DNA of 64,000 nucleotides from Parvularcula dongshanensis (GTDB lineage: Bacteria > Pseudomonadota > Alphaproteobacteria > Caulobacterales > Parvularculaceae). Shown here in pieces: positions 1 to 64,000 of this stretch. The translations under genes and the position numbers were made by a program. Location: positions 248,001 to 312,000 of the forward strand of contig NZ_JACHOB010000003.1 of assembly GCF_014199615.1 (NCBI RefSeq). Direction: 5' to 3'. The stretch's first letter is position 1. Every line of letters starts with the position of its first letter. Under the pieces are notes generated by a model. It did no database searches and was not told where the DNA came from. It saw only the letters and a list, made by a program, of their open reading frames with translations.

Positions 1-2248
1 CCACGGAGGGGAGGTTCGCGTAGAGGCTGTTATGCTTCACATAGGGGCCGTACCTGCCGATGGCGGCGGTGATCATCTCGCCGTCCTCGGGGTGAGGCCC
101 GACGTCGCGCGGCAGCTCCAGAAGCATCATCGCCCGGTCGAAGTCGAGCGTGGCCACGTCCCAACCCTTCGGGATCGAGGCCCGCTTCGGCTTCTCCTTC
201 GTCTCGGGATCCGGCTCGCCGAGCTGCACGTAGGGACCGAAGCGGCCCTTCTTGAGCATGACTTCGAGCGAGGTGTTCGGGTCGACCCCGAGGACGCGGT
301 CGCCTTCCTCCAGCGCCTCCTCCTCGGACTGGCCGAGCTGCCGGGTGTAGTTGCACTCGGGGTAGCGGGTGCAGCCGATGAAGGCGCCGTAGCGGCTCAT
401 CTTGAGGCTGAGCTGCCCCTCATGGCAGGTCGGGCACTCGCGCGGGTCGCTGCCGTCGCCCCGGTCGGGGAAGATGTGCGGGCCGAGCGCCTCGTTCAGC
501 GCGTCCAGGACTTCGGTGATCCGGAGGCCCGACATGCCTTCGACCTGAGCGTGGAACTCGCGCCAGAACCTCGCGAGGAAGGCCCGCCAGTCGACGTCGC
601 CGTTGGAGATCTCGTCGAGCGTCTCCTCCATATCGGCGGTGAAGTCGTAGGCGACGTACTTGCCGAAGAAGTTCTCGAGAAACGCGGTGACGATCCGGCC
701 TTTGTCGCCCGGGATGAAGCGCTTCCCGTCCATCTCGACGTAGGCGCGGTCCTGCAGCGTCGAGATGATCGACGCGTAGGTCGACGGACGCCCGATGCTG
801 AGCTCTTCGAGACGCTTGACCAGGCTCGCCTCGGTGTAGCGGGGCGGGGGCTGGGTGAAGTGCTGCTCCGGGGTCGCCTTATCGACGTCGGTATTCGCGC
901 CTTCCTCGACCTTCGGCAGGCGGGCGCTGTCGGCGAAGTGGCCTTCGGTGTCGCCCGTATCGTCGCGGCCTTCTTCGTAGACCTTGAGGAAGCCATCGAA
1001 GGTGACGACGGAGCCCGTCGCGCGAAGGCCGACCTGCTTGTCCGCGCTCTCGATCTCGATCGTCGTCTGCTCTAGCCGCGCGCTTTCGATCTGGCAGGCC
1101 ATGGCCCGCTTCCAGATGAGGTCGTAGAGGCGGTACTGGTCGCTCTCGAGGTTCTTGAGGTCGTCAGGGTGCCGAGTGAAGCTCGTCGGCCGGATACACT
1201 CGTGGGCCTCCTGCGCGTTCTTCTGCTTCGACTTGTACATGCGCGGCGAGGAGGGGACGTAGTCCTCGCCGTAGAGCTTACGGACTTCGTCGCGGCAGGC
1301 CATCACGGCTTCGGGCGCCATGTCGATGCCGTCGGTCCGCATGTAGGTGATGAGGCCCGTCGTCTCGCCGCCGATGGTTATGCCTTCATAAAGGCGCTGC
1401 GCCGCCTGCATCGTCCGCTTCGCCGAGAAGCCGAGCTTGCGCGAGGCTTCCTGTTGCAGGGTCGAGGTGGTGAAGGGCGCGGAGGGGTTCCGCTTTACGG
1501 GCTTCGCCTCGACGCTGCCGATGCGGAAGGTCGCGTTCTCGACGGCGGCCTTGGCGCGCGCGCCGTCCTCGGCGGTGGTCAGCGAGAACTTCTCGAGCTT
1601 GTTCCCGTCCAGCCGCACGAGGCGGGCTTCGAAGGGGCCGGTCCCGGCGTTCGCCTCGGCCTTCAGGGTCCAGAACTCTTCGGCCTTGAAGCGCTCGATC
1701 TCGATCTCGCGCTCGCAGATGATCCGCAGCGCGACGGACTGCACGCGGCCCGCGGAGCGCGCGCCCGGCAGCTTGCGCCAGAGGACGGGGGAGAGGGTGA
1801 AGCCGACGAGGTAGTCGAGGGCGCGGCGCGCGAGGTAGGCGTCGACGAGGTCCTGATCGACCCGGCGCGGGTTCGCGATGGCTTCCTGCACGGCCGTCTT
1901 GGTGATCGCGTTGAACGCGACCCGGTCGACCGGCTTGTCCTTCAGGACCTTCTTGTTCTGAAGGACTTCGAGCAGGTGCCAAGAGATCGCCTCGCCCTCG
2001 CGGTCGGGGTCGGTGGCGAGGATGACGCGGTCGGCGCGCTTCACGGCGTCGACGATGGCTGACACTTGCTTGCGGCTCTTCACGTCCGACTCCCACACCA
2101 TGGCGAAGTCGTCGTCCGGGTTCACCGATCCGTCCTTGGACGGAAGGTCACGGATGTGTCCGTAGGAGGCCAGGACCTCGTAGTCCTTGCCTAGATACTT
2201 GTTGATGGTCTTCGCCTTTGACGGCGACTCGACGATGACGACCTGCAT
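1..2248 (-). CDS. topA: DNA topoisomerase I (3' end cut by window edge)
   Basis: Type IA topoisomerase that relaxes negative supercoils through a 5'-phosphotyrosine intermediate. The start is the ATG at 2248; the protein opens with MQVVIVESPSKAKTI, the N-terminal Toprim signature of TopA, and about 749 residues lie in the window. The active-site motif GLITYMRTD is encoded near 1331-1358, with the catalytic Tyr codon at 1343-1345. Toward the 3' end there are zinc-ribbon cysteines (CPTC near 417-440 and CTRYPEC near 353-373). The C terminus lies left of position 1. The gene is read away from the small ORF at 2397. The 148 bp upstream must hold its promoter, but I see no clear consensus there. 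Confidence 0.97.
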   Translation of the reverse strand, partial: MQVVIVESPSKAKTINKYLGKDYEVLASYGHIRDLPSKDGSVNPDDDFAMVWESDVKSRKQVSAIVDAVKRADRVILATDPDREGEAISWHLLEVLQNKKVLKDKPVDRVAFNAITKTAVQEAIANPRRVDQDLVDAYLARRALDYLVGFTLSPVLWRKLPGARSAGRVQSVALRIICEREIEIERFKAEEFWTLKAEANAGTGPFEARLVRLDGNKLEKFSLTTAEDGARAKAAVENATFRIGSVEAKPVKRNPSAPFTTSTLQQEASRKLGFSAKRTMQAAQRLYEGITIGGETTGLITYMRTDGIDMAPEAVMACRDEVRKLYGEDYVPSSPRMYKSKQKNAQEAHECIRPTSFTRHPDDLKNLESDQYRLYDLIWKRAMACQIESARLEQTTIEIESADKQVGLRATGSVVTFDGFLKVYEEGRDDTGDTEGHFADSARLPKVEEGANTDVDKATPEQHFTQPPPRYTEASLVKRLEELSIGRPSTYASIISTLQDRAYVEMDGKRFIPGDKGRIVTAFLENFFGKYVAYDFTADMEETLDEISNGDVDWRAFLARFWREFHAQVEGMSGLRITEVLDALNEALGPHIFPDRGDGSDPRECPTCHEGQLSLKMSRYGAFIGCTRYPECNYTRQLGQSEEEALEEGDRVLGVDPNTSLEVMLKKGRFGPYVQLGEPDPETKEKPKRASIPKGWDVATLDFDRAMMLLELPRDVGPHPEDGEMITAAIGRYGPYVKHNSLYANLPSV

Positions 2249-2396
2249 GGAGGGGAAGCGTCTCCGGCTTTCTGGGAGCGGCGGAAGGTGGGCAGCGACC
2301 TCGCGGCTGTCAACCGCGAGAAAGATGCGCCTTTAGGTTGCGCGTTAGAACTTTGTGTATTTAGAGTTGTGTAAGACGACTCGACACGACTAGGGG

Positions 2397-2590
2397 ATGA
2401 ACGTGTTGCAGCCTGCCTACCAAGACGAAGTAAGCCCTGGAACCGGCGAAACGAACGAGCTGCGGCGCATGGCTGCCGCGCTCGTCCAGTTAGAAGCTTA
2501 CGCGCGCCAGCGCGGCCTCGACGAGTTGGCAGGCAAGATCGAGGTGTGCATCGACTACCTCGATCACCGGTTGACCGGCGGGGGCCTGCC

Positions 2591-2594
<4 letters not shown>
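2397..2594 (+). CDS. small hypothetical protein (65 aa)
   Basis: A 65-residue ORF between topA (divergent) and prs (convergent). I do not recognise the family. The sequence is soluble-looking and helical, with a central [16 protein letters not shown] stretch and an acidic C-terminal half. AGGGG lies directly against the ATG, so the ribosome-binding site is unconvincing. Its TAG stop (2592-2594) overlaps the prs stop on the other strand inside a TTAG tetramer, an arrangement repeated elsewhere in the window. Codon use matches the neighbours, so it is probably real but of unknown role. Confidence 0.6.
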
Positions 2595-3532
<938 letters not shown>

Positions 3533-3609
3533 AAGGCCCCAAGCTTTCGCGCCGGATGGTTGTGACGGCCCGGTGACGGGAGTCAAGCAAGTGGGCGGAC
3601 GCGTTCAAA

Positions 3610-4386
3610 TCACGTGCCAGTGGTGCCCTCAGGAAGGCGGATCGCGCTGAGATTGCGGCCGTAGTCCGCCTGGCCAGCCCGGCGCGAGCCGCGATAGCTG
3701 AAGTAGGCGCTGCCGCGGCCGAGCGTGTTTCCGCCGACATCGTCGATCCGGGCGGCGTCGAGCCCCGCCTCCTCGAGCCGCCAGCGCCCGAAGCCGACAT
3801 GGTCATAGAGGTACTTGGCCGGGGCCCGGGCCGGCACGAAGAAGCGTTCGGCCGCCGGATAGGCCGTGGTCACTTCTTCGACGAGGTCGCCTCCCACCTC
3901 GAAGCTCTCCGTCCGCAGGCAGGGGCCGAAGGCGCAGGCGATCTCTGCGAGCTCGGCGCCGTTCGCCGTGAGGCAGGCCACGGTGGCCTCCAATATGCCC
4001 GCTAGACTGCCGCGCCAGCCTGCATGAGCGGCGGCGACGAGCCTCGCTTTCGGCGCGTGGAACAGGACCGGTGTGCAGTCCGCGGCGAGCGCTCCGACGG
4101 CGAGGCCCGGCGTTCCGGTGACGAGCGCATCGGCATGGGGCGGGGCGCCCGCGAAGGGGGCGTCGATGAAGAGGGCAGTCGCCGAGTGTGTCTGATGGGC
4201 GGTCGCGAGCGCGTCCGCGCCGAGGGCCACGCGGACCCGATCCCGGTTCTCGGCAACCGCCGCCGGATCGTCGTGTGAGCCGGGCCCGCAGTTGAGGCTG
4301 TCATAGGGCGCGGGGCTGACGCCGCCCTGCCGGCCGAAGAAGCCGTGCGGCGCGCGCAGGACGGTCGAGCGGCGATGCGGCGTCAC
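3610..4386 (-). CDS. pgeF: peptidoglycan editing factor PgeF (YfiH / laccase-domain family)
   Basis: Multicopper-oxidase-like laccase-domain protein. Members remove wrongly incorporated amino acids from UDP-MurNAc, and some show purine nucleoside phosphorylase activity. The GTG start at 4386 overlaps the stop of the upstream methyltransferase as GTGA, giving 258 aa; the frame is open further upstream but only in shadow of that gene. Metal-site residues are visible: H67 in HQTHS, C104 in ADCTPV and H121 in HAGWRG. It is the last gene of the lgt-midA-pgeF operon, a conserved alphaproteobacterial order. Confidence 0.94.
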   Translation of the reverse strand: MTPHRRSTVLRAPHGFFGRQGGVSPAPYDSLNCGPGSHDDPAAVAENRDRVRVALGADALATAHQTHSATALFIDAPFAGAPPHADALVTGTPGLAVGALAADCTPVLFHAPKARLVAAAHAGWRGSLAGILEATVACLTANGAELAEIACAFGPCLRTESFEVGGDLVEEVTTAYPAAERFFVPARAPAKYLYDHVGFGRWRLEEAGLDAARIDDVGGNTLGRGSAYFSYRGSRRAGQADYGRNLSAIRLPEGTTGT

Positions 4387-5504
4387 GAGAAGCCGGCAGG
4401 CTCGCCGATACCCTGCGAGGAGATCGCCATGACCTTGAAGAGCTCGCCCATGGCGGTCGGCGAGACCAACCGCTCGGCCCCGTCCTTCAGCGCCTGCTTC
4501 GCCTCGTCGGATGCCGCCGCCGCGACCTTCTGCAAGCGCTGCGGGAGGCCGAGGCGCAGGAGGAAGTCGCGTTGGAGGACCGGTCCGTCGACCCGCGCCC
4601 CCGCTGCGCGCGCCTTGCGGGAGAGGGCGGAGAAGTCGACGTGAGCCGTCACGTCGGCCTCGCCGGGGCTCGCCAGGACCGGCCAGTGCGCATGGCTGCG
4701 GACGGCCTGGAACGTGTCGCCGAAGCCGGGGCGGCCGTGCCCGTAATCGATCAGCAGCGCCCGGCCCTTCGCCTCGGCGAAGCGGTGCGCGATCTCCTCG
4801 GCCACTTGCTGGCCCGCCTCGCAAGTCTCGAACAGGCTCTCCGGCTTCGCGCCGCGGGGCAGGCCCTGCGGATCGGGCAGGGGCGTCTCGCCGAGCACGA
4901 AGGCGAGCCTGTCGCCCGCGAGGCCGACGAGGCGCTCGCGCCACGGCGTCTCGGAACGCTCGGCGGTGCGGACGAACTGGCGGATCGGCAGGCAGTCGAA
5001 GAACTCGTTGGCGAGGATCAGCGTCGGCCCCGCCGGAACGTCGGACAGGCGGTCCGCCCAGACGGCGCCCTTGGCGATCTCAGGTGCGGCGGCGGCGAGG
5101 GTGCGCTGCTGCGCATAGCGCATTTTGCCCGAGGCCTCGACGAGGAAGAGGCGAGCGGCCTTGAGGAAGCCGGGACGGACGCCGCCGACCCGCAGCACGT
5201 CGGCCATCAGCGTGCCGCGTCCGGGCCCCAGCTCGACGAGGTTGAAGACCGACGGCTCGCCGATCTCGGTCCAGGCGTGGACGAGCCAGGCGCCAACGAG
5301 CTCGCCGAAGAGCTGGCTGATCTCCGGCGCCGTCGTGAAGTCGCCCGCCCGCCCGAACGGGTCGCGCGTGGCGTAGTAGCCGTGCTGCTGGTGGCACAGC
5401 GCATCGGTCATGAACTCGCCGACGGTGATCGGTCCGCCGTGGCGGATCGCCGCCACGAGCCGGGCTTCGAGCGGCGTCGGTTCGGGCTTCGGCGCCTCGC
5501 TCAT
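4383..5504 (-). CDS. class I SAM-dependent methyltransferase, MidA/NDUFAF7 family (DUF185, COG1565)
   Basis: 373 aa, matching the family of the mitochondrial complex I assembly factor NDUFAF7, an arginine methyltransferase acting on NDUFS2. The bacterial substrate is not established. Motifs seen are GDFTTAPEISQLFG at about residues 54-67 and the SAM-binding NLVELGPGRGTL at about 88-99. Its start overlaps the lgt stop (ATGA, 5501-5504) and its stop overlaps the pgeF start, so the three genes are translationally coupled. Confidence 0.93.
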   Translation of the reverse strand: MSEAPKPEPTPLEARLVAAIRHGGPITVGEFMTDALCHQQHGYYATRDPFGRAGDFTTAPEISQLFGELVGAWLVHAWTEIGEPSVFNLVELGPGRGTLMADVLRVGGVRPGFLKAARLFLVEASGKMRYAQQRTLAAAAPEIAKGAVWADRLSDVPAGPTLILANEFFDCLPIRQFVRTAERSETPWRERLVGLAGDRLAFVLGETPLPDPQGLPRGAKPESLFETCEAGQQVAEEIAHRFAEAKGRALLIDYGHGRPGFGDTFQAVRSHAHWPVLASPGEADVTAHVDFSALSRKARAAGARVDGPVLQRDFLLRLGLPQRLQKVAAAASDEAKQALKDGAERLVSPTAMGELFKVMAISSQGIGEPAGFS

Positions 5505-6373
5505 ACGGTCACCCGGTGCGCGAGACGTCGCCCGCGGAGAAGGAGGAGAAGCCCCAGCGCCGCCATCGGCAGGGAGAGGAGCATGCCGCGGGTCAGAAAG
5601 CCGAGCGTCGCCGCGTAGACGTCAGGCTCGCGGAAGAACTCGACGAAGAAGCGCGAGGCGCCGTAGCCGATCAGGAACAGTCCCGTCGCGGCGCCGGGCG
5701 CCCGCAACGCGTCGAAGCGCGTGATCGCGATCCGGATGATCAGGAACAAGACGAGCCCTTCGAGCGCGGCCTCGTAGAGCTGGCTCGGATGGCGCGGCAC
5801 GGCGTCCGCCGCGTAGATCCACCGGTCCTGCGCGGCGCTGTAGTGATCGGGGAAGACGATTCCCCAGGGCGCGTCGGTCGGGCGGCCGTAGAGCTCCGCG
5901 TTGATGAAGTTCGCGAGCCTGCCGAAGAACAGGCCGATCGGCGCCGCGCAGGCAAGGAGATCGGTGATGCCGAAGAAGGGCGCGCCGCGCTTTCTGGCGA
6001 AGAGGTAGGTCGCGACCGCAACGCCGATCATGCCGCCGTGAAAGCTCATGCCGCCTTCCCAAACCGCGAGCGCGGCGGGGAAGGGGAGGCCGAAGAGCGT
6101 CGTCATCTGCAAGATGAGTTCAGGCCGGTAGAACACGAGGAAGCCGAGGCGACCGCCCAGGATGACGCCGAGGATGATCCAGGTGACGAAGTCGTCGAGC
6201 TGCGCCCGGTCGAGGGGCGAACGGCCCCCGGGGCCCCATAGGCCCGGCCGTGCGATGAGGCGGGTCACGTAGACCGCGCCGAGCGCGATGCCTGCGATGT
6301 AGGCGAGTGCGTACCAACGGATCGGCAGCGGGCCGAGGCTGATCAGCACGGGATCGATGTCGGGGTAGGGCAT
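5501..6373 (-). CDS. lgt: prolipoprotein diacylglyceryl transferase
   Basis: Inner-membrane enzyme that moves diacylglycerol from phosphatidylglycerol to the lipobox cysteine, the first step of lipoprotein maturation. The start MPYPDIDPVL at 6373 gives 290 aa; an in-frame extension of 23 codons upstream looks non-coding. The signature GRLANFINAELYGR is at about residues 151-164 and HGGM at 112-115, with several hydrophobic segments along the length. First gene of the lgt-midA-pgeF operon. The region between it and the AraC-type gene at 6488 is about 114 bp. Confidence 0.96.
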   Translation of the reverse strand: MPYPDIDPVLISLGPLPIRWYALAYIAGIALGAVYVTRLIARPGLWGPGGRSPLDRAQLDDFVTWIILGVILGGRLGFLVFYRPELILQMTTLFGLPFPAALAVWEGGMSFHGGMIGVAVATYLFARKRGAPFFGITDLLACAAPIGLFFGRLANFINAELYGRPTDAPWGIVFPDHYSAAQDRWIYAADAVPRHPSQLYEAALEGLVLFLIIRIAITRFDALRAPGAATGLFLIGYGASRFFVEFFREPDVYAATLGFLTRGMLLSLPMAALGLLLLLRGRRLAHRVTV

Positions 6374-6487
6374 GGCACTTCGCACTGCGGTGAAGGGCGC
6401 CTTACCGACCCTCGGACGAGCCGGGAACCCCGTAGGGGCCACTCGGGGCTCGCCCTCCGCTCGTGTCCGCTCGATGTAAGGCAGGCA

Positions 6488-7417
6488 TCACGCGCTGCGG
6501 CGGCGCAGCGCCTGCGGCGGCTGACCGTAAAGTCGCAGAAAGGCGCGGCGCATGCGTTCGGGATCGTAAAAACCGACCTCTCGCGCAATCGCCTCGATGG
6601 GCGCCGCGCTGTCTTCGAGACGGCGACGCGCGGCCTCGACGCGGAGCCGCTCGACGGCCTTGGCCGGCGTCTCCCCGGTCTCCTTGCGGAAGAGCCTGGC
6701 GAACTGCCGTTCGCTAAGGCACGCTTCGGCGGCCAGCCTTTCGACGGAGAGGGACTCGCGAAGGTTCTCGCGGGCATAGGTCAGAACTCGTCTGATCCGG
6801 TCCGTCTCCGGCGCCATCGCCGACAGCGCAGAGAACTGGGACTGCCCGCCGGCGCGGTGGTGGTAGACGACGAGGTACCGCGCCACCTCCCGCGCGAGCG
6901 ATGCGCCCGCGTCCGCTTCGATCAGCGCGAGTGCGAGGTCGATTCCGGCCGTGATTCCCGCCGAGGTCCAGACCCCGCCATCCTCTACGAAGATCGCGTC
7001 CGGCGTCACTCGCACCTTCGGGTAGGCCTCTGAGAGCCTGCGCGCATAAAGCCAGTGGGTCGTCGCCCGGCGGCCATCGAGAAGCCCCGCGCGGGCGAGC
7101 AGGAACGCGCCCGTACAGACGCTGGCGAGGCGGCGCGCGCTTCGTGCGAGCGGGCCGATCGCAGCGACTTCCCGCGCGGCTTGCAGCGCGTCGACGTCAC
7201 CCCCCACGACGATCAGCGTATCGAAGGAGCGACCCGCCGCGCGGACCGTCTCGACCGCCACGCCGGCGCTGCCCGTCAGCGATCCCCCATCGGCCGAGAC
7301 CAGAACGAGGTCGTAGGCCGGACCGCCCGCCGCCCGTGCCGTCTGAAAGGCACAAAGGGGGCCCGACAGGTCGAGGAGCTGATGCCCCGCACAGAGGTAG
7401 AAGCCGACACTCGGCAT
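6488..7417 (-). CDS. GlxA-family transcriptional regulator (DJ-1/PfpI domain + AraC HTH)
   Basis: The N-terminal half is a DJ-1/PfpI fold (MPSVGFYLCAGHQLLDLSGP, with SVCTGAFLLARAG around the nucleophile elbow). The C-terminal ~100 residues are an AraC-type double HTH (SLSVERLAAEACLSERQFAR then FYDPERMRRAF). Start at 7417 is chosen from the family N terminus, giving 309 aa; an in-frame ATG 13 codons upstream is possible. It is divergent from an isonitrile-hydratase-like gene (7494), with about 76 bp between them, so it most likely regulates that gene. This pairing of two DJ-1-fold proteins supports a shared ligand. Confidence 0.9.
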   Translation of the reverse strand: MPSVGFYLCAGHQLLDLSGPLCAFQTARAAGGPAYDLVLVSADGGSLTGSAGVAVETVRAAGRSFDTLIVVGGDVDALQAAREVAAIGPLARSARRLASVCTGAFLLARAGLLDGRRATTHWLYARRLSEAYPKVRVTPDAIFVEDGGVWTSAGITAGIDLALALIEADAGASLAREVARYLVVYHHRAGGQSQFSALSAMAPETDRIRRVLTYARENLRESLSVERLAAEACLSERQFARLFRKETGETPAKAVERLRVEAARRRLEDSAAPIEAIAREVGFYDPERMRRAFLRLYGQPPQALRRRSA

Positions 7418-7493
7418 GGCTGATATCGAGGGTTCCGCGTCGTTCCAGACGAGCATGACCCGGGTTAGCCTTCGTCGCAATCAGGAGGCTCGC

Positions 7494-8192
7494 GTGACCA
7501 CAACCGTCGTCATTCCGCTCTATCCAGGCGTGACCCAACTCGACTTCACCGGCCCGCACCAGTTCCTCGCCCGCATGCCGGACGCGAAGGTTCTGGTCGC
7601 CTCGCGAGGGGGCGCCGACATCGAAGCGGACGGGCTTTGCTTCTCCCGTCTCGCCGACCTCGAGGCCATCGAGCGATGCGATGTCCTCTGCGTGCCGGGC
7701 GGGTGGGGATGCGTCGAGGCGATCGAGGATGAACGCTTCCTGGAGAGCGTTCGCCGCCTGGCAGCAAGCGCGCGCTACCCAGCCTCGGTATGCACCGGCT
7801 CTCTCATCCTCGGCGCGGCGGGCGTCCTGCGGGGACGCCGAGCCGCCTGCGACTGGGCGTGGAGACCGCTCCTGGAACTCTTCGGCGCCATACCGGACGC
7901 GGGCCGGATCGTGCGAGACGGCGACGTCTTCACGGGCGGGGGCGTGACGGCGGGGATCGACCTGTCCCTCGCGATCGTCGCGGCGCTGAGGGGGGAGGAG
8001 GTCGCTCAGGCGATCCAGCTCGGGCTCGAATACGCCCCTGCGCCGCCCTTCGACGCAGGACGCCCGGAACTGGCCCCCCCGCCCGTACGCGCGGCCGTCG
8101 ACGCCGCGATGACGGGGCGATTGTCGGCGCAACACGACCGGATCGCGCGGATCGCCGCCGCCCTTTCGCCGGTCGCCCAAGCGCCGTCTTGA
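7494..8192 (+). CDS. DJ-1/PfpI family protein, isonitrile hydratase-like
   Basis: 232 aa. The GTG start at 7494 has AGGAGG at 7483-7488; the frame is open 26 codons further upstream but only across the divergent regulator's promoter. Motifs are LDFTGP with Asp17 and [13 protein letters not shown] with Cys100, the same placement as in isonitrile hydratase InhA, which converts isonitriles to N-substituted formamides. The usual TTHW after the elbow is CDWAW here, so the substrate may differ. The adjacent divergent GlxA-type gene is its probable regulator. Confidence 0.8.
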
Positions 8193-8311
8193 CCTCGGCC
8201 GCGCGGTCCTTTACCGCCCGGCGCTCGACAACCCGCGCGGCAGAACGCGGGGGCGAAGAAGGCTGGCCGGGCCATAGGGGCGCGCGCCACAGCGAAAAAG
8301 AGAGATTTCCA

Positions 8312-8947
8312 ATGTTCGCAGTCGTCAAGACAGGCGCGAAGCAGTTCCGGGTCGCACCCGGCGACGTCATCAAGGTGGAGAAGCTCGAAGGCGCGGCGGG
8401 TGACACCGTCACGCTGGGCGAGGTGCTCATGCTCGGCGGCGACAGCCCCGAAGTCGGCGCCCCGACCGTCTCCGGCGCCTCCGTGGCCGCCGAGATCCTC
8501 GAGCAGGCCCGTGACAAGAAGGTCGTCGTCTTCAAGAAGCGCCGCCGTCAGAACTACCGCCGCAAGAAGGGTCACCGCCAGCACATGACCGTGCTGCGGA
8601 TCGACGAGATCCTGACGGGCGGCGCGAAGCCGACCGGCGCGAAGGCCGCGAAGCCGGCGCCCGCCAAGCAAGAAGCGTCCGCCGAGGCTGCGCCCGCCGG
8701 CGACGCGCCGACGGATGTCAGCCTGATCGCGGGCGTCGGGCCGAAGCTGAAGGCGAAGATGGCCGAGAACGGCATCGAGAGCCTGGCGCAACTCGCCGCG
8801 ATGGACGACGCGACCAAGCAGAAGCTCGACGATGCCGACCTGCTCGCCCGCGCGGAGCGCGAAGAGTGGCAAGAGCAGGCCAAGGAACTGATGGCCGGCA
8901 AGGCGCCCCGCGCCAAGGTCGACCAGAAGGCGCAATCGGGCGAGTAA
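8312..8947 (+). CDS. rplU: 50S ribosomal protein L21 with helix-hairpin-helix C-terminal extension
   Basis: Residues 1-103 are a complete L21 ([12 protein letters not shown] to VLRIDEI). After it come an Ala/Lys/Pro linker (about 104-134) and a helix-hairpin-helix-like module ([16 protein letters not shown], about 135-150, followed by an acidic helix), for 211 aa against about 103 in E. coli. Such tails are known in alphaproteobacterial L21 proteins and resemble the small HHH domain often annotated next to NADH dehydrogenase subunits. An open frame upstream of the ATG is ignored because the L21 N terminus is diagnostic. rpmA follows 41 bp downstream. Confidence 0.96.
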
Positions 8948-8988
8948 CTAGGTTCAGCCGCGCCTCACCCGCGCGCTAGGAGAGACAG

Positions 8989-9255
8989 ATGGCACACAAG
9001 AAAGCAGGCGGCTCGTCCAGGAACGGCCGCGACTCCGCAGGCCGCAGGCTCGGCGTCAAGAAGTATGGCGGCGAAGCGGTCGTCCCCGGCAACATCATCG
9101 TCCGCCAACGCGGCACGAAGATCCAGCCGGGCTCGAATGTCGGCCTCGGCAAGGATCACACGATCTTCGCCCTGACGCCCGGCACGGTCGTCTTCCGCAC
9201 GACGAAGGACGACCGTAAGGTCGTCAGCGTCGAGACCGCCGCCGCGGCCGAGTAA
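8989..9255 (+). CDS. rpmA: 50S ribosomal protein L27
   Basis: 88 aa, full length, beginning [16 protein letters not shown]. This conserved N terminus reaches the peptidyl transferase centre, and there is no cleavable extension of the Firmicutes type. AGGAGAG precedes the ATG. It is co-directional with rplU, as in nearly all bacteria, and a strong hairpin lies just after the stop. Confidence 0.97.
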
Positions 9256-9277
9256 GCGCACGGCCAGGCCGTCGCGA

Positions 9278-9310
9278 GGGCCCGGCGGGGAACCGCCCGG
9301 GCCCTTCTTC
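9278..9310 (+). terminator. Rho-independent-like terminator after rpmA
   Basis: A GC-rich inverted repeat, GGGCCCGG-CGG pairing with CCG-CCCGGGCCC, with one bulged base and a GGAA tetraloop, followed by a short pyrimidine run (TTCTTC). It begins 22 bp after the rpmA stop. The U-tract is weak, as is usual for high-GC genomes. Confidence 0.7.
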
Positions 9311-9336
9311 GTTCCGGGGTGCGGAAAGAGGGCCGA

Positions 9337-9684
9337 ATGTACCTTCTGCTGAAGGCCGTGCTCTCAGGCGTGCTGATCGCGGCGGCGTCCGAAGCCGCTC
9401 GGCGCTTGCCGGCGCTCGGGGCGCTGATCGCCTCGCTGCCGCTGGTCTCGATCCTCGGCATGATGTGGCTCTGGCGAGACCGTCCCGATCCGGCGAACAT
9501 GGCCGCCCACGCCGCCGCGACCTTCTTCTACGTGCTGCCGTCGCTGCCGATGTTCCTTCTGATCGCCCATTTGTTGCAGCGGGGTTGGAGCTTCTGGGCG
9601 GCGCTCGGCAGCGGCTGCGTCCTAACCGTCGTTCTCTACGCAGCGATGATTTGGATCGGTCCGCGCCTCGGGCTGCCGGTGTGA
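9337..9684 (+). CDS. DUF3147-like small inner-membrane protein
   Basis: 115 aa from the ATG at 9337, preceded by a GAAAGAGGG ribosome-binding region; an in-frame ATG at 9319 gives 6 more residues. About four hydrophobic segments cover most of the protein, with the signature ALIASLPLVSILGMMWLW followed by a short polar loop DRPDPANMAAHA. This fits the DUF3147 family of unknown function. Its stop overlaps the GTG of the next gene (GTGA, 9681-9684), so the pair is probably translationally coupled. Confidence 0.8.
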   Translation: MYLLLKAVLSGVLIAAASEAARRLPALGALIASLPLVSILGMMWLWRDRPDPANMAAHAAATFFYVLPSLPMFLLIAHLLQRGWSFWAALGSGCVLTVVLYAAMIWIGPRLGLPV

Positions 9685-10207
9685 GCGTCCGCCTCACGAC
9701 GCCGCGCCTCGTCCTGCGGCCGCCGGTCCTCGCCGACGCGCAGGCACTCGTCGCCGCGCTCGACCACCGGTCCGTCCTGCGGGAGACCGAGAGCTGGGCC
9801 TACCCCTCGGGCGCTGGTGTCTTCCGAGCGAGGATCGAAGGGTTCGCGCGCCAGGACCCGCGTCACGACGCGACCTTCGCGATCTGCCGGTCCGGCGTGC
9901 CGGTCGGCCTGATCGGCCTTCATCGGCGCAAGCGCCGGGTCTTCGGTCTCGGCTACATGCTGTCGCCGCGCTATGCGGGGCGGGGCCTCGTCACCGAGGC
10001 GGCCGGCGCTGTCTGCGCCTACGGCTTCGAGCGGATGAAGGCCGAAGCGATCGTGGCGAACGTCTTCACGGACAACCTCGCCAGCCGCCGCGTGCTCGAG
10101 AAGACCGGCTTCGACTTCCGCGGCGAGGTGGCGCCAGGGTGGTCCGCGACCCGGCGGGCCAACTTTCCCCGGGTGGAATACGCCCTCGAACGCGCGCAGA
10201 AGGCAGC

Positions 10208-11769
<1,562 letters not shown>

Positions 11770-11831
11770 GGCGGTAGCGCCGCGCGCGAGACTCCTGCCA
11801 AGTGGACGACGTCCGACCCGGAGAGCCCGCC

Positions 11832-13277
11832 TTGTCGCAGCAGACCGTCGTTCTTCTGACGTTGATCCTCTACAAGGTCGCGCTTCTCGGCATCGGCTTC
11901 TGGGCGGCGAGGCGAATGCGGGGCGAGGACGACTTCTTCGTCGGGGGCAGGGGCGTCGGGGGCCTCGTCTCGGGTCTTTCCTACGCCGCGAGCACGTCCT
12001 CGGCCTGGGTGCTGCTCGGCTTCTCGGGCTTCGTCTACACCGCCGGTCTGTCGGCGCTCTGGATGGTGCCGGGCATCCTCGGCGGCTACGTCGTGATGTG
12101 GGTCGTGATCGCGCCTCGGCTGAGCGGCGAGGCGCGGGCCAAGTCGCACGTGACGTTGACGGACTACCTGACGGACGGCCTTGGCGTGCCGGGCGCAAAG
12201 GCCGTCGCGGCGCTGTCGACCGCGCTGACGCTCTTCTGCTTCGTCTTCTACATCGCCGCGCAGTTCGACGCCGCGGCGAAGGCGTTCACCGACCAGTTCG
12301 CGCTCGGACAGACCGAGGCGCTGCTGCTCGGCGCAGGCGTCATCCTGATCTACTCGCTGATGGGCGGCTACTGGGCCGTCAGCGTCACCGACACGCTGCA
12401 GGGCTTCGTCATGGCGGCGGTGGCGATCGGCCTGCCGCTCGCGGCGCTGATCGCGGCCGGGGGTCCGGCAGGCGTCTCGGCCGCCTTGGCCGCCGCGCCT
12501 TCCGACTACGGAACGGCCGCGGGGGGCAGGGGCGCGATGGCGTTCACCGGCTTCGTCCTCGGTGTCCTCGCGATCGGCCTCGGCCCGTTCGGCCAGCCCC
12601 ACCTTCATGCGCGGCTGATGTCGCTCAAAGACGAGCCCGCACGCCGTCGGGGCTTCGTCCTCGCGATGGGCTGGGCGGTGATCGTCTACGCGGGCATGGC
12701 GACGCTGGCGCTCGCCGGGCGCGCCCTGACGGGCGGTGCGCTCGCGGATGGCGAGGTGCTCTTCTACCGGCTGGCCGCCGACGTTCTGCCGCCTATCCTG
12801 GCAGGCATCGTCATCGCGGCGATCTTGTCCGCGGTGATGAGCACGGTCGATTCGATCCTGCTGTCCGCGGCGGCGTCGGTCGCGCACGACCTCGGCTTCA
12901 CGAAGGGGCACCCGGCACGGGCACTGCTGATCTCGCGCAGCGTCATGGCCGCGATCGCGGTCCTGTCCGTCGCGCTGGCACTCAGCCTGCCGGACAGCAT
13001 CTTCAACCGGGTGCTGTTCGCCTGGTCCGCGCTCGGCGCCGCCTTCGGTCCGCTCGTGCTCGCTCGGGTCGCGGGGCGACGGCCGGGAACGGCTACGACG
13101 CTGCTCGCCATCGCGCTTGGTTTCGGCGTCACCGTCTTGTTCTACGTTCTCGGAACGACGGCGAGCGACGATCTCTTGTCGCGAGCCGCGCGACTGGATG
13201 GGGACTCGTTCGAGCGTCTGGTGCCGTGGGTGGTCCCACTGGCGCTCTTGTTCGCCAGTCCGCGCCGAAGCGTCTAA
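11832..13277 (+). CDS. sodium:solute symporter (SSS/PutP family, proline permease-like)
   Basis: Integral membrane Na+/solute symporter with about 12-13 hydrophobic segments. The sequence GRGVGGLVSGLSYAASTSSAW and the later LAIGLGPFGQPH stretch are typical of PutP-type transporters, which suggests proline, but the substrate is inferred. The start is uncertain. TTG at 11832 has GGAGAG at 11820-11825 and begins at the first membrane helix (481 aa); GTG at 11802 would add 10 residues with no clear ribosome-binding site. The stop is the last clearly chromosomal feature before the accessory region. Confidence 0.85.
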   Translation: MSQQTVVLLTLILYKVALLGIGFWAARRMRGEDDFFVGGRGVGGLVSGLSYAASTSSAWVLLGFSGFVYTAGLSALWMVPGILGGYVVMWVVIAPRLSGEARAKSHVTLTDYLTDGLGVPGAKAVAALSTALTLFCFVFYIAAQFDAAAKAFTDQFALGQTEALLLGAGVILIYSLMGGYWAVSVTDTLQGFVMAAVAIGLPLAALIAAGGPAGVSAALAAAPSDYGTAAGGRGAMAFTGFVLGVLAIGLGPFGQPHLHARLMSLKDEPARRRGFVLAMGWAVIVYAGMATLALAGRALTGGALADGEVLFYRLAADVLPPILAGIVIAAILSAVMSTVDSILLSAAASVAHDLGFTKGHPARALLISRSVMAAIAVLSVALALSLPDSIFNRVLFAWSALGAAFGPLVLARVAGRRPGTATTLLAIALGFGVTVLFYVLGTTASDDLLSRAARLDGDSFERLVPWVVPLALLFASPRRSV

Positions 13278-13662
13278 ACACTTTCGACAATGCAAATTGT
13301 ACGACTGTAGGTGAGCCCGTCGCCCGGGCGGGAACTGGACCAACGGCACGATGGCGACCCGGCGCCAAACCGGGTCCAGGTACCTGTTGGCACAGCACTC
13401 CTCCGTGTCCAATCCGGAACAGCTTCGGACGCGCCGATGCGAAATCGATAGTTTCGCTACCGCCTGGAGGGACTGGGATCGTACAGGTCGCGCCTGCCCG
13501 CTGGCAGGAGGAACCGAGGCAGGGTCCGTCATCGGAGCGTATGATGGCGAGCCGTTGACGACCTCGGCCGAAGCGCGCACCACGATGTTGCGGGCTCTAT
13601 CCGGCGCCCGTCCAGGCGATCCCGCCCAAGTCCGGCCAGTTTGCTGCGACCGGGATTCGGCC
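13278..13662. other. 385-bp gene-free stretch between the symporter and chrA
   Basis: I see no convincing gene. A frame stays open through to chrA, but its translation here has no domain character and no ribosome-binding site. A 6-bp inverted repeat (ACCCGG/CCGGGT, 13357-13375) lacks a T-run. This stretch probably contains the left junction of the older accessory segment that carries chrA, but no tRNA-Thr fragment is visible in it. Confidence 0.4.
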
Positions 13663-15042
13663 ATGACCGTAACCACTCAAACCGTCATCCCTGACCAGCC
13701 CGGCGTGCCGCTTGGCAAGGCCGTGCGGGTTTGGTGTCGGATAACCGCCCTGAGCTTCGGCGGGCCTGCGGGGCAGATCGCGGTGATGCACCGCATCCTC
13801 GTCGAGGAGAAGCGTTGGGTCGGCGAGAACCGTTTCCTCCACGCCCTCAACTACTGCATGCTGCTGCCCGGCCCGGAGGCGATGCAGCTTGCGACCTATG
13901 TCGGCTGGTTGCTGCACGGTGTCCGGGGCGGCTTGATCGCTGGCTGCCTGTTCGTCCTGCCGGGCTTCGTCAGCATCCTCGCGCTCAGCATGCTCTATGC
14001 CAGCTTCCAGGACCTCGCTTGGGTGCAGGCGCTCTTCTTCGGGGTGAAGGCAGCGGTGCTCGCCGTGGTGATCGAGGCGCTTGTCCGCATCGGCAAGCGG
14101 GCCTTGAAGACTGCGCCGATGGTTCTGATCGCGGCAGCAGCCTTCGTCGCGATCTTCGTCTTTCACCTGCCCTTCCCGCTCATCGTCGGTTCGGCTGCGC
14201 TCATCGGCGTTGTCGGCGGTTTGCTAGACCCGAACCGCTTCCTCGTCATCAAGGCACGCGAGGTCTCAGGCGACGATGTCGTCGTCGGTAGGCATCATAC
14301 GGGAAGTAGCAGGCCGCCCTGGCGTCCTGCGCTCTCAACCGCGGCGACGTGGCTCGGAATCTGGCTCGCGCCGGTCCTCGGCATCGTGCTGCTAGTGGGA
14401 CCGGACCACGTCTTCAGTCAGCTCGCGATCTTCTTCTCGAAGCTGGCCGTGGTGACCTTCGGCGGCGCCTATGCGGTGCTCGCCTACATGGCGCAGGAGG
14501 CGGTGCAGACGCATGGGTGGCTAGAGCCCGGCGAGATGCTCGACGGGCTCGGCATGGCCGAGACGACGCCGGGGCCGCTCATCCAAGTCGTGCAGTTCGT
14601 CGGCTATCTCGGCGGCTACCGCGAAGCGGGCTCGCTCGGCCCCGTCGCGTCTGGCATCGTCGCATCGATCATCGTGACTTGGGTGACCTTCGCGCCCTGC
14701 TTCCTTTGGATCTTCCTCGGGGCGCCGTTCATCGAGCGGCTTCGCAACGTGGCCTTACTTACGGCGGCGCTCTCGGCGGTCACGGCAGCCGTGGTCGGGG
14801 TGATCCTGAACCTCTCCGTATGGTTCGCTTTGCACGTTGCCTTCGAGGATCTGCGCGAGGTGCGAGGAGCCGGCGGCCAGCTTCTCGTCCCGAACCTGGC
14901 TAGCGTCGATCCGGCGGCGGTCGTCATCGCCGCCTGCGCATTGGTGGCCATGCTGCGATACAAGCTCGGTATGATCACCGTCCTGGCCGTAAGCGCGGCT
15001 GCGGGCATGGCCTACTCTCTCACCGGGCCGATCGGATCCTAA
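13663..15042 (+). CDS. chrA: chromate efflux transporter ChrA
   Basis: 459 aa, a two-domain (long) CHR protein with the two homologous six-helix halves typical of proteobacterial ChrA. The first half opens ITALSFGGPAGQIAVMH and includes NYCMLLPGPEAMQLATY; the second has VVTFGGAYAVLAYM and ETTPGPLIQVVQFVGYL. ChrA exports chromate driven by the membrane potential. The start MTVTTQTVIPDQ at 13663 is chosen because upstream translation is not protein-like. No chrB regulator is nearby. It sits between core chromosome and the integrase element and is probably cargo of an older insertion. Confidence 0.92.
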   Translation: MTVTTQTVIPDQPGVPLGKAVRVWCRITALSFGGPAGQIAVMHRILVEEKRWVGENRFLHALNYCMLLPGPEAMQLATYVGWLLHGVRGGLIAGCLFVLPGFVSILALSMLYASFQDLAWVQALFFGVKAAVLAVVIEALVRIGKRALKTAPMVLIAAAAFVAIFVFHLPFPLIVGSAALIGVVGGLLDPNRFLVIKAREVSGDDVVVGRHHTGSSRPPWRPALSTAATWLGIWLAPVLGIVLLVGPDHVFSQLAIFFSKLAVVTFGGAYAVLAYMAQEAVQTHGWLEPGEMLDGLGMAETTPGPLIQVVQFVGYLGGYREAGSLGPVASGIVASIIVTWVTFAPCFLWIFLGAPFIERLRNVALLTAALSAVTAAVVGVILNLSVWFALHVAFEDLREVRGAGGQLLVPNLASVDPAAVVIAACALVAMLRYKLGMITVLAVSAAAGMAYSLTGPIGS

Positions 15043-15121
15043 CTGCCCGCACGGTATGCGCTCACCTGCTACCGCTTCGAAGGGCCGTCCACCGGGCGCT
15101 TGGCGGCATCCAGAGAGCGAC

Positions 15122-15180
15122 GACGTGCACGTTAGAGGGAACACCCTCTACAAGGTTCCCAGCGCGCAAACCCCGGTGAA
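15122..15180. repeat. diverged copy of the element's right-end sequence, left of attL
   Basis: Starting at ACGTGCACGT the sequence runs in parallel with 28302-28393: shared blocks are ACGTGCACGT, AGAG, GAAC, CTACA, GGTTCCCA and GCAAACCC, interrupted by single changes and a gap of about 34 bp that removes two GGTTCCCA copies. In the present integration this side should be pre-insertion DNA, so it is best read as the right end of an older, related element. Confidence 0.65.
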
Positions 15181-15228
15181 TGCTGGTGCCCCCAGTCCGA
15201 CTCGAACGAACGACCTACTGATTACAAA
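15181..15228 (-). repeat. attL: displaced 3' end of tRNA-Thr
   Basis: 48 bp matching 28394-28441 at 42 positions. Read on the minus strand it gives the 3' half of tRNA-Thr from the anticodon loop through CCA. All six mismatches lie in two triplets that face each other in the T-stem. The 5' half of the tRNA is absent, so this is not a functional tRNA gene. The 18 bp nearest the element (15211-15228) are identical to the other copy and contain the likely crossover. Confidence 0.88.
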
Positions 15229-15294
15229 CCGGCTGCGGCTCTGTACACGCTACGTCCCGGAATTGCACGATTGCCAGTTTCTTGCTGGTGTTCG

Positions 15295-15324
15295 TTGACA
15301 TCGGACCGCATGGTTCGATATAGA
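15295..15324 (+). promoter_or_regulatory. sigma70-type promoter of the integrase gene
   Basis: TTGACA at 15295-15300 is a perfect -35 consensus. After an 18-bp spacer comes TATAGA at 15319-15324 as the -10. Transcription would start near 15331, just before the four ACGGTTCCCA repeats, and run into the integrase at 15407. Confidence 0.65.
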
Positions 15325-15340
15325 ACGAACCTAGAACAGC

Positions 15341-15404
15341 ACGGTTCCCAAGCTCGAGAAACGGTTCCCAGACGGTTCCCAAACTGCCCGCCACACGGTT
15401 CCCA
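15341..15404 (+). repeat. four ACGGTTCCCA direct repeats (putative integrase arm sites, left end)
   Basis: Exact copies of the 10-mer at 15341-15350, 15361-15370, 15372-15381 and 15395-15404, all in the same orientation. They lie between the integrase promoter and its start codon, and the last copy ends 2 bp before the ATG. The same 10-mer occurs three times next to the right att site. Short repeats of this kind flanking att cores are usually arm-type binding sites of tyrosine recombinases or their directionality factors. Confidence 0.7.
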
Positions 15405-15406
15405 AA

Positions 15407-16648
15407 ATGTCTCTGTCGAACGCCGCGCTGACTGTCCCTTCCACCGCCACGGGGCCGATCAAGTTGACCGAGGCGTTCGTCGCGACACTGAGGCCGAACG
15501 GGCGCCGCTACGTCGTCCGGGACACCGAGGTGAAAGGCTTCCTCGTCGCGGTGAACCAGCGCGGGATGAGCTACAAGGTCCAGAAGGATCTCTGGGTCGG
15601 CGAGAAGGGCAACCGGAAGCTCGCCAAGACGGTCCGGCGGACGCTCGGCGAGGTCAGCGTGCGCGAGGCACGGCGGCGTGCGCTCGCCGCCCTCAGCGAG
15701 ATCGGCGCTGGCGTCGACCCCAACGGCACCTACGACCCTGACGGCGCGAAGGCGGAGTCCGCGGGCGGCTGGACGGTCGGGCGGATGTTCGAGGAGTACG
15801 CAGCCGACATGCGAGTCCGCGACCTCGCCTCGCGGACGGTGGTCGACCACATGAAGCGCCTCGACGCCTACCTACCGGACTGGAAGGACCGCCCGATCGC
15901 GAGCGTGAAGCGGTCCGAGTGCCGCGCGCGGCACGCTCTGATCGCGGAGCGGCACGGCAAGACGACGGCGAACCGCGTGCTCGGCGACTTCCGGTCGAGC
16001 TACAACTTCGCGCTGAAGGTTTGCGACGAGGCGGACGAGTTGCCGGGCAACCCCGTCACGGCCGTCAGCTTCTACCGCGAACGGGCGAGCGGCAAGGTGA
16101 TCCTGCCGGACGACCTGCCCGCCTGGTGGACTGCCACCGAGCGGCTGACGAACCCGACCCGCCGCCTCATGCACCGCTTCGGCCTTCTGTCGGGCCTCCG
16201 CCCCGGTACGCTGATGTCGCTCGAGCGGTCCTGGTACAAACGCGACGAGCGCGCAGTCGTCATCCCGAAGATGAAGTCCGGCCGCAGCTTTTCGCTGCCA
16301 CTCTCCGAGCAGATGGTCGCGCTGCTGGACGATGCCGGCCGCGCGGCGGACCTCTTCGCGACCGGGTCGCCCTACTTCTTCCCGACCCGCGGCCGTGACG
16401 GCGCGATTAAGCCGACCGCTGTCGTCAAGGAGAAGAGCATGCCCGGTCAGACCGGGCACATCCTGCGGCACACCCATCGGACGATCGCTCAACGCGCGGG
16501 CCTCGACAGCATCACCGCGCGCCTGCTTCTGGATCACACCGTCCCGGGTATCGATGGGGTCTACGTCCACGAGCGTGCCCTGTTCGACCGGCTGCTCGAG
16601 GCGCAGGAAACCGCAACGGAGAGTATCTCGCGGCTCTGCGCAAGCTGA
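15407..16648 (+). CDS. tyrosine-type site-specific integrase (tRNA-Thr-specific)
   Basis: 413 aa. The N-terminal ~80 residues resemble the DUF4102/arm-binding domain of P4-type integrases, followed by a core-binding region and a catalytic domain. Catalytic candidates are R265 in SGLRPGTL, H355 and R358 in HTHR, H377 in LLDHTVP, and nucleophile Y386 in GVYVHE. It catalyses integration into the 3' half of tRNA-Thr. The ATG at 15407 has no ribosome-binding site, only the ACGGTTCCCA repeats, so translation may be weak or the start may lie elsewhere. Binding of those repeats by the integrase would repress its own gene. Confidence 0.93.
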   Translation: MSLSNAALTVPSTATGPIKLTEAFVATLRPNGRRYVVRDTEVKGFLVAVNQRGMSYKVQKDLWVGEKGNRKLAKTVRRTLGEVSVREARRRALAALSEIGAGVDPNGTYDPDGAKAESAGGWTVGRMFEEYAADMRVRDLASRTVVDHMKRLDAYLPDWKDRPIASVKRSECRARHALIAERHGKTTANRVLGDFRSSYNFALKVCDEADELPGNPVTAVSFYRERASGKVILPDDLPAWWTATERLTNPTRRLMHRFGLLSGLRPGTLMSLERSWYKRDERAVVIPKMKSGRSFSLPLSEQMVALLDDAGRAADLFATGSPYFFPTRGRDGAIKPTAVVKEKSMPGQTGHILRHTHRTIAQRAGLDSITARLLLDHTVPGIDGVYVHERALFDRLLEAQETATESISRLCAS

Positions 16649-16777
16649 GCTGCCGGAGCAAAGGCAGGTCGGGCGGTGTTCGCTTTTGGGGGTAGACGCC
16701 TCGACCATCCTGCAGCAAATAAGTGTCGCGTTCGCAATCTGTGAATGGTCGCCGCGGCACGGCCGACGGGAGGCAAT

Positions 16778-18172
16778 GTGCAAACGGCGATTTATGAGCA
16801 CTCAAAAGCTCCGCCTTTCAAGTGTGGCCAAATTGAATGCGGCGATTCTCTCTCTACACTGGAATATTTCGAGCCATACCCGGTAGATACTTCCGTTGCA
16901 CTCGCCACTCTACTCGAGCGATTTGAGCGTGACGGACAGTCTCTAGAGATCTCTTTTCGCAAGCTCGTATCTTGGATGAAAATTGGCGAGCGTGCCTCGC
17001 ATTATCTACATCCCTATCCGGCAAAGCTGCTACCCCATATCGCCCATTTCTTTCTCGCCAACCACTTGCTCGTCGGCCGTGACGAGATCGTCCTCGACCC
17101 CTTCGCAGGTTCCGGAACGGTAGCCCTCGAAACCATTTTGTCCGGTAGAGCGGCGCTCTATGCAGATGCAAATCCTTTGGGCCGCCTCATCACCGCCGTG
17201 AAGACGAGGTCAATTACTTCAGCTTCGCTCACCTCTGCAGGTACAGAAGTTCGCGCCGCGTTTAGCCGGTCACGGGCACGAAAACGGCCCGATGTTGTCA
17301 ATCTCGAAAAGTGGTTCGACTCGCACGTCATTGCGGAACTCGTTCGTCTTCGGGCAGCGATAAATACCTTAGATGATGATAGCTTACGCGAATTCATGTT
17401 TGTAACTTTCTCGGCTACCTTGCGTAAGGTGAGTAATTCCGATCCACGTTTCTCAGTACCAGTCCGATACCGAGACGGCGAAACTCGTACCCAGACCTCA
17501 GTTACAGATACGTTCGAGGCGCAGCTCGAAACGAACATCACTAGGATGTCCTCGCTCGGACAGATCGCAACCCTCGGAGAGGCTAAGCCAGTCGGTGACG
17601 ATGCTCGGCGATTAACAACCTCTGATGGAAGGCGGCAGCCAGACAATTCTGTCAGCATGATCATCTCATCTCCACCCTACGCCAGTGCGCAGAAGTATGT
17701 CCGTGCTGCTAGTCTTAGTCTTGGCTGGCTAGACCTCGTACCCTCTAAAAACCTCCGTGTGCTGGAAGATAAAAACATCGGACGTGAGCATTATTTGAAA
17801 GCAAGTTGGTCTGAGATCGCTCCAACGGGGATCGACGAAGCGGACACACTTATTGGGGAAATAGCTAAGATAAATTTGTCGCGTGCTAAGATCGTCAACA
17901 ATTACCTGATTGAGATGCGCGCTGCTCTAATGGAAGCCGTTCGCGTTCTTAAGCCGGGAGGCCATTTCGTTATGGTGATTGGGGACAACACTGTTTGCGG
18001 CCGCCGCTTCCCTTCGTCTGAGTATCTTCGCGAGATGCTGGAGGGTATGAACATGACGACAATTCTTTCTCTTATTGATTCGATTCCTTCTCGCGGCTTG
18101 ATGACGCGCCGTCATGCGACCGCCGGGATCATTGCGTCGGAGACGGTGATCGTGCTCCGAAAGGCGTTTTAG
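16778..18172 (+). CDS. site-specific DNA methyltransferase (SPPY motif, likely N4-cytosine or N6-adenine)
   Basis: 464 aa from the GTG at 16778, chosen because GGGAGG lies 4 bp upstream (16768-16773); an in-frame ATG at 16745 lacks one. HYLHPYPAKLLPHI (about 76-88) precedes SAM-binding motif I DPFAGSGT (about 107-114). Catalytic motif IV SSPPYAS is near 298-302, and LKPGGHFVMVIGDN follows. The SPPY form is common in N4-cytosine enzymes. About 185 residues separate motifs I and IV and may hold the target-recognition part. It is the first gene of a four-gene operon with a PRTase-like protein and an AAA ATPase. No restriction endonuclease is recognisable. GC is visibly lower than in the flanks. 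Confidence 0.85.
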   Translation: MQTAIYEHSKAPPFKCGQIECGDSLSTLEYFEPYPVDTSVALATLLERFERDGQSLEISFRKLVSWMKIGERASHYLHPYPAKLLPHIAHFFLANHLLVGRDEIVLDPFAGSGTVALETILSGRAALYADANPLGRLITAVKTRSITSASLTSAGTEVRAAFSRSRARKRPDVVNLEKWFDSHVIAELVRLRAAINTLDDDSLREFMFVTFSATLRKVSNSDPRFSVPVRYRDGETRTQTSVTDTFEAQLETNITRMSSLGQIATLGEAKPVGDDARRLTTSDGRRQPDNSVSMIISSPPYASAQKYVRAASLSLGWLDLVPSKNLRVLEDKNIGREHYLKASWSEIAPTGIDEADTLIGEIAKINLSRAKIVNNYLIEMRAALMEAVRVLKPGGHFVMVIGDNTVCGRRFPSSEYLREMLEGMNMTTILSLIDSIPSRGLMTRRHATAGIIASETVIVLRKAF

Positions 18173-18173
18173 G

Positions 18174-19172
18174 GTGGCAGACACTGACCCGATTTTTGTT
18201 GCCGACGCGTCGACACCTGAGCAGACGTGGGAGATGCTGCGCGTTCGGATCACCGTACTCAGCGAGAGGGTATGGGAAAACCGGAACCAGTGGCCTCAAG
18301 TCGAGGCATGGCTAGCAAACTTCGATGGACGCGCTGGCTTCGAGCCTAAAGTCGAACGATTGCACGCGCTTTTTCTGCTATCCCAGTTCCTATTTATTGG
18401 TAGCGCAGAGACGCGCGTTCTCCTACGGGCAGTCTACCGCGATTTGTTTCTGATCCCTCTCATCCAGGAGGTTCGCTCCTCACTCAGTGGATGCCGAGAT
18501 CCCAAGACTGTCAAGGAAGCAGTCGATAGCGAAATGGCAAAGACCCGATTCCTCGGTGTCGGCAACCCGTCAGAGAGCGGCGTGCACCTTCTCTACTTCT
18601 TCCGGCAGGAAAACAAACTGTCGAAGAAGAATTTTCTCGACTCGGCAGCTGTTTTCTCGTCAGTCATCAACGAGGATGGGAAGATCGAACGTGAACTAGC
18701 TGATCCAGATATTGAACGCTATATATTTGTCGATGATGTTTGTGGATCAGGTAAAACCGCGGTCAAGTACTCTAAAGGAATTATCTCTGAGATACTGTCA
18801 TTACAGCCAAGCGCGAAGGTTTGCTACCTAGCCATGTTTGCGACCCAGAAAGGTATCGAGAAAGTTCGGGCCACCAAGTTTGGCTCCGCAAGTGCCGCGG
18901 TCTTCGAACTGGACGACAGCTATCGCTGCCTCTCACCGAGCGCGCGCATACTTTTTGATGCGCCCGATCATATCGATGCAACTGTGTTGAGAAAAGTTAC
19001 TCTGACCTATGGAACCTACCTACGGCCAGGCTTTCCGGGAGGATGGGATGATAACCAACTGCTGCTTGGTTTCCAGCATAACACACCCAATAACACGTTA
19101 CCGATCATGTGGGCCGAGGGCAGCGCTACCCACCCTTGGACCCCGGCTTTCAAACGCTATGCGAAAATGTAG
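18174..19172 (+). CDS. phosphoribosyltransferase-like conflict-system protein (PRTase-CE type)
   Basis: 332 aa, GTG start one base after the methyltransferase stop. The central motif YIFVDDVCGSGKTA (about 183-196) has the form of a PRPP-binding loop (two acidic residues, then a Gly-rich Thr-containing loop). The N-terminal third is helical. The C terminus ends with PNNTLPIMWAEGS, a loop typical of proteins I know as PRTase-CE, catalogued in bacterial conflict systems. GSGKT could be taken for a Walker A, but the preceding VDDV and strand context favour a PRTase fold. The activity is unknown; plausible roles are nucleotide sensing or nucleotide/NAD+ breakdown. The family name is from memory, not from a search. 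Confidence 0.68.
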   Translation: MADTDPIFVADASTPEQTWEMLRVRITVLSERVWENRNQWPQVEAWLANFDGRAGFEPKVERLHALFLLSQFLFIGSAETRVLLRAVYRDLFLIPLIQEVRSSLSGCRDPKTVKEAVDSEMAKTRFLGVGNPSESGVHLLYFFRQENKLSKKNFLDSAAVFSSVINEDGKIERELADPDIERYIFVDDVCGSGKTAVKYSKGIISEILSLQPSAKVCYLAMFATQKGIEKVRATKFGSASAAVFELDDSYRCLSPSARILFDAPDHIDATVLRKVTLTYGTYLRPGFPGGWDDNQLLLGFQHNTPNNTLPIMWAEGSATHPWTPAFKRYAKM

Positions 19173-19178
19173 GCTCTC

Positions 19179-21179
19179 ATGACTCAGTCGCCAATGGAGA
19201 ACCCATTCGATCTGAATAAGGCCTCTGATTTCACCGATCGAGAGATTGCCGATCAGTGGGTTGATCTAGCCAGTTCGACTGGCGGGCTTGTCGATATCTT
19301 AAATCCAAAATCTCGTATGCCAATGCTTCTCTTGGGTGGTAAGGGAAGTGGCAAAACCCATCTAATGCGTTACTGTTCAGCACCTGTACAGGCCGCGCGC
19401 CACAACCGAGATGTTGCGCAAGCTGCCGTGGCGGAAGGTTATCTGGGCATCTACGTGCCTCTCGATGCGTTGAACACAGATAAATTTGCCCGCGAAGAAC
19501 CTGTCGAAGATTACTGGATTGCTGTCTTTAGCTATTACTTCGAACTGTGGCTTTCGAGTGTTCTACTGAGCACGATCAGAGATTGTGCAAGATCCCAATC
19601 GATTGAGTTTGACGAAACGGAGTTCGTCAAGTCAGCAATTGACCTGTTCGACATCACACCGGAGAATCCGCTAACTAACCTTGATAGCTTATACGATCAC
19701 CTTGCGCAAATGCGAAAGCATATCGATAGCGTCGTAAATAACAGCCGGCTACGTGGTGAGCGCCCGATTTTTGACATCACCTTCTCAGCCGGTCGGTTGA
19801 TTTTTGGGTTGCCTGAACTGGCTACACAGCACGCTCCAGCCATGAAGGACGTTCTGTTTGTGTATTTGATCGACGAGGTCGAAAATCTCACCGCTGATCA
19901 GCAACGTTTCCTGAACTCGTTGATCCGCTACCGACGTGGCAGTGCGACAATTCGTGTTGGCGGACGTCTCTATGGCATGAAAACCCTGGAAACCACCGGG
20001 TCGGGAGAGCCCATCAGAAGCGGTGCCGAATACGAGCGGGTAGTTCTAGATGAGATTCTTCGTCGAGAGTCAGGTCAGTACGATCGCTTTGTAAGGAGTT
20101 TAATCTCTAAACGGCTCGAACGTGCAGGCTATTCTACCGCCGCTCGTGAGCCGATCGATTCATATTTCGAAGAACTCGATTCTCGCGATTACTGGCGCTC
20201 TATCGATAAACATCTTCCGACAACGAAACAAGGTCAGATCACGCCATACCATCAGAAGCTCGCGACAGATTTGAAAAGCGCATTCGGTTTAAAGGATCAT
20301 GAGGTAACTTCGATCTACGAAGCTCTCCAGGTGCCAGAACATAGATTTCTCGAGAAAGCTGCTACATTCCAGTTCAGAAAATCATGGCCTAGTAGTCTAG
20401 AAGACGCCGTTTCCCTCGCTTCAACGGTTGGGAGTCAAGCGCGCGCATTGGCCCAAGGCGATCGTGTAGCTGGCGCTGAACTTGCTAAATTGATATCTTA
20501 CTTTTCAAGCGACATTCTGGCCCAGCTATTTCACGATTATGCCCGACGGTTACCTTATTCCGGCTTTGAGACAATGGTCGAGCTGTCTCAAGGAATAACA
20601 AGAAATCTGCTGGTCAACTTAAAGCACATCTTTAGGCGCAGCCGCTTCGCTGGTGAAGAGCCCTTCATTAGTGGTTCGATTTCGATCAAATCCCAGTCTG
20701 ATGGGGTCCGCGACGGAGCCGCCTGGTTCTGGGAAGACGCGCAGCCCCCTAGCGGCGGGCTTCAAGTACGTGATGCCGTTGAGAATGTCGCGGTACTCTT
20801 TCGCACCGTTCGTCTTGGCCATTCGCCTTCAGAGTGCGCGCTTTGTGCCTTCAGCGTTCCTTGGGAAGCCCTCAGCGATAATAGTAGGCGCACGTTAATG
20901 GTTGCCGAAAACTGGTCATATCTTGTCAAGCTACAGGAAGGCCGACGCAATAAAAACAGTAAGCGGATAGATGCACTCTACCAACTTGGACCTATGCTGG
21001 CACCCCGCTGGGAGGTTTCCCAACATCGTCGTGGTACCATTGAGCTTCAACAAGATCTCGCAGATGCCATACTCGATCCGCAACACCGGCACGAGCTTGC
21101 TACTCTGATGAAGAAACGGTTGGAGCGCATAATACTGCCTGCCGGGTCAAAGACCGTATCCAACCCCCGACTAATCTAA
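19179..21179 (+). CDS. ORC/CDC6-like AAA+ ATPase of a putative defence operon
   Basis: 666 aa, starting 6 bp after the PRTase-like gene. Walker A GGKGSGKTHLMRY at about 53-65. Walker B VLFVYLIDEVENL at about 225-237, with Asp232 and Glu233. A sensor-like strand TIRVGGRLYG follows at about 257-266. The C-terminal ~150 residues include a winged-helix-like segment (ENWSYLVKLQEGRRNKNSKR, then LAPRWEV.HRRGTIEL). This fits ORC/CDC6-like or STAND-like ATPases next to PRTase-CE genes. Inferred role: NTP-dependent sensor or switch, possibly DNA-binding. Codon use is less GC-rich than the chromosome. Confidence 0.72.
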   Translation: MTQSPMENPFDLNKASDFTDREIADQWVDLASSTGGLVDILNPKSRMPMLLLGGKGSGKTHLMRYCSAPVQAARHNRDVAQAAVAEGYLGIYVPLDALNTDKFAREEPVEDYWIAVFSYYFELWLSSVLLSTIRDCARSQSIEFDETEFVKSAIDLFDITPENPLTNLDSLYDHLAQMRKHIDSVVNNSRLRGERPIFDITFSAGRLIFGLPELATQHAPAMKDVLFVYLIDEVENLTADQQRFLNSLIRYRRGSATIRVGGRLYGMKTLETTGSGEPIRSGAEYERVVLDEILRRESGQYDRFVRSLISKRLERAGYSTAAREPIDSYFEELDSRDYWRSIDKHLPTTKQGQITPYHQKLATDLKSAFGLKDHEVTSIYEALQVPEHRFLEKAATFQFRKSWPSSLEDAVSLASTVGSQARALAQGDRVAGAELAKLISYFSSDILAQLFHDYARRLPYSGFETMVELSQGITRNLLVNLKHIFRRSRFAGEEPFISGSISIKSQSDGVRDGAAWFWEDAQPPSGGLQVRDAVENVAVLFRTVRLGHSPSECALCAFSVPWEALSDNSRRTLMVAENWSYLVKLQEGRRNKNSKRIDALYQLGPMLAPRWEVSQHRRGTIELQQDLADAILDPQHRHELATLMKKRLERIILPAGSKTVSNPRLI

Positions 21180-21180
21180 T

Positions 21181-22131
21181 ATGCAATACGATATTGAAGC
21201 GCTGCTCGACGCGAAAATTGATCTGGCGGAGACTGTCGCAAGTGGTCACGAGTGGGATCTGTTTATCTCCGCTTACAATAATAGCGAGCGCGTCCAGTCT
21301 GTTTTTCCTACGATTCCCGCTATCCGGCGAAGCTGGTGGGCAATTCCCGAATATGGCTACACACCCGATGAGCTCCAGAAAGTCTCGGATATAGTTCATT
21401 TAAATCAAGGGTCGGAAGCGCAGGTCGTGAAGTCCGGCTTAATCGGAAGTGGATTTGATCGCACAGCGAACCAACGATTATGTGTCGATATAACTGGACT
21501 GATGCGAACACATATTCTCTTTCTCATGGCGTATCTTCAAGACGCGGGCGTATCCCATTTCGACCTTCTCTATACCGAGCCTGCGCAGTATTCTCGGCGC
21601 GCCGAGACACGCTTCTCCATCGGCGAAGACGTACGCGTTGTTTCAGTCGAAGGGTACGTAGGTACCCATGAACTTGATACGAGCGGTGACCTGCTGGTGG
21701 TTGGCATCGGCTACGATCACCACCTCATTTCGCATGCGATCCAGGCGAAGGAAAATGCTCGCGTCATTGAGCTGCATAGCTTTCCTTCGCTTAGCGCTGA
21801 TATGTACCACGAAAGCATCTTAAGACTCGATCGGGTAAGCAGCGAACGATCTCGGCTTAGCGAGGATGTTCATTACGCTAGTGCGAATGATCCGTTCGTT
21901 GTGGCCGCTTCCCTGGCAGCGGCTGTAAAGAGTGCAGAAATGCGTCGGCGCATTACAAATGTGTACCTCTCCCCACTCGCAACTAAGCCTCAAGCCGTAG
22001 GTTTTGGACTGCATTATCTCAAAAGGATGCGTGGAAGCGCCACATCGATCGTTTACCCAGTGCGCGAAAGCTACGACAAGGAAACATCGACTGGAGTAGG
22101 ACGTTCTTGGATCTATCCGATCCATTTGTAG
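21181..22131 (+). CDS. uncharacterised Rossmann-like protein, fourth gene of the defence-like operon
   Basis: 316 aa; the ATG follows the ATPase stop by one base, so it belongs to the same operon. I do not recognise a named family. Visible features: EWDLFISAYNNSERVQSVF near residues 24-42, which recalls the first strand of TIR-like folds; CVDITGLMR (101-109); YTEP (131-134); GIGYDHHL (175-182); DPFV (237-240); and LSPLATKPQAVGFG (263-276), which looks like a ligand-binding loop. The alternating hydrophobic strands suggest two Rossmann-like halves. It could be the sensor or the effector of the system. No membrane segment or signal peptide is seen. Confidence 0.6.
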   Translation: MQYDIEALLDAKIDLAETVASGHEWDLFISAYNNSERVQSVFPTIPAIRRSWWAIPEYGYTPDELQKVSDIVHLNQGSEAQVVKSGLIGSGFDRTANQRLCVDITGLMRTHILFLMAYLQDAGVSHFDLLYTEPAQYSRRAETRFSIGEDVRVVSVEGYVGTHELDTSGDLLVVGIGYDHHLISHAIQAKENARVIELHSFPSLSADMYHESILRLDRVSSERSRLSEDVHYASANDPFVVAASLAAAVKSAEMRRRITNVYLSPLATKPQAVGFGLHYLKRMRGSATSIVYPVRESYDKETSTGVGRSWIYPIHL

Positions 22132-22663
22132 CATCCTGCCTGTCACTTAAGCCGCCTGCCGCGGTCTGGATGAGTACACAGTTAGGGACAAGACCAGGAA
22201 GCATTTACCCTTCGGATAGCGGGCCGACTTGAACCGAGGACGCTAGCCGCACCCGTAGCAATACGATCTTATCGTGGTCCTTAGCCGCACTGTAGAGGAC
22301 GGGCCGCCGCACCACGCCGTCCGGCGGAGGCGTCCCGCATACGGGGCGCCGGGACCGGATGACGGACTCGCCGCCATCCGCACCTGTCGTCGCGCGCTTC
22401 GTGCCCTGCCGGGCGGTGGGGGGTGGCCGCTGCCCTCCCCCCGCAAGCGAAACGAAGATGACCCGTGACGGCTCGCGGGGCGTCGCCCTGCGTTCGCCTT
22501 CGGCCCCTGATCGGGCCCTCGCCTCCCGCGCGCCGCTGACCGCTCGGCCGTCCGCGCCACGTCGTCAGGTTTCGCTTGGCACCCCCCGCCCGCTCCTCGC
22601 CGGAGAGGCAGGGGTGATGACGGGGCCATCACTCCCTGCCCCGATCATCGAGGAGAGAAGACG
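22132..22663. other. 532-bp gene-free stretch before ardA
   Basis: Composition changes here from the lower-GC cargo back to high GC. Translations in all frames look like noise and none has a ribosome-binding site. It should contain the end of the cargo operon and the promoter of the ardA transfer operon. I see no clear terminator, tRNA fragment or phage repeat. It may also mark the edge of a cargo replacement. Confidence 0.4.
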
Positions 22664-23230
22664 GTGACGAGCACGACGACGGAACGAGAAGAGCAGCAAG
22701 CCGCCTTCACGCCGCGGGTCTACCTGGCCTGCCTGGCGAGCTACAACGCCGGCATCCTGCACGGCGCATGGGCGGAGGCGACCGACGAGGACGCCTTGCG
22801 CGAGGCAGTCGCGGCGATGCTGGCGGACAGCCCAACCGCCGGCGCTGAAGAGTTCGCGATCCACGACCATGAAGGGTTCGGGTCATGGGGACCGGACGAG
22901 TACGAGGGACTGGCCGACGTTGCAGCCAAAGGCGCGTTCATCGCCGAGCACGGTCCGCTCGGCGCGGAGGTACTGGCGCACTTCTCCGGGCGGCTCGACG
23001 AGGCGGAAGCCGCCTTCGACGAGTATGCGGGCGAGTGGCCGGACCTCGGGCATTTCGCTGAGGACCTGACCGAGCAGTCGGGCGTCACCATCCCCGACAG
23101 CGTCCGCCTCTATGTCGACTACGACGCGATGGGGCGGGACCTCGAGCTCGGCGGAGATGTGTTCACGGTCCGAACCAACTTCGACGCCGTGCACGTGTTC
23201 TGGACCGCACGGTGGGGGGCGGGACGATGA
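22664..23230 (+). CDS. ardA: ArdA antirestriction protein
   Basis: 188 aa from a GTG with AGGAGAG at 22651-22657. It matches the ArdA pattern: YLACLASYNAGILHGAW at the N terminus, EEFAIHDHEGFG in the middle, then DEYEGLADVA and the C-terminal LYVDYDAMGRDLELGGDVF. It is very acidic, as expected for a DNA mimic that blocks type I restriction enzymes during transfer. First gene of the transfer module, coupled to the next ORF through ATGA. Its presence together with a putative defence operon means the element both carries and evades host-style immunity. Confidence 0.93.
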   Translation: MTSTTTEREEQQAAFTPRVYLACLASYNAGILHGAWAEATDEDALREAVAAMLADSPTAGAEEFAIHDHEGFGSWGPDEYEGLADVAAKGAFIAEHGPLGAEVLAHFSGRLDEAEAAFDEYAGEWPDLGHFAEDLTEQSGVTIPDSVRLYVDYDAMGRDLELGGDVFTVRTNFDAVHVFWTARWGAGR

Positions 23231-23481
23231 GCGAGATGCACCCCGCACCGAACCACAGCACGGGGGCGGCCGAGTCGTTCGGTCCCCCTTCCCTGCCCGA
23301 CGCCTATGCATGCGGCGCGATCAATGCGCGGCATGCAGCGCGCGAGGCAATGGCGCTCGCGGCGCACCGCGTCCGTATGAGCGGCGGCAAGGGCAGCCTG
23401 GCCGCCCGCCGCGCGCTCGCTCTGGCGGACGTCGCCGTGCACGAGGCGATCACCCGCCTGATCGAAGGGGGCGAGCGATGA
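23227..23481 (+). CDS. small hypothetical protein of the transfer module (84 aa)
   Basis: Starts at ATG 23227 overlapping the ardA stop (ATGA) and ends overlapping the next start (ATGA, 23478-23481). It is Ala-rich and helical with a basic centre (RMSGGKGSLAARRALALADVAV). I do not recognise it. The two 4-bp overlaps are the main support that it is translated. Confidence 0.65.
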   Translation: MSEMHPAPNHSTGAAESFGPPSLPDAYACGAINARHAAREAMALAAHRVRMSGGKGSLAARRALALADVAVHEAITRLIEGGER

Positions 23482-23702
23482 GCCGACCCGAACGCGAGGC
23501 GGAGGCCACCGCGATCGGCCTTCAGACGCTTGTGGACGGCGTGCGGCCGATCACCCTCGCCGACCGGCTGGCCGTCCGCGCGGCCGAGCCGATGCGGCCG
23601 CGGCGCGATCCCTACGCGCGGCAGAAGGCCTGCGACCTCGGCCTGTTCGACGAGGTGGGGCGGGCGCAGATCGGCCTCGTGGACTTGCTGGCCAACAGCT
23701 GA
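23478..23702 (+). CDS. small hypothetical protein of the transfer module (74 aa)
   Basis: Begins MSRPEREAEATAIG at 23478, coupled to the preceding ORF. It is a charged helical protein with PITLADRLAVRAAEPM and LGLFDEVGRAQIGLVDLL. The family is not recognised. It lies between ardA and the DUF2840 gene, a position where small uncharacterised genes are usual in alphaproteobacterial ICEs. Confidence 0.6.
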   Translation: MSRPEREAEATAIGLQTLVDGVRPITLADRLAVRAAEPMRPRRDPYARQKACDLGLFDEVGRAQIGLVDLLANS

Positions 23703-23813
23703 CCCGACCGCGACCGGCAGCGCTTTCCACCGCCTGCCGGTCCGGGGCCGCGATCGAAGCGGCACGGGCCATCGAAGCCCCTGCCGCGTCCCGCCGCGCA
23801 GGAAAGACCAAGG

Positions 23814-23846
23814 GGGGACGAAAGTCGCGCCGTCCCCTTCGTCCCC
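23814..23846. repeat. 9-bp inverted repeat upstream of the DUF2840 gene
   Basis: GGGGACGAA at 23814-23822 and TTCGTCCCC at 23838-23846 are perfect arms with a 15-nt loop. It lies in the 217-bp gap before the DUF2840 start. It could be an operator, an attenuator-like hairpin or part of a transfer origin; the sequence does not decide. Confidence 0.4.
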
Positions 23847-23919
23847 TCCCTACACCGCCTCGCCAGACCATCCTTCTGGTCGTCGCCACCCATGCGGCGG
23901 AAGTTTTGGAGGGACGGGA

Positions 23920-24447
23920 ATGGAGACCTACAAAGGGGGCAAAAGGCAGCCGGATAATCCGCCTCTGACCGCCTTGAAAGGCAGTGCCAACGCGGCGGAA
24001 CCTGTAGTCGAAGCAGCCCTTAGCTACGCCAAAAACACTGCCCACGACTGGCTACGCTTCGGCGTTCCAGTCTGCAAAGAGCCACGCGGCCAGCACGCTT
24101 CGGTCGCCTTCTTCGCGCCCGGTCAGACCTTCGCCTATGTCCGCTGGCGGGGCGGCGAACACGGCACGGCGGACTGGCAAATCTACGTCTGCCGGGCACC
24201 GATCACCGGAGCGGAGGGCGCCGGAGCAACGCAGATCGTACCGGGTATCGAGCCCGGTGCGGAGGTGCTGCTTTACGCCCCGACGCCGCACTATGCCCGC
24301 CGCGTACTGTCCCTTTGCAAGCGGATCGAGGCGGCGGGGACGAGGCTCGAAACGGTCCCACCTCTCTACTGGCGCGAGGCGCAGGCCGCGATGCGGTGCC
24401 AGAAGCCGGTGCCGACTTTTGTGCCGAAAGCGTGGGGTTCGGCATGA
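23920..24447 (+). CDS. DUF2840 domain protein of integrative elements
   Basis: 175 aa from the ATG at 23920, with GGAGGGA upstream. The pattern DWLRFGVPVCKE, then VAFFAPGQTFAYVRWRGGEHGTADWQIYVCRA, shown here in two parts, and PGAEVLLYAP match DUF2840, a family found next to relaxase genes in alphaproteobacterial ICEs. The function is unknown. Its stop overlaps the next ORF (ATGA). Position before the relaxase supports a role in transfer or its control. Confidence 0.75.
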   Translation: METYKGGKRQPDNPPLTALKGSANAAEPVVEAALSYAKNTAHDWLRFGVPVCKEPRGQHASVAFFAPGQTFAYVRWRGGEHGTADWQIYVCRAPITGAEGAGATQIVPGIEPGAEVLLYAPTPHYARRVLSLCKRIEAAGTRLETVPPLYWREAQAAMRCQKPVPTFVPKAWGSA

Positions 24448-24776
24448 CGGTTCCGGCGGCGAGCGATGATCGAGGTTGGGCCGGACGCGCAGGCCGGACT
24501 GACGCAGCGAAGCGGAGGAAGGCTACGCAAGATAAAGAGGCTGGGCCCCCGAGGGGGCGTCCGGCCAGTCTGCACGTCGGGTTGGGGGTGCCCCCGAACG
24601 AGGGGGCGGTGACCCGCCCCCTGCGGAAACGGGCGCGGCGGTTGCCGTTCGGCGGGTGGCCAACTGGAACCGTGACGTTCCGTGTACTGGCGTGCTGTTA
24701 CGGCGATGCAGCCGAACGCCGTGAGATCGGTGCCGCGTCGCTTGCATTTGCCGATCCGGTCCAGGGGCGCGCATGA
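24444..24776 (+). CDS. doubtful small ORF between DUF2840 and the relaxase (110 aa)
   Basis: Open from ATG 24444 (ATGA overlap with DUF2840) to 24776 (ATGA overlap with the relaxase). The overlaps argue for translation. The product is basic and Pro/Gly-rich without recognisable domains, and the DNA holds strong hairpins (24590-24621). It may be a real coupling peptide, or the overlaps may be chance and the region a cis-acting transfer site. Confidence 0.35.
   Translation: MTVPAASDDRGWAGRAGRTDAAKRRKATQDKEAGPPRGRPASLHVGLGVPPNEGAVTRPLRKRARRLPFGGWPTGTVTFRVLACCYGDAAERREIGAASLAFADPVQGRA
24590..24621. other. alternative GC hairpins upstream of the relaxase (oriT candidate)
   Basis: GCCCCC (24590-24595) can pair with GGGGGC (24602-24607), or GGGGGCGG (24602-24609) can pair with CCGCCCCC (24614-24621) across a TGAC loop. 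The two stems are mutually exclusive. Transfer origins commonly lie just upstream of relaxase genes and contain such repeats, so this is a candidate oriT. The nic site is not identifiable. Confidence 0.35.
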
Positions 24777-26782
24777 CGGACGATCGCGACGACCGCTTCC
24801 GGCCGCGCCCCGGACGGGTCGGCAACAGCGCGGCCCGGGGACGCTCGCTGTCCGTCCTCGCGCAGGTCAACCGCCGCATCGGCAAGGCCGGCCGTTCGGG
24901 CGGCTCGTCCGGTGCATCGGGCGGACGCGTCCGCGGTGCGCGTTACGCGACGCTGCCGAACCGTGCAGCGTCGGACCGGCGGCGCGTGGTCGTGAAGGCG
25001 CGCGTGCACCGCCTGTCCGGCAGCGGCGCGAAGAACGCGCGGGCGCATCTGAGCTACATCGAACGGGACGGCGTCGAGAAGGACGGCAGCGAGGGGCGGG
25101 CCTACGACGCACGCGACAACCGCGCGGACACCACCGCCTTCCAGGACCGATGCGAAGGCGACCGCCACCAGTTCCGCTTCATCGTCTCGCCGGAGGACGG
25201 CGCGGAGATGGAGAGCCTGCGCCCCCTCATCCGCGACCTGATGGCGAACATGGAACGCGATCTCGACACCGATCTCGACTGGGTCGCGGTGGACCATCAC
25301 GACACGGGGCACCCGCACACGCACATCGTGCTCCGCGGCGTACGGGACGACGGCGGCAACCTCGTCATGGACCGGGACTACATCGGCCACGGCATCCGCC
25401 AGCGCGCTGAAGAGCTGGTCCGCCTCGAGCTCGGTCCGCCCACCCCGGAGGAAGCACGCGAGAAGCTGCAGCGGCAGATCGGTCAGCAGCGCGTGACGAC
25501 GATCGACCGGATGCTGGTGCGCGCGGCGGACGGCAACCTCACCGTCGAGCCGACCAGTGTCCGCCTGCACGCAGACGGCGCCGTTCGGCCGCACCACCTG
25601 ACCCAGCGCTTGCGAACGCTGCAACAGCTCGGCCTCGCCGCCGAGACCGCACAGGGGCGGTGGCAGCTGCACGGTCAGCTGACCGAGCGGCTGACGAGCT
25701 TGCAGCGACGGGGCGAGCGGCACGAAGCGATCGCGCGCGCCTTCCAACGCCGCGAGTCGGCGCACCGTCCCGGCCCCGCGAGCTACGGCACGTTCGACCC
25801 GTCGGAGGGGCGGGCCATCACGGGCCGCGTCGCAGCGATCGGTCTGTCCGGCGAGCTGACCGGGCACCGCTACGCCGTGATCGAAGCGACGGACGGGCGG
25901 ACGCTCTACGCCGAGATCGGTCTATCAAACGGCGGACCGCACGGCGACGGCCTCCGCAAGGGCGACGTCGTCACGCTGACCCCGGCGAGGCTGACGCCCT
26001 CGAAGGCAGACCAAACGATCGCCAGTGTCAGTCGCCTGAACGACGGTCTCTACTCGCCGGTCAGGCACGCCCAACTGGAGCGCGGCTCGTCCGAGCCCTA
26101 CCTACGCAGCCACGTCCGCCGGCTCGAAGCCGAACGACGGTTGGGCAACGCAGAGCGTCTTCCGAGCGGCACCGACTGGCGTGTGCCCGACGACTACCTG
26201 CAGCGGATCGAGGCGCGGCTCGCCAAGCGAGCGCAGAGCAGACCCGTCGAGATCGAGACACTCACGGCTGAGCCGCTCGACAAGCTCGCGACCGCTCGTG
26301 GGGTTACCTGGCTCGACCGCGTGCTGGCAGGCGAAGCGGAACCGGGCACCATTGCCGCACAATGTCTGCCCAGGCAGGGCTTCGGCCGCGAGGTACAGGA
26401 CGCCCTCCGGCAGCGAGCCGACCGGCTCGTCGAGCAGGACCACGCGGTGCGCGGCGAGGACGGCAGTGTGCAGCTGCGCCGCGGCTTCCTACGACGGCTG
26501 GAGCGCGAAGAGCTGGCGCATGTCGCCGGCAACATCGAGCGGGAGACCGGTAGACGGTACGTCCCCACCGGCGACGGCGGCAGCATCGAGGGTGTCTACG
26601 CTCGCTCCGTCGAGCTGCAGTCCGGCCGCTACGCGCTGATCGAGAACGAACGCAGCTTCCACCTCGTCCCCTGGCGGGACGTGCTGGAACGCGCCCGCGG
26701 CCGCGAGGTCAGCGGCGTGATGCGGGGGCGGTCGATCAGCTGGAGCTTTCGGCGACAGCGTGACTTGGGGCTCGAACGGTGA
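24773..26782 (+). CDS. MOB-type relaxase, VirD2-like with DUF3363
   Basis: 669 aa. The basic N terminus is followed by HLSYIERDG, with a candidate catalytic Tyr at about residue 95, and then the metal-binding HUH-type motif HHDTGHPHTH at about 175-184. The long C-terminal part matches the layout of DUF3363 relaxases. The enzyme nicks oriT, stays covalently bound to the 5' end and pilots the strand. It is apparently intact, so the element could be mobilized by a helper conjugation system. It follows the ORF at 24444 by ATGA overlap. Confidence 0.88.
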   Translation: MTDDRDDRFRPRPGRVGNSAARGRSLSVLAQVNRRIGKAGRSGGSSGASGGRVRGARYATLPNRAASDRRRVVVKARVHRLSGSGAKNARAHLSYIERDGVEKDGSEGRAYDARDNRADTTAFQDRCEGDRHQFRFIVSPEDGAEMESLRPLIRDLMANMERDLDTDLDWVAVDHHDTGHPHTHIVLRGVRDDGGNLVMDRDYIGHGIRQRAEELVRLELGPPTPEEAREKLQRQIGQQRVTTIDRMLVRAADGNLTVEPTSVRLHADGAVRPHHLTQRLRTLQQLGLAAETAQGRWQLHGQLTERLTSLQRRGERHEAIARAFQRRESAHRPGPASYGTFDPSEGRAITGRVAAIGLSGELTGHRYAVIEATDGRTLYAEIGLSNGGPHGDGLRKGDVVTLTPARLTPSKADQTIASVSRLNDGLYSPVRHAQLERGSSEPYLRSHVRRLEAERRLGNAERLPSGTDWRVPDDYLQRIEARLAKRAQSRPVEIETLTAEPLDKLATARGVTWLDRVLAGEAEPGTIAAQCLPRQGFGREVQDALRQRADRLVEQDHAVRGEDGSVQLRRGFLRRLEREELAHVAGNIERETGRRYVPTGDGGSIEGVYARSVELQSGRYALIENERSFHLVPWRDVLERARGREVSGVMRGRSISWSFRRQRDLGLER

Positions 26783-26970
26783 GCACCGCGTGCGGATCGA
26801 GCCGGACGCAATTCCGTCCGAAGGGAAGAAGGCCAGGCGCGTTGCCTGTCTGCCACGCAACGAACTTTCTGCACGAGCTGGCGCGCACGCAAATGCCCGC
26901 TGCGTCCCAGCAGTACACGGAACGACTGTGAGGGAGCCAGCGAGCAAAACTGTGCATTTGCGCCGTACCG

Positions 26971-27774
26971 ATGGTGCGCCGATCTAGGTCGTCCGCCCTA
27001 CCGGAGGACCGCCCGCCCGTGCGACCGTCGCTGATCCAGTGCCTGCAGATCGCCGCGCTCGTCTTCTGGACGATCGCGGGGCTGCAGGTGGCGACACAGC
27101 AAGCGGCGAGACTGCTCGCCTACGACACGCAGCTCGGGGCGCCCCTCTTAGAGGCGGCAGGTGTTCCGGTCTATCCGTTCTGGCGGATCATCGCCTGGCG
27201 CTTCGCCTTCGGCCAGTACGCGCCGACGACCTTCGCCACCGTCTATCCGTCGATCCTGTTCGGCATCGCTGCGGGCGTAGGACACGCCTTCGTCCTCCTC
27301 TTCGTGCCGGACGCGTCTGTGTACCACGACCCCTTCAGGCTTGCGTTACGACCCCCGCCGCGCATCCCGTGGCGACCCTCACCGAACGCGCGCTTGTCCC
27401 AGCTGATCGTGCACGCCGAAGCGGAGGTGCGGGCAGCGAAGCGCGATGCCATCGAACGAGCGGTGCGGTCGGGCGAGGCGGAGGCCGCGAAGCGGCTCGC
27501 TGAAGCTGAGCGAGCGCAGACGCCGCGCACGGCGGGAGCACCAGTGGCGCGGTCTGTCACCAGCAGGGGACTGGACGGTGGTTCGCCTAGTCAGGAGCCG
27601 AGCGGGACACGAGCACGCGGAAGGTTGCCTTGCCTGCACGACCCCGATCCAAACCAACTCGGTTTGCCCTTCGGCAGTGATGCCAGACCTGCGACCGGTC
27701 CGACCACAGCCAGGCCGTCCGACGCCCCGCCACCCCCCATCACCAACCGCCGTCACCGAATGGACTTCCTATGA
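26971..27774 (+). CDS. VirD4/TraG N-terminal-like membrane stub with unrelated tail
   Basis: 267 aa. Residues ~20-110 have two hydrophobic segments and the pattern AALVFWTIAGLQVATQQ, then LGAPLLEAAGVPVYPFWRI, like the N-terminal membrane domain of VirD4/TraG coupling proteins. No Walker motifs follow. The rest is a basic coiled stretch (HAEAEVRAAKRDAIERAVRS) and a low-complexity Pro/Arg/Gly tail. Full VirD4 is about 600 aa or more. Either this is a relic of a deleted coupling protein or a small adaptor using the same membrane anchor. The stop overlaps the next gene (ATGA). The start is uncertain. Confidence 0.55.
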   Translation: MVRRSRSSALPEDRPPVRPSLIQCLQIAALVFWTIAGLQVATQQAARLLAYDTQLGAPLLEAAGVPVYPFWRIIAWRFAFGQYAPTTFATVYPSILFGIAAGVGHAFVLLFVPDASVYHDPFRLALRPPPRIPWRPSPNARLSQLIVHAEAEVRAAKRDAIERAVRSGEAEAAKRLAEAERAQTPRTAGAPVARSVTSRGLDGGSPSQEPSGTRARGRLPCLHDPDPNQLGLPFGSDARPATGPTTARPSDAPPPPITNRRHRMDFL

Positions 27775-28199
27775 GCCGCAAGCCGAAGCTGAACGTCCGC
27801 ATCACGCCCGAGCTACTGGCAAAGGTGGATGCCGCTGCGTCCTCACCCCGCGTCACCAAGGCGGAGGTGGTCGAGCGCGCCCTGACCGAGCACTTCGATC
27901 CCGCTCGCGATGCCGACCGCTTCTTGTCCCTGCATCGCCTTCTCGATCGCGAGTACCGGCAGCTCAAGCGGATGGACCACGCCCACCGCGTCGGCCTCGA
28001 GATGTTCGCGACCTTCGTGCGGTCCTACTTCGCCGTCACCCCGCCCTTGCCGAAGGCCGAACGAGACGACGCCCTGGCGCTCGCCGCTCGTCGCTTCGAA
28101 GGCTTCCTCGACACCGTCGCGCAGAACGTCCGCGAGGGCGGGGCCGTCGAGAGCGTGCTGCAGGATGTCTCCGGAGCGGAGGGGCAGGCGCGGGACTGA
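27771..28199 (+). CDS. ribbon-helix-helix (CopG/MetJ-type) protein of the transfer module
   Basis: 142 aa. The N terminus KLNVRITPELLAKVDAAA, then TKAEVVERALTEHF is a ribbon-helix-helix DNA-binding domain. The C-terminal half is helical (MDHAHRVGLEMFATFVRSYF). In alphaproteobacterial ICEs such genes usually sit between traG and trbB; here nothing of the trb operon follows, only the right att region 100-200 bp later. It may regulate the transfer operon or act as a relaxosome accessory. Confidence 0.8.
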   Translation: MSRKPKLNVRITPELLAKVDAAASSPRVTKAEVVERALTEHFDPARDADRFLSLHRLLDREYRQLKRMDHAHRVGLEMFATFVRSYFAVTPPLPKAERDDALALAARRFEGFLDTVAQNVREGGAVESVLQDVSGAEGQARD

Positions 28200-28330
28200 A
28201 CACCACACGTTACCGGCGGAGTGTCGGAAGATCGCCTGACCTTTCCATCTGCGAGCCAGAACAGGCCGTAGCGAGCGATAGTACGGGCCAAGCGAGCAAT
28301 CACGTGCACGTCAGAGAGAACGCTCGCTAC

Positions 28331-28374
28331 ACGGTTCCCAAGACGGTTCCCAGCCTATCGGCACACGGTTCCCA
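28331..28374 (+). repeat. three ACGGTTCCCA direct repeats (putative integrase arm sites, right end)
   Basis: Exact copies at 28331-28340, 28343-28352 and 28365-28374, in the same orientation as the four copies at the left end, and 20 bp from the right att core. With the left set they mark the element ends for integrase or excisionase binding. Confidence 0.7.
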
Positions 28375-28393
28375 ACTCGCAAACCCTGATGAT

Positions 28394-28441
28394 TGCTGGT
28401 GCCCCCAGAGAGACTCGAACTCCCGACCTACTGATTACAAA
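28394..28441 (-). repeat. attR core within tRNA-Thr
   Basis: 48-bp partner of 15181-15228. It covers the tRNA-Thr 3' half from CCA to the anticodon loop. Integration here leaves the tRNA gene whole, its 3' half supplied by the element. Confidence 0.88.
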
Positions 28442-28472
28442 TCAGTTGCTCTACCAGCTGAGCTATAGGGGC
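28397..28472 (-). tRNA. tRNA-Thr(UGU)
   Basis: 76 nt with encoded CCA. The acceptor stem GCCCCUA/UGGGGGC pairs throughout (one U-G). The anticodon arm CUGAU-UUGUAAU-CAG gives anticodon UGU. The T-stem GGGAG/CUCUC pairs with a UUCGAGU loop. It is the integration target of the element to its left and was rebuilt by the insertion. Confidence 0.95.
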
Positions 28473-28581
28473 CCGCACGCTTCGTGCGCCGGACGGCGTC
28501 GAGGGTCAACGGCGAAGCCGCTGCGGCCGTCCGTTCACACGCCTGCATGGCAGCCCGCGCGCGGCGCGCTACTTTCCGCCG

Positions 28582-30276
28582 ATGAGCACTTCCGTCTTCG
28601 AAACGCAGATCCGTCACGACCCTTATGAGCGTCATGACGACATGCAGCCCGTCCTGGACGAGGACGCGGTCGCGCGCATCACGCGCTATGGCGAGACCCG
28701 GACGGTCGAGGCCGGAGAGATCCTCTTCGAGATCGGCGACTCCCAGACCGAGTTCATTCTGGTCCTGTCGGGCCTCGTCGCGATCGAAGTCGACGGTTGC
28801 GACGGAACGACGACGGTCGTCGAGCACGGCCGGGGCGGGTTCACCGGCGAGATCGACATGTTCTCGAACCGCAAGGCGGTGGTCAGAAGCGTTTGCCGCG
28901 AAGCGGGAGAGATCGCCTATCTCGGACGCGACGCGTTCAGGCGGATGCTGGCCCGGAACGCCGATCTGTCCGAGACGATCATCCGCGCCTTCATCCTGCG
29001 CCGGACGGGCCTGATCTATACCGAGCAAGGCGACACCATCCTTCTGGGCGAGGACGACCTCGGCGAGACGCTCGCGCTGCGTTCCTTCCTCTCCCGCAAT
29101 GGCCACCCGCACAAATTCGTCGACCCCTCTGACGAACCGGACTTTGCCCGCCGGGTGATGGAGACCTTCTCTTTGTCCAAGGAAGACCTCCCGGCCGTCA
29201 TCTGGCGGATGACCGAGGTGTTGAAGCGTCCCTCCCCGCACGATGTCGCCGACCTCCTCGGCCTCAGCCAGCCGAGCTGTCCGCGGGACGTCTACGACGT
29301 CGCGGTCATCGGCGTCGGCCCCGCCGGTCTGGCCGCGGCCGTCAACGCAGCGGCCGAAGGCATGACGGTCATCGCGATCGAAGGGACCGCCCCGGGCGGC
29401 CAGGCCGGCACGTCGAGCAAGATCGAGAACTACCCTGCCTTCCCGACCGGCATCTCGGGTCAGGCGCTCTCGAGCCGCATGCTGCTCCAGGCCCAGAAGT
29501 TCGGGACCGACATCATCACCCCGCGGACGGTGAAGGCGATCGCGTGCGGCGCCCGCCCCTACACCCTGACCTTGGATGACGACCAGGAACTCCACGCCCA
29601 TGCGATCGTGATCGCCAGCGGTGCGCGGTGGCGAAAGCTCGGCCTCGACGGCGAAGACCGGCTGGAGAACGCCGGCCTCTACTACGGGGCGACGCCCGTG
29701 GAGGCGGCGCTGTGCGAGCGCGAAGAGGTGGTGATCGTCGGCGGCGGCAACTCGTCTGGCCAGGCGGCGATCTTCCTCTCGCGCAAGGCGCACCGCGTCC
29801 ACATCCTCGTCCGCACCGAGAACCTCGCCGTATCGATGTCGGACTACCTCATTCAGCGCATAGAAGAGGCCGAAAACATCGAGCTTCACTTCTGCACCGA
29901 GGTGATCGCCGTCGAGGGCGAACGTCACCTCGAAGCCATGACCTGGCGGGACAACAAGACCGGCGAAGAGGTCGAGAAGGACATCCGCCACCTCTTCGTC
30001 ATGATCGGTGCCGTGCCGAACACGGAGTGGCTCGACGACTGCGTTCTGCGCGACCCGAAGGGGTTCGTCCTCACGGGCAGCGACCTGCCCGCCGCCGCCC
30101 TCGTCGCGCGGGAGTGGGACGTCCCCCGAATGCCCTACACGGGCGAGACCTCCCGCCCCGGCCTCTTCGCGGTGGGCGACGTCCGGTCGGGAAGCGTCAA
30201 GCGCGTCGCGTCCGCCGTCGGCGAAGGCGCGATCTCGGCGCAGTTTCTCTACAAGGTCGTGCACGAGGACGACTGA
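28582..30276 (+). CDS. cNMP-binding domain fused to thioredoxin-reductase-like flavoprotein
   Basis: 564 aa. Residues ~25-140 form a cyclic-nucleotide-binding-type domain (VEAGEILFEIGDSQTEFILVLSG, interrupted here: VEAGEILFEIGD then FILVLSG). Residues ~238-560 are a TrxB-like FAD/NAD(P)H module: FAD motif VIGVGPAGLAAAV (about 243-254), NAD(P) motif VIVGGGNSSGQA (about 384-395), and the C-terminal FAD motif GLFAVGDVR. The CxxC redox pair of thioredoxin reductase is missing; the corresponding place reads GLYYGATPVEA. So it is probably not a thioredoxin reductase; the electron acceptor is unknown. First gene right of the tRNA. Confidence 0.88.
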   Translation: MSTSVFETQIRHDPYERHDDMQPVLDEDAVARITRYGETRTVEAGEILFEIGDSQTEFILVLSGLVAIEVDGCDGTTTVVEHGRGGFTGEIDMFSNRKAVVRSVCREAGEIAYLGRDAFRRMLARNADLSETIIRAFILRRTGLIYTEQGDTILLGEDDLGETLALRSFLSRNGHPHKFVDPSDEPDFARRVMETFSLSKEDLPAVIWRMTEVLKRPSPHDVADLLGLSQPSCPRDVYDVAVIGVGPAGLAAAVNAAAEGMTVIAIEGTAPGGQAGTSSKIENYPAFPTGISGQALSSRMLLQAQKFGTDIITPRTVKAIACGARPYTLTLDDDQELHAHAIVIASGARWRKLGLDGEDRLENAGLYYGATPVEAALCEREEVVIVGGGNSSGQAAIFLSRKAHRVHILVRTENLAVSMSDYLIQRIEEAENIELHFCTEVIAVEGERHLEAMTWRDNKTGEEVEKDIRHLFVMIGAVPNTEWLDDCVLRDPKGFVLTGSDLPAAALVAREWDVPRMPYTGETSRPGLFAVGDVRSGSVKRVASAVGEGAISAQFLYKVVHEDD

Positions 30277-30284
30277 GTTGCCGC

Positions 30285-30623
30285 TCAGCGCGGCACGCCC
30301 GCCCGGTCGAGATGCGGCCCGAGCCTGCCGGTGACCGCCAAGCCGAACATGCGGAAGTCGGCGAGCAGCGACCAGAGCGGATAGCGGAAGGTCGCGGGCC
30401 TGTTGCGCTCCACGGCCACGTGCCCGATCCACGCAAAGGCGTAGCCCGCGACCGGAACCAGCAGGAGCAGCCACAAGTTCGCGGTAAAGACCGCCCAAAG
30501 AAAGAAGAGCAGGACGAGTCCCGTGCCGACGTAGTGAAGCGCTCGCGTATGCGGGCGGGCATGCTCCCGAAGATAGAAGGGAAAGAACGCCCCGAAGCTG
30601 TCGATGCGCTGTCCGTCGGCCAT
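30285..30623 (-). CDS. DUF962 / Mpo1-like membrane protein
   Basis: 112 aa with two or three hydrophobic segments. The N-terminal [20 protein letters not shown] and the later [24 protein letters not shown] are the hallmark of the DUF962/Mpo1 family; yeast Mpo1 is an Fe(II) dioxygenase acting on 2-hydroxy fatty acids. The conserved histidines (H20, H24, H29 region and H67) are kept. It lies 9 bp downstream of the small ORF at 30633, probably in the same operon, and convergent with the flavoprotein gene. Confidence 0.85.
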
Positions 30624-30632
30624 GCCCGCAGA

Positions 30633-30878
30633 TTAAGGGCGGTGAGGCTCGTCACCAAGCGAAGGGTTCAGCGTGCCGTTCGCCGCCTCGCGGCGCTCCG
30701 CGCTTCGAAGGAGGACGCGTAGCGCCTGCCGCGTGCGCGGTCCGGCCCTCATCAAGCCGACGACGTCGGCGCGGAACGCTTCGTCGCGAAGGCTCGTCAG
30801 CACGCCAAGCAACAAAGCGTCGTCGCCAACGCTGTCTGCCGCTTCCCAGATCAACGCCAGGCGTTCCGCCTCGGTCAT
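30633..30878 (-). CDS. small hypothetical protein (81 aa)
   Basis: Begins MTEAERLALIWEAADSVGDD with GGAGGG upstream. Helical and soluble-looking, no recognised domain. It is divergent from an XRE-type regulator (30988) and upstream of the DUF962 gene, so its promoter lies in the 109-bp gap that contains a 12-bp palindrome. Confidence 0.6.
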   Translation of the reverse strand: MTEAERLALIWEAADSVGDDALLLGVLTSLRDEAFRADVVGLMRAGPRTRQALRVLLRSAERREAANGTLNPSLGDEPHRP

Positions 30879-30943
30879 GGATCGCCCTCCTCGGACGGAA
30901 CGTAACGCGAACGCGACCCCGCCGCTACCCGAGGTTGCAGTTA

Positions 30944-30955
30944 AGAATCGATTCT
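30944..30955. promoter_or_regulatory. 12-bp perfect palindrome, candidate operator
   Basis: AGAATCGATTCT is its own reverse complement and sits between the divergent 30878 and 30988 genes, in an AT-rich patch that stands out in this GC-rich context. It would suit autoregulation by the adjacent XRE-type protein. Confidence 0.4.
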
Positions 30956-30987
30956 CGTACGAGGTGAAGGATCGAGGAGGCGCTTCC

Positions 30988-31377
30988 GTGAACGCGCGAG
31001 AGACACAGCCGCAGCCGACCCCAGGTGCGCCGCAGCAGCTCGACGTGCTCGCCGGCGAGGCGGTTCAAAGGCTGCGCGAACGTGCGGGCCTGTCCCGCGC
31101 GGCCCTCGGCGCGGCATGTGGCGTTTCGGGTGCGCAGATCGAGAAGTACGAGACCGGCATCAACCGGATGTCCCTGTCGCGCTTCCACAAGCTTGCGACC
31201 GTCCTGGGAACGACGCCGGACCGCCTCCTGGCCGAACTCGTTCCCGCCGTGGCGCCATCGCCCGCCCTGCCCCCTGCCCGCCGGGTTCGGGCGGCGGAGC
31301 TCGCGCTGCTGGCTGGCCGGCTGGAAGACGACGTGGTCGATCACCTCCTCGGCCTGGCCAGGGCGTTGTCGCGCTGA
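30988..31377 (+). CDS. XRE-family HTH transcriptional regulator
   Basis: 129 aa from a GTG with GAGGAGG at 30974-30980; the frame is open further upstream but that part overlaps the divergent gene and lacks a start signal. A classic Cro/CI HTH spans about residues 22-76 (VQRLRERAGLSRAALGAACG then VSGAQIEKYETGINRM). The C-terminal tail is helical and leucine-rich. Its target is unknown; the palindrome at 30944 is the first candidate. Confidence 0.88.
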   Translation: MNARETQPQPTPGAPQQLDVLAGEAVQRLRERAGLSRAALGAACGVSGAQIEKYETGINRMSLSRFHKLATVLGTTPDRLLAELVPAVAPSPALPPARRVRAAELALLAGRLEDDVVDHLLGLARALSR

Positions 31378-31435
31378 CCGCCCTGGATGCTCGCTCCTCG
31401 CAGCGCTAGGCACGGTCCAACGATGGGAGGCGGAC

Positions 31436-31894
31436 ATGCCGGGTTTGTGGCTTGAGGAGTTCGAGGAAGGACAGGTCTTCGAGCACGAGTGGACCCGGAC
31501 CGTCACCGAGGGGGACAACATGCAGTTCTCACTGATGACGATGAACCCGCAGCCCCTGCACATCGACCGGCACGCGGCGGCGCGTTCGGAGTTCGGTCAG
31601 CCTCTGGTCAACAGCCTCTTCACCTTGGGCCTTCTGGTCGGAATGACGGTCAACGACACGACGCTGAACACCACGGTCGCGAACCTCGGCATGGACAAGG
31701 TCCGCTTTCCCGCGCCTTTGTTCCAGGGCGACACCGTGCGCGCCCGGACGACCGTGCTGACGGTGCGGCCCTCGAAGTCGCGTCCCGGCCAGGGCATCGT
31801 CGGCTTCCTGCACGAGATGCTGAACCAGGACGGCGTGCTGGTGGCCTCCTGCGAGCGGGCGGCTCTGATGAAGGGTAGGCCAGCGGCGGGTTAG
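31436..31894 (+). CDS. MaoC family dehydratase
   Basis: 152 aa, GGGAGG at 31425-31430. A single hot-dog domain: the N-terminal LEEFEEGQVFEHEWTRTVTEGDN region and NPQPLHIDRHAAARSEFGQP carrying the hydratase Asp/His pair, followed by LVNSLFTLGLLVG. Members hydrate enoyl-CoA or mesaconyl-CoA type substrates. It is not in a metabolic operon here. Its TAG stop overlaps the stop of the convergent HerA-like gene in TTAG (31891-31894). Confidence 0.88.
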   Translation: MPGLWLEEFEEGQVFEHEWTRTVTEGDNMQFSLMTMNPQPLHIDRHAAARSEFGQPLVNSLFTLGLLVGMTVNDTTLNTTVANLGMDKVRFPAPLFQGDTVRARTTVLTVRPSKSRPGQGIVGFLHEMLNQDGVLVASCERAALMKGRPAAG

Positions 31895-33543
31895 GCGACG
31901 GGCGTCGCGGCGGCCCGTCGGCGGGCGGGACGCGGGGCGGCGGCCGCTTCCTCGGAGCCTGCGGAATCCCCGAAGCGCCAACGGTCGATGACGTCCTCGA
32001 CGAAGCTTGGCGACTTGACCTCGGCACGTCGTCCGGCACGCACCGGGACGGCCGCCTCGGGCAGCTCGTCCACGACCGGCATGCCCGGTGCGGGCATCCC
32101 CTCCCCCGCCCCGATCAGCTGACGCTCGCCGAGCGTTCCCGCGCCGTCGAGCAGCGAGGCGATGCTGTCGGGCGCACAATCCCGCAGCCGCCGCCGGTCC
32201 GCTTCGGACGGCAAGCGGTGGGTCAGCAAGGTCGGAAGGTCGCCGAGCACGCGCTGGCTCACGCCGGCCGGGTGGGAGGAGACGACGCCGAGGCCGATGC
32301 CGTGCTTCGGGCCGTCCTGAACGAGCATGTGGACCGCGTCGCGGCAGAGCTTGGTCGCGCCCTCCGCCGCGCCCTCGGGCGCGAAGCGGTCGGCGTCCTC
32401 CAGCACGACGAGAAGCGGCAGCGCGCCGCCGGTGCCCTCGCCGAGCGCACCGGCGAGGCGGCAGATCACGCCGGCGATCAGGCGATCGATGCCGAGCGGC
32501 AAACCGCCGAGCTGGATCACCGACATCGGGGCGGCACCGGAGCCCAAGCAGAACACCGATCGCAGCAGGGCACCGAGCGTGTCCTCCGCCGAGACCCTGC
32601 CGAAGATGACGGAGAGTCGGGCGTCGCCGAGGCTGGTCGCGAGGCGAGAACGGAGCCTGCGGTGCGCCGCGGCCCGCTGCGTCTGGTCTGACGAGGCGTT
32701 CCGATCGAGCCAGCCGAGCAGGTCCATGACGCGGTAAGGAAGCGGCCCGTCGACGGAGAAGGGTTGTCCGCCATCGCTGCCGCTTCGTTGCAGCATCCGA
32801 CGCCGGGCGGCGGGGATCGCTTCTTCGAGAAGGGCCCGTTCGTCCTCGGCGAGGGTACCGCCGTTCAGCGACAGCACCCAGGCGAGTTCCTCGACCGTGA
32901 GGAGCCAGTGAGGCGCGAAGCCCGGTCCCGGACGCAGGATGCGCGCGGCGCGGCCGAAGCTCCGTCCGTACTCGTCATGGGGATCGAGAAGGATCGGGCG
33001 CACGGGCGCTCGGGCGCGGAGCATGGTGCGCAGGAGAACCGCCAGCGTGCTGCTCTTGCCTGTCCCTCGCCCGCCGAAGATGCCGAAACCGGAAGACAGG
33101 GCCGGGATCCTCGCGCACAAGGGCACGCGCCCGATCTGGCCGAATTGGCCAGTCTCGCCGCCATAGAGGCGACCGAGGTCCGCCTCGCCGGCCAAGCAGG
33201 CCTGATCGCCCAGCGCGGGCGTCGTACCGCCGCCGCGGGTGAAGCCCGACGCCTCGTCGAGGACGCCGCTGAGGGAAACCTCGGCGATCCAAAGCTCGCT
33301 CGCGTCGTCTTGGACCGCAGGCGCGGGGATGGTGACCGCCGTGACGATCCCGACCGCACGGCGCGGCGCCTTGCCGAGAAGCAGAACCTCGCCCGTTCGC
33401 GGCGTCGGGGTGGCAGGGTCATGCTCCAGCATGACGAGGATCTGCGCGCCCGCATTCGCGATGACCCGGCCCACGCGCCGCGTTGCCGCGCCCTCGCCGC
33501 CCGGCGTGGGGTCTGTCAGGGTAAGGACGTCCTGTGCCGTCAC
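31891..33543 (-). CDS. HerA-like ATPase (FtsK/HerA superfamily)
   Basis: 550 aa from a GTG. The N-terminal ~130 residues look like a beta-barrel (HAS-barrel) domain. Walker A FGGRGTGKSST is near 156-166, and Walker B-like PLLVVLEDADRF lies around the last third, followed by a C-terminal arm. HerA proteins translocate DNA, usually with NurA; no nurA is nearby. Instead it is coupled (GTGA, 33540-33543) to an upstream histidine kinase, so the pair may form a signalling or chromosome-handling unit. Confidence 0.85.
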   Translation of the reverse strand: MTAQDVLTLTDPTPGGEGAATRRVGRVIANAGAQILVMLEHDPATPTPRTGEVLLLGKAPRRAVGIVTAVTIPAPAVQDDASELWIAEVSLSGVLDEASGFTRGGGTTPALGDQACLAGEADLGRLYGGETGQFGQIGRVPLCARIPALSSGFGIFGGRGTGKSSTLAVLLRTMLRARAPVRPILLDPHDEYGRSFGRAARILRPGPGFAPHWLLTVEELAWVLSLNGGTLAEDERALLEEAIPAARRRMLQRSGSDGGQPFSVDGPLPYRVMDLLGWLDRNASSDQTQRAAAHRRLRSRLATSLGDARLSVIFGRVSAEDTLGALLRSVFCLGSGAAPMSVIQLGGLPLGIDRLIAGVICRLAGALGEGTGGALPLLVVLEDADRFAPEGAAEGATKLCRDAVHMLVQDGPKHGIGLGVVSSHPAGVSQRVLGDLPTLLTHRLPSEADRRRLRDCAPDSIASLLDGAGTLGERQLIGAGEGMPAPGMPVVDELPEAAVPVRAGRRAEVKSPSFVEDVIDRWRFGDSAGSEEAAAAPRPARRRAAATPVA

Positions 33544-34421
33544 GAAGCCATCGCCCTTTCGGCCTCGGGCGCAGCCGCGCGCGCCGCGACGGGCAGAGCG
33601 AAGCGGAAAAGGTGTCCGCCGCCCGGCCGCGTCTTCATGTTGAAGCGGCCGCCATTGAGTTCGATGAAGCTCTTGGCGATCGGCAATCCGAGGTCGCCGC
33701 TCGCGAAGCGGCGGTTCAAGCCCTCATGAACCTGTTCGAAGACCCGCATCGCAGCCGCGAGCTCCTCGGAGGTGCGGCCAGGACCGTCGTCCTCGACGCT
33801 GAGATAGACCCAGTTCGCAGCGCTGCCGGCGAGCCCCGTCCGCACCGTGACGGTTACCGTCATGCCGGGCCGGGACCGCGCGGCCGCGAACTCGATGAGG
33901 TGGCTGAGCGCGGTGGTGATCTTCTCGGGATCGGCGTGCACCATAGGCAGGTTGCCCGGCACGTCGAGGCGCAGCGCGACGTCCTTCTTCGCGAGCTTCT
34001 CGGTCAGGGTCCGGGCGACGTCGTCCGTCGCTTCGCTCACGCCGAAGATCGCCTTGCGCAGCTTCGTCCCGCCGCTCTCCGCGTCGGCGACCTCCAGGAT
34101 CGTGTTGATGTGGGAAAGGAGGAGTTCCGCCGACTGAAGGATGTGGTCCAGGTACTCCCGGCGCTGATCGTCGCCGAAGCCGTAGGTGTCCGCTTCCTTG
34201 AGGAGGCCCGCAAAGCCGGTGATCGCGTTGAGCGGCGTGCGCAGCTCGTGGTTCATGCTTGCGAGGAAGGTGCCCCGGGCACGGTAGGCGAGTTCGGCTT
34301 CGACCCGAGCCGCACGAAGAGCCACGGCGCTTTGCTGCCGCCGAATCGCGTCGCCGTAGCGGGCCGCGTAGCGAGACAGCAGCGCACCACCCTCTTCCTC
34401 GTCCTCGCGGCGCAGGCTCAT
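33540..34421 (-). CDS. soluble histidine kinase with degenerate N-box
   Basis: 293 aa, no membrane segment. HisKA box FLASMNHELRTPLNAITGF with His58, then a HATPase domain with G1 box VEDDGPG and a second glycine-rich patch PGGGHLF. The N-box, usually N-x3-N, reads ALSHLIEFAAARS here, so both asparagines that hold Mg-ATP appear replaced. ATP binding may be weakened or lost, as in some pseudokinase/phosphotransfer proteins. Coupled to the HerA-like gene downstream. Confidence 0.85.
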   Translation of the reverse strand: MSLRREDEEEGGALLSRYAARYGDAIRRQQSAVALRAARVEAELAYRARGTFLASMNHELRTPLNAITGFAGLLKEADTYGFGDDQRREYLDHILQSAELLLSHINTILEVADAESGGTKLRKAIFGVSEATDDVARTLTEKLAKKDVALRLDVPGNLPMVHADPEKITTALSHLIEFAAARSRPGMTVTVTVRTGLAGSAANWVYLSVEDDGPGRTSEELAAAMRVFEQVHEGLNRRFASGDLGLPIAKSFIELNGGRFNMKTRPGGGHLFRFALPVAARAAAPEAERAMAS

Positions 34422-34649
34422 CGATGACTGAATCCCTCTGGAACGGGATTCAGGGTATGGTGACGGCTCTTAAAGGGGGGTTAAGCTTAACGCGCGCTTG
34501 TCCCGAAGCAGGCCGACAAAGCGTCCCAAATCGGCGATCCGACGATCGCCATCGGCGCTCGCGCGCGAGCCTTCACTGCGGGGTGAACCCTCCTAGGGTC
34601 TTCGCTGTTCTCATCCCAAGGGAACGACGAACGAACAACGGAGGCATTC

Positions 34650-35216
34650 ATGCCCGCAATCAAGGAAGCGAAGATTCTCATCGTCGCGACGGACGGATTC
34701 GAACAGGCCGAGCTTCTCCAGCCACAGAAGGACCTGTCGGACGCCGGCGCCACCGTGCACGTCGCCTCGCTCGAGGAAGGCGAAATCAAGGGTTGGGACA
34801 AGGACCACTGGGACCAAAGCGTGAAGGTCGACCTGACGGTCGATGCCGCGAACGCCGACGACTACGACGCGCTCGTCCTGCCCGGCGGCCAGATCAACCC
34901 GGACAAGCTGCGCACCGAGCGCAACGTTATGGACCTGATCCATCGCTTCGACGACCAGGGCAAGCCGATCGCCGCGATCTGTCACGCGCCTTGGCTTCTG
35001 ATCGAGGCGGGCCTCGCGGACGAGGACCGGACGATGACCTCCTACAGCTCGATCAAGACCGACGTGCGCAATGCGGGCGCGACCTGGGTCGACCAGGAAG
35101 TCGTCGTCGACGGCAACCTCATCACGAGCCGCAACCCGGGCGACCTCGACGCCTTCGGCAAGGCGATCATCGACGCGGTCGAGAACGGCGTAGAGTCGCG
35201 CGACGCGGCGGCGTAG
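34650..35216 (+). CDS. PfpI/YhbO-type DJ-1 superfamily protein
   Basis: 188 aa, GGAGG before the ATG. Nucleophile elbow AAICHAPWLLIEAG with Cys111-His112, and Glu18 in DGFEQAEL; this is the PfpI-family triad layout. Members are annotated as intracellular proteases or protein/nucleic acid deglycases; the substrate is debated. Single gene, followed by a hairpin shared with the convergent gene. Confidence 0.92.
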   Translation: MPAIKEAKILIVATDGFEQAELLQPQKDLSDAGATVHVASLEEGEIKGWDKDHWDQSVKVDLTVDAANADDYDALVLPGGQINPDKLRTERNVMDLIHRFDDQGKPIAAICHAPWLLIEAGLADEDRTMTSYSSIKTDVRNAGATWVDQEVVVDGNLITSRNPGDLDAFGKAIIDAVENGVESRDAAA

Positions 35217-35226
35217 GCGCGATCGG

Positions 35227-35250
35227 GGCGGCGCCTAGGCGGGCGCCGCC
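35227..35250. terminator. hairpin between convergent genes (bidirectional terminator-like)
   Basis: GGCGGCGCC at 35227-35235 pairs perfectly with GGCGCCGCC at 35242-35250, 6-nt loop. It lies between the PfpI gene and the convergent Rieske/AIF gene, whose stop codon begins in the stem-loop. No U-tract, so termination strength is uncertain. Confidence 0.5.
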
Positions 35251-36767
35251 TCTCGCGGCAAGGGCCCTTCGCGGCTCATCTGCCGCTCCAGCGCGGACAG
35301 CTTGTCCGCCATGCCGTGACCGAACACGGCCGTGATCCGGCCGCCCTCGACGTAGTAGGCGGCGAAGTCCTTCCCGCCATCCGCGTCACCCTCGTAGACG
35401 ATGTCGTCCCATGCCTCGGCATGACCGAGATAGACGTAGGACCCGCTCGCCTGCTGCTTCGTCCAGAAGAACGGCGCACCTTCGTATCGCGCGTCCCCCG
35501 TCACCACCGCCTTGGCGGCGAGCCGGCCGAGCTGCTGCGCGAAGCGCCAGTGCTCGACCCGGATCGAGCCCCAGGCCGTCGGCAGCCTGGCGATGTCGCC
35601 CGCGAGGTAGACACCTTGGCACCCGGGCAGCGACAGGTCGGCGCCGACGGTGACGCCGCCATCCTTCTCCGGCTCGACGCCCGAAAGGATGCCGCTTCTC
35701 GGGCGCACCCCGACCGCCATGACCACGAGGTCCGCCGTGATCCGCGTGCCGTCTTCAAGCAGCACCGCGCGGGGCATGTCCTCGTCGGTCTCGATCTCTT
35801 CGACATCGCCGCGGACGAAGGTCACCCCCTCCGCCTCCTGCTCCCGCTTCAAACGCGCGCCGATCCTCTCGCCCAAGATTTGGGCGAAGGGCACCTCGTC
35901 GCGGCCGATGACGGTCACCTTCACCCCCTGCCCCGATAGGACGGTCGCGGCCTCGAGACCGATGAAGCCCGTTCCGATGATGGCGGCCCGCTTCGTCCCG
36001 GCGATGGCCGAGGACAGGACTTGCGCGTCTTCGGCGGAGCGCAGCGTGATCACGCGCGGGCTCTGCGCGCCCGGCACGCCGAGGCGGTTCGGCTCCGATC
36101 CCGGGGCGACGATCAGAATGTCCGCGCTCAGCGTCTCGCCGTCCGCGAAGGTGACGGTGCGCGTGTGCGGATCGATGCTCTCGACCTCCTCGTGGCGCAT
36201 CGCGACCTGGTGGCGTTCCAGCCAGGCGTCGCTCCTGAGCCTCACCTTCTCTGCGTCCTCGGTCAGTCCCTTGGACAGCTTCGTCCGGTCGTAGGGCGCC
36301 GCCTTCTCACGATCGATCACGGTCAGCTCACCGCCGAAGCCGAAGGCGCGCAAGGATTCCGCCGCGGTGATGCCGGCAGCGCCCGCGCCGAGAACGACAG
36401 CGTGGCGGGGGTCGGTGTCGGTCGAGGTCATGTCGGGCGCGGGGTGCGGCTCGGCCTCTTCGTCCCAGGCTACGATCAGCGCGCCGTCCTCCAGGCTCGT
36501 CGCGTAGGCCCGCTGACAGTTGAGGCCCGGGGGCTCCAGAAGGGCGCCGTCCGTTAGCGCGAAGGTGGCGCGGTGCCACGGGCAGACGATCGTGTCGCCG
36601 TCGACGTGCCCCTTCGAAAGAGGGGCGCCGAGGTGTTGGCACTCGTGATCGAGCACGAACGCGCCCTCCCCCCGGCGTACGACGACGAAGTCGCGTCCGC
36701 CCCCGGACGCCTTGGTCGGGGTGTTCTCGGCAAAGGCAGTGAGTGGTCCGAGGTCTGCGGTGGGCAT
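35235..36767 (-). CDS. Rieske [2Fe-2S] ferredoxin fused to FAD-dependent oxidoreductase (AIFM3-like)
   Basis: 510 aa with AAGGAGAG before the ATG. Residues ~1-105 are a Rieske domain: C43-Q-H45 and C62-P-W-H65 bind the cluster. Residues ~120-500 are an AIF/ferredoxin-reductase fold: FAD motif VVLGAGAAGITAAESL and NAD motif AIIGTGFIGLEAA, with VYLAGDIA near the C terminus. It moves electrons from NAD(P)H through FAD to the cluster. The closest eukaryotic layout is AIFM3. No dioxygenase partner is adjacent, so the acceptor is unknown. Confidence 0.92.
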   Translation of the reverse strand: MPTADLGPLTAFAENTPTKASGGGRDFVVVRRGEGAFVLDHECQHLGAPLSKGHVDGDTIVCPWHRATFALTDGALLEPPGLNCQRAYATSLEDGALIVAWDEEAEPHPAPDMTSTDTDPRHAVVLGAGAAGITAAESLRAFGFGGELTVIDREKAAPYDRTKLSKGLTEDAEKVRLRSDAWLERHQVAMRHEEVESIDPHTRTVTFADGETLSADILIVAPGSEPNRLGVPGAQSPRVITLRSAEDAQVLSSAIAGTKRAAIIGTGFIGLEAATVLSGQGVKVTVIGRDEVPFAQILGERIGARLKREQEAEGVTFVRGDVEEIETDEDMPRAVLLEDGTRITADLVVMAVGVRPRSGILSGVEPEKDGGVTVGADLSLPGCQGVYLAGDIARLPTAWGSIRVEHWRFAQQLGRLAAKAVVTGDARYEGAPFFWTKQQASGSYVYLGHAEAWDDIVYEGDADGGKDFAAYYVEGGRITAVFGHGMADKLSALERQMSREGPLPREAAPA

Positions 36768-36852
36768 GGGCGCTCTCCTTCCGGAAGGAAGCTAGGAGCG
36801 GAGCCCGGCAGGGCCAGCGCGACGCCCTGCGGCGGCGCGCCCGCCGGCAAGG

Positions 36853-38037
36853 TCACGCCGCGGCCTTCTCCTTACGCATCATCTCCACGAAGCGCTCGAA
36901 GACACCGAAGCTGTCCTGGGGACCGGGGCTGGCCTCGGGGTGGTGCTGGACGGAGACGGCGGGCGCATAGGTCAGACGCAGCCCCGCGTTCGTGCCGTCG
37001 AAGAGGCTGGTGTGCGTGATCTCGACGCCTTCGGGCAGGCTCGCCTCCTCGACGGCGAAGCCGTGGTTCATCGAGACGATCTCGACCTTGCCCGTGCCGT
37101 GATCTCGCACCGGGTGGTTCGCGCCGTGGTGGCCTTGCGGCATCTTCACGGTCTTCGCCCCGACCGCGAGGGCGAGGAGCTGGTGGCCGAGGCAGATGCC
37201 GAAGGTCGGCACCTTCGCCTCGATGAGCTTGCGGATGACGGGCACCGCGTAGTCCGCCGTCGCGGCCGGATCGCCCGGGCCGTTGGCGAGAACGACGCCG
37301 TCGGGGGCGATCGCCATGATGTCCTCGAAGCTCGCATCCGCGGGCACGACCGACACGCGGCAGCCTGCGCCGACGAGGCGGCGAAGGATGTTGCGCTTCA
37401 CGCCGTAGTCGATGACCACGGCGTGGGGGCCGTCAGGGTCGCCTACGCCGAAGCCCGTGCCCCAGCGCCAGTCACCGCCATCCGGCGCGAACCGCTGCGG
37501 GCTCGACGCGGTCTTGGCGAGGTCGCGGCCGACGAGGCCCGGCCAGCTTCGCGCCTGCTCGATCAGCGCCGCTTCGTCGAAGACGCCGGACGCGTTGTGC
37601 GCGACGACGGCGGTCATCATGCCCTCCTCGCGGATGCGCGCGGTCAGCATCCGGGTGTCGACGCCGCAGACCCCGACGATGCCGCGCCTACGCATCCAGG
37701 CGGAGAGGTCGAGGCGGGCGCGGTAGTTCGAAGGCGACGTCGCAGGCGCCCTGAACACGGCGCCGCGCGCGGCGCTGGCCGCCGCCTCGGAGCTGTTCTC
37801 GATGTCCTCCTCGTTGACGCCCGTATTGCCGATATGGGGAAAGGTGAAGGTGACGATCTGCGCCGCGTAGGACGGGTCGGTCAGGATCTCCTGATAGCCC
37901 GTCATCGCCGTGTTGAAGCAAAGCTCACCGACCTTCGCGCCCGTGGCGCCGATCCCTTCGCCTCGGATGACCGTCCCGTCGGCAAGGACGAGGCGTGCGG
38001 TCGCAGGGGTTTGGGCATCATCTTGACACAGGCGCAT
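36853..38037 (-). CDS. carA: carbamoyl-phosphate synthase small subunit
   Basis: Glutamine amidotransferase subunit that feeds ammonia to CarB for carbamoyl phosphate in arginine and pyrimidine synthesis. 394 aa from MRLCQDDAQTP at 38037; the open extension upstream overlaps the divergent promoter. N-terminal CPSase domain (LCFNTAMTGYQEILTDPSY) and C-terminal class I GATase with nucleophile Cys in FGICLGHQLLAL and SVQHHPEASPGP at the end. carB is not in the window. Divergent from yqeY, as in several alphaproteobacteria. Confidence 0.97.
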   Translation of the reverse strand: MRLCQDDAQTPATARLVLADGTVIRGEGIGATGAKVGELCFNTAMTGYQEILTDPSYAAQIVTFTFPHIGNTGVNEEDIENSSEAAASAARGAVFRAPATSPSNYRARLDLSAWMRRRGIVGVCGVDTRMLTARIREEGMMTAVVAHNASGVFDEAALIEQARSWPGLVGRDLAKTASSPQRFAPDGGDWRWGTGFGVGDPDGPHAVVIDYGVKRNILRRLVGAGCRVSVVPADASFEDIMAIAPDGVVLANGPGDPAATADYAVPVIRKLIEAKVPTFGICLGHQLLALAVGAKTVKMPQGHHGANHPVRDHGTGKVEIVSMNHGFAVEEASLPEGVEITHTSLFDGTNAGLRLTYAPAVSVQHHPEASPGPQDSFGVFERFVEMMRKEKAAA

Positions 38038-38143
38038 GGGGCGTCGATCTCTCACAGGCAAACGGCTCGCGCTATAAAGCGCGCCGACGCGGCACGAAAG
38101 CCGCATTCTCTTACTTCCCTTCCAGGCACCCCCCCAGGACCCG

Positions 38144-38611
38144 ATGACTTCTCCCCTGCTTCAGCGCATCCGCGACGACCTCAAGGTCGCGATGAAGGCG
38201 CGCGACGACAAGCTCCGCGTATCGACCCTCCGCCTCGTCTCCGCTGCGATCAAGGATCGCGACATCGCCGCACGCAGCCAGGATCGCTGCACCGGCCTGA
38301 CCGATGACGAGGTGCTCGCCGTCCTCACCAAGATGGTGAAGCAGCGCGAGGACGCAGCCGCCACCTATGAGGAGGCGGGCCGGATCGAGCTCGCGGAGCA
38401 AGAGCGCCGCGAGGTGACGATCATCTCAGACTACCTGCCCCGGCAGCTCAGCGAGACGGAGATCGAGGGCGCGGTAAAGGAAGCGGTGGCGGAACTCGGC
38501 GCGACCGGCCTCAAGGACATGGGCAAGGTGATGGGCGAGCTGAAGGCTCGCTATGCCGGCCAGATGGACTTCGCCCGCGCCAACAAGGCCGTGAAGGCAC
38601 AGCTCGCCTGA
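38144..38611 (+). CDS. GatB/YqeY domain-containing protein
   Basis: 155 aa, beginning MTSPLLQRIRDDLKVAMKAR. It matches the stand-alone YqeY family related to the tRNA-binding tail of GatB (IISDYLPRQLSETEIE then GLKDMGKVMGELKARYAGQMD). The role is thought to involve tRNA-dependent amidotransfer or tRNA binding and is unproven. Divergent from carA with 106 bp between the starts. Confidence 0.92.
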   Translation: MTSPLLQRIRDDLKVAMKARDDKLRVSTLRLVSAAIKDRDIAARSQDRCTGLTDDEVLAVLTKMVKQREDAAATYEEAGRIELAEQERREVTIISDYLPRQLSETEIEGAVKEAVAELGATGLKDMGKVMGELKARYAGQMDFARANKAVKAQLA

Positions 38612-38716
38612 GAGGCTGGGGGCGGGACGGACGCTCCGGGCCTTGCCCCGGCGTCGAGGCTTCCTAGCTCGGGAGGCGAGCCATCTTACCGGCGCACTCG
38701 CGCCCGAAAGTCCCAC

Positions 38717-39817
38717 ATGTCATCTCTCTTCGATTCCTTCACTCTGAAGGGTGTCACCCTTCGCAACCGAATCGCCGCCTCGCCGATGTGCCAGTACATG
38801 GCCGAGGACGGGCTTCCGACGGATTGGCACCTGCCGCACTATGCGGGCCTTGCGCGCGGTGGCGCCGGCCTGGTCGTCGTGGAGGCGTCCGCCGTCTCGC
38901 CCGAAGGCCGAATCACACCGGCCGACCTCGGCATGTGGAGCGACGCTCACGAGGAGGCGCTCCGTCCGATCGTCGCGGCGATCGAAGACGCGGGCGCCGT
39001 GCCGGGCATTCAGATCGCCCATGCCGGACGAAAGGCGAGCGCGAACCGCCCCTGGGAAGGCGACGACCACATTCCCGAAGGCGATCCGCGCGGCTGGACC
39101 CCGATCGCTCCCTCCCCGGTCGCCTTCGGCGGGGGCCTTTCGCGAGCGCCCGAAGAGATGTCGCTCGACGACATCGAGCGGGTGAAGGCGGACTTCGTCG
39201 CCGGGGCGGTGCGTGCCCGGGACGCGGGCTTCCGCTGGCTCGTCCTTCACTTCGCGCATGGCTATCTCGGGCAGAGCTTCTTCTCGGCCCACTCCAACCA
39301 GCGGACCGACGCCTATGGCGGCGGCGCCGAGAACCGAGCGCGGTTCCTCTTGGAGACGCTGGAGGCGGTTCGAGGGGTCTGGCCCGACGACCGGCCGTTG
39401 ACGGCCCGCTTCGGCGTCATCGAGTTCGACGGTCGCGACGAGGAGACCCTCTCCGAAGCGATCGGGCTGTCGCACCGCTTCCGCGAGGCGGGCCTCGACT
39501 TTCTCGACGTCAGCATCGGCTTCTCGACGCCCGAAGCGAACATTCCCTGGGGCCCGCACTTCATGGTGCCGACCGCCGCGCGGGTTCGGGAGGAGACGGG
39601 CCTTCCGGTCTCGACGAGCTGGTACATCAGCGATGCCGAGGCGGCGGACGCGTCGGTCGCCAAGGGTGAGCTGGACCTCGTCATGCTCGGCCGGCCGCTG
39701 CTCGCGAACCCCCGCTGGCCCTATGCGGCCGCAAAGACGTTAAGCGTCGAGAAGCCCGCCTGGGCGACCCTGCCCGCTCCTTACGCCCACTGGCTTTCGA
39801 GCTATCGTACGGAGTAG
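38717..39817 (+). CDS. old yellow enzyme family NADH:flavin oxidoreductase (YqjM-like)
   Basis: 366 aa. TIM-barrel FMN enzyme with LRNRIAASPMCQYMAEDG at the N terminus (the Cys of YqjM-type enzymes), HAGRKAS, the FAHGYLGQSFFSAHSNQRTD block and the C-terminal VMLGRPLLANPRWP. It reduces activated C=C bonds of enals, enones and nitro compounds with NADPH. Single-gene unit. Confidence 0.95.
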   Translation: MSSLFDSFTLKGVTLRNRIAASPMCQYMAEDGLPTDWHLPHYAGLARGGAGLVVVEASAVSPEGRITPADLGMWSDAHEEALRPIVAAIEDAGAVPGIQIAHAGRKASANRPWEGDDHIPEGDPRGWTPIAPSPVAFGGGLSRAPEEMSLDDIERVKADFVAGAVRARDAGFRWLVLHFAHGYLGQSFFSAHSNQRTDAYGGGAENRARFLLETLEAVRGVWPDDRPLTARFGVIEFDGRDEETLSEAIGLSHRFREAGLDFLDVSIGFSTPEANIPWGPHFMVPTAARVREETGLPVSTSWYISDAEAADASVAKGELDLVMLGRPLLANPRWPYAAAKTLSVEKPAWATLPAPYAHWLSSYRTE

Positions 39818-39926
39818 ATGCAAACGAGTGCAATTGGCGCTACCAAGGCTTCGCGCGGCGGCTCCTTCTCGGAGTTCCGCCGCGCCGCGTCGTTCGAGAA
39901 GTCTCAGTCCAGCCGGAGCGTAAGCG

Positions 39927-41567
39927 ATGTCCGCGACCCCGAAGCTCGACACTGAACCCGCCCGCCCCTGGTGGCGTGGCGCCGTCGTCTATCAAGTCTA
40001 CCCGCGCAGCTTCCTCGACACGACGGGTAGCGGGACGGGCGACCTTGCCGGCATCACGGCCAAGCTCGACTACATCGCGGGCCTCGGCGTGGATGCCGTC
40101 TGGCTGTCCCCTTTCTTCGCCTCGCCGATGAAGGATTACGGCTACGACGTTGCGGACTACCGTGCCGTCGATCCGATGTTCGGCACGCTCGAGGACTTCG
40201 ACCGTTTGGTCGAGCGCGCGCACGAGCTCGGGCTGAAGGTCGTCATCGACCAGGTCTTCAGCCACACCTCCGACCAGCACGCATGGTTCCAGGAGAGCCG
40301 GTCGTCGCGCACGAACGACAAAGCGGACTGGTACGTCTGGGCCGACATGAAGGAGGACGGCACCCCGCCGACCAACTGGCTCTCGGTCTTCGGCGGCTCG
40401 GCCTGGGCCTGGGACAGCAGGCGCGGGCAGTACTACCTGCACAACTTTCTGACCGAGCAACCGGACCTCAACCTGCACAATCCGGCCGTTCAGGACGCAC
40501 TGTTGGACGTCGCGCGGTTCTGGCTGGAACGAGGCGTGGACGGCTTCCGGCTCGACGCGATCAACTTCGCGATGCACGACCCGGATCTGACCGACAATCC
40601 GCCGGCGCCGCGTGACGGACGCAAGCAGGACACGCCCTTCGACTTCCAGGACCACCTTCGGAACAAGTCGCATCCGGACATCCCGAAGTTCCTGTCGCGC
40701 ATCCGGGCGCTGACCGAATCCTACGGCGGCGCCTTCACGGTCGCGGAGGTCGACGGTCCGCTCGCGCCTGTCGAGATGGCCGAGTACACGCAAGGCCCGG
40801 ACCGGCTGCACTCTGCCTACAGCTTCGTGTTCCTCCACGCGCAACGCCTGTCTCCCGCCCTCGCCCGCGCCGCCCATGCCGAGTGGCCGCAGGGCGAAGA
40901 GGCGGGATGGCCGTCCTGGGCGCTCTCGAATCACGACGCGCCGCGGGTGGTGACGCGGTGGGGGAAGGGCCTCGACGCGCAGGCCTTCGCGCGGGTCACC
41001 GGCATGCTCCTGATGGCGATGCGCGGCAACGCTTTCCTCTATCAGGGCGAAGAGCTCGGCCTGCCGCAGGCCGACGTGCCGTTCGAGCGCCTGCGCGACC
41101 CCGAAGCGATCGCCAACTGGCCCCATACCCGGGGCCGCGACGGCGCGCGGACGCCCATGCCCTGGTTCCCTAGCGAGGGACAGGCCGGTTTCTCCGACGC
41201 CGAGCCGTGGCTTCCGGTCGACCCCCGCCACGTCCCCCTCGCCGTCGCGGCGCAGGAGCGCGATCCGCGCAGCACGCTTCACTTCTTCCGCCGCTTGATC
41301 GCCTATCGGCGAGATTCGGCCCCGCTGCGCTTCGGCGAGCTTGAGTTCCTCGATACGCCAGGCGGCGTCCTCGCCATGCTGCGCCGGGACGGCGCCGAGG
41401 CGGTCCTCTGCGTGCTCAACGTCGCGGCGGACCCGGTGGCCTGGACACCCGAAGGGTTCGAGGGCGCCAGGGTCGTCCTCTCTTCGGAGGGGCCGGAGGA
41501 CGCCGAACTGCCGCCGGTCATTCCGGGACTCGGCGGCTACTACGCCGAGGTCCGGTCCGCCGCCTGA
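39927..41567 (+). CDS. GH13 alpha-glucosidase / oligo-1,6-glucosidase family
   Basis: 546 aa, cytoplasmic (no signal peptide). Conserved regions are in order: DAVWLSPFFASPMKDYGYDV, VVIDQVFSHTSDQH, GFRLDAINF with the nucleophile Asp, FTVAEVDG with the acid/base Glu, and LSNHDAPRV. It hydrolyses alpha-1,4 or alpha-1,6 glucosides of short oligosaccharides, or transfers glucose. GGAGCG precedes the start at 39927. No transporter or regulator is adjacent. Confidence 0.94.
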   Translation: MSATPKLDTEPARPWWRGAVVYQVYPRSFLDTTGSGTGDLAGITAKLDYIAGLGVDAVWLSPFFASPMKDYGYDVADYRAVDPMFGTLEDFDRLVERAHELGLKVVIDQVFSHTSDQHAWFQESRSSRTNDKADWYVWADMKEDGTPPTNWLSVFGGSAWAWDSRRGQYYLHNFLTEQPDLNLHNPAVQDALLDVARFWLERGVDGFRLDAINFAMHDPDLTDNPPAPRDGRKQDTPFDFQDHLRNKSHPDIPKFLSRIRALTESYGGAFTVAEVDGPLAPVEMAEYTQGPDRLHSAYSFVFLHAQRLSPALARAAHAEWPQGEEAGWPSWALSNHDAPRVVTRWGKGLDAQAFARVTGMLLMAMRGNAFLYQGEELGLPQADVPFERLRDPEAIANWPHTRGRDGARTPMPWFPSEGQAGFSDAEPWLPVDPRHVPLAVAAQERDPRSTLHFFRRLIAYRRDSAPLRFGELEFLDTPGGVLAMLRRDGAEAVLCVLNVAADPVAWTPEGFEGARVVLSSEGPEDAELPPVIPGLGGYYAEVRSAA

Positions 41568-41624
41568 TTGCGAAGCGGCGCGAAGCGCTTACGTTAACCT
41601 TCGAAGAACGGAGGGGACGCCCGA

Positions 41625-42275
41625 ATGAGAAGATCGCTCCGCGCCGCCCTGGCCGCGCTCGTGCTGCTGCCCGCGACCGTCGGCTGCTCGTCGGTCTACT
41701 ACGACACGATGGAGAAGTTCGGCTTCGAGAAGCGGGACATCCTGGTCGACCGGGTCGAAGACGGGCGGGAGGCGCAGACCGACGCTCAGGAGGAGTTCAA
41801 GGACGCGCTCACCCAGTTCCGCGAACTGGTCGCCTTCGACGGCGGCGAGCTCGAGAAGCAGTACGACAAGGTCTCGCGATCCTACGACCGGATGCAGCGC
41901 GAGGCCGAGGAGGTCCGCGGCCGCATCGACGCCATCGAGGACGTCGGCGAGGCGCTGTTCGATGAGTGGGAGGACGAGCTCGGCGAGTATCAGTCCGCCG
42001 AGCTGCGCAACGCCTCGGCCCGGCAGCTACGCGAGACCCAGACCCAGTACGCCCAGGTCGTCCGCGCGATGAACCGCGCGGCGGACAAGATGGACCCGGT
42101 GCTCGAGATCTATCAGGACCAGGTCCTCTACCTGAAGCACAGCCTCAACGCCCGCGCCATCGCCGGGCTCGAGGACGAGCGTGCGGTGATCGAGCAGCGC
42201 GTCAACGAGCTGATCGCCGAGATGGACGCCGCGATCGCCGAGGCGAACCGCTTCATCGACGCGATGCAGGCCTGA
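41625..42275 (+). CDS. DUF2959 family lipoprotein, coiled coil
   Basis: 216 aa. Signal peptide with a lipobox-like TVGC at about residues 18-21, then SSVYYDTMEKFGFEKRDILV, the DUF2959 signature. The rest is long acidic coiled coil (REAEEVRGRIDAIEDVGEAL and onward). The function is unknown; it is likely a periplasmic, membrane-anchored protein. It is convergent with rpoN with 4 bp between the stops. Confidence 0.88.
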   Translation: MRRSLRAALAALVLLPATVGCSSVYYDTMEKFGFEKRDILVDRVEDGREAQTDAQEEFKDALTQFRELVAFDGGELEKQYDKVSRSYDRMQREAEEVRGRIDAIEDVGEALFDEWEDELGEYQSAELRNASARQLRETQTQYAQVVRAMNRAADKMDPVLEIYQDQVLYLKHSLNARAIAGLEDERAVIEQRVNELIAEMDAAIAEANRFIDAMQA

Positions 42276-42279
42276 ACGC

Positions 42280-43737
42280 TCAGATCGCTCGCTTCGCCAT
42301 GCGCTTGCGCTGAACCGAGGACGGGACGCCTAGCGCTTCGCGGTACTTCGCGACGGTCCGGCGGGCGATGTCGACGTTCTCCGCCGCGAGCACTTCGACG
42401 AGGCGATCGTCCGAGAGCGGCTGATGCGGGTCTTCCTTGCCGATGAGCTCACGGATGCGTTGGCGCACGCTTTCCGCCGAGTAGCTCTGCTCGCCGTGCT
42501 TCGCGGCGATCGAGGCGGTGAAGAAGTACTTCATCTCGAAGACGCCGCGCGGCGTGTGGATGAACTTGTTCGACGTCACCCGGCTGACCGTGGACTCGTG
42601 CATGTCGATCGCGTCGGCGATCGTCTTGAGGTTCAGCGGACGGAGCTTCGAGATGCCTTCGACGAGGAAGACGTCCTGATGCTTCACGATCTGAAGCGCG
42701 ACCTTGAGGATCGTCCGTGCGCGTTGGTCGAGCGATTTGACGAGCCAGTTGGCGTTGGACATCTGCTCGTTGAGGAAGCTCCTGGTCTCCTGCCCGTCCG
42801 ACTTCGACGACATGCGGGCGAAGTAGCGTTCGTTGGCGATGACCTTGGGAAGCGTCTCCTGATTGAGCTCCACCTTCCAACCGCCATCGGACGCTTCGGT
42901 GACGTAGACGTCGGGGATGACGACCTGAACGGTGTCCCGGCCGTAGGCGAGGCCGGGCTTGGGGTTGAGCTTCCTGATCGCCGCGATGTGCTCGCGAAGG
43001 TCGTCCTCCGAGAACTTGCAGGCGCGGCGGAGGCTCGGAAGGTCGTGCGTGCCGAGGTAGTGGATGTTCTCTAGGAACAGATCCATCTGCGGCGTCATCA
43101 GGTTCTGATCGCGCAGCTGCAGGCGGAGGCACTCGGCGAGAGACCGCGCGGCGATGCCCGAGGGCTCGAAACCCTGGATGAGGCGGAGTGCCCGGCGGAC
43201 GAAGAGCGGCTCGGCGCCCAGGCGCTCGGCGACCTCCTCGACCTCGGCGCGCAGGTAGCCGCCGTCGTCGATGAGGTCGATCAGGTGCGCGCCGATCATC
43301 AGCTGCACCTCGTCCCGCGTCGCGAGGTGGAGCTGCTTCGTCAGGTGCTCCCGCAACGTGATCTCCTCGGCCGTCTGCGCGAGGACGTCGTAGTCCTCGG
43401 AGACGGGCTGACGGCTGCCCGACACGTTCGACCAGTCGCCGGCCGCCGCGTCGCCGGGTCCAGCGTCGCTATCGACGTTCGAGTAGTCGGTATCGAGCGT
43501 GGAGACGTCGGCCGAGGCGTCCGCGTCGCGCCGCTCCTCGCTCCTCGACTCCTCGCCGCGGTCCTTCTCGTTGGCGCGCTCGTCACGCTCGAGGAAGGGG
43601 TTCTCTTCGAGCTGGCTCTCGACGAACTCGGCGAGCTCGAGGTTGGTCAGCTGCAACAGCTTGATCGCCTGCTGCAGCTGCGGCGTCATGACGAGCTGCT
43701 GGCCCTGACGCAGGTCGAGCTTGGGGGTGAGCGCCAT
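42280..43737 (-). CDS. rpoN: RNA polymerase sigma-54 factor
   Basis: 485 aa from MALTPKLDLRQGQQL at 43737. Region I (QQAIKLLQLTNLELAEF) is glutamine/leucine-rich, region II is acidic, then the core-binding and HTH parts, and the RpoN box ARRTVAKYREALGVPSS near the C terminus. It directs transcription from -24/-12 promoters with enhancer-binding proteins. It lies downstream of lptB, the conserved lptAB-rpoN order; hpf and ptsN, often next, are replaced by the convergent DUF2959 gene. Confidence 0.97.
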   Translation of the reverse strand: MALTPKLDLRQGQQLVMTPQLQQAIKLLQLTNLELAEFVESQLEENPFLERDERANEKDRGEESRSEERRDADASADVSTLDTDYSNVDSDAGPGDAAAGDWSNVSGSRQPVSEDYDVLAQTAEEITLREHLTKQLHLATRDEVQLMIGAHLIDLIDDGGYLRAEVEEVAERLGAEPLFVRRALRLIQGFEPSGIAARSLAECLRLQLRDQNLMTPQMDLFLENIHYLGTHDLPSLRRACKFSEDDLREHIAAIRKLNPKPGLAYGRDTVQVVIPDVYVTEASDGGWKVELNQETLPKVIANERYFARMSSKSDGQETRSFLNEQMSNANWLVKSLDQRARTILKVALQIVKHQDVFLVEGISKLRPLNLKTIADAIDMHESTVSRVTSNKFIHTPRGVFEMKYFFTASIAAKHGEQSYSAESVRQRIRELIGKEDPHQPLSDDRLVEVLAAENVDIARRTVAKYREALGVPSSVQRKRMAKRAI

Positions 43738-43790
43738 CGTAACCCTGTGGTTTGCACGCGCTGGGGATGTGCCCCAGCTTCGCCCCAATC

Positions 43791-44561
43791 CTACAGGTGG
43801 AAGGTTTCGCCCAGATAAACTCTACGGACGTCCTCGTTGGCCACGATCTCCGCCGGCGTGCCCTCGGCCAGGACCTCACCCTTGGAGATGATGTAGGCCC
43901 GGTCGATAATCTCCAGCGTTTCCCGCACGTTATGGTCCGTGATCAGAACGCCGAGGCCACGCGTCTTGAGGTGCCTCACAAGGTCGCGAATATCCGCGAT
44001 CGCGAGCGGGTCGATGCCGGCGAAGGGCTCGTCCAGCAGCATGTAGTCGGGTCCGGTCGCCACCGCCCGCGCGATCTCAAGCCGTCGGCGCTCCCCGCCC
44101 GACAGCGCGGTCGCGGGCGAGTTGCGCACATGCGTGATCTTGAACTCCTCGAGCAGGCTGTCCACCACGGCGCGGCGCGCGGCCTTGTCCTTATGGACGA
44201 GCTCGACCACGGCGAGGATGTTCTGCTCGACCGTAAGGCCCCGGAAGATCGAGGCCTCCTGCGGCAGGTAGCCGACGCCGAGCTTCGCGCGCTGATACAT
44301 GGGCAGGCGCGTCACGTTGAACCCGTCGATCATGACGCACCCGGCATCCGCCGGGACGAGGCCCGTCACCATGTAGAAGCAGGTCGTCTTGCCCGCCCCG
44401 TTGGGCCCGAGGATGCCGACCGCCTCGCCCCTACGGACGTGGAAGCTGACGTGGTTCACCACCTGACGGCGGCGGTAGCTCTTCTGGAGGTTCTCCGCGA
44501 CGAGACCCTGGCTCAGCGGCGAGGCCGCATCTGCCCTCGGGTCCGGTGAGCCCGCATCCAT
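43791..44561 (-). CDS. lptB: LPS export ABC transporter ATP-binding protein
   Basis: 256 aa. The ATPase drives LPS extraction through LptBFG. Walker A GPNGAGKTT, signature LSGGERRRLEIAR, Walker B YMLLDEPFAGIDP, and H-loop LITDHNVRETL. The start ATG at 44561 shares one base with the lptA stop (TGATG). An 18-residue polar N-terminal extension precedes the ABC domain. Confidence 0.96.
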   Translation of the reverse strand: MDAGSPDPRADAASPLSQGLVAENLQKSYRRRQVVNHVSFHVRRGEAVGILGPNGAGKTTCFYMVTGLVPADAGCVMIDGFNVTRLPMYQRAKLGVGYLPQEASIFRGLTVEQNILAVVELVHKDKAARRAVVDSLLEEFKITHVRNSPATALSGGERRRLEIARAVATGPDYMLLDEPFAGIDPLAIADIRDLVRHLKTRGLGVLITDHNVRETLEIIDRAYIISKGEVLAEGTPAEIVANEDVRRVYLGETFHL

Positions 44562-45055
44562 CAGCCGCGCTCCTTGGTGGCTTGGAACAGGCCGCGCACG
44601 CGCCCGCCATCGGCGGCGGAGAAGGAAAGCGCGCCGGTCTCGGTGTTGTAGACGAGCCTGTCGCCCGTGATCACCTGTTCGCCCTGCACGACGACGACGT
44701 CCCCGGTGACCGTGATGGTGCTGGTCGCGGCGTCGAAGACGCCGGCGCGGCCCGAGATCGCGTCCTCGCCGCTTGCGTAGCGAACGCGGCCCTCTCCCTC
44801 GATGCGGGTGAAGTCCTGCGTGCCGGGGGCGAAGGTGATCTCCATCCGATCGGCCGTCAGAAGCGCGGGGCCCTGCGCGATCATGACCTCGCCGGTGCAG
44901 ATCACCCTGTCCTCGCGCTGCAGCGCGTCGCATCGCTGCGCGTCGACCGAGATCGGCTCGTCCGAGGAAAGGCCGGCGAAGGGCTGCTGCGCCGCCGCCG
45001 GGACGCATAGGAGGGCGAGGCCGAGAATGCCGCCGGCGAAGCTTCTAGAGTTCAC
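44561..45055 (-). CDS. lptA: lipopolysaccharide transport periplasmic protein LptA
   Basis: 164 aa from a GTG at 45055. Cleavable signal peptide (GGILGLALLCVPAAAQQ), then an OstA/LptA beta-jellyroll with repeats such as RMEITFAPGTQDFTRIEGEG. It forms the periplasmic bridge carrying LPS from LptC to LptD. Located between lptC (11 bp gap) and lptB (1 bp overlap). Confidence 0.93.
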   Translation of the reverse strand: MNSRSFAGGILGLALLCVPAAAQQPFAGLSSDEPISVDAQRCDALQREDRVICTGEVMIAQGPALLTADRMEITFAPGTQDFTRIEGEGRVRYASGEDAISGRAGVFDAATSTITVTGDVVVVQGEQVITGDRLVYNTETGALSFSAADGGRVRGLFQATKERG

Positions 45056-45066
45056 GCGTGCCCCGT

Positions 45067-45774
45067 TCAGTTCCTCAGGCCCTCGTCACCGCCCTTTTTG
45101 GTCTTGGACGGGTCGAAGTGCAGGCGAACATTGCCTTCCAGCACCGCTCGCCCCTCGTCCTCGTAGACGGTGAGGCTGTCCGCTTCAACGTCGCCGGACT
45201 GAGAGCGGCCCTTTACGGGGGCGCCGGAAGTGACGGTCCGCCCTTCGAGGTCGATCCGGGCCTTATCCGTCTGCAACTCGAAGGCGCGGCCGCCAATGCC
45301 CTGGACCAGCGTCACGTCGGTGTCGAGGTCGACGGTCTTGCCCTGGGTGTCGAGCGCCCCGTTCGCGGCGCGCAGGTGGATCTGGTCGCCCGTTCCGGCG
45401 TTGCGGAGCGCTTCGGGGTTGTCGAGGCGGATGAGGTCGGGCGTGTTCGGGTTACGCCGCGCGGCCTGGGCGGAGACTTCGAACGGATTGCCTTCGAGGT
45501 CCTCGCCCACGTAGCGAGGCTTGTCGAGGCGCATCTCGGTGCTGGACGCTTCGATGTCGGAGAACTGCCGCAGGAACTCGCGGTCGACCTCGGGCGGCGT
45601 GGCGCTCAGCGCGTAGGTGACGACGAGCGCGGCGGCGAGCGCCGGGACCACCAGGCGAAGGTTGCGCACGAGGCGGCTGTGCCGCTGCGCCGCTTTGGGC
45701 GTCAGCCGACGCGCAGCCGCGACGCCGCCGAAGTAGGCGTTCGCGCCGGATTGTGTCGCGATCGTCGCAGACAT
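45067..45774 (-). CDS. lptC: LPS export ABC transporter periplasmic protein LptC
   Basis: 235 aa from ATG 45774, with GAGGG upstream. One N-terminal transmembrane helix (LRLVVPALAAALVVTYALS), then a periplasmic LptC domain (FEVSAQAARR, then the repeated strand pattern VKGRSQSGDVEADSLTVYED). It takes LPS from LptFG and passes it to LptA. First gene of the lptC-lptA-lptB-rpoN operon. Confidence 0.9.
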   Translation of the reverse strand: MSATIATQSGANAYFGGVAAARRLTPKAAQRHSRLVRNLRLVVPALAAALVVTYALSATPPEVDREFLRQFSDIEASSTEMRLDKPRYVGEDLEGNPFEVSAQAARRNPNTPDLIRLDNPEALRNAGTGDQIHLRAANGALDTQGKTVDLDTDVTLVQGIGGRAFELQTDKARIDLEGRTVTSGAPVKGRSQSGDVEADSLTVYEDEGRAVLEGNVRLHFDPSKTKKGGDEGLRN

Positions 45775-45884
45775 GAAAAACCCTCTTGACCGACCTTGGG
45801 TATGGCACCCGTACCGCGACCGCGAAAGGCGCCGCACCGTCGCACTAGGGTGAACAAAAGGACAGCGGCGAGCTTAATGACGGC

Positions 45885-46511
45885 TTAAGCGTGCGCGAAG
45901 ATGTCCGTCTCCGCCCACCCGGCGAGGTCGAGCCGCGCCCGCGTCGGCAGGAAGTCGAAGCAGGCGCGCGCGTACGCCGTGCGCCCCTCCCTCGCCAGCA
46001 TCTCGTCGAGACGCCGACGCGCGTCGTGAAGGTAGAGGACGTCGGACGCCGCGTATTCCTTCTGCGCCTGGGTCAGTTCGGCCGCGCCCCAATCCGAGGA
46101 CTGCTGCTGCTTGTCGAGGGAAACGCCGACCGTCTCGCGCAGGACGTCCTTCAGGCCGTGCCTGTCGGTGTAGGTCCGCACCAGCTTGGAGGCGATCTTG
46201 GTGCAGTAGAGCGGCGTGGTGGAAACATCCAACCACCGCATGAAGGCGGCGACGTCGAACCGGGCGAAGTGGAATATCTTCGTCAGGGAAGGATCGGTCA
46301 GCACCGCCTTCAGGTTCGGCGCGGCGTACTGGCCCTTAGGCAGCTGAACGAGGTGCGCGTCCCCGTCCCCGGCGCAGAGTTGCACGACGCAGAGCCGGTC
46401 CCGGTGCGGGTTGAGCCCGAGGGTCTCCGAATCGACCGCGACCGAAGCGTCCCTCGCATCGGCGAAGGAGAGCCCGTCGGGCAGATCGCCTTGGTGCAGG
46501 TGAATGGTCAT
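45885..46511 (-). CDS. rnd: ribonuclease D, short form without HRDC domain
   Basis: 208 aa against about 375 in E. coli. Only the DEDDy 3'-5' exonuclease domain is present: SVAVDSETLGLNP (D, E), FHFARFDVAAF (D) and YAASDVLYLHDAR (D, Y). It lacks the HRDC domains that help bind tRNA. This compact form upstream of lptC is the usual alphaproteobacterial version. It processes tRNA or other small RNA 3' ends. Confidence 0.92.
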   Translation of the reverse strand: MTIHLHQGDLPDGLSFADARDASVAVDSETLGLNPHRDRLCVVQLCAGDGDAHLVQLPKGQYAAPNLKAVLTDPSLTKIFHFARFDVAAFMRWLDVSTTPLYCTKIASKLVRTYTDRHGLKDVLRETVGVSLDKQQQSSDWGAAELTQAQKEYAASDVLYLHDARRRLDEMLAREGRTAYARACFDFLPTRARLDLAGWAETDIFAHA

Positions 46512-46645
46512 CGGCGTGTCCTTCGCAAGCGGCGCTCCTGTTCGCGAAGCCTAAGCGATACGTCAACGACGCGATGACGATCGCCGGCCGCGCCGGCGGA
46601 CGGCCCCGTCTGGTCGCGCCCGGCGGCAACAGCTAAGCGCTGCTC

Positions 46646-47215
46646 ATGCCGTCCGCCGCCCGCAGCAAGACCGCCGACCTCCGCCTCGACCGGCCCATCG
46701 TGCTCGTCGGGCTCATGGGTGCGGGCAAGACGACGGTCGGGCGCCGGTTGGCGCAGCGGCTGAAGGTGTCCTTCCACGACGCCGACCACGAGATAGAGAC
46801 CGCAGCGAACATGCGGATCGCCGACATCTTCGAGATCTACGGCGAGGCCTACTTCCGCGAGGGCGAGCGCAAGGTGATCGAGAGGCTTCTGTCCGGCCCC
46901 CCGCACGTCCTCGCGACCGGCGGCGGCGCGTTCATGGACGCGGAGACCCGCGCCCTCGTGAAGGCGAGCGCGACCTCGATCTGGCTGCGCGCGGACCTCG
47001 ACCTTCTGGTCAAGCGCACGGCGCTTCGCGACACGAGGCCGCTCCTGCGCCAAGGCGACCCCCGCGAGATCCTGAGCCGACTCCTCGAAGAGCGCGGACC
47101 GGTCTACGCCCAGGCCGACATCACCATCGACTCGGCCGACGGCCCGCACGCCAGGACGACCGAGAAGGTGCTCAAAGCGCTAAGAACGCGGCAACAAGAA
47201 GGACTCATGGTCTGA
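46646..47215 (+). CDS. aroK: shikimate kinase
   Basis: 189 aa. Phosphorylates shikimate in the aromatic amino acid pathway. Walker [14 protein letters not shown] at about residues 20-32; the shikimate-binding DADHEIE, FREGER and ATGGGAF motifs are all kept, and the lid RDTRPLL follows. Its stop shares a base with the aroB start (TGATG, 47213-47217). Confidence 0.96.
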
Positions 47216-48312
47216 TGCGTGAAGTTCGGGTCGAGCTAGGCGAGCGCGCCTACGACATCCTGATCGGACCGGGCGCCCTGCCGGCGTCGGAAGGCAGGCT
47301 GCGCGCGGCAATCGGGCGAGGCCGCGCCGCCATCGTCGCCGACGAGGCCGTCTGGGCGCTGCACCGCGACGTCGTGACCGCGGTCCTCGGCGACCTGCCC
47401 ATCGTCACCGTGCCGAGCGGCGAGGCAACGAAGTCCTGGAGCGAGTATGCCCGGGTTTCGGAAGCGCTTCTCGCCGCCGATGTCGGGCGGGACGGCACGG
47501 TCATCGCGCTCGGCGGCGGGGTCACAGGAGACCTTGCGGGCTTCTGCGCCGGGACACTGCGGCGCGGGTGCAACCTCATCCAGCTGCCGACCACCCTCCT
47601 CTCGCAGGTCGACAGCTCGGTCGGCGGCAAGACCGGCATCAACAGCCGGCAGGGCAAGAACCTCGTCGGCGTCTTCCACCAGCCCAGCCTCGTCGTGATC
47701 GACACCGCCCTTCTCGACACCCTGCCCGACAGGGAGATGCGGGCGGGCTATGCGGAGGTCGTGAAGTACGCCCTTCTCGGCGACGCACCCTTCGCGAGCT
47801 GGCTCGAAGCGCATGGCGGCGACGTCCTAAGACGGGCGCCTGCGGCTCTGGCCGAAGCGATCGAGACCTCCTGCCGGGCCAAGGCGCGGATCGTGGCCGA
47901 GGACGAGCGCGAGGGCGGGCGCCGGGCCCTCCTGAACCTTGGCCACACTTTCGGTCACGCGATCGAGGCAGCCTACGGCTATGACGGCCGCGTGCTGCAC
48001 GGCGAAGGCGTCGCCGTCGGCATGGCGATGGCCTATCGCTACGCCGAAGCGCAAGGGATCTGCGACGGCGCCGAGGCGGAACGCGCCGTCGCGCTGATCG
48101 CGGGCGGCGGGCTGCCGACCACCCTAGGCGAGCTTCCCGCCGAACCTCTCACCGCCGATGGCCTCCTGACCGCCATGTATCAGGACAAGAAGGTCGAGGG
48201 GGGCGCGTTGACCCTCATCCTTCCGCGCGCGGTCGGCGACTCCTACGTCGCCAAGAGCGTCGCGGGCGACACGGTGCGGGCCTTCCTCGCTCAGGAGCTT
48301 GCCGAGGCATGA
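47215..48312 (+). CDS. aroB: 3-dehydroquinate synthase
   Basis: 365 aa. NAD- and Zn-dependent cyclisation of DAHP to 3-dehydroquinate. NAD-binding GGGVTGDLAGFCA and QLPTTLLSQVDSSVGGKTGI are present, and the metal histidines lie in LGHTFGHAIE and LHGEGVAVGM. Coupled to aroK upstream and to the CorC-type gene downstream (ATGA, 48309-48312). Confidence 0.97.
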   Translation: MREVRVELGERAYDILIGPGALPASEGRLRAAIGRGRAAIVADEAVWALHRDVVTAVLGDLPIVTVPSGEATKSWSEYARVSEALLAADVGRDGTVIALGGGVTGDLAGFCAGTLRRGCNLIQLPTTLLSQVDSSVGGKTGINSRQGKNLVGVFHQPSLVVIDTALLDTLPDREMRAGYAEVVKYALLGDAPFASWLEAHGGDVLRRAPAALAEAIETSCRAKARIVAEDEREGGRRALLNLGHTFGHAIEAAYGYDGRVLHGEGVAVGMAMAYRYAEAQGICDGAEAERAVALIAGGGLPTTLGELPAEPLTADGLLTAMYQDKKVEGGALTLILPRAVGDSYVAKSVAGDTVRAFLAQELAEA

Positions 48313-49571
48313 GCGTCCTTCTCTTCGTTCTCCTCCTCCTCGCCATGTCGGCCTTCTTCTCGGGCAGCGAGACGGCGCTGACCGCGACCTCGCGCGCGCG
48401 GATGCGCAGCATGGAGGAGAAGGGCGTGAAGAGCGCCGGGGCGGTCATCCGCCTGACCGAGAACAAGGAGCGCCTGATCGGCGCGATCCTACTTGGCAAC
48501 AACCTCGTCAACATCCTCGCTTCGGCGCTCACGACTTCCGTCTTCGCGGCCATGTTCCCGGGCGGCGCGGGCGTCGCGATCGCGACGGCCGTGATGACGG
48601 TGCTCGTCCTCGTCTTCTCAGAGGTCGCGCCGAAGACCGCGGCGATCGCGCGACCGGACCCCTTCGCGATGGCGGTCGCACGGCCGATGGCGTTCCTCGT
48701 GCGGCTCCTCGCGCCGATCACGGGAGTCATTCAGTTCATCGTCCGCTCGACCCTGCGCCTCTTCGGGCTCGACGTCTCCGCGCAGGCCCAAGTGCTCTCC
48801 GCGACCGAGGAGCTGATCGGCGCGGTCGAGCTGCACCACGAAGAAGGCGCGATGGACAAGCACGCGCGCGACCTTCTGCGCGGCGCGCTGGAGCTGGACG
48901 AGATCTCCGTCGAGGAGATCATGCGTCACCGGAAGAACATCGAGATGCTCGATGCGGACAAGCCGGTGCTCGAGATCGTGGAGGCGGTCCTCGCCTCGAA
49001 CCACACCCGCATTCCGCTCTACGCCGAGGAGCCCGACAACGTCGTCGGCGTCCTCCACGCCAAGGACCTTCTCCGCGCGATCTGGGCCAATGGAAACAAG
49101 GTGGACGGCCTCGACGTCACCGCGATCGCGATGCCGCCCTACTTCGTGCCGGAGACGACGACGCTGCAAGAGCAGCTCGACGCCTTCAAGGCGAACCAGC
49201 AGCACTTCGCGCTCGTCGTCGACGAGTACGGATCGATCCAGGGCCTGGTCACGCTCGAGGACATCCTCGAGGAGATCGTCGGCGAGATCGAGGACGAGTA
49301 CGACGCCCCCGTCGTCGGCGTGAGGAAGCAGCCGGACGGCTCGGTCGTGGTCGATGGGGATGTGACGATTCGCGACTTGAACCGCACCCTCGACTGGCGT
49401 CTGCCCGACGAAGAGGCGGTGACGATCGCCGGCCTCGTCATCCACGAGGCGCGCACCATTCCCGACATCGGCCAGGTCTTTTCCTTCTTCGGCTTCCGCT
49501 TCGAGGTGCTGAAGAAGCGCCGGAACCAGGTGACGAGCCTGAGGATCGCGCCGGTCGTGGAGCCTGCGTGA
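48309..49571 (+). CDS. HlyC/CorC (CNNM) family transporter
   Basis: 420 aa. N-terminal DUF21 membrane domain (residues ~1-190, with SAFFSGSETALTATSRARM and ILLGNNLVNILASALTT), a CBS pair in the middle (VDEYGSIQGLVTLEDILEEI at about 300-319) and a C-terminal CorC/HlyC domain. It is thought to move Mg2+ or Co2+. The aroK-aroB-corC order is conserved in alphaproteobacteria. Confidence 0.95.
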   Translation: MSVLLFVLLLLAMSAFFSGSETALTATSRARMRSMEEKGVKSAGAVIRLTENKERLIGAILLGNNLVNILASALTTSVFAAMFPGGAGVAIATAVMTVLVLVFSEVAPKTAAIARPDPFAMAVARPMAFLVRLLAPITGVIQFIVRSTLRLFGLDVSAQAQVLSATEELIGAVELHHEEGAMDKHARDLLRGALELDEISVEEIMRHRKNIEMLDADKPVLEIVEAVLASNHTRIPLYAEEPDNVVGVLHAKDLLRAIWANGNKVDGLDVTAIAMPPYFVPETTTLQEQLDAFKANQQHFALVVDEYGSIQGLVTLEDILEEIVGEIEDEYDAPVVGVRKQPDGSVVVDGDVTIRDLNRTLDWRLPDEEAVTIAGLVIHEARTIPDIGQVFSFFGFRFEVLKKRRNQVTSLRIAPVVEPA

Positions 49572-50872
49572 CCGACACCGCCACTCCTGGGTACGAGGGG
49601 ACCGCAGCCCCGCGCGCGGCCATCCTCTTCATCTTCATCACCGTGCTGATGAGCATCATCGGCTTCGGGATCATCATCCCCGTGATGCCCGAGCTGATCA
49701 TGTCGCTCACCGGGCGGAACGAGGCGGGGGCGGCTGCGCTTCAAGGCTACCTCTTGGGCGTCTACGGCTTGATGCAGCTGATCATGTCGCCGATCCTCGG
49801 CGCGCTTTCGGACAGGTTCGGGCGCCGTCCGGTCATCCTCACATCCGTCGCGGCCTACGCGGCCGACTTTCTCCTGATGGCGGTCGCGCCGACCTTCGCT
49901 TGGCTCTTTCTTGGCCGCGCGCTCTCGGGCGCCACCGCGGCCACCTTCGCGGCGTCCAACGCCTTCATCGCCGACGTCTCCCCGCCCGAGAAGCGGGCCG
50001 GCAATTTCGGACTCCTGGGCGCCGCCTTCGGCCTCGGCTTCATCGTCGGCCCGGCGCTCGGCGGCTGGCTCGCCGAGCTCGGGACAGAGCTGCATGGCGA
50101 GGCGGCGGGCGTGCGTTGGCCCTTCTACGCCGCCGCCTGCGTCTGCTTCTTGAACTTCCTCTTCGGCGTCTTCGTCCTGCCCGAGAGCTTGGCGAAGTCG
50201 CGGCGGCGGCGGTTCGAGTGGCGGCGCGCATGGCCGCTCGGCGGCCTGATCAGCGTCGGGCGACACCCGGTCGTGATCGGCGTCCTCTGCGCCTACTTCC
50301 TGATGCAGCTCGCGCATGGCGCCCTGCCCGCCGTCTGGGCGTTCTTCGGCGCGGAGAAGTTCGGCTGGGGGCCCGGCGCGATCGGCACCTCGCTGGCCTT
50401 CGTCGGCGTAACGGCGGCACTGGTCCAAGGCGGCCTCACGTGCGTCGTCATCCCGAAGATCGGTCAGCGGCGGGCCGTCTATCTCGGCCTCTTCACGATG
50501 ACCGCGAGCTTCCTCGGCTACGCCTTCGCGACGCCCCAGGGCGGGTTCGTCTACCTGTGGATCGTCGTCGGCGCCTTCGGCGGCTTCTTGATGCCCGCCA
50601 TGCAGGGCCTGATGTCCGCGGCGACGCCGGAGAGCGAGCAGGGCGAGCTTCAGGGCGCGATCGCGTCGGTCATGTCCGTGACGACCGTGGTCAGTCCGCT
50701 CGTCATGACGCAGGTCTTCGCCCGCTTCACGCATGACGGCGCCGATCCTTACTTCCCCGGCGCCCCCTTCGTCGTCGCCGCGGTCGTGCTCGCAGCGGCG
50801 CTCATTCCCTTCCGGCGGACGATGCAACGAGAGGGCGTGCGCCGCCGCCTCGCCGCCCAGCACGCGAGCTAG
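49568..50872 (+). CDS. MFS transporter, TCR/Tet family
   Basis: 434 aa from GTG 49568 (GTGA overlap with the CorC-type gene). Twelve hydrophobic segments; MFS motif A LGALSDRFGRRPV between helices 2 and 3, and the TetA-like opening TVLMSIIGFGIIIPVMPELI. Such proteins export drugs by proton antiport, but many chromosomal members do not confer tetracycline resistance, so the substrate is unknown. Its TAG stop overlaps the bolA stop in CTAG. Confidence 0.9.
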   Translation: MTDTATPGYEGTAAPRAAILFIFITVLMSIIGFGIIIPVMPELIMSLTGRNEAGAAALQGYLLGVYGLMQLIMSPILGALSDRFGRRPVILTSVAAYAADFLLMAVAPTFAWLFLGRALSGATAATFAASNAFIADVSPPEKRAGNFGLLGAAFGLGFIVGPALGGWLAELGTELHGEAAGVRWPFYAAACVCFLNFLFGVFVLPESLAKSRRRRFEWRRAWPLGGLISVGRHPVVIGVLCAYFLMQLAHGALPAVWAFFGAEKFGWGPGAIGTSLAFVGVTAALVQGGLTCVVIPKIGQRRAVYLGLFTMTASFLGYAFATPQGGFVYLWIVVGAFGGFLMPAMQGLMSAATPESEQGELQGAIASVMSVTTVVSPLVMTQVFARFTHDGADPYFPGAPFVVAAVVLAAALIPFRRTMQREGVRRRLAAQHAS

Positions 50873-51141
50873 CGCGCCTCGGACGGGGCCAGCGCCTCGA
50901 TCGACAGGGCGTGGACCGGGCCCGCCAGTTCATCCCTCAGCGCGGCGTTGACCTTCCGCTGCCGTTCGATGCGGCTCACACCCTCGAAGAGTTCGGAGAC
51001 CACGCGGACGCGAAAATGGCTCTCGCCCCCTTCGGGTGCGGCGGCATGACCGGCATGAAGGTGGCTCTGGTCCACGATCTGGAGCTCGAGCGGGCGGAAG
51101 GCGGCGTCGAGTTTCGTCTCGATCGTGGCGGCGACGGACAT
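50869..51141 (-). CDS. BolA family protein
   Basis: 90 aa. KH-like BolA domain with the VDQSHLHAGHAAAPEGGESHF block, the Cys-free type that works with monothiol glutaredoxins in iron-sulfur handling, and FEGVSRIERQRKVNAALRDEL as the second half. Divergent from the J-domain gene, an arrangement common in alphaproteobacteria. Confidence 0.93.
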   Translation of the reverse strand: MSVAATIETKLDAAFRPLELQIVDQSHLHAGHAAAPEGGESHFRVRVVSELFEGVSRIERQRKVNAALRDELAGPVHALSIEALAPSEAR

Positions 51142-51234
51142 CGGGTTCCTCCGAGAAAAAGCCGGGCAGCACGCGCGCGAAAGCGTTTCCTGTCAAGTCT
51201 GGTTCGGTAAGGCTTCGCGCGCCATATTCCGCGC

Positions 51235-51885
51235 ATGCCCAAGGACGACTTCAGCTACAAGCCCCGCCACGGCTTCGACATCCGCGTGAAACCCTCCGGC
51301 ACGTCCAAGACCGCGAAGAAGTCGTGGGCGAAGACCGAGGCGCGCCTTTGCGATCGCGATGATTGCGATGCGCCGGCCGAAGCGCGCGCGCCGAAGAGTC
51401 CCGAGAAGATGAACGAGTACCTGTGGCTGTGCACGGCGCATGCGCGCGAGCACAACAAGAACTGGAACTTCTTCTCCGGCAAGACCGACTCCGAGGCCGC
51501 AGCGATGCGCCACGCCGCGCGCTATGGCGATCGTCCGACGTGGAAGTTCTCGGCCAATGGCCGGGCGTCCGCGGCGGCCAAGGCCGGCCTGAACGGCATG
51601 CACGAGATCGACGATGCGCTCGGCGGCCAGACGCGCATGGAGCCGGGCAGCGGCCGGGACGATGGCGTGTACCGCGAGGGCCGGCGACTGACCAAGCTTC
51701 AGGTCCAGGCCTTCCGCACGATGAACCTCCCGCACAACGCGGCGAAGTCCGACATCCGCCGCCGCTACGCCGAGCTCGTCAAGCGCTACCACCCCGACTC
51801 GAACGAGGGCGACCGCTCGGCCGAGGCGCAGCTGCAGGACGTGGTGAAGGCGCACCAGCTCCTGAAGAAGGCCGGTTTCGTCTGA
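51235..51885 (+). CDS. J-domain (DnaJ-like) protein with putative zinc site
   Basis: 216 aa. The J domain is at the C terminus (about 158-215) with HPD at 186-188, so it should stimulate an Hsp70 ATPase. The N-terminal half has C39, C44, C66 and H69 spaced as a possible zinc-binding module (LCDRDDC, then WLCTAH). This layout is the alphaproteobacterial DnaJ-like family often found between bolA and cobS. No cobS follows here. Confidence 0.92.
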   Translation: MPKDDFSYKPRHGFDIRVKPSGTSKTAKKSWAKTEARLCDRDDCDAPAEARAPKSPEKMNEYLWLCTAHAREHNKNWNFFSGKTDSEAAAMRHAARYGDRPTWKFSANGRASAAAKAGLNGMHEIDDALGGQTRMEPGSGRDDGVYREGRRLTKLQVQAFRTMNLPHNAAKSDIRRRYAELVKRYHPDSNEGDRSAEAQLQDVVKAHQLLKKAGFV

Positions 51886-52012
51886 GCCCTTGGCGACGGG
51901 CGACTTCCGAGGACCGTGACGGCCTGCGCTTCGAATAGCGTGGGCGGCGGCCCGTCTTGCCATCACCGTCTTGAGCGGCCAGACCGGCCAGTGCTTGCTG
52001 CACTGCGAAAGA

Positions 52013-52675
52013 ATGTTTCTGCTCTCCCGCTTCGCCCGATACCGCAGCGTCCGTCGCGACGTCCGGCCGCCCGAAGCCGGGCGTCGGCACAGTCTCGGCG
52101 AGGACGTGTACGCCTTCGCGATCGGATCGTCCTTCCTCATCGCGGGCATGGTCATGTTGCGCGAAGCCGGGCTCGTGACCGGCGGCATGGCCGGGATCGC
52201 GCTTCTGCTCTCCTACCTCGTGCCGGTTTCGCCGAGTACGCTGTTCCTCCTCGTGAACCTGCCCTTCCTGCTCCTGGCGTGGCGGGTGATGGGCAAGGGG
52301 TTCACGGTCAAGACCGGAATCGTCAGCGTCCTCATCGTCGTCCTCGGGGCGGTCGTGAACCGTGTCGTGGCGTTCGATCACATCGAGCCGCTGGTCGCAT
52401 CGCTGTTCGGCGGGACGATCATCGGCATGGGCATCCTGTCGCTCGCGCGGCACGCCGCGGGCGTCGGCGGGTCCGGCGTCGTCGCCCTGTCCCTGCAGAA
52501 GACCCGCGGCTGGAACGCTGGCCGGACACAGCTGATCGGCGACGTCGTCATCCTTGCCCTGTCGCTGCCGATCGTGGAGACGGCACAGCAATTCGCGCTC
52601 TCGGTGATGTCCGCGGCGGCGATCAACGGCGTCCTCATCGTCAACCACAAGCCAGGCCGCTACCTCGGCTACTGA
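52013..52675 (+). CDS. YitT family membrane protein (DUF161)
   Basis: 220 aa from ATG 52013; a TTG 42 bp upstream is an alternative. Five or six hydrophobic segments (VYAFAIGSSFLIAGMVML, LVTGGMAGIALLLSYL, TLFLLVNLPFLLLAW). GGxxG patterns match the DUF161/YitT family of unknown transport function. Only 4 bp before the next gene, so the two are probably cotranscribed. Confidence 0.88.
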   Translation: MFLLSRFARYRSVRRDVRPPEAGRRHSLGEDVYAFAIGSSFLIAGMVMLREAGLVTGGMAGIALLLSYLVPVSPSTLFLLVNLPFLLLAWRVMGKGFTVKTGIVSVLIVVLGAVVNRVVAFDHIEPLVASLFGGTIIGMGILSLARHAAGVGGSGVVALSLQKTRGWNAGRTQLIGDVVILALSLPIVETAQQFALSVMSAAAINGVLIVNHKPGRYLGY

Positions 52676-52679
52676 CCTT

Positions 52680-53258
52680 ATGAACCGCGCTCTCTACATC
52701 CTGCCCGTCCTCGTCCTCGGCGTGATCCTCGTCTTCGCCGTGCGTGGGCTGGCGATCGACCCTTCGGTCCAGCCTTCCGCGCTGTTGAACGAGCCGGTGC
52801 CGGGCCTGTCGCTCGAACCCGTACCGGGCCGGGGCGAGGCGTTGAGCGACGATGACCTGCGCGGCAGGCCCCACCTTCTCAACGTCTACGGCAGCTGGTG
52901 CGCGCCCTGCGCGGTGGAGCACCCCTTCTTGATGCAGCTCGCCAGCGAGGGGGTGGCGATCTACGGCCTCGACTGGCGCGACACCCCCGAGGACGCCGCC
53001 GCGTGGCTGGAACGGCGCGGCAACCCCTATGTGAAGGTCGGGATCGAGCCGAAGAGCACGGCCATCCTGGACCTCGGCGTCACCGGCGCGCCCGAGACCT
53101 TCCTGATCGATTCGAACGGCGTGATCCGTCATCGCCACGTCGGCATGATGACGCCGGACGCCTGGCGCCGGGACCTCGCGCCCAAGCTCGAAGCGCTGAA
53201 GGCCCTCGAACCCGACCCGGATCCCGTCATGCCGGGAGGCGCGCCCGGTGGCGGCTGA
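52680..53258 (+). CDS. CcmG/DsbE-type membrane-anchored thioredoxin
   Basis: 192 aa. One N-terminal membrane anchor (ILPVLVLGVILVFAVRGLA), then a periplasmic thioredoxin fold with C74-A-P-C77 in NVYGSWCAPC and the cis-Pro region GVTGAPETFLID. It reduces apocytochrome c cysteines before haem attachment. The other ccm genes are not adjacent. A Pro/Gly tail ends the protein. Confidence 0.93.
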   Translation: MNRALYILPVLVLGVILVFAVRGLAIDPSVQPSALLNEPVPGLSLEPVPGRGEALSDDDLRGRPHLLNVYGSWCAPCAVEHPFLMQLASEGVAIYGLDWRDTPEDAAAWLERRGNPYVKVGIEPKSTAILDLGVTGAPETFLIDSNGVIRHRHVGMMTPDAWRRDLAPKLEALKALEPDPDPVMPGGAPGGG

Positions 53259-53366
53259 GGGCGGTTGCGAGAGTTTCACCGCCGGGCGGTTTGCACGGTC
53301 CCCCGCCCCGTCTACTGTCCGTGCCGGAATCGGTGCCGGGGCTGGTACCATGAGGAACGGGCGAGC

Positions 53367-54632
53367 ATGCGCGCACTACTAACGGCGATCCTTGCGGGCA
53401 CGGCGGCGCTCGGCGCAGCGGCTGCGCAGGACGAGCAGCCCGAGCCGCGGCCACAGGTCGGCACCGCCGTCGCCGCGGTCGTCAACGACGACCCGATCTC
53501 CACCTTCGACGTCCAGCAGCGCGTGCGCCTGATGATGGCGACCGCCGGCGCACAGCTTCCCGAGGGCGCGCTCGAGCAGATGCAGGGACAGGCGCTGCGC
53601 GACCTGATCGAGGAGCGTCTCAAGCTGTCCGAGGCCGAGCGTCTCGAGTTCACGGTCAGCGACGAAGAGGTCAACGCCGAGCTCGAGCGGATCGCGAGCT
53701 CGGGCGGCGGCACGGTCGCCGAACTCGAACGCGACCTCGCGCAACAGGGAATCGCCCTCGACAGCCTCCGCGAACGCATTCGCGCCGACATCACCTGGGA
53801 GCAGCTCGTCCGCGGCCGCTATAGCAGCCGCGTCAACGTCACCGACGAAGAGGTCGAGGACGTCCTCACCGACCTGCGCGCCCGGACTCAGGACGAACAG
53901 TTCCTCGTGTCGGAGATCTGCCTGCCGCTCGACGATCCGAGCCAGGCGCAGCAGATGCAGCAGGTCGGCTTTCAGATGATCGAGCAGATGCGGCAGGGCG
54001 TTCCCTTCCGCGCGCTCGCCCAACAGTTCTCGGCCTGTCCTTCGGCGGCGCGAGGCGGCGACCTCGGTTGGATGCGGGCCAGCGAGATGCGGCCCGAGAT
54101 CGCGCAGCTCGCGAGCACGCTCGAACCCGGCAGCGTCTCGGCGCCCGTCCCCTCGGGCGACATGCTCGTCTTGTTGGCCATGCGGGAACGGCGAAGCGCG
54201 GCGCAGGCGGGCGAGCGGTCCTACGAGGTCGCCTATGCCGGTGCGCCGATGTCGGTCGGCCGGGACACGGCCGCTGCGGCGTTCGACCGCCTGCGCCTGA
54301 CCAATGCCTGCAACGCCGAGACGCTTTCGGTCGACCTCGGCGAAGGGATCGGCGTCACGGCGCTGCCCATGCTGCCGGAGTCGGCCTTCGAGGCGCCCTT
54401 CCGCCCCGCCCTCTCGACCCTTCAGCGCGGCGAGACGTCGGACCTCATCGAGTCGAACGGCGCCTATCACGCCGTGATGATGTGCGCCCGCGACGAGGGA
54501 CTCGGCCTGCCCAGCCGAAGCCAGATCGAGAACCAGCTCTACACGGAAGCCCTGGACCGCATATCGCGCCGCTACCTTCGCGACGTCGAGCGGGACAGCG
54601 CCGTTCAGATGCGGCTCGGCACGGGTGGCTGA
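53367..54632 (+). CDS. surA: peptidyl-prolyl cis-trans isomerase SurA
   Basis: 421 aa from MRALLTAILAG at 53367. Signal peptide ending near AAAAQD, SurA N-terminal chaperone region (AAVVNDDPISTFDVQQRVRL), and a parvulin domain (FLVSEICLPLDDPSQ, GDLGWMRASEMRPE). A second, degenerate half follows. It helps fold outer-membrane proteins. It heads the surA-pdxA-rsmA operon and overlaps pdxA by 8 bp. lptD, often upstream, is absent. Confidence 0.93.
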   Translation: MRALLTAILAGTAALGAAAAQDEQPEPRPQVGTAVAAVVNDDPISTFDVQQRVRLMMATAGAQLPEGALEQMQGQALRDLIEERLKLSEAERLEFTVSDEEVNAELERIASSGGGTVAELERDLAQQGIALDSLRERIRADITWEQLVRGRYSSRVNVTDEEVEDVLTDLRARTQDEQFLVSEICLPLDDPSQAQQMQQVGFQMIEQMRQGVPFRALAQQFSACPSAARGGDLGWMRASEMRPEIAQLASTLEPGSVSAPVPSGDMLVLLAMRERRSAAQAGERSYEVAYAGAPMSVGRDTAAAAFDRLRLTNACNAETLSVDLGEGIGVTALPMLPESAFEAPFRPALSTLQRGETSDLIESNGAYHAVMMCARDEGLGLPSRSQIENQLYTEALDRISRRYLRDVERDSAVQMRLGTGG

Positions 54633-55683
54633 GCCCGTCCCCGTCGCCGTCACCATGGGCGAGCCGGCGGGGATCGGCACCGAGGTCGTGCTCAAGTCCT
54701 ACGCCCGCTTCGCCGCCGAGCCGCCGGGAAACGCGCCCGTCTTCTTCCTGATCGACGATCCGGCACGGGTCGAGAAGATCGTCCGCACGGTTGGCGTCGG
54801 GGTCCGGGTCGGCTCGATCGAAAGGGCCGCGGACGCGGCGGCCGTGTTTCCGGCCGCGCTTCCCGTCCTGCCGCTGGCGCGCGGCGTGACCGATGCCCTG
54901 CTGCACGTGACGCCCGGCACGCCGTCGGGTGCGACGGCCGATGCGGTTACCGGTTCGATCGATCAGGCCGTCGCGCTCTGCCTTGCGGGCGAAGCCGCCG
55001 GCGTTGCGACCGCGCCCATCCACAAGAAGGTCCTGCTGGACGCCGGTTTCTCCTATCCCGGGCATACAGAGTATCTTGGCGCGCTGACGGATGACGCTGC
55101 GCTGCCGCAGGGCTTCGTCCGGGGACCAGTGATGATGCTCGCCGCGGGACGTTTCCGCGTCGTGCCGGTGACGATCCACGAACGTCTGGCGGACGTTCCT
55201 TCCCTTCTGACCGCCGACAGGATCGTCCGGACCGGCATGGTGACGGCGCAGGCGCTTCGCCGCGACTTCGGCGTTCGCGAGCCTCGGCTCGCCGTGACCG
55301 GCCTCAACCCGCATGCCGGAGAGGGCGGCGCGATGGGTACGGAGGAACGCGACGTTATCGAACCCGCTATCGCCGCGTTGAGGGAGCAAGGCGTCGAGGC
55401 CTTCGGTCCGATCCCAGCGGACACGCTGTTCCACGAGGAGGCCCGCGTCGCCTACGACGCCGCCCTCGCCATGTATCACGACCAGGCGCTGATCCCGATC
55501 AAGACGGTCGCCTTCCACGACGCGGTCAACGTCACACTCGGCCTTCCCGTCGTCCGCACCTCGCCGGACCATGGCACCGCCTTCCCGATCGCCGGCCGCG
55601 GCGTCGCGCGCGCCGACAGCATGACCGGGGCGATCCTTCAAGCGGCACGGATGGCAGCGGCGCGGGCGGCGTTCGCCTCGTGA
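54625..55683 (+). CDS. pdxA: 4-hydroxythreonine-4-phosphate dehydrogenase
   Basis: 352 aa from GTG 54625. Pyridoxal phosphate synthesis. AVTMGEPAGIGTEV at the N terminus, ATAPIHKKVL, PGHTEYL and metal-site AMYHDQALIPIK, then RTSPDHGTAFPIAG near the end. Coupled to surA upstream and rsmA downstream (GTGA, 55680-55683). Confidence 0.95.
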   Translation: MAEPVPVAVTMGEPAGIGTEVVLKSYARFAAEPPGNAPVFFLIDDPARVEKIVRTVGVGVRVGSIERAADAAAVFPAALPVLPLARGVTDALLHVTPGTPSGATADAVTGSIDQAVALCLAGEAAGVATAPIHKKVLLDAGFSYPGHTEYLGALTDDAALPQGFVRGPVMMLAAGRFRVVPVTIHERLADVPSLLTADRIVRTGMVTAQALRRDFGVREPRLAVTGLNPHAGEGGAMGTEERDVIEPAIAALREQGVEAFGPIPADTLFHEEARVAYDAALAMYHDQALIPIKTVAFHDAVNVTLGLPVVRTSPDHGTAFPIAGRGVARADSMTGAILQAARMAAARAAFAS

Positions 55684-56504
55684 GCCTTCCCCCGCTGCGA
55701 GAGGTGATCGCCGAGCATGGCCTCGCGGCGCGCAAGGGCCTCGGCCAGCACTTTCTCCTCGACCTCAACCTGACGGCGAAGATCGCGCGCCTCACCGAAG
55801 CGGGTCCTGGCGACGTCGTGCTCGAGGTCGGCCCCGGCCCCGGCGGGCTGACGCGGGCGCTGCTCGACACCGGTGCGGACGTCGTGGCGATCGAGCGAGA
55901 CCGGCGGATCCCGCCGATCCTCGCGCAGATGGCGGAGGCTTACGAGGGACGGCTGTCCTGGGCGGAGGCCGACGCGTTGGCCGCCGACGAGACCGCTCTC
56001 CTGCCACGTACGCCCGCGGTCATCGCGTCGAACCTGCCCTACAACATCTCGACCGAACTCCTCGTGAAGTGGCTCACCGTCCGGCCGCGCTGGTGGTCTC
56101 GCTGCGTGCTGATGTTCCAGCGCGAGGTGGGCGAGCGGATCCTCGCCGAGCCCGGCTCCAAGACCTATGGCCGCCTGTCGGTCCTCGCGCAGGCCGCGAG
56201 CGTGCCGCGGCTCGGCTTCTATCTGCCCGCGCGCGCCTTCACCCCGCCGCCCAAGGTCGACAGCGCCGTCCTCGTCTTCGACGACAAGCCCCTGCCGCCC
56301 TACCTGCCCGCCCTCGAGCGGGTGACGCAGGCCGCGTTCTCGCAGCGCCGGAAGATGGTCCGGTCGAGCCTGAAGCCCGTCTTCGGTCCGCGTCTCGAAG
56401 AGGCGCTGGAGGCGGCGGACGTCATCGAAACCGCGCGGGCGGAAGCGATACCCGTGGCGGCGTACGAGAAGCTTTCCGCGTGGTTAACGGCAAGTGAAAT
56501 GTGA
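55680..56504 (+). CDS. rsmA: 16S rRNA (adenine1518-N6/adenine1519-N6)-dimethyltransferase
   Basis: 274 aa, also called KsgA. GLGQHFLLDLNLTAKI, the SAM motif VVLEVGPGPGGLTRALL, and the catalytic ASNLPYNIS. It dimethylates two adjacent adenines at the 3' end of 16S rRNA in 30S maturation. Last gene of the surA-pdxA-rsmA unit. Confidence 0.96.
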   Translation: MSLPPLREVIAEHGLAARKGLGQHFLLDLNLTAKIARLTEAGPGDVVLEVGPGPGGLTRALLDTGADVVAIERDRRIPPILAQMAEAYEGRLSWAEADALAADETALLPRTPAVIASNLPYNISTELLVKWLTVRPRWWSRCVLMFQREVGERILAEPGSKTYGRLSVLAQAASVPRLGFYLPARAFTPPPKVDSAVLVFDDKPLPPYLPALERVTQAAFSQRRKMVRSSLKPVFGPRLEEALEAADVIETARAEAIPVAAYEKLSAWLTASEM

Positions 56505-56608
56505 GCCCCACGCGGTCACATCGAGGTTAGCAAAACGTTGAAAAATCAAGGGGAACGCGAAGGGGACTTGCGCTATTCTAAGGGGGTATCGTTTGGAGAG
56601 AGCCCGCC

Positions 56609-56932
56609 ATGCAGCCTGCCTTTCGCGAGCCGTTTCAAACCAGTGAAGCCGAACCCGACCCGATCCACGTGCTCGTCGACGAGGAGATCCACCTCGCCTA
56701 CTCGCCCGTCCTCGGCCGTCACCGCTGGGAAGAGGCGACGATGACCTTCGTGTCCGCGCTCGTTACTGGCGGGGGGCGCCCCGCCCGGCGTTACGGTCCG
56801 GACTGCATCTGGCGGGAGCCGGGCATCGCCGATCCGAGGAAGGGCTATCAGCGCATCCGCGGGGCGCTCAAACGGCACAGCGAGCCCGGACGGGACTACG
56901 ATCCCGTAAGGCACCTGAAGGATCGCCTCTAA
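56609..56932 (+). CDS. hypothetical protein (107 aa)
   Basis: Good ribosome-binding site (GGAGAG) before ATG 56609. It begins MQPAFREPFQTSEAEPD and contains HVLVDEEIHLAYSPVLGRHR and a basic C terminus. No family recognised; no membrane segment. Followed 42 bp later by rlmJ, with which it may be cotranscribed. Confidence 0.65.
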   Translation: MQPAFREPFQTSEAEPDPIHVLVDEEIHLAYSPVLGRHRWEEATMTFVSALVTGGGRPARRYGPDCIWREPGIADPRKGYQRIRGALKRHSEPGRDYDPVRHLKDRL

Positions 56933-56974
56933 GGTCGGCCTTCCGCCGCCCGCCGGCTTCCGGCAACAAGACCT

Positions 56975-57745
56975 ATGCTCTCCTACCAACATGCCTACCA
57001 TGCCGGCGGCCCAGCGGATCTGCACAAGCATGCGGCCCTTGCCGCCCTCCTCGCCCGGCTGACGGCGAAGGATCGCGGCGTCACCTACATGGAGACCCAT
57101 GCCGGACGCGCGCTCTACGATCTCAGCGGTGCGGAGGCGGCGAAGACCGGCGAGGCGGCAGCGGGGATCGGGCGGCTCGAAGGCCTGCCCCCCTCCCCCT
57201 TCCATGACGCCGTCATGTCGGCGCGGGCGGCGAATGGTCCTTCCGCATACCCCGGCTCTCCCGCGATAGCGGCGCATCTGTTGCGAAAACAGGACCGGAT
57301 CGTCCTGATGGAGAAGCACCCGCAGGAGGCCAGCGCCCTCAAGCGAGCGATGAAGACGACGGGGGCGGAGGTTCACGCGAGGGACGGTTACGAGGGCGTT
57401 CTGGCGGTCAGTCCGCCGAAGCCCAGGCGGGGTTTGGTCCTGATAGACCCGTCCTACGAAGTGAAGGACGAGTACGGACGGGTCGCGGACTTCGTTCCTC
57501 AGCTCGCCGCGAAGTGGCCCGAGGCGGCGATCCTCGTCTGGTATCCCCTCTTGCCCACCGGGCGGCACGAAGCGATGGCGTCTGCTTTGGAAGGGGCCGG
57601 GGCGGCACGCCACGAGGTCGGCTTCGAGCCGTTGAGGCCGGGCGGCATGGAGGGCTCCGGCCTCGTTCTTTGGAATCCGCCCTTCGGGGCGGCCGCGGAC
57701 CTCGGCGCGGGTCGAATCCTCGCACCGCAGGTCCTTTCGGCTTGA
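56975..57745 (+). CDS. rlmJ: 23S rRNA (adenine2030-N6)-methyltransferase
   Basis: 256 aa. MLSYQHAYHAGGPADLHKHA is the strict N-terminal RlmJ signature; YMETHAGRALYDL follows. The catalytic tetrapeptide, normally DPPY, reads DPSY here (VLIDPSYEVKDEY). DPxY substitutions still occur in N6-adenine enzymes, so activity may be retained. It methylates A2030 of 23S rRNA. Confidence 0.93.
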   Translation: MLSYQHAYHAGGPADLHKHAALAALLARLTAKDRGVTYMETHAGRALYDLSGAEAAKTGEAAAGIGRLEGLPPSPFHDAVMSARAANGPSAYPGSPAIAAHLLRKQDRIVLMEKHPQEASALKRAMKTTGAEVHARDGYEGVLAVSPPKPRRGLVLIDPSYEVKDEYGRVADFVPQLAAKWPEAAILVWYPLLPTGRHEAMASALEGAGAARHEVGFEPLRPGGMEGSGLVLWNPPFGAAADLGAGRILAPQVLSA

Positions 57746-57748
57746 GGC

Positions 57749-58381
57749 TCAGTCGCCGCGCCGAACGTCTCCGCCGGAGCTTTCCGACGCGTCCACGCGC
57801 GGCTGGCCCCAGTAGCGCACGTCGCCGCCCGACGAGGCGCTGCCGTCGAGGGTATCGAGCGCCGTCAGACGAATAGCGCCGCCCGAACTCGCCTGGGCCG
57901 TCACTTCGGAAGCGGCGAGGCGGCGGGCATCGAGGTCGGCGCCGGAGCTCGCGCGGAGGCTCAACGAGGCGACGCTGTCGAAGCCGTCCTCGACGATCAG
58001 GTCGGCGCCCGAACTGGCCTGCAGCGCCGAGACCGTCGGCGCGTAGACGACCGCCTCGCCGCGCATGCCGTTGCGGCAGGGCTTGCGGCACTCGACCTTC
58101 AGGACGCCGTCGTCGACGTCGTAGTTGCCGGTCTCGACCGCGCGCTCATCGAGGACGACCCGGTAGGTGGCACCTGGACGCAGGCGAACGGTCGCGCCGG
58201 ACGCCGCATGAAGCTCGTCGAACGCACGCACCTCCGCATCGGCAGGCGGCGCAGGACGTTTGCTCTCCGCGTCGAAGCTTCCACGGTAGTTCCCATCGCT
58301 GCCATCGCCGTCGACGACGATGACGCAGGCGTTGAGGGCGAACGCCGCAGGTAGCGCGGCGAGAAGGCGGGCTTGAAGCAT
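57749..58381 (-). CDS. DUF2807 (GIN-domain) lipoprotein
   Basis: 210 aa. Signal peptide ending in lipobox LNAC, then a short linker and a beta-helix-like domain made of repeats around ASSGADL, ASSGGA, ASSGGDV at 18-22 residue steps, the DUF2807 pattern of putative adhesin heads. VECRKPC suggests a disulfide. Convergent with rlmJ, 3 bp between the genes. Confidence 0.85.
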   Translation of the reverse strand: MLQARLLAALPAAFALNACVIVVDGDGSDGNYRGSFDAESKRPAPPADAEVRAFDELHAASGATVRLRPGATYRVVLDERAVETGNYDVDDGVLKVECRKPCRNGMRGEAVVYAPTVSALQASSGADLIVEDGFDSVASLSLRASSGADLDARRLAASEVTAQASSGGAIRLTALDTLDGSASSGGDVRYWGQPRVDASESSGGDVRRGD

Positions 58382-58448
58382 GGATGAGTCCCCGTTCCGA
58401 TGGTTTATCGTTTATCGGAATGGCTGAACCCGGTTTCAAGGGGCCGCG

Positions 58449-59909
58449 CTACTCGACCCCGAGCTTTTCCCGAAGAATCTCGTTCACCGCCTGCGGGTTG
58501 GCCTTGCCGCCCGTCGCCTTCATCACTTGGCCTACGAACCAGCCGAGCGCTTTGGGCTTCTCCTTGACCTTGGCGACCTGATCGGGGTTCGCGGCGATGA
58601 CCTCGTCCACGGCCGCCTCGATCGCGCCGGTGTCGGTGACCTGCTTCAACCCACGGTTCTCGACGATCTCGGCGGGGTCGCCACCCTCCTCGAGCATGAT
58701 CTCGAAGACCTGCTTGGCGATCTTGCCGGAGATGGTCTTGTCCTCGATCAGGCCGAGGAGGCCGTTCATCTGGCGCGCCGAGATCGGGCTCTCCTCGATC
58801 GTCTCGCCGCGTTTGTTCAGCACGCCGAAGAGTTCCGTCGTGACCCAGTTCGCGGCGAGCTTGCCGTCGCGGCCCGAGGCGACCGCCTCGAAGTAGTCCG
58901 CCGCGGGCTTGTCCGCGGCGAGGACGGCCGCGTCGTAGGGCGACAGGCCGAAGCTCTCCATGAAGCGGTGCTTCTTCTGGTCCGGCAGCTCCGGCAGCGA
59001 GGCCTTCACGCGCTCGATCAACGCGTCGGGCAGTTCGAGCGGCAGGAGGTCCGGATCGGGGAAGTAGCGGTAGTCGTGCGCATCCTCCTTGGAGCGCATG
59101 GTCCGCGTCTCGCCCGTCTTCACGTCGAAGAGGCGCGTCTCCTGATCGATCGTGCCGCCATTCTCCAAGACCTCGATCTGGCGACGCGCCTCGTAGTCGA
59201 TGACCTGACGGACGTAGCGGATCGAGTTGACGTTCTTCGTCTCGGTCCGCGTACCGAGGGCTTCGCCCGGACGGCGGACGGACACGTTCACGTCGGCCCG
59301 CATCGAGCCCTGGTCCATGTTGCCGTCGCAGGTGCCGAGGTAGCGAAGGATCGTGCGAAGCTTCGAGAAGTAGGCCGCGCCCTCCTCCGCCGAGCGCATG
59401 TCGGGCTTGGAGACGATCTCCATCAGCGCGACGCCCGAGCGGTTGAGGTCCACGTAGGACGCGTTCGGCGCGAGGTCGTGGATCGACTTGCCGGCGTCCT
59501 GCTCGAGGTGCAGCCGCTCGATGCCGATGGTGACGGTCTCGTCGCCGACCTCGACCTCGATCTCGCCCTCCCCGACGATCGGGTCCTGGTACTGGCTGAT
59601 CTGATAGCCCTGCGGCAAGTCGGGGTAGAAGTAGTTCTTGCGGTCGAAGCGCGACCACTTATTGATCTTGGCGTTGAGGCCGAGCCCGGTGCGCACTGCC
59701 TGCTCCACGCAGAACTCGTTGATCACTGGCAGCATGCCCGGCATCGCCGCGTCGACGAGCGAGACGTTCTCGTTCGGCCCCGCGCCGTAGGCGGCGGAGG
59801 CGCCCGAGAAGAGCTTCGCCACGGACGACACCTGCGCGTGCACCTCGAGCCCGACCACGACCTCCCAGTCGCCGGTCTCGCCGCGAAGGAGCTTACGGGG
59901 CTGGGTCAT
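58449..59909 (-). CDS. gatB: Asp-tRNA(Asn)/Glu-tRNA(Gln) amidotransferase subunit B
   Basis: 486 aa from [15 protein letters not shown] at 59909; the frame is open upstream but not protein-like. Cradle domain [12 protein letters not shown] and [17 protein letters not shown], then the tail domain ending [19 protein letters not shown]. It transamidates mischarged tRNAs with GatA and GatC, which are not in the window. Confidence 0.97.
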
Positions 59910-60069
59910 GTCGTGTCGTCCTGATGGGTCGCGTTCGGTCGGCCTCGGTTGAAGTCCTTCCCGTCCCGCAAGGCAAGAGGTCCGCCAAATCCGAAGAGGT
60001 TTCGCTCCTCCATGAACCAATAAGTTGCCAGGCTGTTCGTCCGGCGCGCTTCGGAGACAGGAGGCCACG

Positions 60070-61202
60070 ATGCGATCGACGCAGGCCGCCGTCACCTATC
60101 TTTCCGCCTTCGGGCTCTCCGCCGCCGCCGCTCAGACCCCGCCCCACATTCCGCCCAACGTCGTCAGCAACGAGGCGAACCGAGAACAGCTGGGCCTCGC
60201 CGCGCGGCAGGGCCGGGCCTACGAGGTCCTGGTCGCGTGGGAACGGCAGGGCGCGGCTTGGTCTGCCGAGACGAACGCCGGCGACTATACGCTCGTCGCG
60301 GTCCTCACGCCGGCCGAAGGCTACTGGCGGCTTGGCCGCGGCACTGCGGCTTCCTGGCAAGATGCGCCCAAGGGCGAGGCGCAGCTACGGCTGTTCGTCC
60401 TCGATCGCGCGACGCGTCGCTTCGTGCCGAACCTGACGGTCACGGCGCAGCCGCGCGGGGCGCGCGAGACCGAGCTTGTTCAGGCGCTCTACCCGGTGAC
60501 CGACGCCTACGGCGCGAACGTGACGCTGCCGCGAGGCGCTTCCCGGCTCGCCGTGCACATCGAGCCGCTACGCCTGATGCGGCACGATCCTTACAATGGC
60601 GACCGCTACTCGGAGCCTGTCGAAGCAAGCTTCGACCTGCCCTCGCGCCTCGACTTAGCCGGGCCGACGGCGAGCGAGCGGGCAGAGGCGCAGCCGCCGC
60701 AGGACCTGATCGCCGAGCGCCGCGCGGCGCTGGAGGCGACGCTCGAGACCATGTGGAGCCAGGCATCGTCGGGCGGCGAGAAGCAGTCCGGCGGCATGAT
60801 CGTCGACTACGCCGTCGAGTACGCCGAGGGGTTCTGGCAGTTCTCGGACAAGGGCAAGTTCCGCTACTCGATCGAGAACGACGGCTCGATGTCGGAGAAC
60901 GCTCACGTCGAGGTCGCGCCGCGCAACCCCCGAACGGGCGCGTTCTACGGCCTGGCGGACGTGGCGGCGACGGTCACGGACGGCGACGGCTACACCGTCA
61001 CGGACGAGGTGCCGATGCTCTGGCACAGCTGGCTCTATCATTACGGCAAGAACTGGCGCGTCCCCCGCACCGGCGAGTACCGGATGGAGGTGACCGTGAC
61101 GCCAACGGACATGCCCCACTACGGGCGGCAGACAGGCAAGTCCTCTGGTCGCCCGTCGCGGTCGCCTTCGACGGCGTCACCTTCGAGGCAGGGTCGCGGT
61201 GA
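60070..61202 (+). pseudogene. iron-transport-like (PF10634-type) duplicated-domain protein, frameshifted
   Basis: Signal peptide ([14 protein letters not shown]), then two related halves: RLMRHDPYNGDRYSEPVEASF ends the first, and WHSWLYHYGKNWRVPRTGEYRMEV with MPHYGRQTGK belongs to the second. This resembles the P19/Tp34 periplasmic iron-transport family. At 61140 the reading must step back one base: the natural ending VLWSPVAVAFDGVTFEAGSR is in the -1 frame and stops at 61202, sharing a base with the next start (TGATG). A single G appears lost (AAG-GTC to AAGTC). Without it the frame runs into noise to 61605. Real frameshift or sequencing error. Confidence 0.6.
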
Positions 61203-62005
61203 TGCGCTTCGCTCTCCTCCTCCCGCTCGGCCTCCTCGCCACGCCTGTCCTCGCCCAAGAGTCGGGCGAGATGCCGCCGACCTTCCTGCGGACCTACGAC
61301 TACGAGCAGCCGATGAAGGGATGGCTGGAGCTCAACGGCTTGGCGACGCACGTGGCGGACGGCGACATGCCGTACGACGCGCTCGGGGCGGATACGACAC
61401 GGGACGGGCTGACGGCCTACTCTGCCGAGGTCGAGTACGGCCTGACCGACAAGCTGACGGTCGGCGGCTACCTCGACTTCGGCGACGCGCGGGGCGAGCC
61501 GATGCGGTTCACGGAAGGCCGCCTCATCGCCCGCTACCGCTTCGCGAACCGCTACGACTGGCCGGTGAACACAGGCCTGTACGTCGAGTACTACATTCCC
61601 CGTGACGGCTACGCAGAGCAGGAGATCGAGGCGCGGCTGATCCTCGACAAGGATCTCGACGACGTCCGCCTCGTCGCGAACCCGCGCCTGTCCATGGCGA
61701 CGACCGGCGAGGAGGATTGGCGCACGCCGTCCTTGTCGCTCGACCTCGGCGCCTACTATCGGCGCCACGCCACCTTCCAGCCGGGGATCGAGTATCACGG
61801 CGGCTACGGCCCGGCGTTCGAAGGCGAAGGCGGCTTCCAATATGCCGAGCCGACGCTCGACATCGGGCTTACGAACCTGCTGACGCTGCACACGGGCGTC
61901 GCCGTCGGCCTCAACGACAAGTCCGACGACCTCCTGTTCCAGACGATCCTGACCTACGAGTTCAACGCGGTCAGGCCGAGGGACCTCTTCGGTCGGGACG
62001 GGTAG
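61202..62005 (+). CDS. outer-membrane beta-barrel-like protein
   Basis: 267 aa from ATG 61202. Signal peptide (LLLPLGLLATPVLAQ), then alternating amphipathic strands (YSAEVEYGLTDKLTVGGYLDFG, given here in parts, and GRLIARYRFANRYDWPVNTG) ending in an aromatic-containing strand. It looks like a barrel of the transporter/porin type. Directly coupled to the iron-transport-like gene, so the two probably act together in metal uptake or sensing at the envelope. Confidence 0.65.
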   Translation: MRFALLLPLGLLATPVLAQESGEMPPTFLRTYDYEQPMKGWLELNGLATHVADGDMPYDALGADTTRDGLTAYSAEVEYGLTDKLTVGGYLDFGDARGEPMRFTEGRLIARYRFANRYDWPVNTGLYVEYYIPRDGYAEQEIEARLILDKDLDDVRLVANPRLSMATTGEEDWRTPSLSLDLGAYYRRHATFQPGIEYHGGYGPAFEGEGGFQYAEPTLDIGLTNLLTLHTGVAVGLNDKSDDLLFQTILTYEFNAVRPRDLFGRDG

Positions 62006-62083
62006 CGGGCCGCTGGCAGTTCCGGTTCCCCTCCGTTAGCCTCTTCTCGACTGACCTCGCCAAGGGGACGACCGGGGGGAACG

Positions 62084-62782
62084 GTGCAGGAACGCGCACG
62101 CCGCTGGGGGCGGAACTTCAACTCGAACACGATCATCGCGCTCGCCGCGCTCGTCACCAGCGTGGTGGCGGTCTTCGTCGCGTGGGACGAAAGCCGGCTC
62201 CTGCGCAAGAGCCAGCGCGCGGCCTTCATGCCGATCCTAGAAGTGCAGACGACGCTCAGCACGGCGGCGGATGACCTTCGCGTCAGCATCGAAGTCCGCA
62301 ACAGCGGCAACGGCGTCGCTTACGTGAAGTCGGCCGACCTGCTCATCGATGCCGAGCCTGCGGAGGACTACCAGGCCTTCGCCTCGGCGATCCTGCCGCC
62401 CTCGCTGGCTCGGAGCGCCGACTTCAGCTGGGCGACGCTACGCGGCTACTACCAGGCGAACGAGAGCCAGAAGGCCATGACCTTCCGCTGGCCGGAGAAC
62501 GAAGAGAACCGCGAGGACTTCCTCGCATTCCTCGCGACCGGCGCCCAGGCGGCGCAGGAGAAGATGGCGCTGTCCTTGTGCTACTGCTCCGTATTCGGCG
62601 AGTGCTGGACGACGAGCATGGACGAGGAGGAGCCGCCGGAGCCGATCGCCGAGTGCCCTGCGCCGCACGATCCGATCGAGGCGCTCTGGCGGAGCTACTT
62701 CGCGGCGAGAGGCGAGGTCGGCGTCGCCGAGCCTACAGATCCTCTGCCACAAACCCCTCCGCCGCCAGCCGCTCCGCGATGA
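62084..62782 (+). CDS. membrane-anchored hypothetical protein
   Basis: 232 aa from a GTG behind a G-rich ribosome-binding stretch. One N-terminal transmembrane helix (TIIALAALVTSVVAVFVAW) followed by an Ig-like beta region (VQTTLSTAADDLRVSIEVRN, continuing SGNGVAYVKSADLLI) and a Pro-rich end; two Cys occur in LCYCSVFGECW. The fold recalls small membrane proteins of unknown role. Its last 50 bp overlap the convergent DUF488 gene. Confidence 0.6.
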   Translation: MQERARRWGRNFNSNTIIALAALVTSVVAVFVAWDESRLLRKSQRAAFMPILEVQTTLSTAADDLRVSIEVRNSGNGVAYVKSADLLIDAEPAEDYQAFASAILPPSLARSADFSWATLRGYYQANESQKAMTFRWPENEENREDFLAFLATGAQAAQEKMALSLCYCSVFGECWTTSMDEEEPPEPIAECPAPHDPIEALWRSYFAARGEVGVAEPTDPLPQTPPPPAAPR

Positions 62783-63170
62783 CGCGGCGGTGGCAGCCAT
62801 GCGCCTCGCGCTCGTAGCAGAGGAGCGCCGCCTTACGCCCACGGGCGACCTCCGCCGCCTTGGCGAGTTCCGCGATGGCGGCGGGGTCGGCCAAGTGCTC
62901 GTCGTAGATGGCGCGCATCTCGTCGATGCGGCCCTTACGGGCGGCCTCCCGGCCCGGCTTCGGCGTACCGAGCGCGCGCAGGTGGAGGTAGTCGATGCCC
63001 TCCTCGCGCAGGGAGTTCGACAGCATGGTCTTCGAGAAGCCCGGCCGCCGGGACGCGGCGACGGCGCGCACGTCGATCAGCACCTCGACCTTCGCCGCCT
63101 TCAGCTTCTCGATCACCTCGGGCAGCGTTGCGTTCTCGTAGCCGATCGTGGCGAGCGTGGCTTCCGTCAC
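62733..63170 (-). CDS. DUF488 family protein
   Basis: 145 aa from a GTG with GGAGGG upstream. ATIGYENATLPEVIEKLKA, LIDVRAVAASRRPGFSK, LRALGTPK and LCYEREAHGCHRRVIAE are the DUF488 hallmarks; the conserved Cys-His pair near the C terminus is intact. The function is unknown. Coupled to the upstream VOC gene by GTGA (63167-63170). Confidence 0.92.
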   Translation of the reverse strand: MTEATLATIGYENATLPEVIEKLKAAKVEVLIDVRAVAASRRPGFSKTMLSNSLREEGIDYLHLRALGTPKPGREAARKGRIDEMRAIYDEHLADPAAIAELAKAAEVARGRKAALLCYEREAHGCHRRVIAERLAAEGFVAEDL

Positions 63171-63601
63171 CAACCCTCCGCTTTCCGCGCTTCTTCCATC
63201 TCTTCGGGCGTCATCTGCCTGACCTGCTGCGCCAGCGTCCAGACGTAGCCGAAGGGGTCCTTCACGACCGAGGTCCGGTCGCCCCAAAACATGTCGGAAG
63301 GCTCGTTCAGGCCCTCGCAGCCCGCGTCCACCGCCTGTTTATGCGCCGCGTCGACGTCGTCGAAGTAGACGTAGAAGCCGACCGACTGCACGCCGTCATG
63401 CATCCGCCGCGGCATCATCTCGAGGTCGTCGTTGATGAAGACCGTGTTGCCCTGAAGCTCGAAGCTCGCGTGGAGGACGGCGCCGTCGTGCTCCATGACG
63501 TCGCCGAGCCTCGCGCCGAACGCCTTCTCGTAGAGCGCCAGCGCCGTCTTCGTGTCCTTGACGACCATGCCGGCGTAGACCCGCTGCGTCATCTCGGTCA
63601 T
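63167..63601 (-). CDS. VOC family (glyoxalase/PhnB-like) protein
   Basis: 144 aa from ATG 63601, preferred over a GTG six bases upstream because GGGAGAG is better placed. PhnB-like: VYAGMVVKDTKTALALYEKAFGA is split here as two halves of one strand-helix unit; VFINDDLEMMP and WGDRTSVVKDPFGYVWTLA follow. Substrate unknown. Forms a coupled pair with the DUF488 gene. Confidence 0.9.
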   Translation of the reverse strand: MTEMTQRVYAGMVVKDTKTALALYEKAFGARLGDVMEHDGAVLHASFELQGNTVFINDDLEMMPRRMHDGVQSVGFYVYFDDVDAAHKQAVDAGCEGLNEPSDMFWGDRTSVVKDPFGYVWTLAQQVRQMTPEEMEEARKAEGW

Positions 63602-63717
63602 GGCCACTCTCCCTTCGCGAATGTTCCCCTTTTGTACGCGCGCAGGGCGCGACGCCGCAACGCTTTAGCGCAGTAGGGTGCAAGCCTCGGAACGAGCAGA
63701 GCTAAGCGGTGGGGCCC

Positions 63718-64000
63718 TTACCAGGTCCCCTCGTTCGGCATGCTCGCCCAGGGCTCCTGCGGCGGCAGGGCGTCGCCCTTCTGCAGAAGCTCGACCGAGA
63801 TGCCGTCCGGCGATCGGACGAAAGCCATGTGTCCGTCGCGGGGCGGACGGTTGATCGTCACGCCCGCCGCCTGCAGCTTCTCGCAAAGGGCGTAAAGGTC
63901 GTCCACGCGGTAGGCGAGGTGACCGAAGTTCCGCCCGCCCGAGTACTCTTCGGGATCCCAATTATAGGTCAGCTCGACCATCGGCGACTTGTCCCGCTCG
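63718..64000 (-). CDS. gloA: lactoylglutathione lyase, C-terminal part (cut by window edge)
   Basis: Only the last ~94 residues are in the window. The frame continues past 64000 ([19 protein letters not shown]). [19 protein letters not shown] carries the metal-site His, and [11 protein letters not shown] carries the metal-site Glu. Glyoxalase I isomerises the methylglyoxal-glutathione hemithioacetal. The N-terminal half lies to the right. Confidence 0.92.

Follow-up and report, generated by a model that had tools for sequence, protein, structure and literature searches.

What stood beside this tRNA-Thr gene before the element that now interrupts it arrived? The window, by which we mean the whole 64,000-nucleotide stretch of Parvularcula dongshanensis DNA that was analyzed, carries a 13-kb element, here called element B (15229-28396), inserted in tRNA-Thr. 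The preliminary description claimed that DNA outside the left boundary of B, at 15122-15180, aligns with the right end of B itself (28302-28393) across a 34-bp gap, and it read this as the trace of an older related element that had left a chromate transporter gene behind. When the two end regions were aligned, as had been proposed there, the similarity was confirmed. Positions 15122-15183 pair with 28301-28396 in two collinear blocks separated by a single gap of 34 bases, with 50 of 62 bases identical (a non-overlapping count that leaves out the tRNA). The first block (28301-28340 against 15122-15161) is identical at 33 of 40 bases and the second (28375-28396 against 15162-15183) at 17 of 22, above the controls given below. 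Repeat finding returned the same relationship, pairing 28291-28340 with 15112-15161 (80%) and 28363-28449 with 15150-15236 (83%), the latter match continuing into the tRNA. The homology fades left of 15122, where 28270-28300 and 15091-15121 share 17 of 31 bases and none is clear. We refer to 15122-15183 as the relic, taking it to be what remains of the right end, on the attR side, of an earlier related element (element A). The relic and the right end of B (28301-28396) lie in the same orientation, and each is flush with a tRNA-Thr 3′ half.

Two small features are common to both ends. The palindrome ACGTGCACGT occurs at 15123-15132 in the relic and again at 28302-28311 in B. The right end of B has arm-type repeats at 28333, 28345, and 28367, and the relic has a lone survivor, GGTTCCCA, at 15154-15161. 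This repeat lies 68 bases from the anticodon core, the same offset as the repeat at 28367. The shorter motif GGTTCCC occurs eight times within the relic and the two ends of B; the rest of the window has only two further copies on this strand (41164 and 62024). The 34 gap bases are present in the right end of B and missing from the relic, and their number equals the distance from the first right arm to the third (28333 to 28367). In its left part the relic follows arm 1, and in its right part arm 3, which is the outcome expected of a deletion between repeats.

We then asked how far this homology exceeds chance. The best ungapped score was 166, compared with a maximum of 91 among 500 dinucleotide shuffles, and under overly lenient gap costs the observed score of the gapped alignment was reached by none of 2,000 shuffles. 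Positions 15150-15183 match at 28 of 34 bases, while 20,000 random stretches of the window reach at most 19 of 34. As the homology of 15122-15183 stands above all controls, it is counted in favor of two elements.

The tRNA halves at the site carry a second line of evidence. The displaced tRNA-Thr 3′ half (15184-15228, reverse strand) forms the attL of B and the core side of the attR of A. It ends in the 18-bp direct repeat CGACCTACTGATTACAAA (15211-15228), which reaches the anticodon loop and has its second copy at 28424-28441, and the 11-base core CTGATTACAAA is found in the window only at 15218 and 28431. Of 29 relative loci, seven have an intact tRNA-Thr identical to the displaced half at 45 of 45 bases, five in the genus (L005, L006, L013, L016, and L017) and two in the family (L007 and L023), and another genus genome (L026) matches it at 44 of 45. 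The displaced half is thus of the genus type, meaning the commonest in the genus and not the sole one: two of eight intact genus tRNA-Thr loci (L015 and L018) carry another 3′ half (38 of 45), and the contigs of G008 also show the L015/L018 type. The working gene, tRNA-Thr(UGU) at 28397-28472 (reverse strand; ARAGORN, Rfam 72.9 bits), has a 3′ half that differs from the displaced one at six positions (39 of 45 identical) and is unlike all 29 relative loci (37 to 41 of 45). None of 366 other genomes of the class contained an exact copy of a 36-base piece of this present half. When the present 5′ half was joined to the displaced 3′ half, the product was called as tRNA-Thr(UGU). From these sequences, the simplest reading is that the working gene is chimeric, with a 3′ half supplied by the element and a host 5′ half, the earlier 3′ half having been displaced by a crossover inside the 18-base repeat. 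Since the displaced half is of the genus type and the present half is not, the DNA left of 15184 adjoined the tRNA before B came. Because the 3′ halves within the genus are not uniform, we can only infer the type that the window strain originally had.

The spacing of the arm repeats was compared with that of related elements. B encodes a tyrosine integrase (15407-16648, forward strand; PF00589, E = 6.8e-07, 29.7 bits against a cut-off of 27.1), and one scan of Alphaproteobacteria gave 21 loci with relatives of it, 19 of them 50 to 58% identical in the best segment and two outlying (L074, 38%; L077, 31%). The left end of B (15229-15406) has arms at +121, +141, +152, and +175 from the anticodon core (15343, 15363, 15374, and 15397), and its right arms are at −102, −90, and −68. 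In six relatives with measured right ends, the right arms lie at −81 and −69 in four, at −81 alone as far as recognized in L064, and at −68 alone in L068, so that the last right arm is at −69 or −68 in five of the six. Left arms were measured in 18 relatives; eight have them at exactly +118, +129, and +152, eight others have at least two within two bases of these places, and L067 and L068 have arms at +139 and +173, L067 also at +150. The single arm of the relic lies at −68, matching the last right arm of B. Thus, the relic has the attachment-arm spacing of this integrase family.

In a search for other carriers of such arms, a tandem-arm pattern of GGTTCCCA was found in none of 384 other genomes of the class. 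Among viral contigs, 47 stretches match a looser arm pattern and three match the tandem-arm pattern. The 47 were only filtered, by requiring either at least two motifs or a tRNA-like start no more than 40 bases away, and none of the three filtered stretches was convincing as a carrier of GGTTCCCA arms. None of the three tandem-arm contigs encodes a window protein (E ≤ 1e-5) or has its repeats next to a tRNA; in one of them (L172) a tRNA-Thr lies about 4.3 kb from the repeats.

Taken together, we consider it likely that two elements of the same attachment-site type entered the anticodon loop of tRNA-Thr(UGU), one after another. A would have inserted first, leaving its right end (15122-15183) adjoining a rebuilt tRNA with a genus-type 3′ half. 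A would then have decayed, with the integrase and left end gone and two right arm repeats lost; the simplest route would be a deletion joining repeat 1 to repeat 3, which lie 34 bases apart in B. B would later have recombined in the rebuilt tRNA and landed between the right end of A and the tRNA, pushing out the tRNA 3′ half of A as 15184-15228 and supplying its own, different half. What adjoins the relic on its left, beginning with chrA, would then be the interior of A. We infer this order of events, the deletion between repeats, and the role of chrA as cargo of A. Several points count against two elements: the homology spans just 62 bases, no left end or integrase of A was seen, the tRNA halves of the genus are mixed, and the region is rearranged relative to the genus.

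Could the relic instead be a local duplication of the right end of B together with its tRNA 3′ half? The identical order of parts and the identical flush boundary with the tRNA would fit such an event. However, outside the tRNA the two copies disagree at 12 of 62 aligned positions, and a recent copy would have the tRNA half of B, whereas the half beside the relic is of the genus type. We regard a duplication as very unlikely. Less credible still is that the similarity reflects ordinary DNA downstream of tRNA-Thr, a terminator or a conserved spacer, that B captured. Both copies do lie flush with tRNA-Thr 3′ ends, as this would predict, but when the corresponding 34 bases were taken from relatives at 29 tRNA-Thr places, they matched the relic at no more than 14 of 34 and the right end of B at no more than 15 of 34. 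These places are the best-scoring relative loci and not all tRNA-Thr genes, and two of them (L005 and L006) are not element-free, since the tRNA there adjoins other elements or integrase genes. A search with the right end (28270-28450, E ≤ 1e-18) found it in none of 298 other genomes of the order; of the 299 genomes searched with its own included, only its own matched, at both places. The preliminary description had held that similarity common downstream of tRNA-Thr genes would speak against an older element, and this was looked for in these two comparisons and was absent. The arm repeats and their spacing also recur with the integrase family.

A further alternative accepts that an older related element left its right end here and denies the chrA step alone, with chrA arriving separately or being placed there by a deletion or inversion; its probability overlaps with that of the preferred reading. 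The neighborhood of the genus is rearranged (eight genomes lack Obg or the symporter near the tRNA, and blocks in G002 are moved and inverted), the left boundary of A was not located, and six chrA relatives have no arm repeats nearby, all of which would fit this account. Against it, chrA is just 79 bases from the relic and is foreign to the genus. We judge a separate origin of chrA possible, though the less probable course. Returning to two successive elements with chrA inside the older one, if the rest of that explanation holds, chrA is rather probably the cargo of A: were the relic the end of A, chrA would lie inside A unless a later rearrangement placed it there.

The gene itself is clear. 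chrA (13663-15042, forward strand) encodes a chromate efflux transporter (PF02417, E = 3.8e-76; TIGR00937), and chromate transporter models cover nearly its whole length. It is absent from all nine other genus genomes at E ≤ 1e-60; at the same threshold, 7 of 60 genomes of the family have it, counting the window's own. The closest of its plasmid relatives is 73.9% identical. The end of chrA lies 79 bases from the start of the relic. In positions 1-15121 of the window, no second tRNA-Thr 3′ half, arm cluster, or left end of A was recognized. The best match to an integrase remnant of A in the same interval covers 61 residues (10507-10668, E = 0.009), lies on the strand opposite the open reading frames 10139-10735 and 10540-11769, and is not convincing. 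Among the genomes searched, none had A by itself or an empty site, and none was recognized as a strain of the same species. We also looked for an intact A through chrA, as the preliminary description had suggested in asking for intact relatives of the chrA segment bounded by the same end. The six chrA loci examined (L176 to L178 and L082 to L084), some of which cover only about 1.5 kb per side, have no tRNA and no GGTTC[CG]CA arm nearby, and no relatives of this kind came to light. Thus, one part of the original proposal stands, that a related end lay beside tRNA-Thr earlier, and the other, chrA as its leftover cargo, is only consistent with the data.

The wider neighborhood was then read in the genus, using window proteins presumed to be Obg, a symporter, and TrxR. 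Neither Obg nor the symporter (E ≤ 1e-12) lies near tRNA-Thr in any of the eight genus genomes read (L098 to L105), and the uninterrupted symporter/tRNA-Thr junction that the preliminary description had asked for was not found. G002 is the only one of the eight with a run of window genes beside tRNA-Thr. In G008, which is fragmented, the relatives of TrxR (L113) and of the symporter (L117) and the pieces of tRNA-Thr (L114 to L116) are all on different contigs. The symporter (E ≤ 1e-10) is downstream of Obg in none of four sister regions (L200 to L203); what does follow Obg differs among G002, G004, and the pair G006/G007, the last two having an epimerase-like gene in common. Block 30288-33808 has switched sides of tRNA-Thr between G002 (L099) and the window, and block 42283-46550, which follows Obg in G002 (L200), is inverted in the window. 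A rearrangement breakpoint therefore probably lies near the tRNA (window 10500-46550 compared with G002). G002 also has a different stretch of 6.3 kb (L099, 5965-12419), bounded on one side by tRNA-Thr and on the other by a displaced 3′ half of the type seen in the window. This stretch begins with an open reading frame that looks integrase-like by eye, and the integrase of the window does not match it at E ≤ 1e-12.

Like an IME, element B brings an integrase of its own and has att sites within its target gene. Downstream of the integrase is a cargo of four genes (16745-22131, forward strand) for a DNA methylase, a PRTase-CE, an ORC-CDC6-like protein, and a CARF6-type protein, assigned with Pfam and PADLOC; the CARF6-type protein was recognized by PADLOC only, having no Pfam match. 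This cargo is possibly a defense system. The PRTase-CE is PRTase III-A like, and the G+C content of the 1-kb intervals starting at 17000-21000 is 0.49 to 0.53, below the surroundings. An ArdA antirestriction protein (22664-23230, forward strand; PF07275, E = 9e-34) and a relaxase near RlxS with DUF3363 (24773-26782, forward strand; 634.7 bits to RlxS, below the curated cut-off of 850) follow. The product of 26971-27774 (forward strand) has a TraG-like N-terminal stretch limited to residues 22 to 90 (NF010450, E = 5.8e-11, 41.3 bits, far below the curated cut-off of 674) and no Pfam match outside it. It may perhaps be a truncated coupling gene from a conjugative element. With a relaxase and no mating-pore gene among the nine open reading frames typed, B looks mobilizable, judging from its gene content.

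The relatives of the integrase of B differ in how they treat the tRNA. A displaced tRNA 3′ half upstream of the integrase was recognized by pattern in 16 of the 21, with three arm repeats between it and the integrase in 14 of these and two in the others. Their arms are mostly GGTTCG, whereas those of B are GGTTCCCA. Six of the seven visible right ends (L060, L061, L064, L065, L068, and L076) contain a complete tRNA-Arg, followed by one or two arms and then the 5′ half of the host tRNA-Arg, which is split in the anticodon loop and whose broken 5′ half in L076 is damaged. The window lineage and L074, in contrast, rebuild the tRNA by a 3′ half: L074 has an intact tRNA-Arg(ACG) and no arms, and its displaced fragment is by eye the 3′ half of that tRNA, an ordinary restoration. 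Joining the host halves gave a call of tRNA-Arg with the anticodon of the spare in three of four cases (L060, L065, and L068, and not L064); L061 and L076 were left out of this count, one half being unrecognized in each. In G214 (L065), an assembly rated 89% complete, this search found no complete tRNA-Arg(UCU) other than the one borne by the element. We found no description of islands carrying a complete tRNA in the open-license literature searched. Up to 400 bases left of attL (fewer were available in L057, L059, and L064), no arm motif was found in 15 of 16 relatives, and L069 has a single match. None of the other genes of B lies beside the integrase relatives within the available flanks (E ≤ 1e-6). 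It is tempting, if doubtful, to see one integrase family working in two ways, by carrying a spare whole tRNA and leaving the host gene broken or by rebuilding the gene with a 3′ half. Since rebuilding re-creates the target at the edge of the element, it alone would permit tandem accretion. If true, this would explain why a relic is stacked here but not beside the 16 relatives checked.

The work of Pavlovic et al. (2004) is reportedly associated with tandem accretion of ICE/IME. At the site described here, the end of the older element abuts the att site of the newer one in the same target, and A and B share both the target gene and the orientation of insertion. The available parts of an IME review (PMC5704250) set out tandem accretion with decay of the older ICE or IME as a three-step model, accretion at tRNA-Asn genes is described for Klebsiella (PMC4891358, as far as its accessible text goes), and the portion of the Islander study at hand counts 125 tandems of two or more in 3,919 islands (PMC4383910). 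Compared with the model in those parts of PMC5704250, A is seen with one att side (attR) only. Because only that side is seen, A is not shown as a CIME by the definition in PMC5704250, under which both attL and attR are kept. As with the islands of PMC4383910, in the sections consulted, a tRNA gene, a displaced fragment, and an integrase are the marks of the site, and the anticodon loop is a listed place of crossover. The tandems in those sections differ in being recognized by an integrase and a tRNA fragment for every member, so that the relic would go uncounted. This suggests that surveys demanding an integrase for each tandem member would miss such relics. Cargo such as chrA could be stranded in the chromosome by as simple a step as the loss of arm repeats. 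Tandem accretion with decay is thus a known process, and this site is a new, well-marked example of it and no new kind, in which one genome shows elements piling up at a tRNA gene and the displaced fragment gives the order of insertion.
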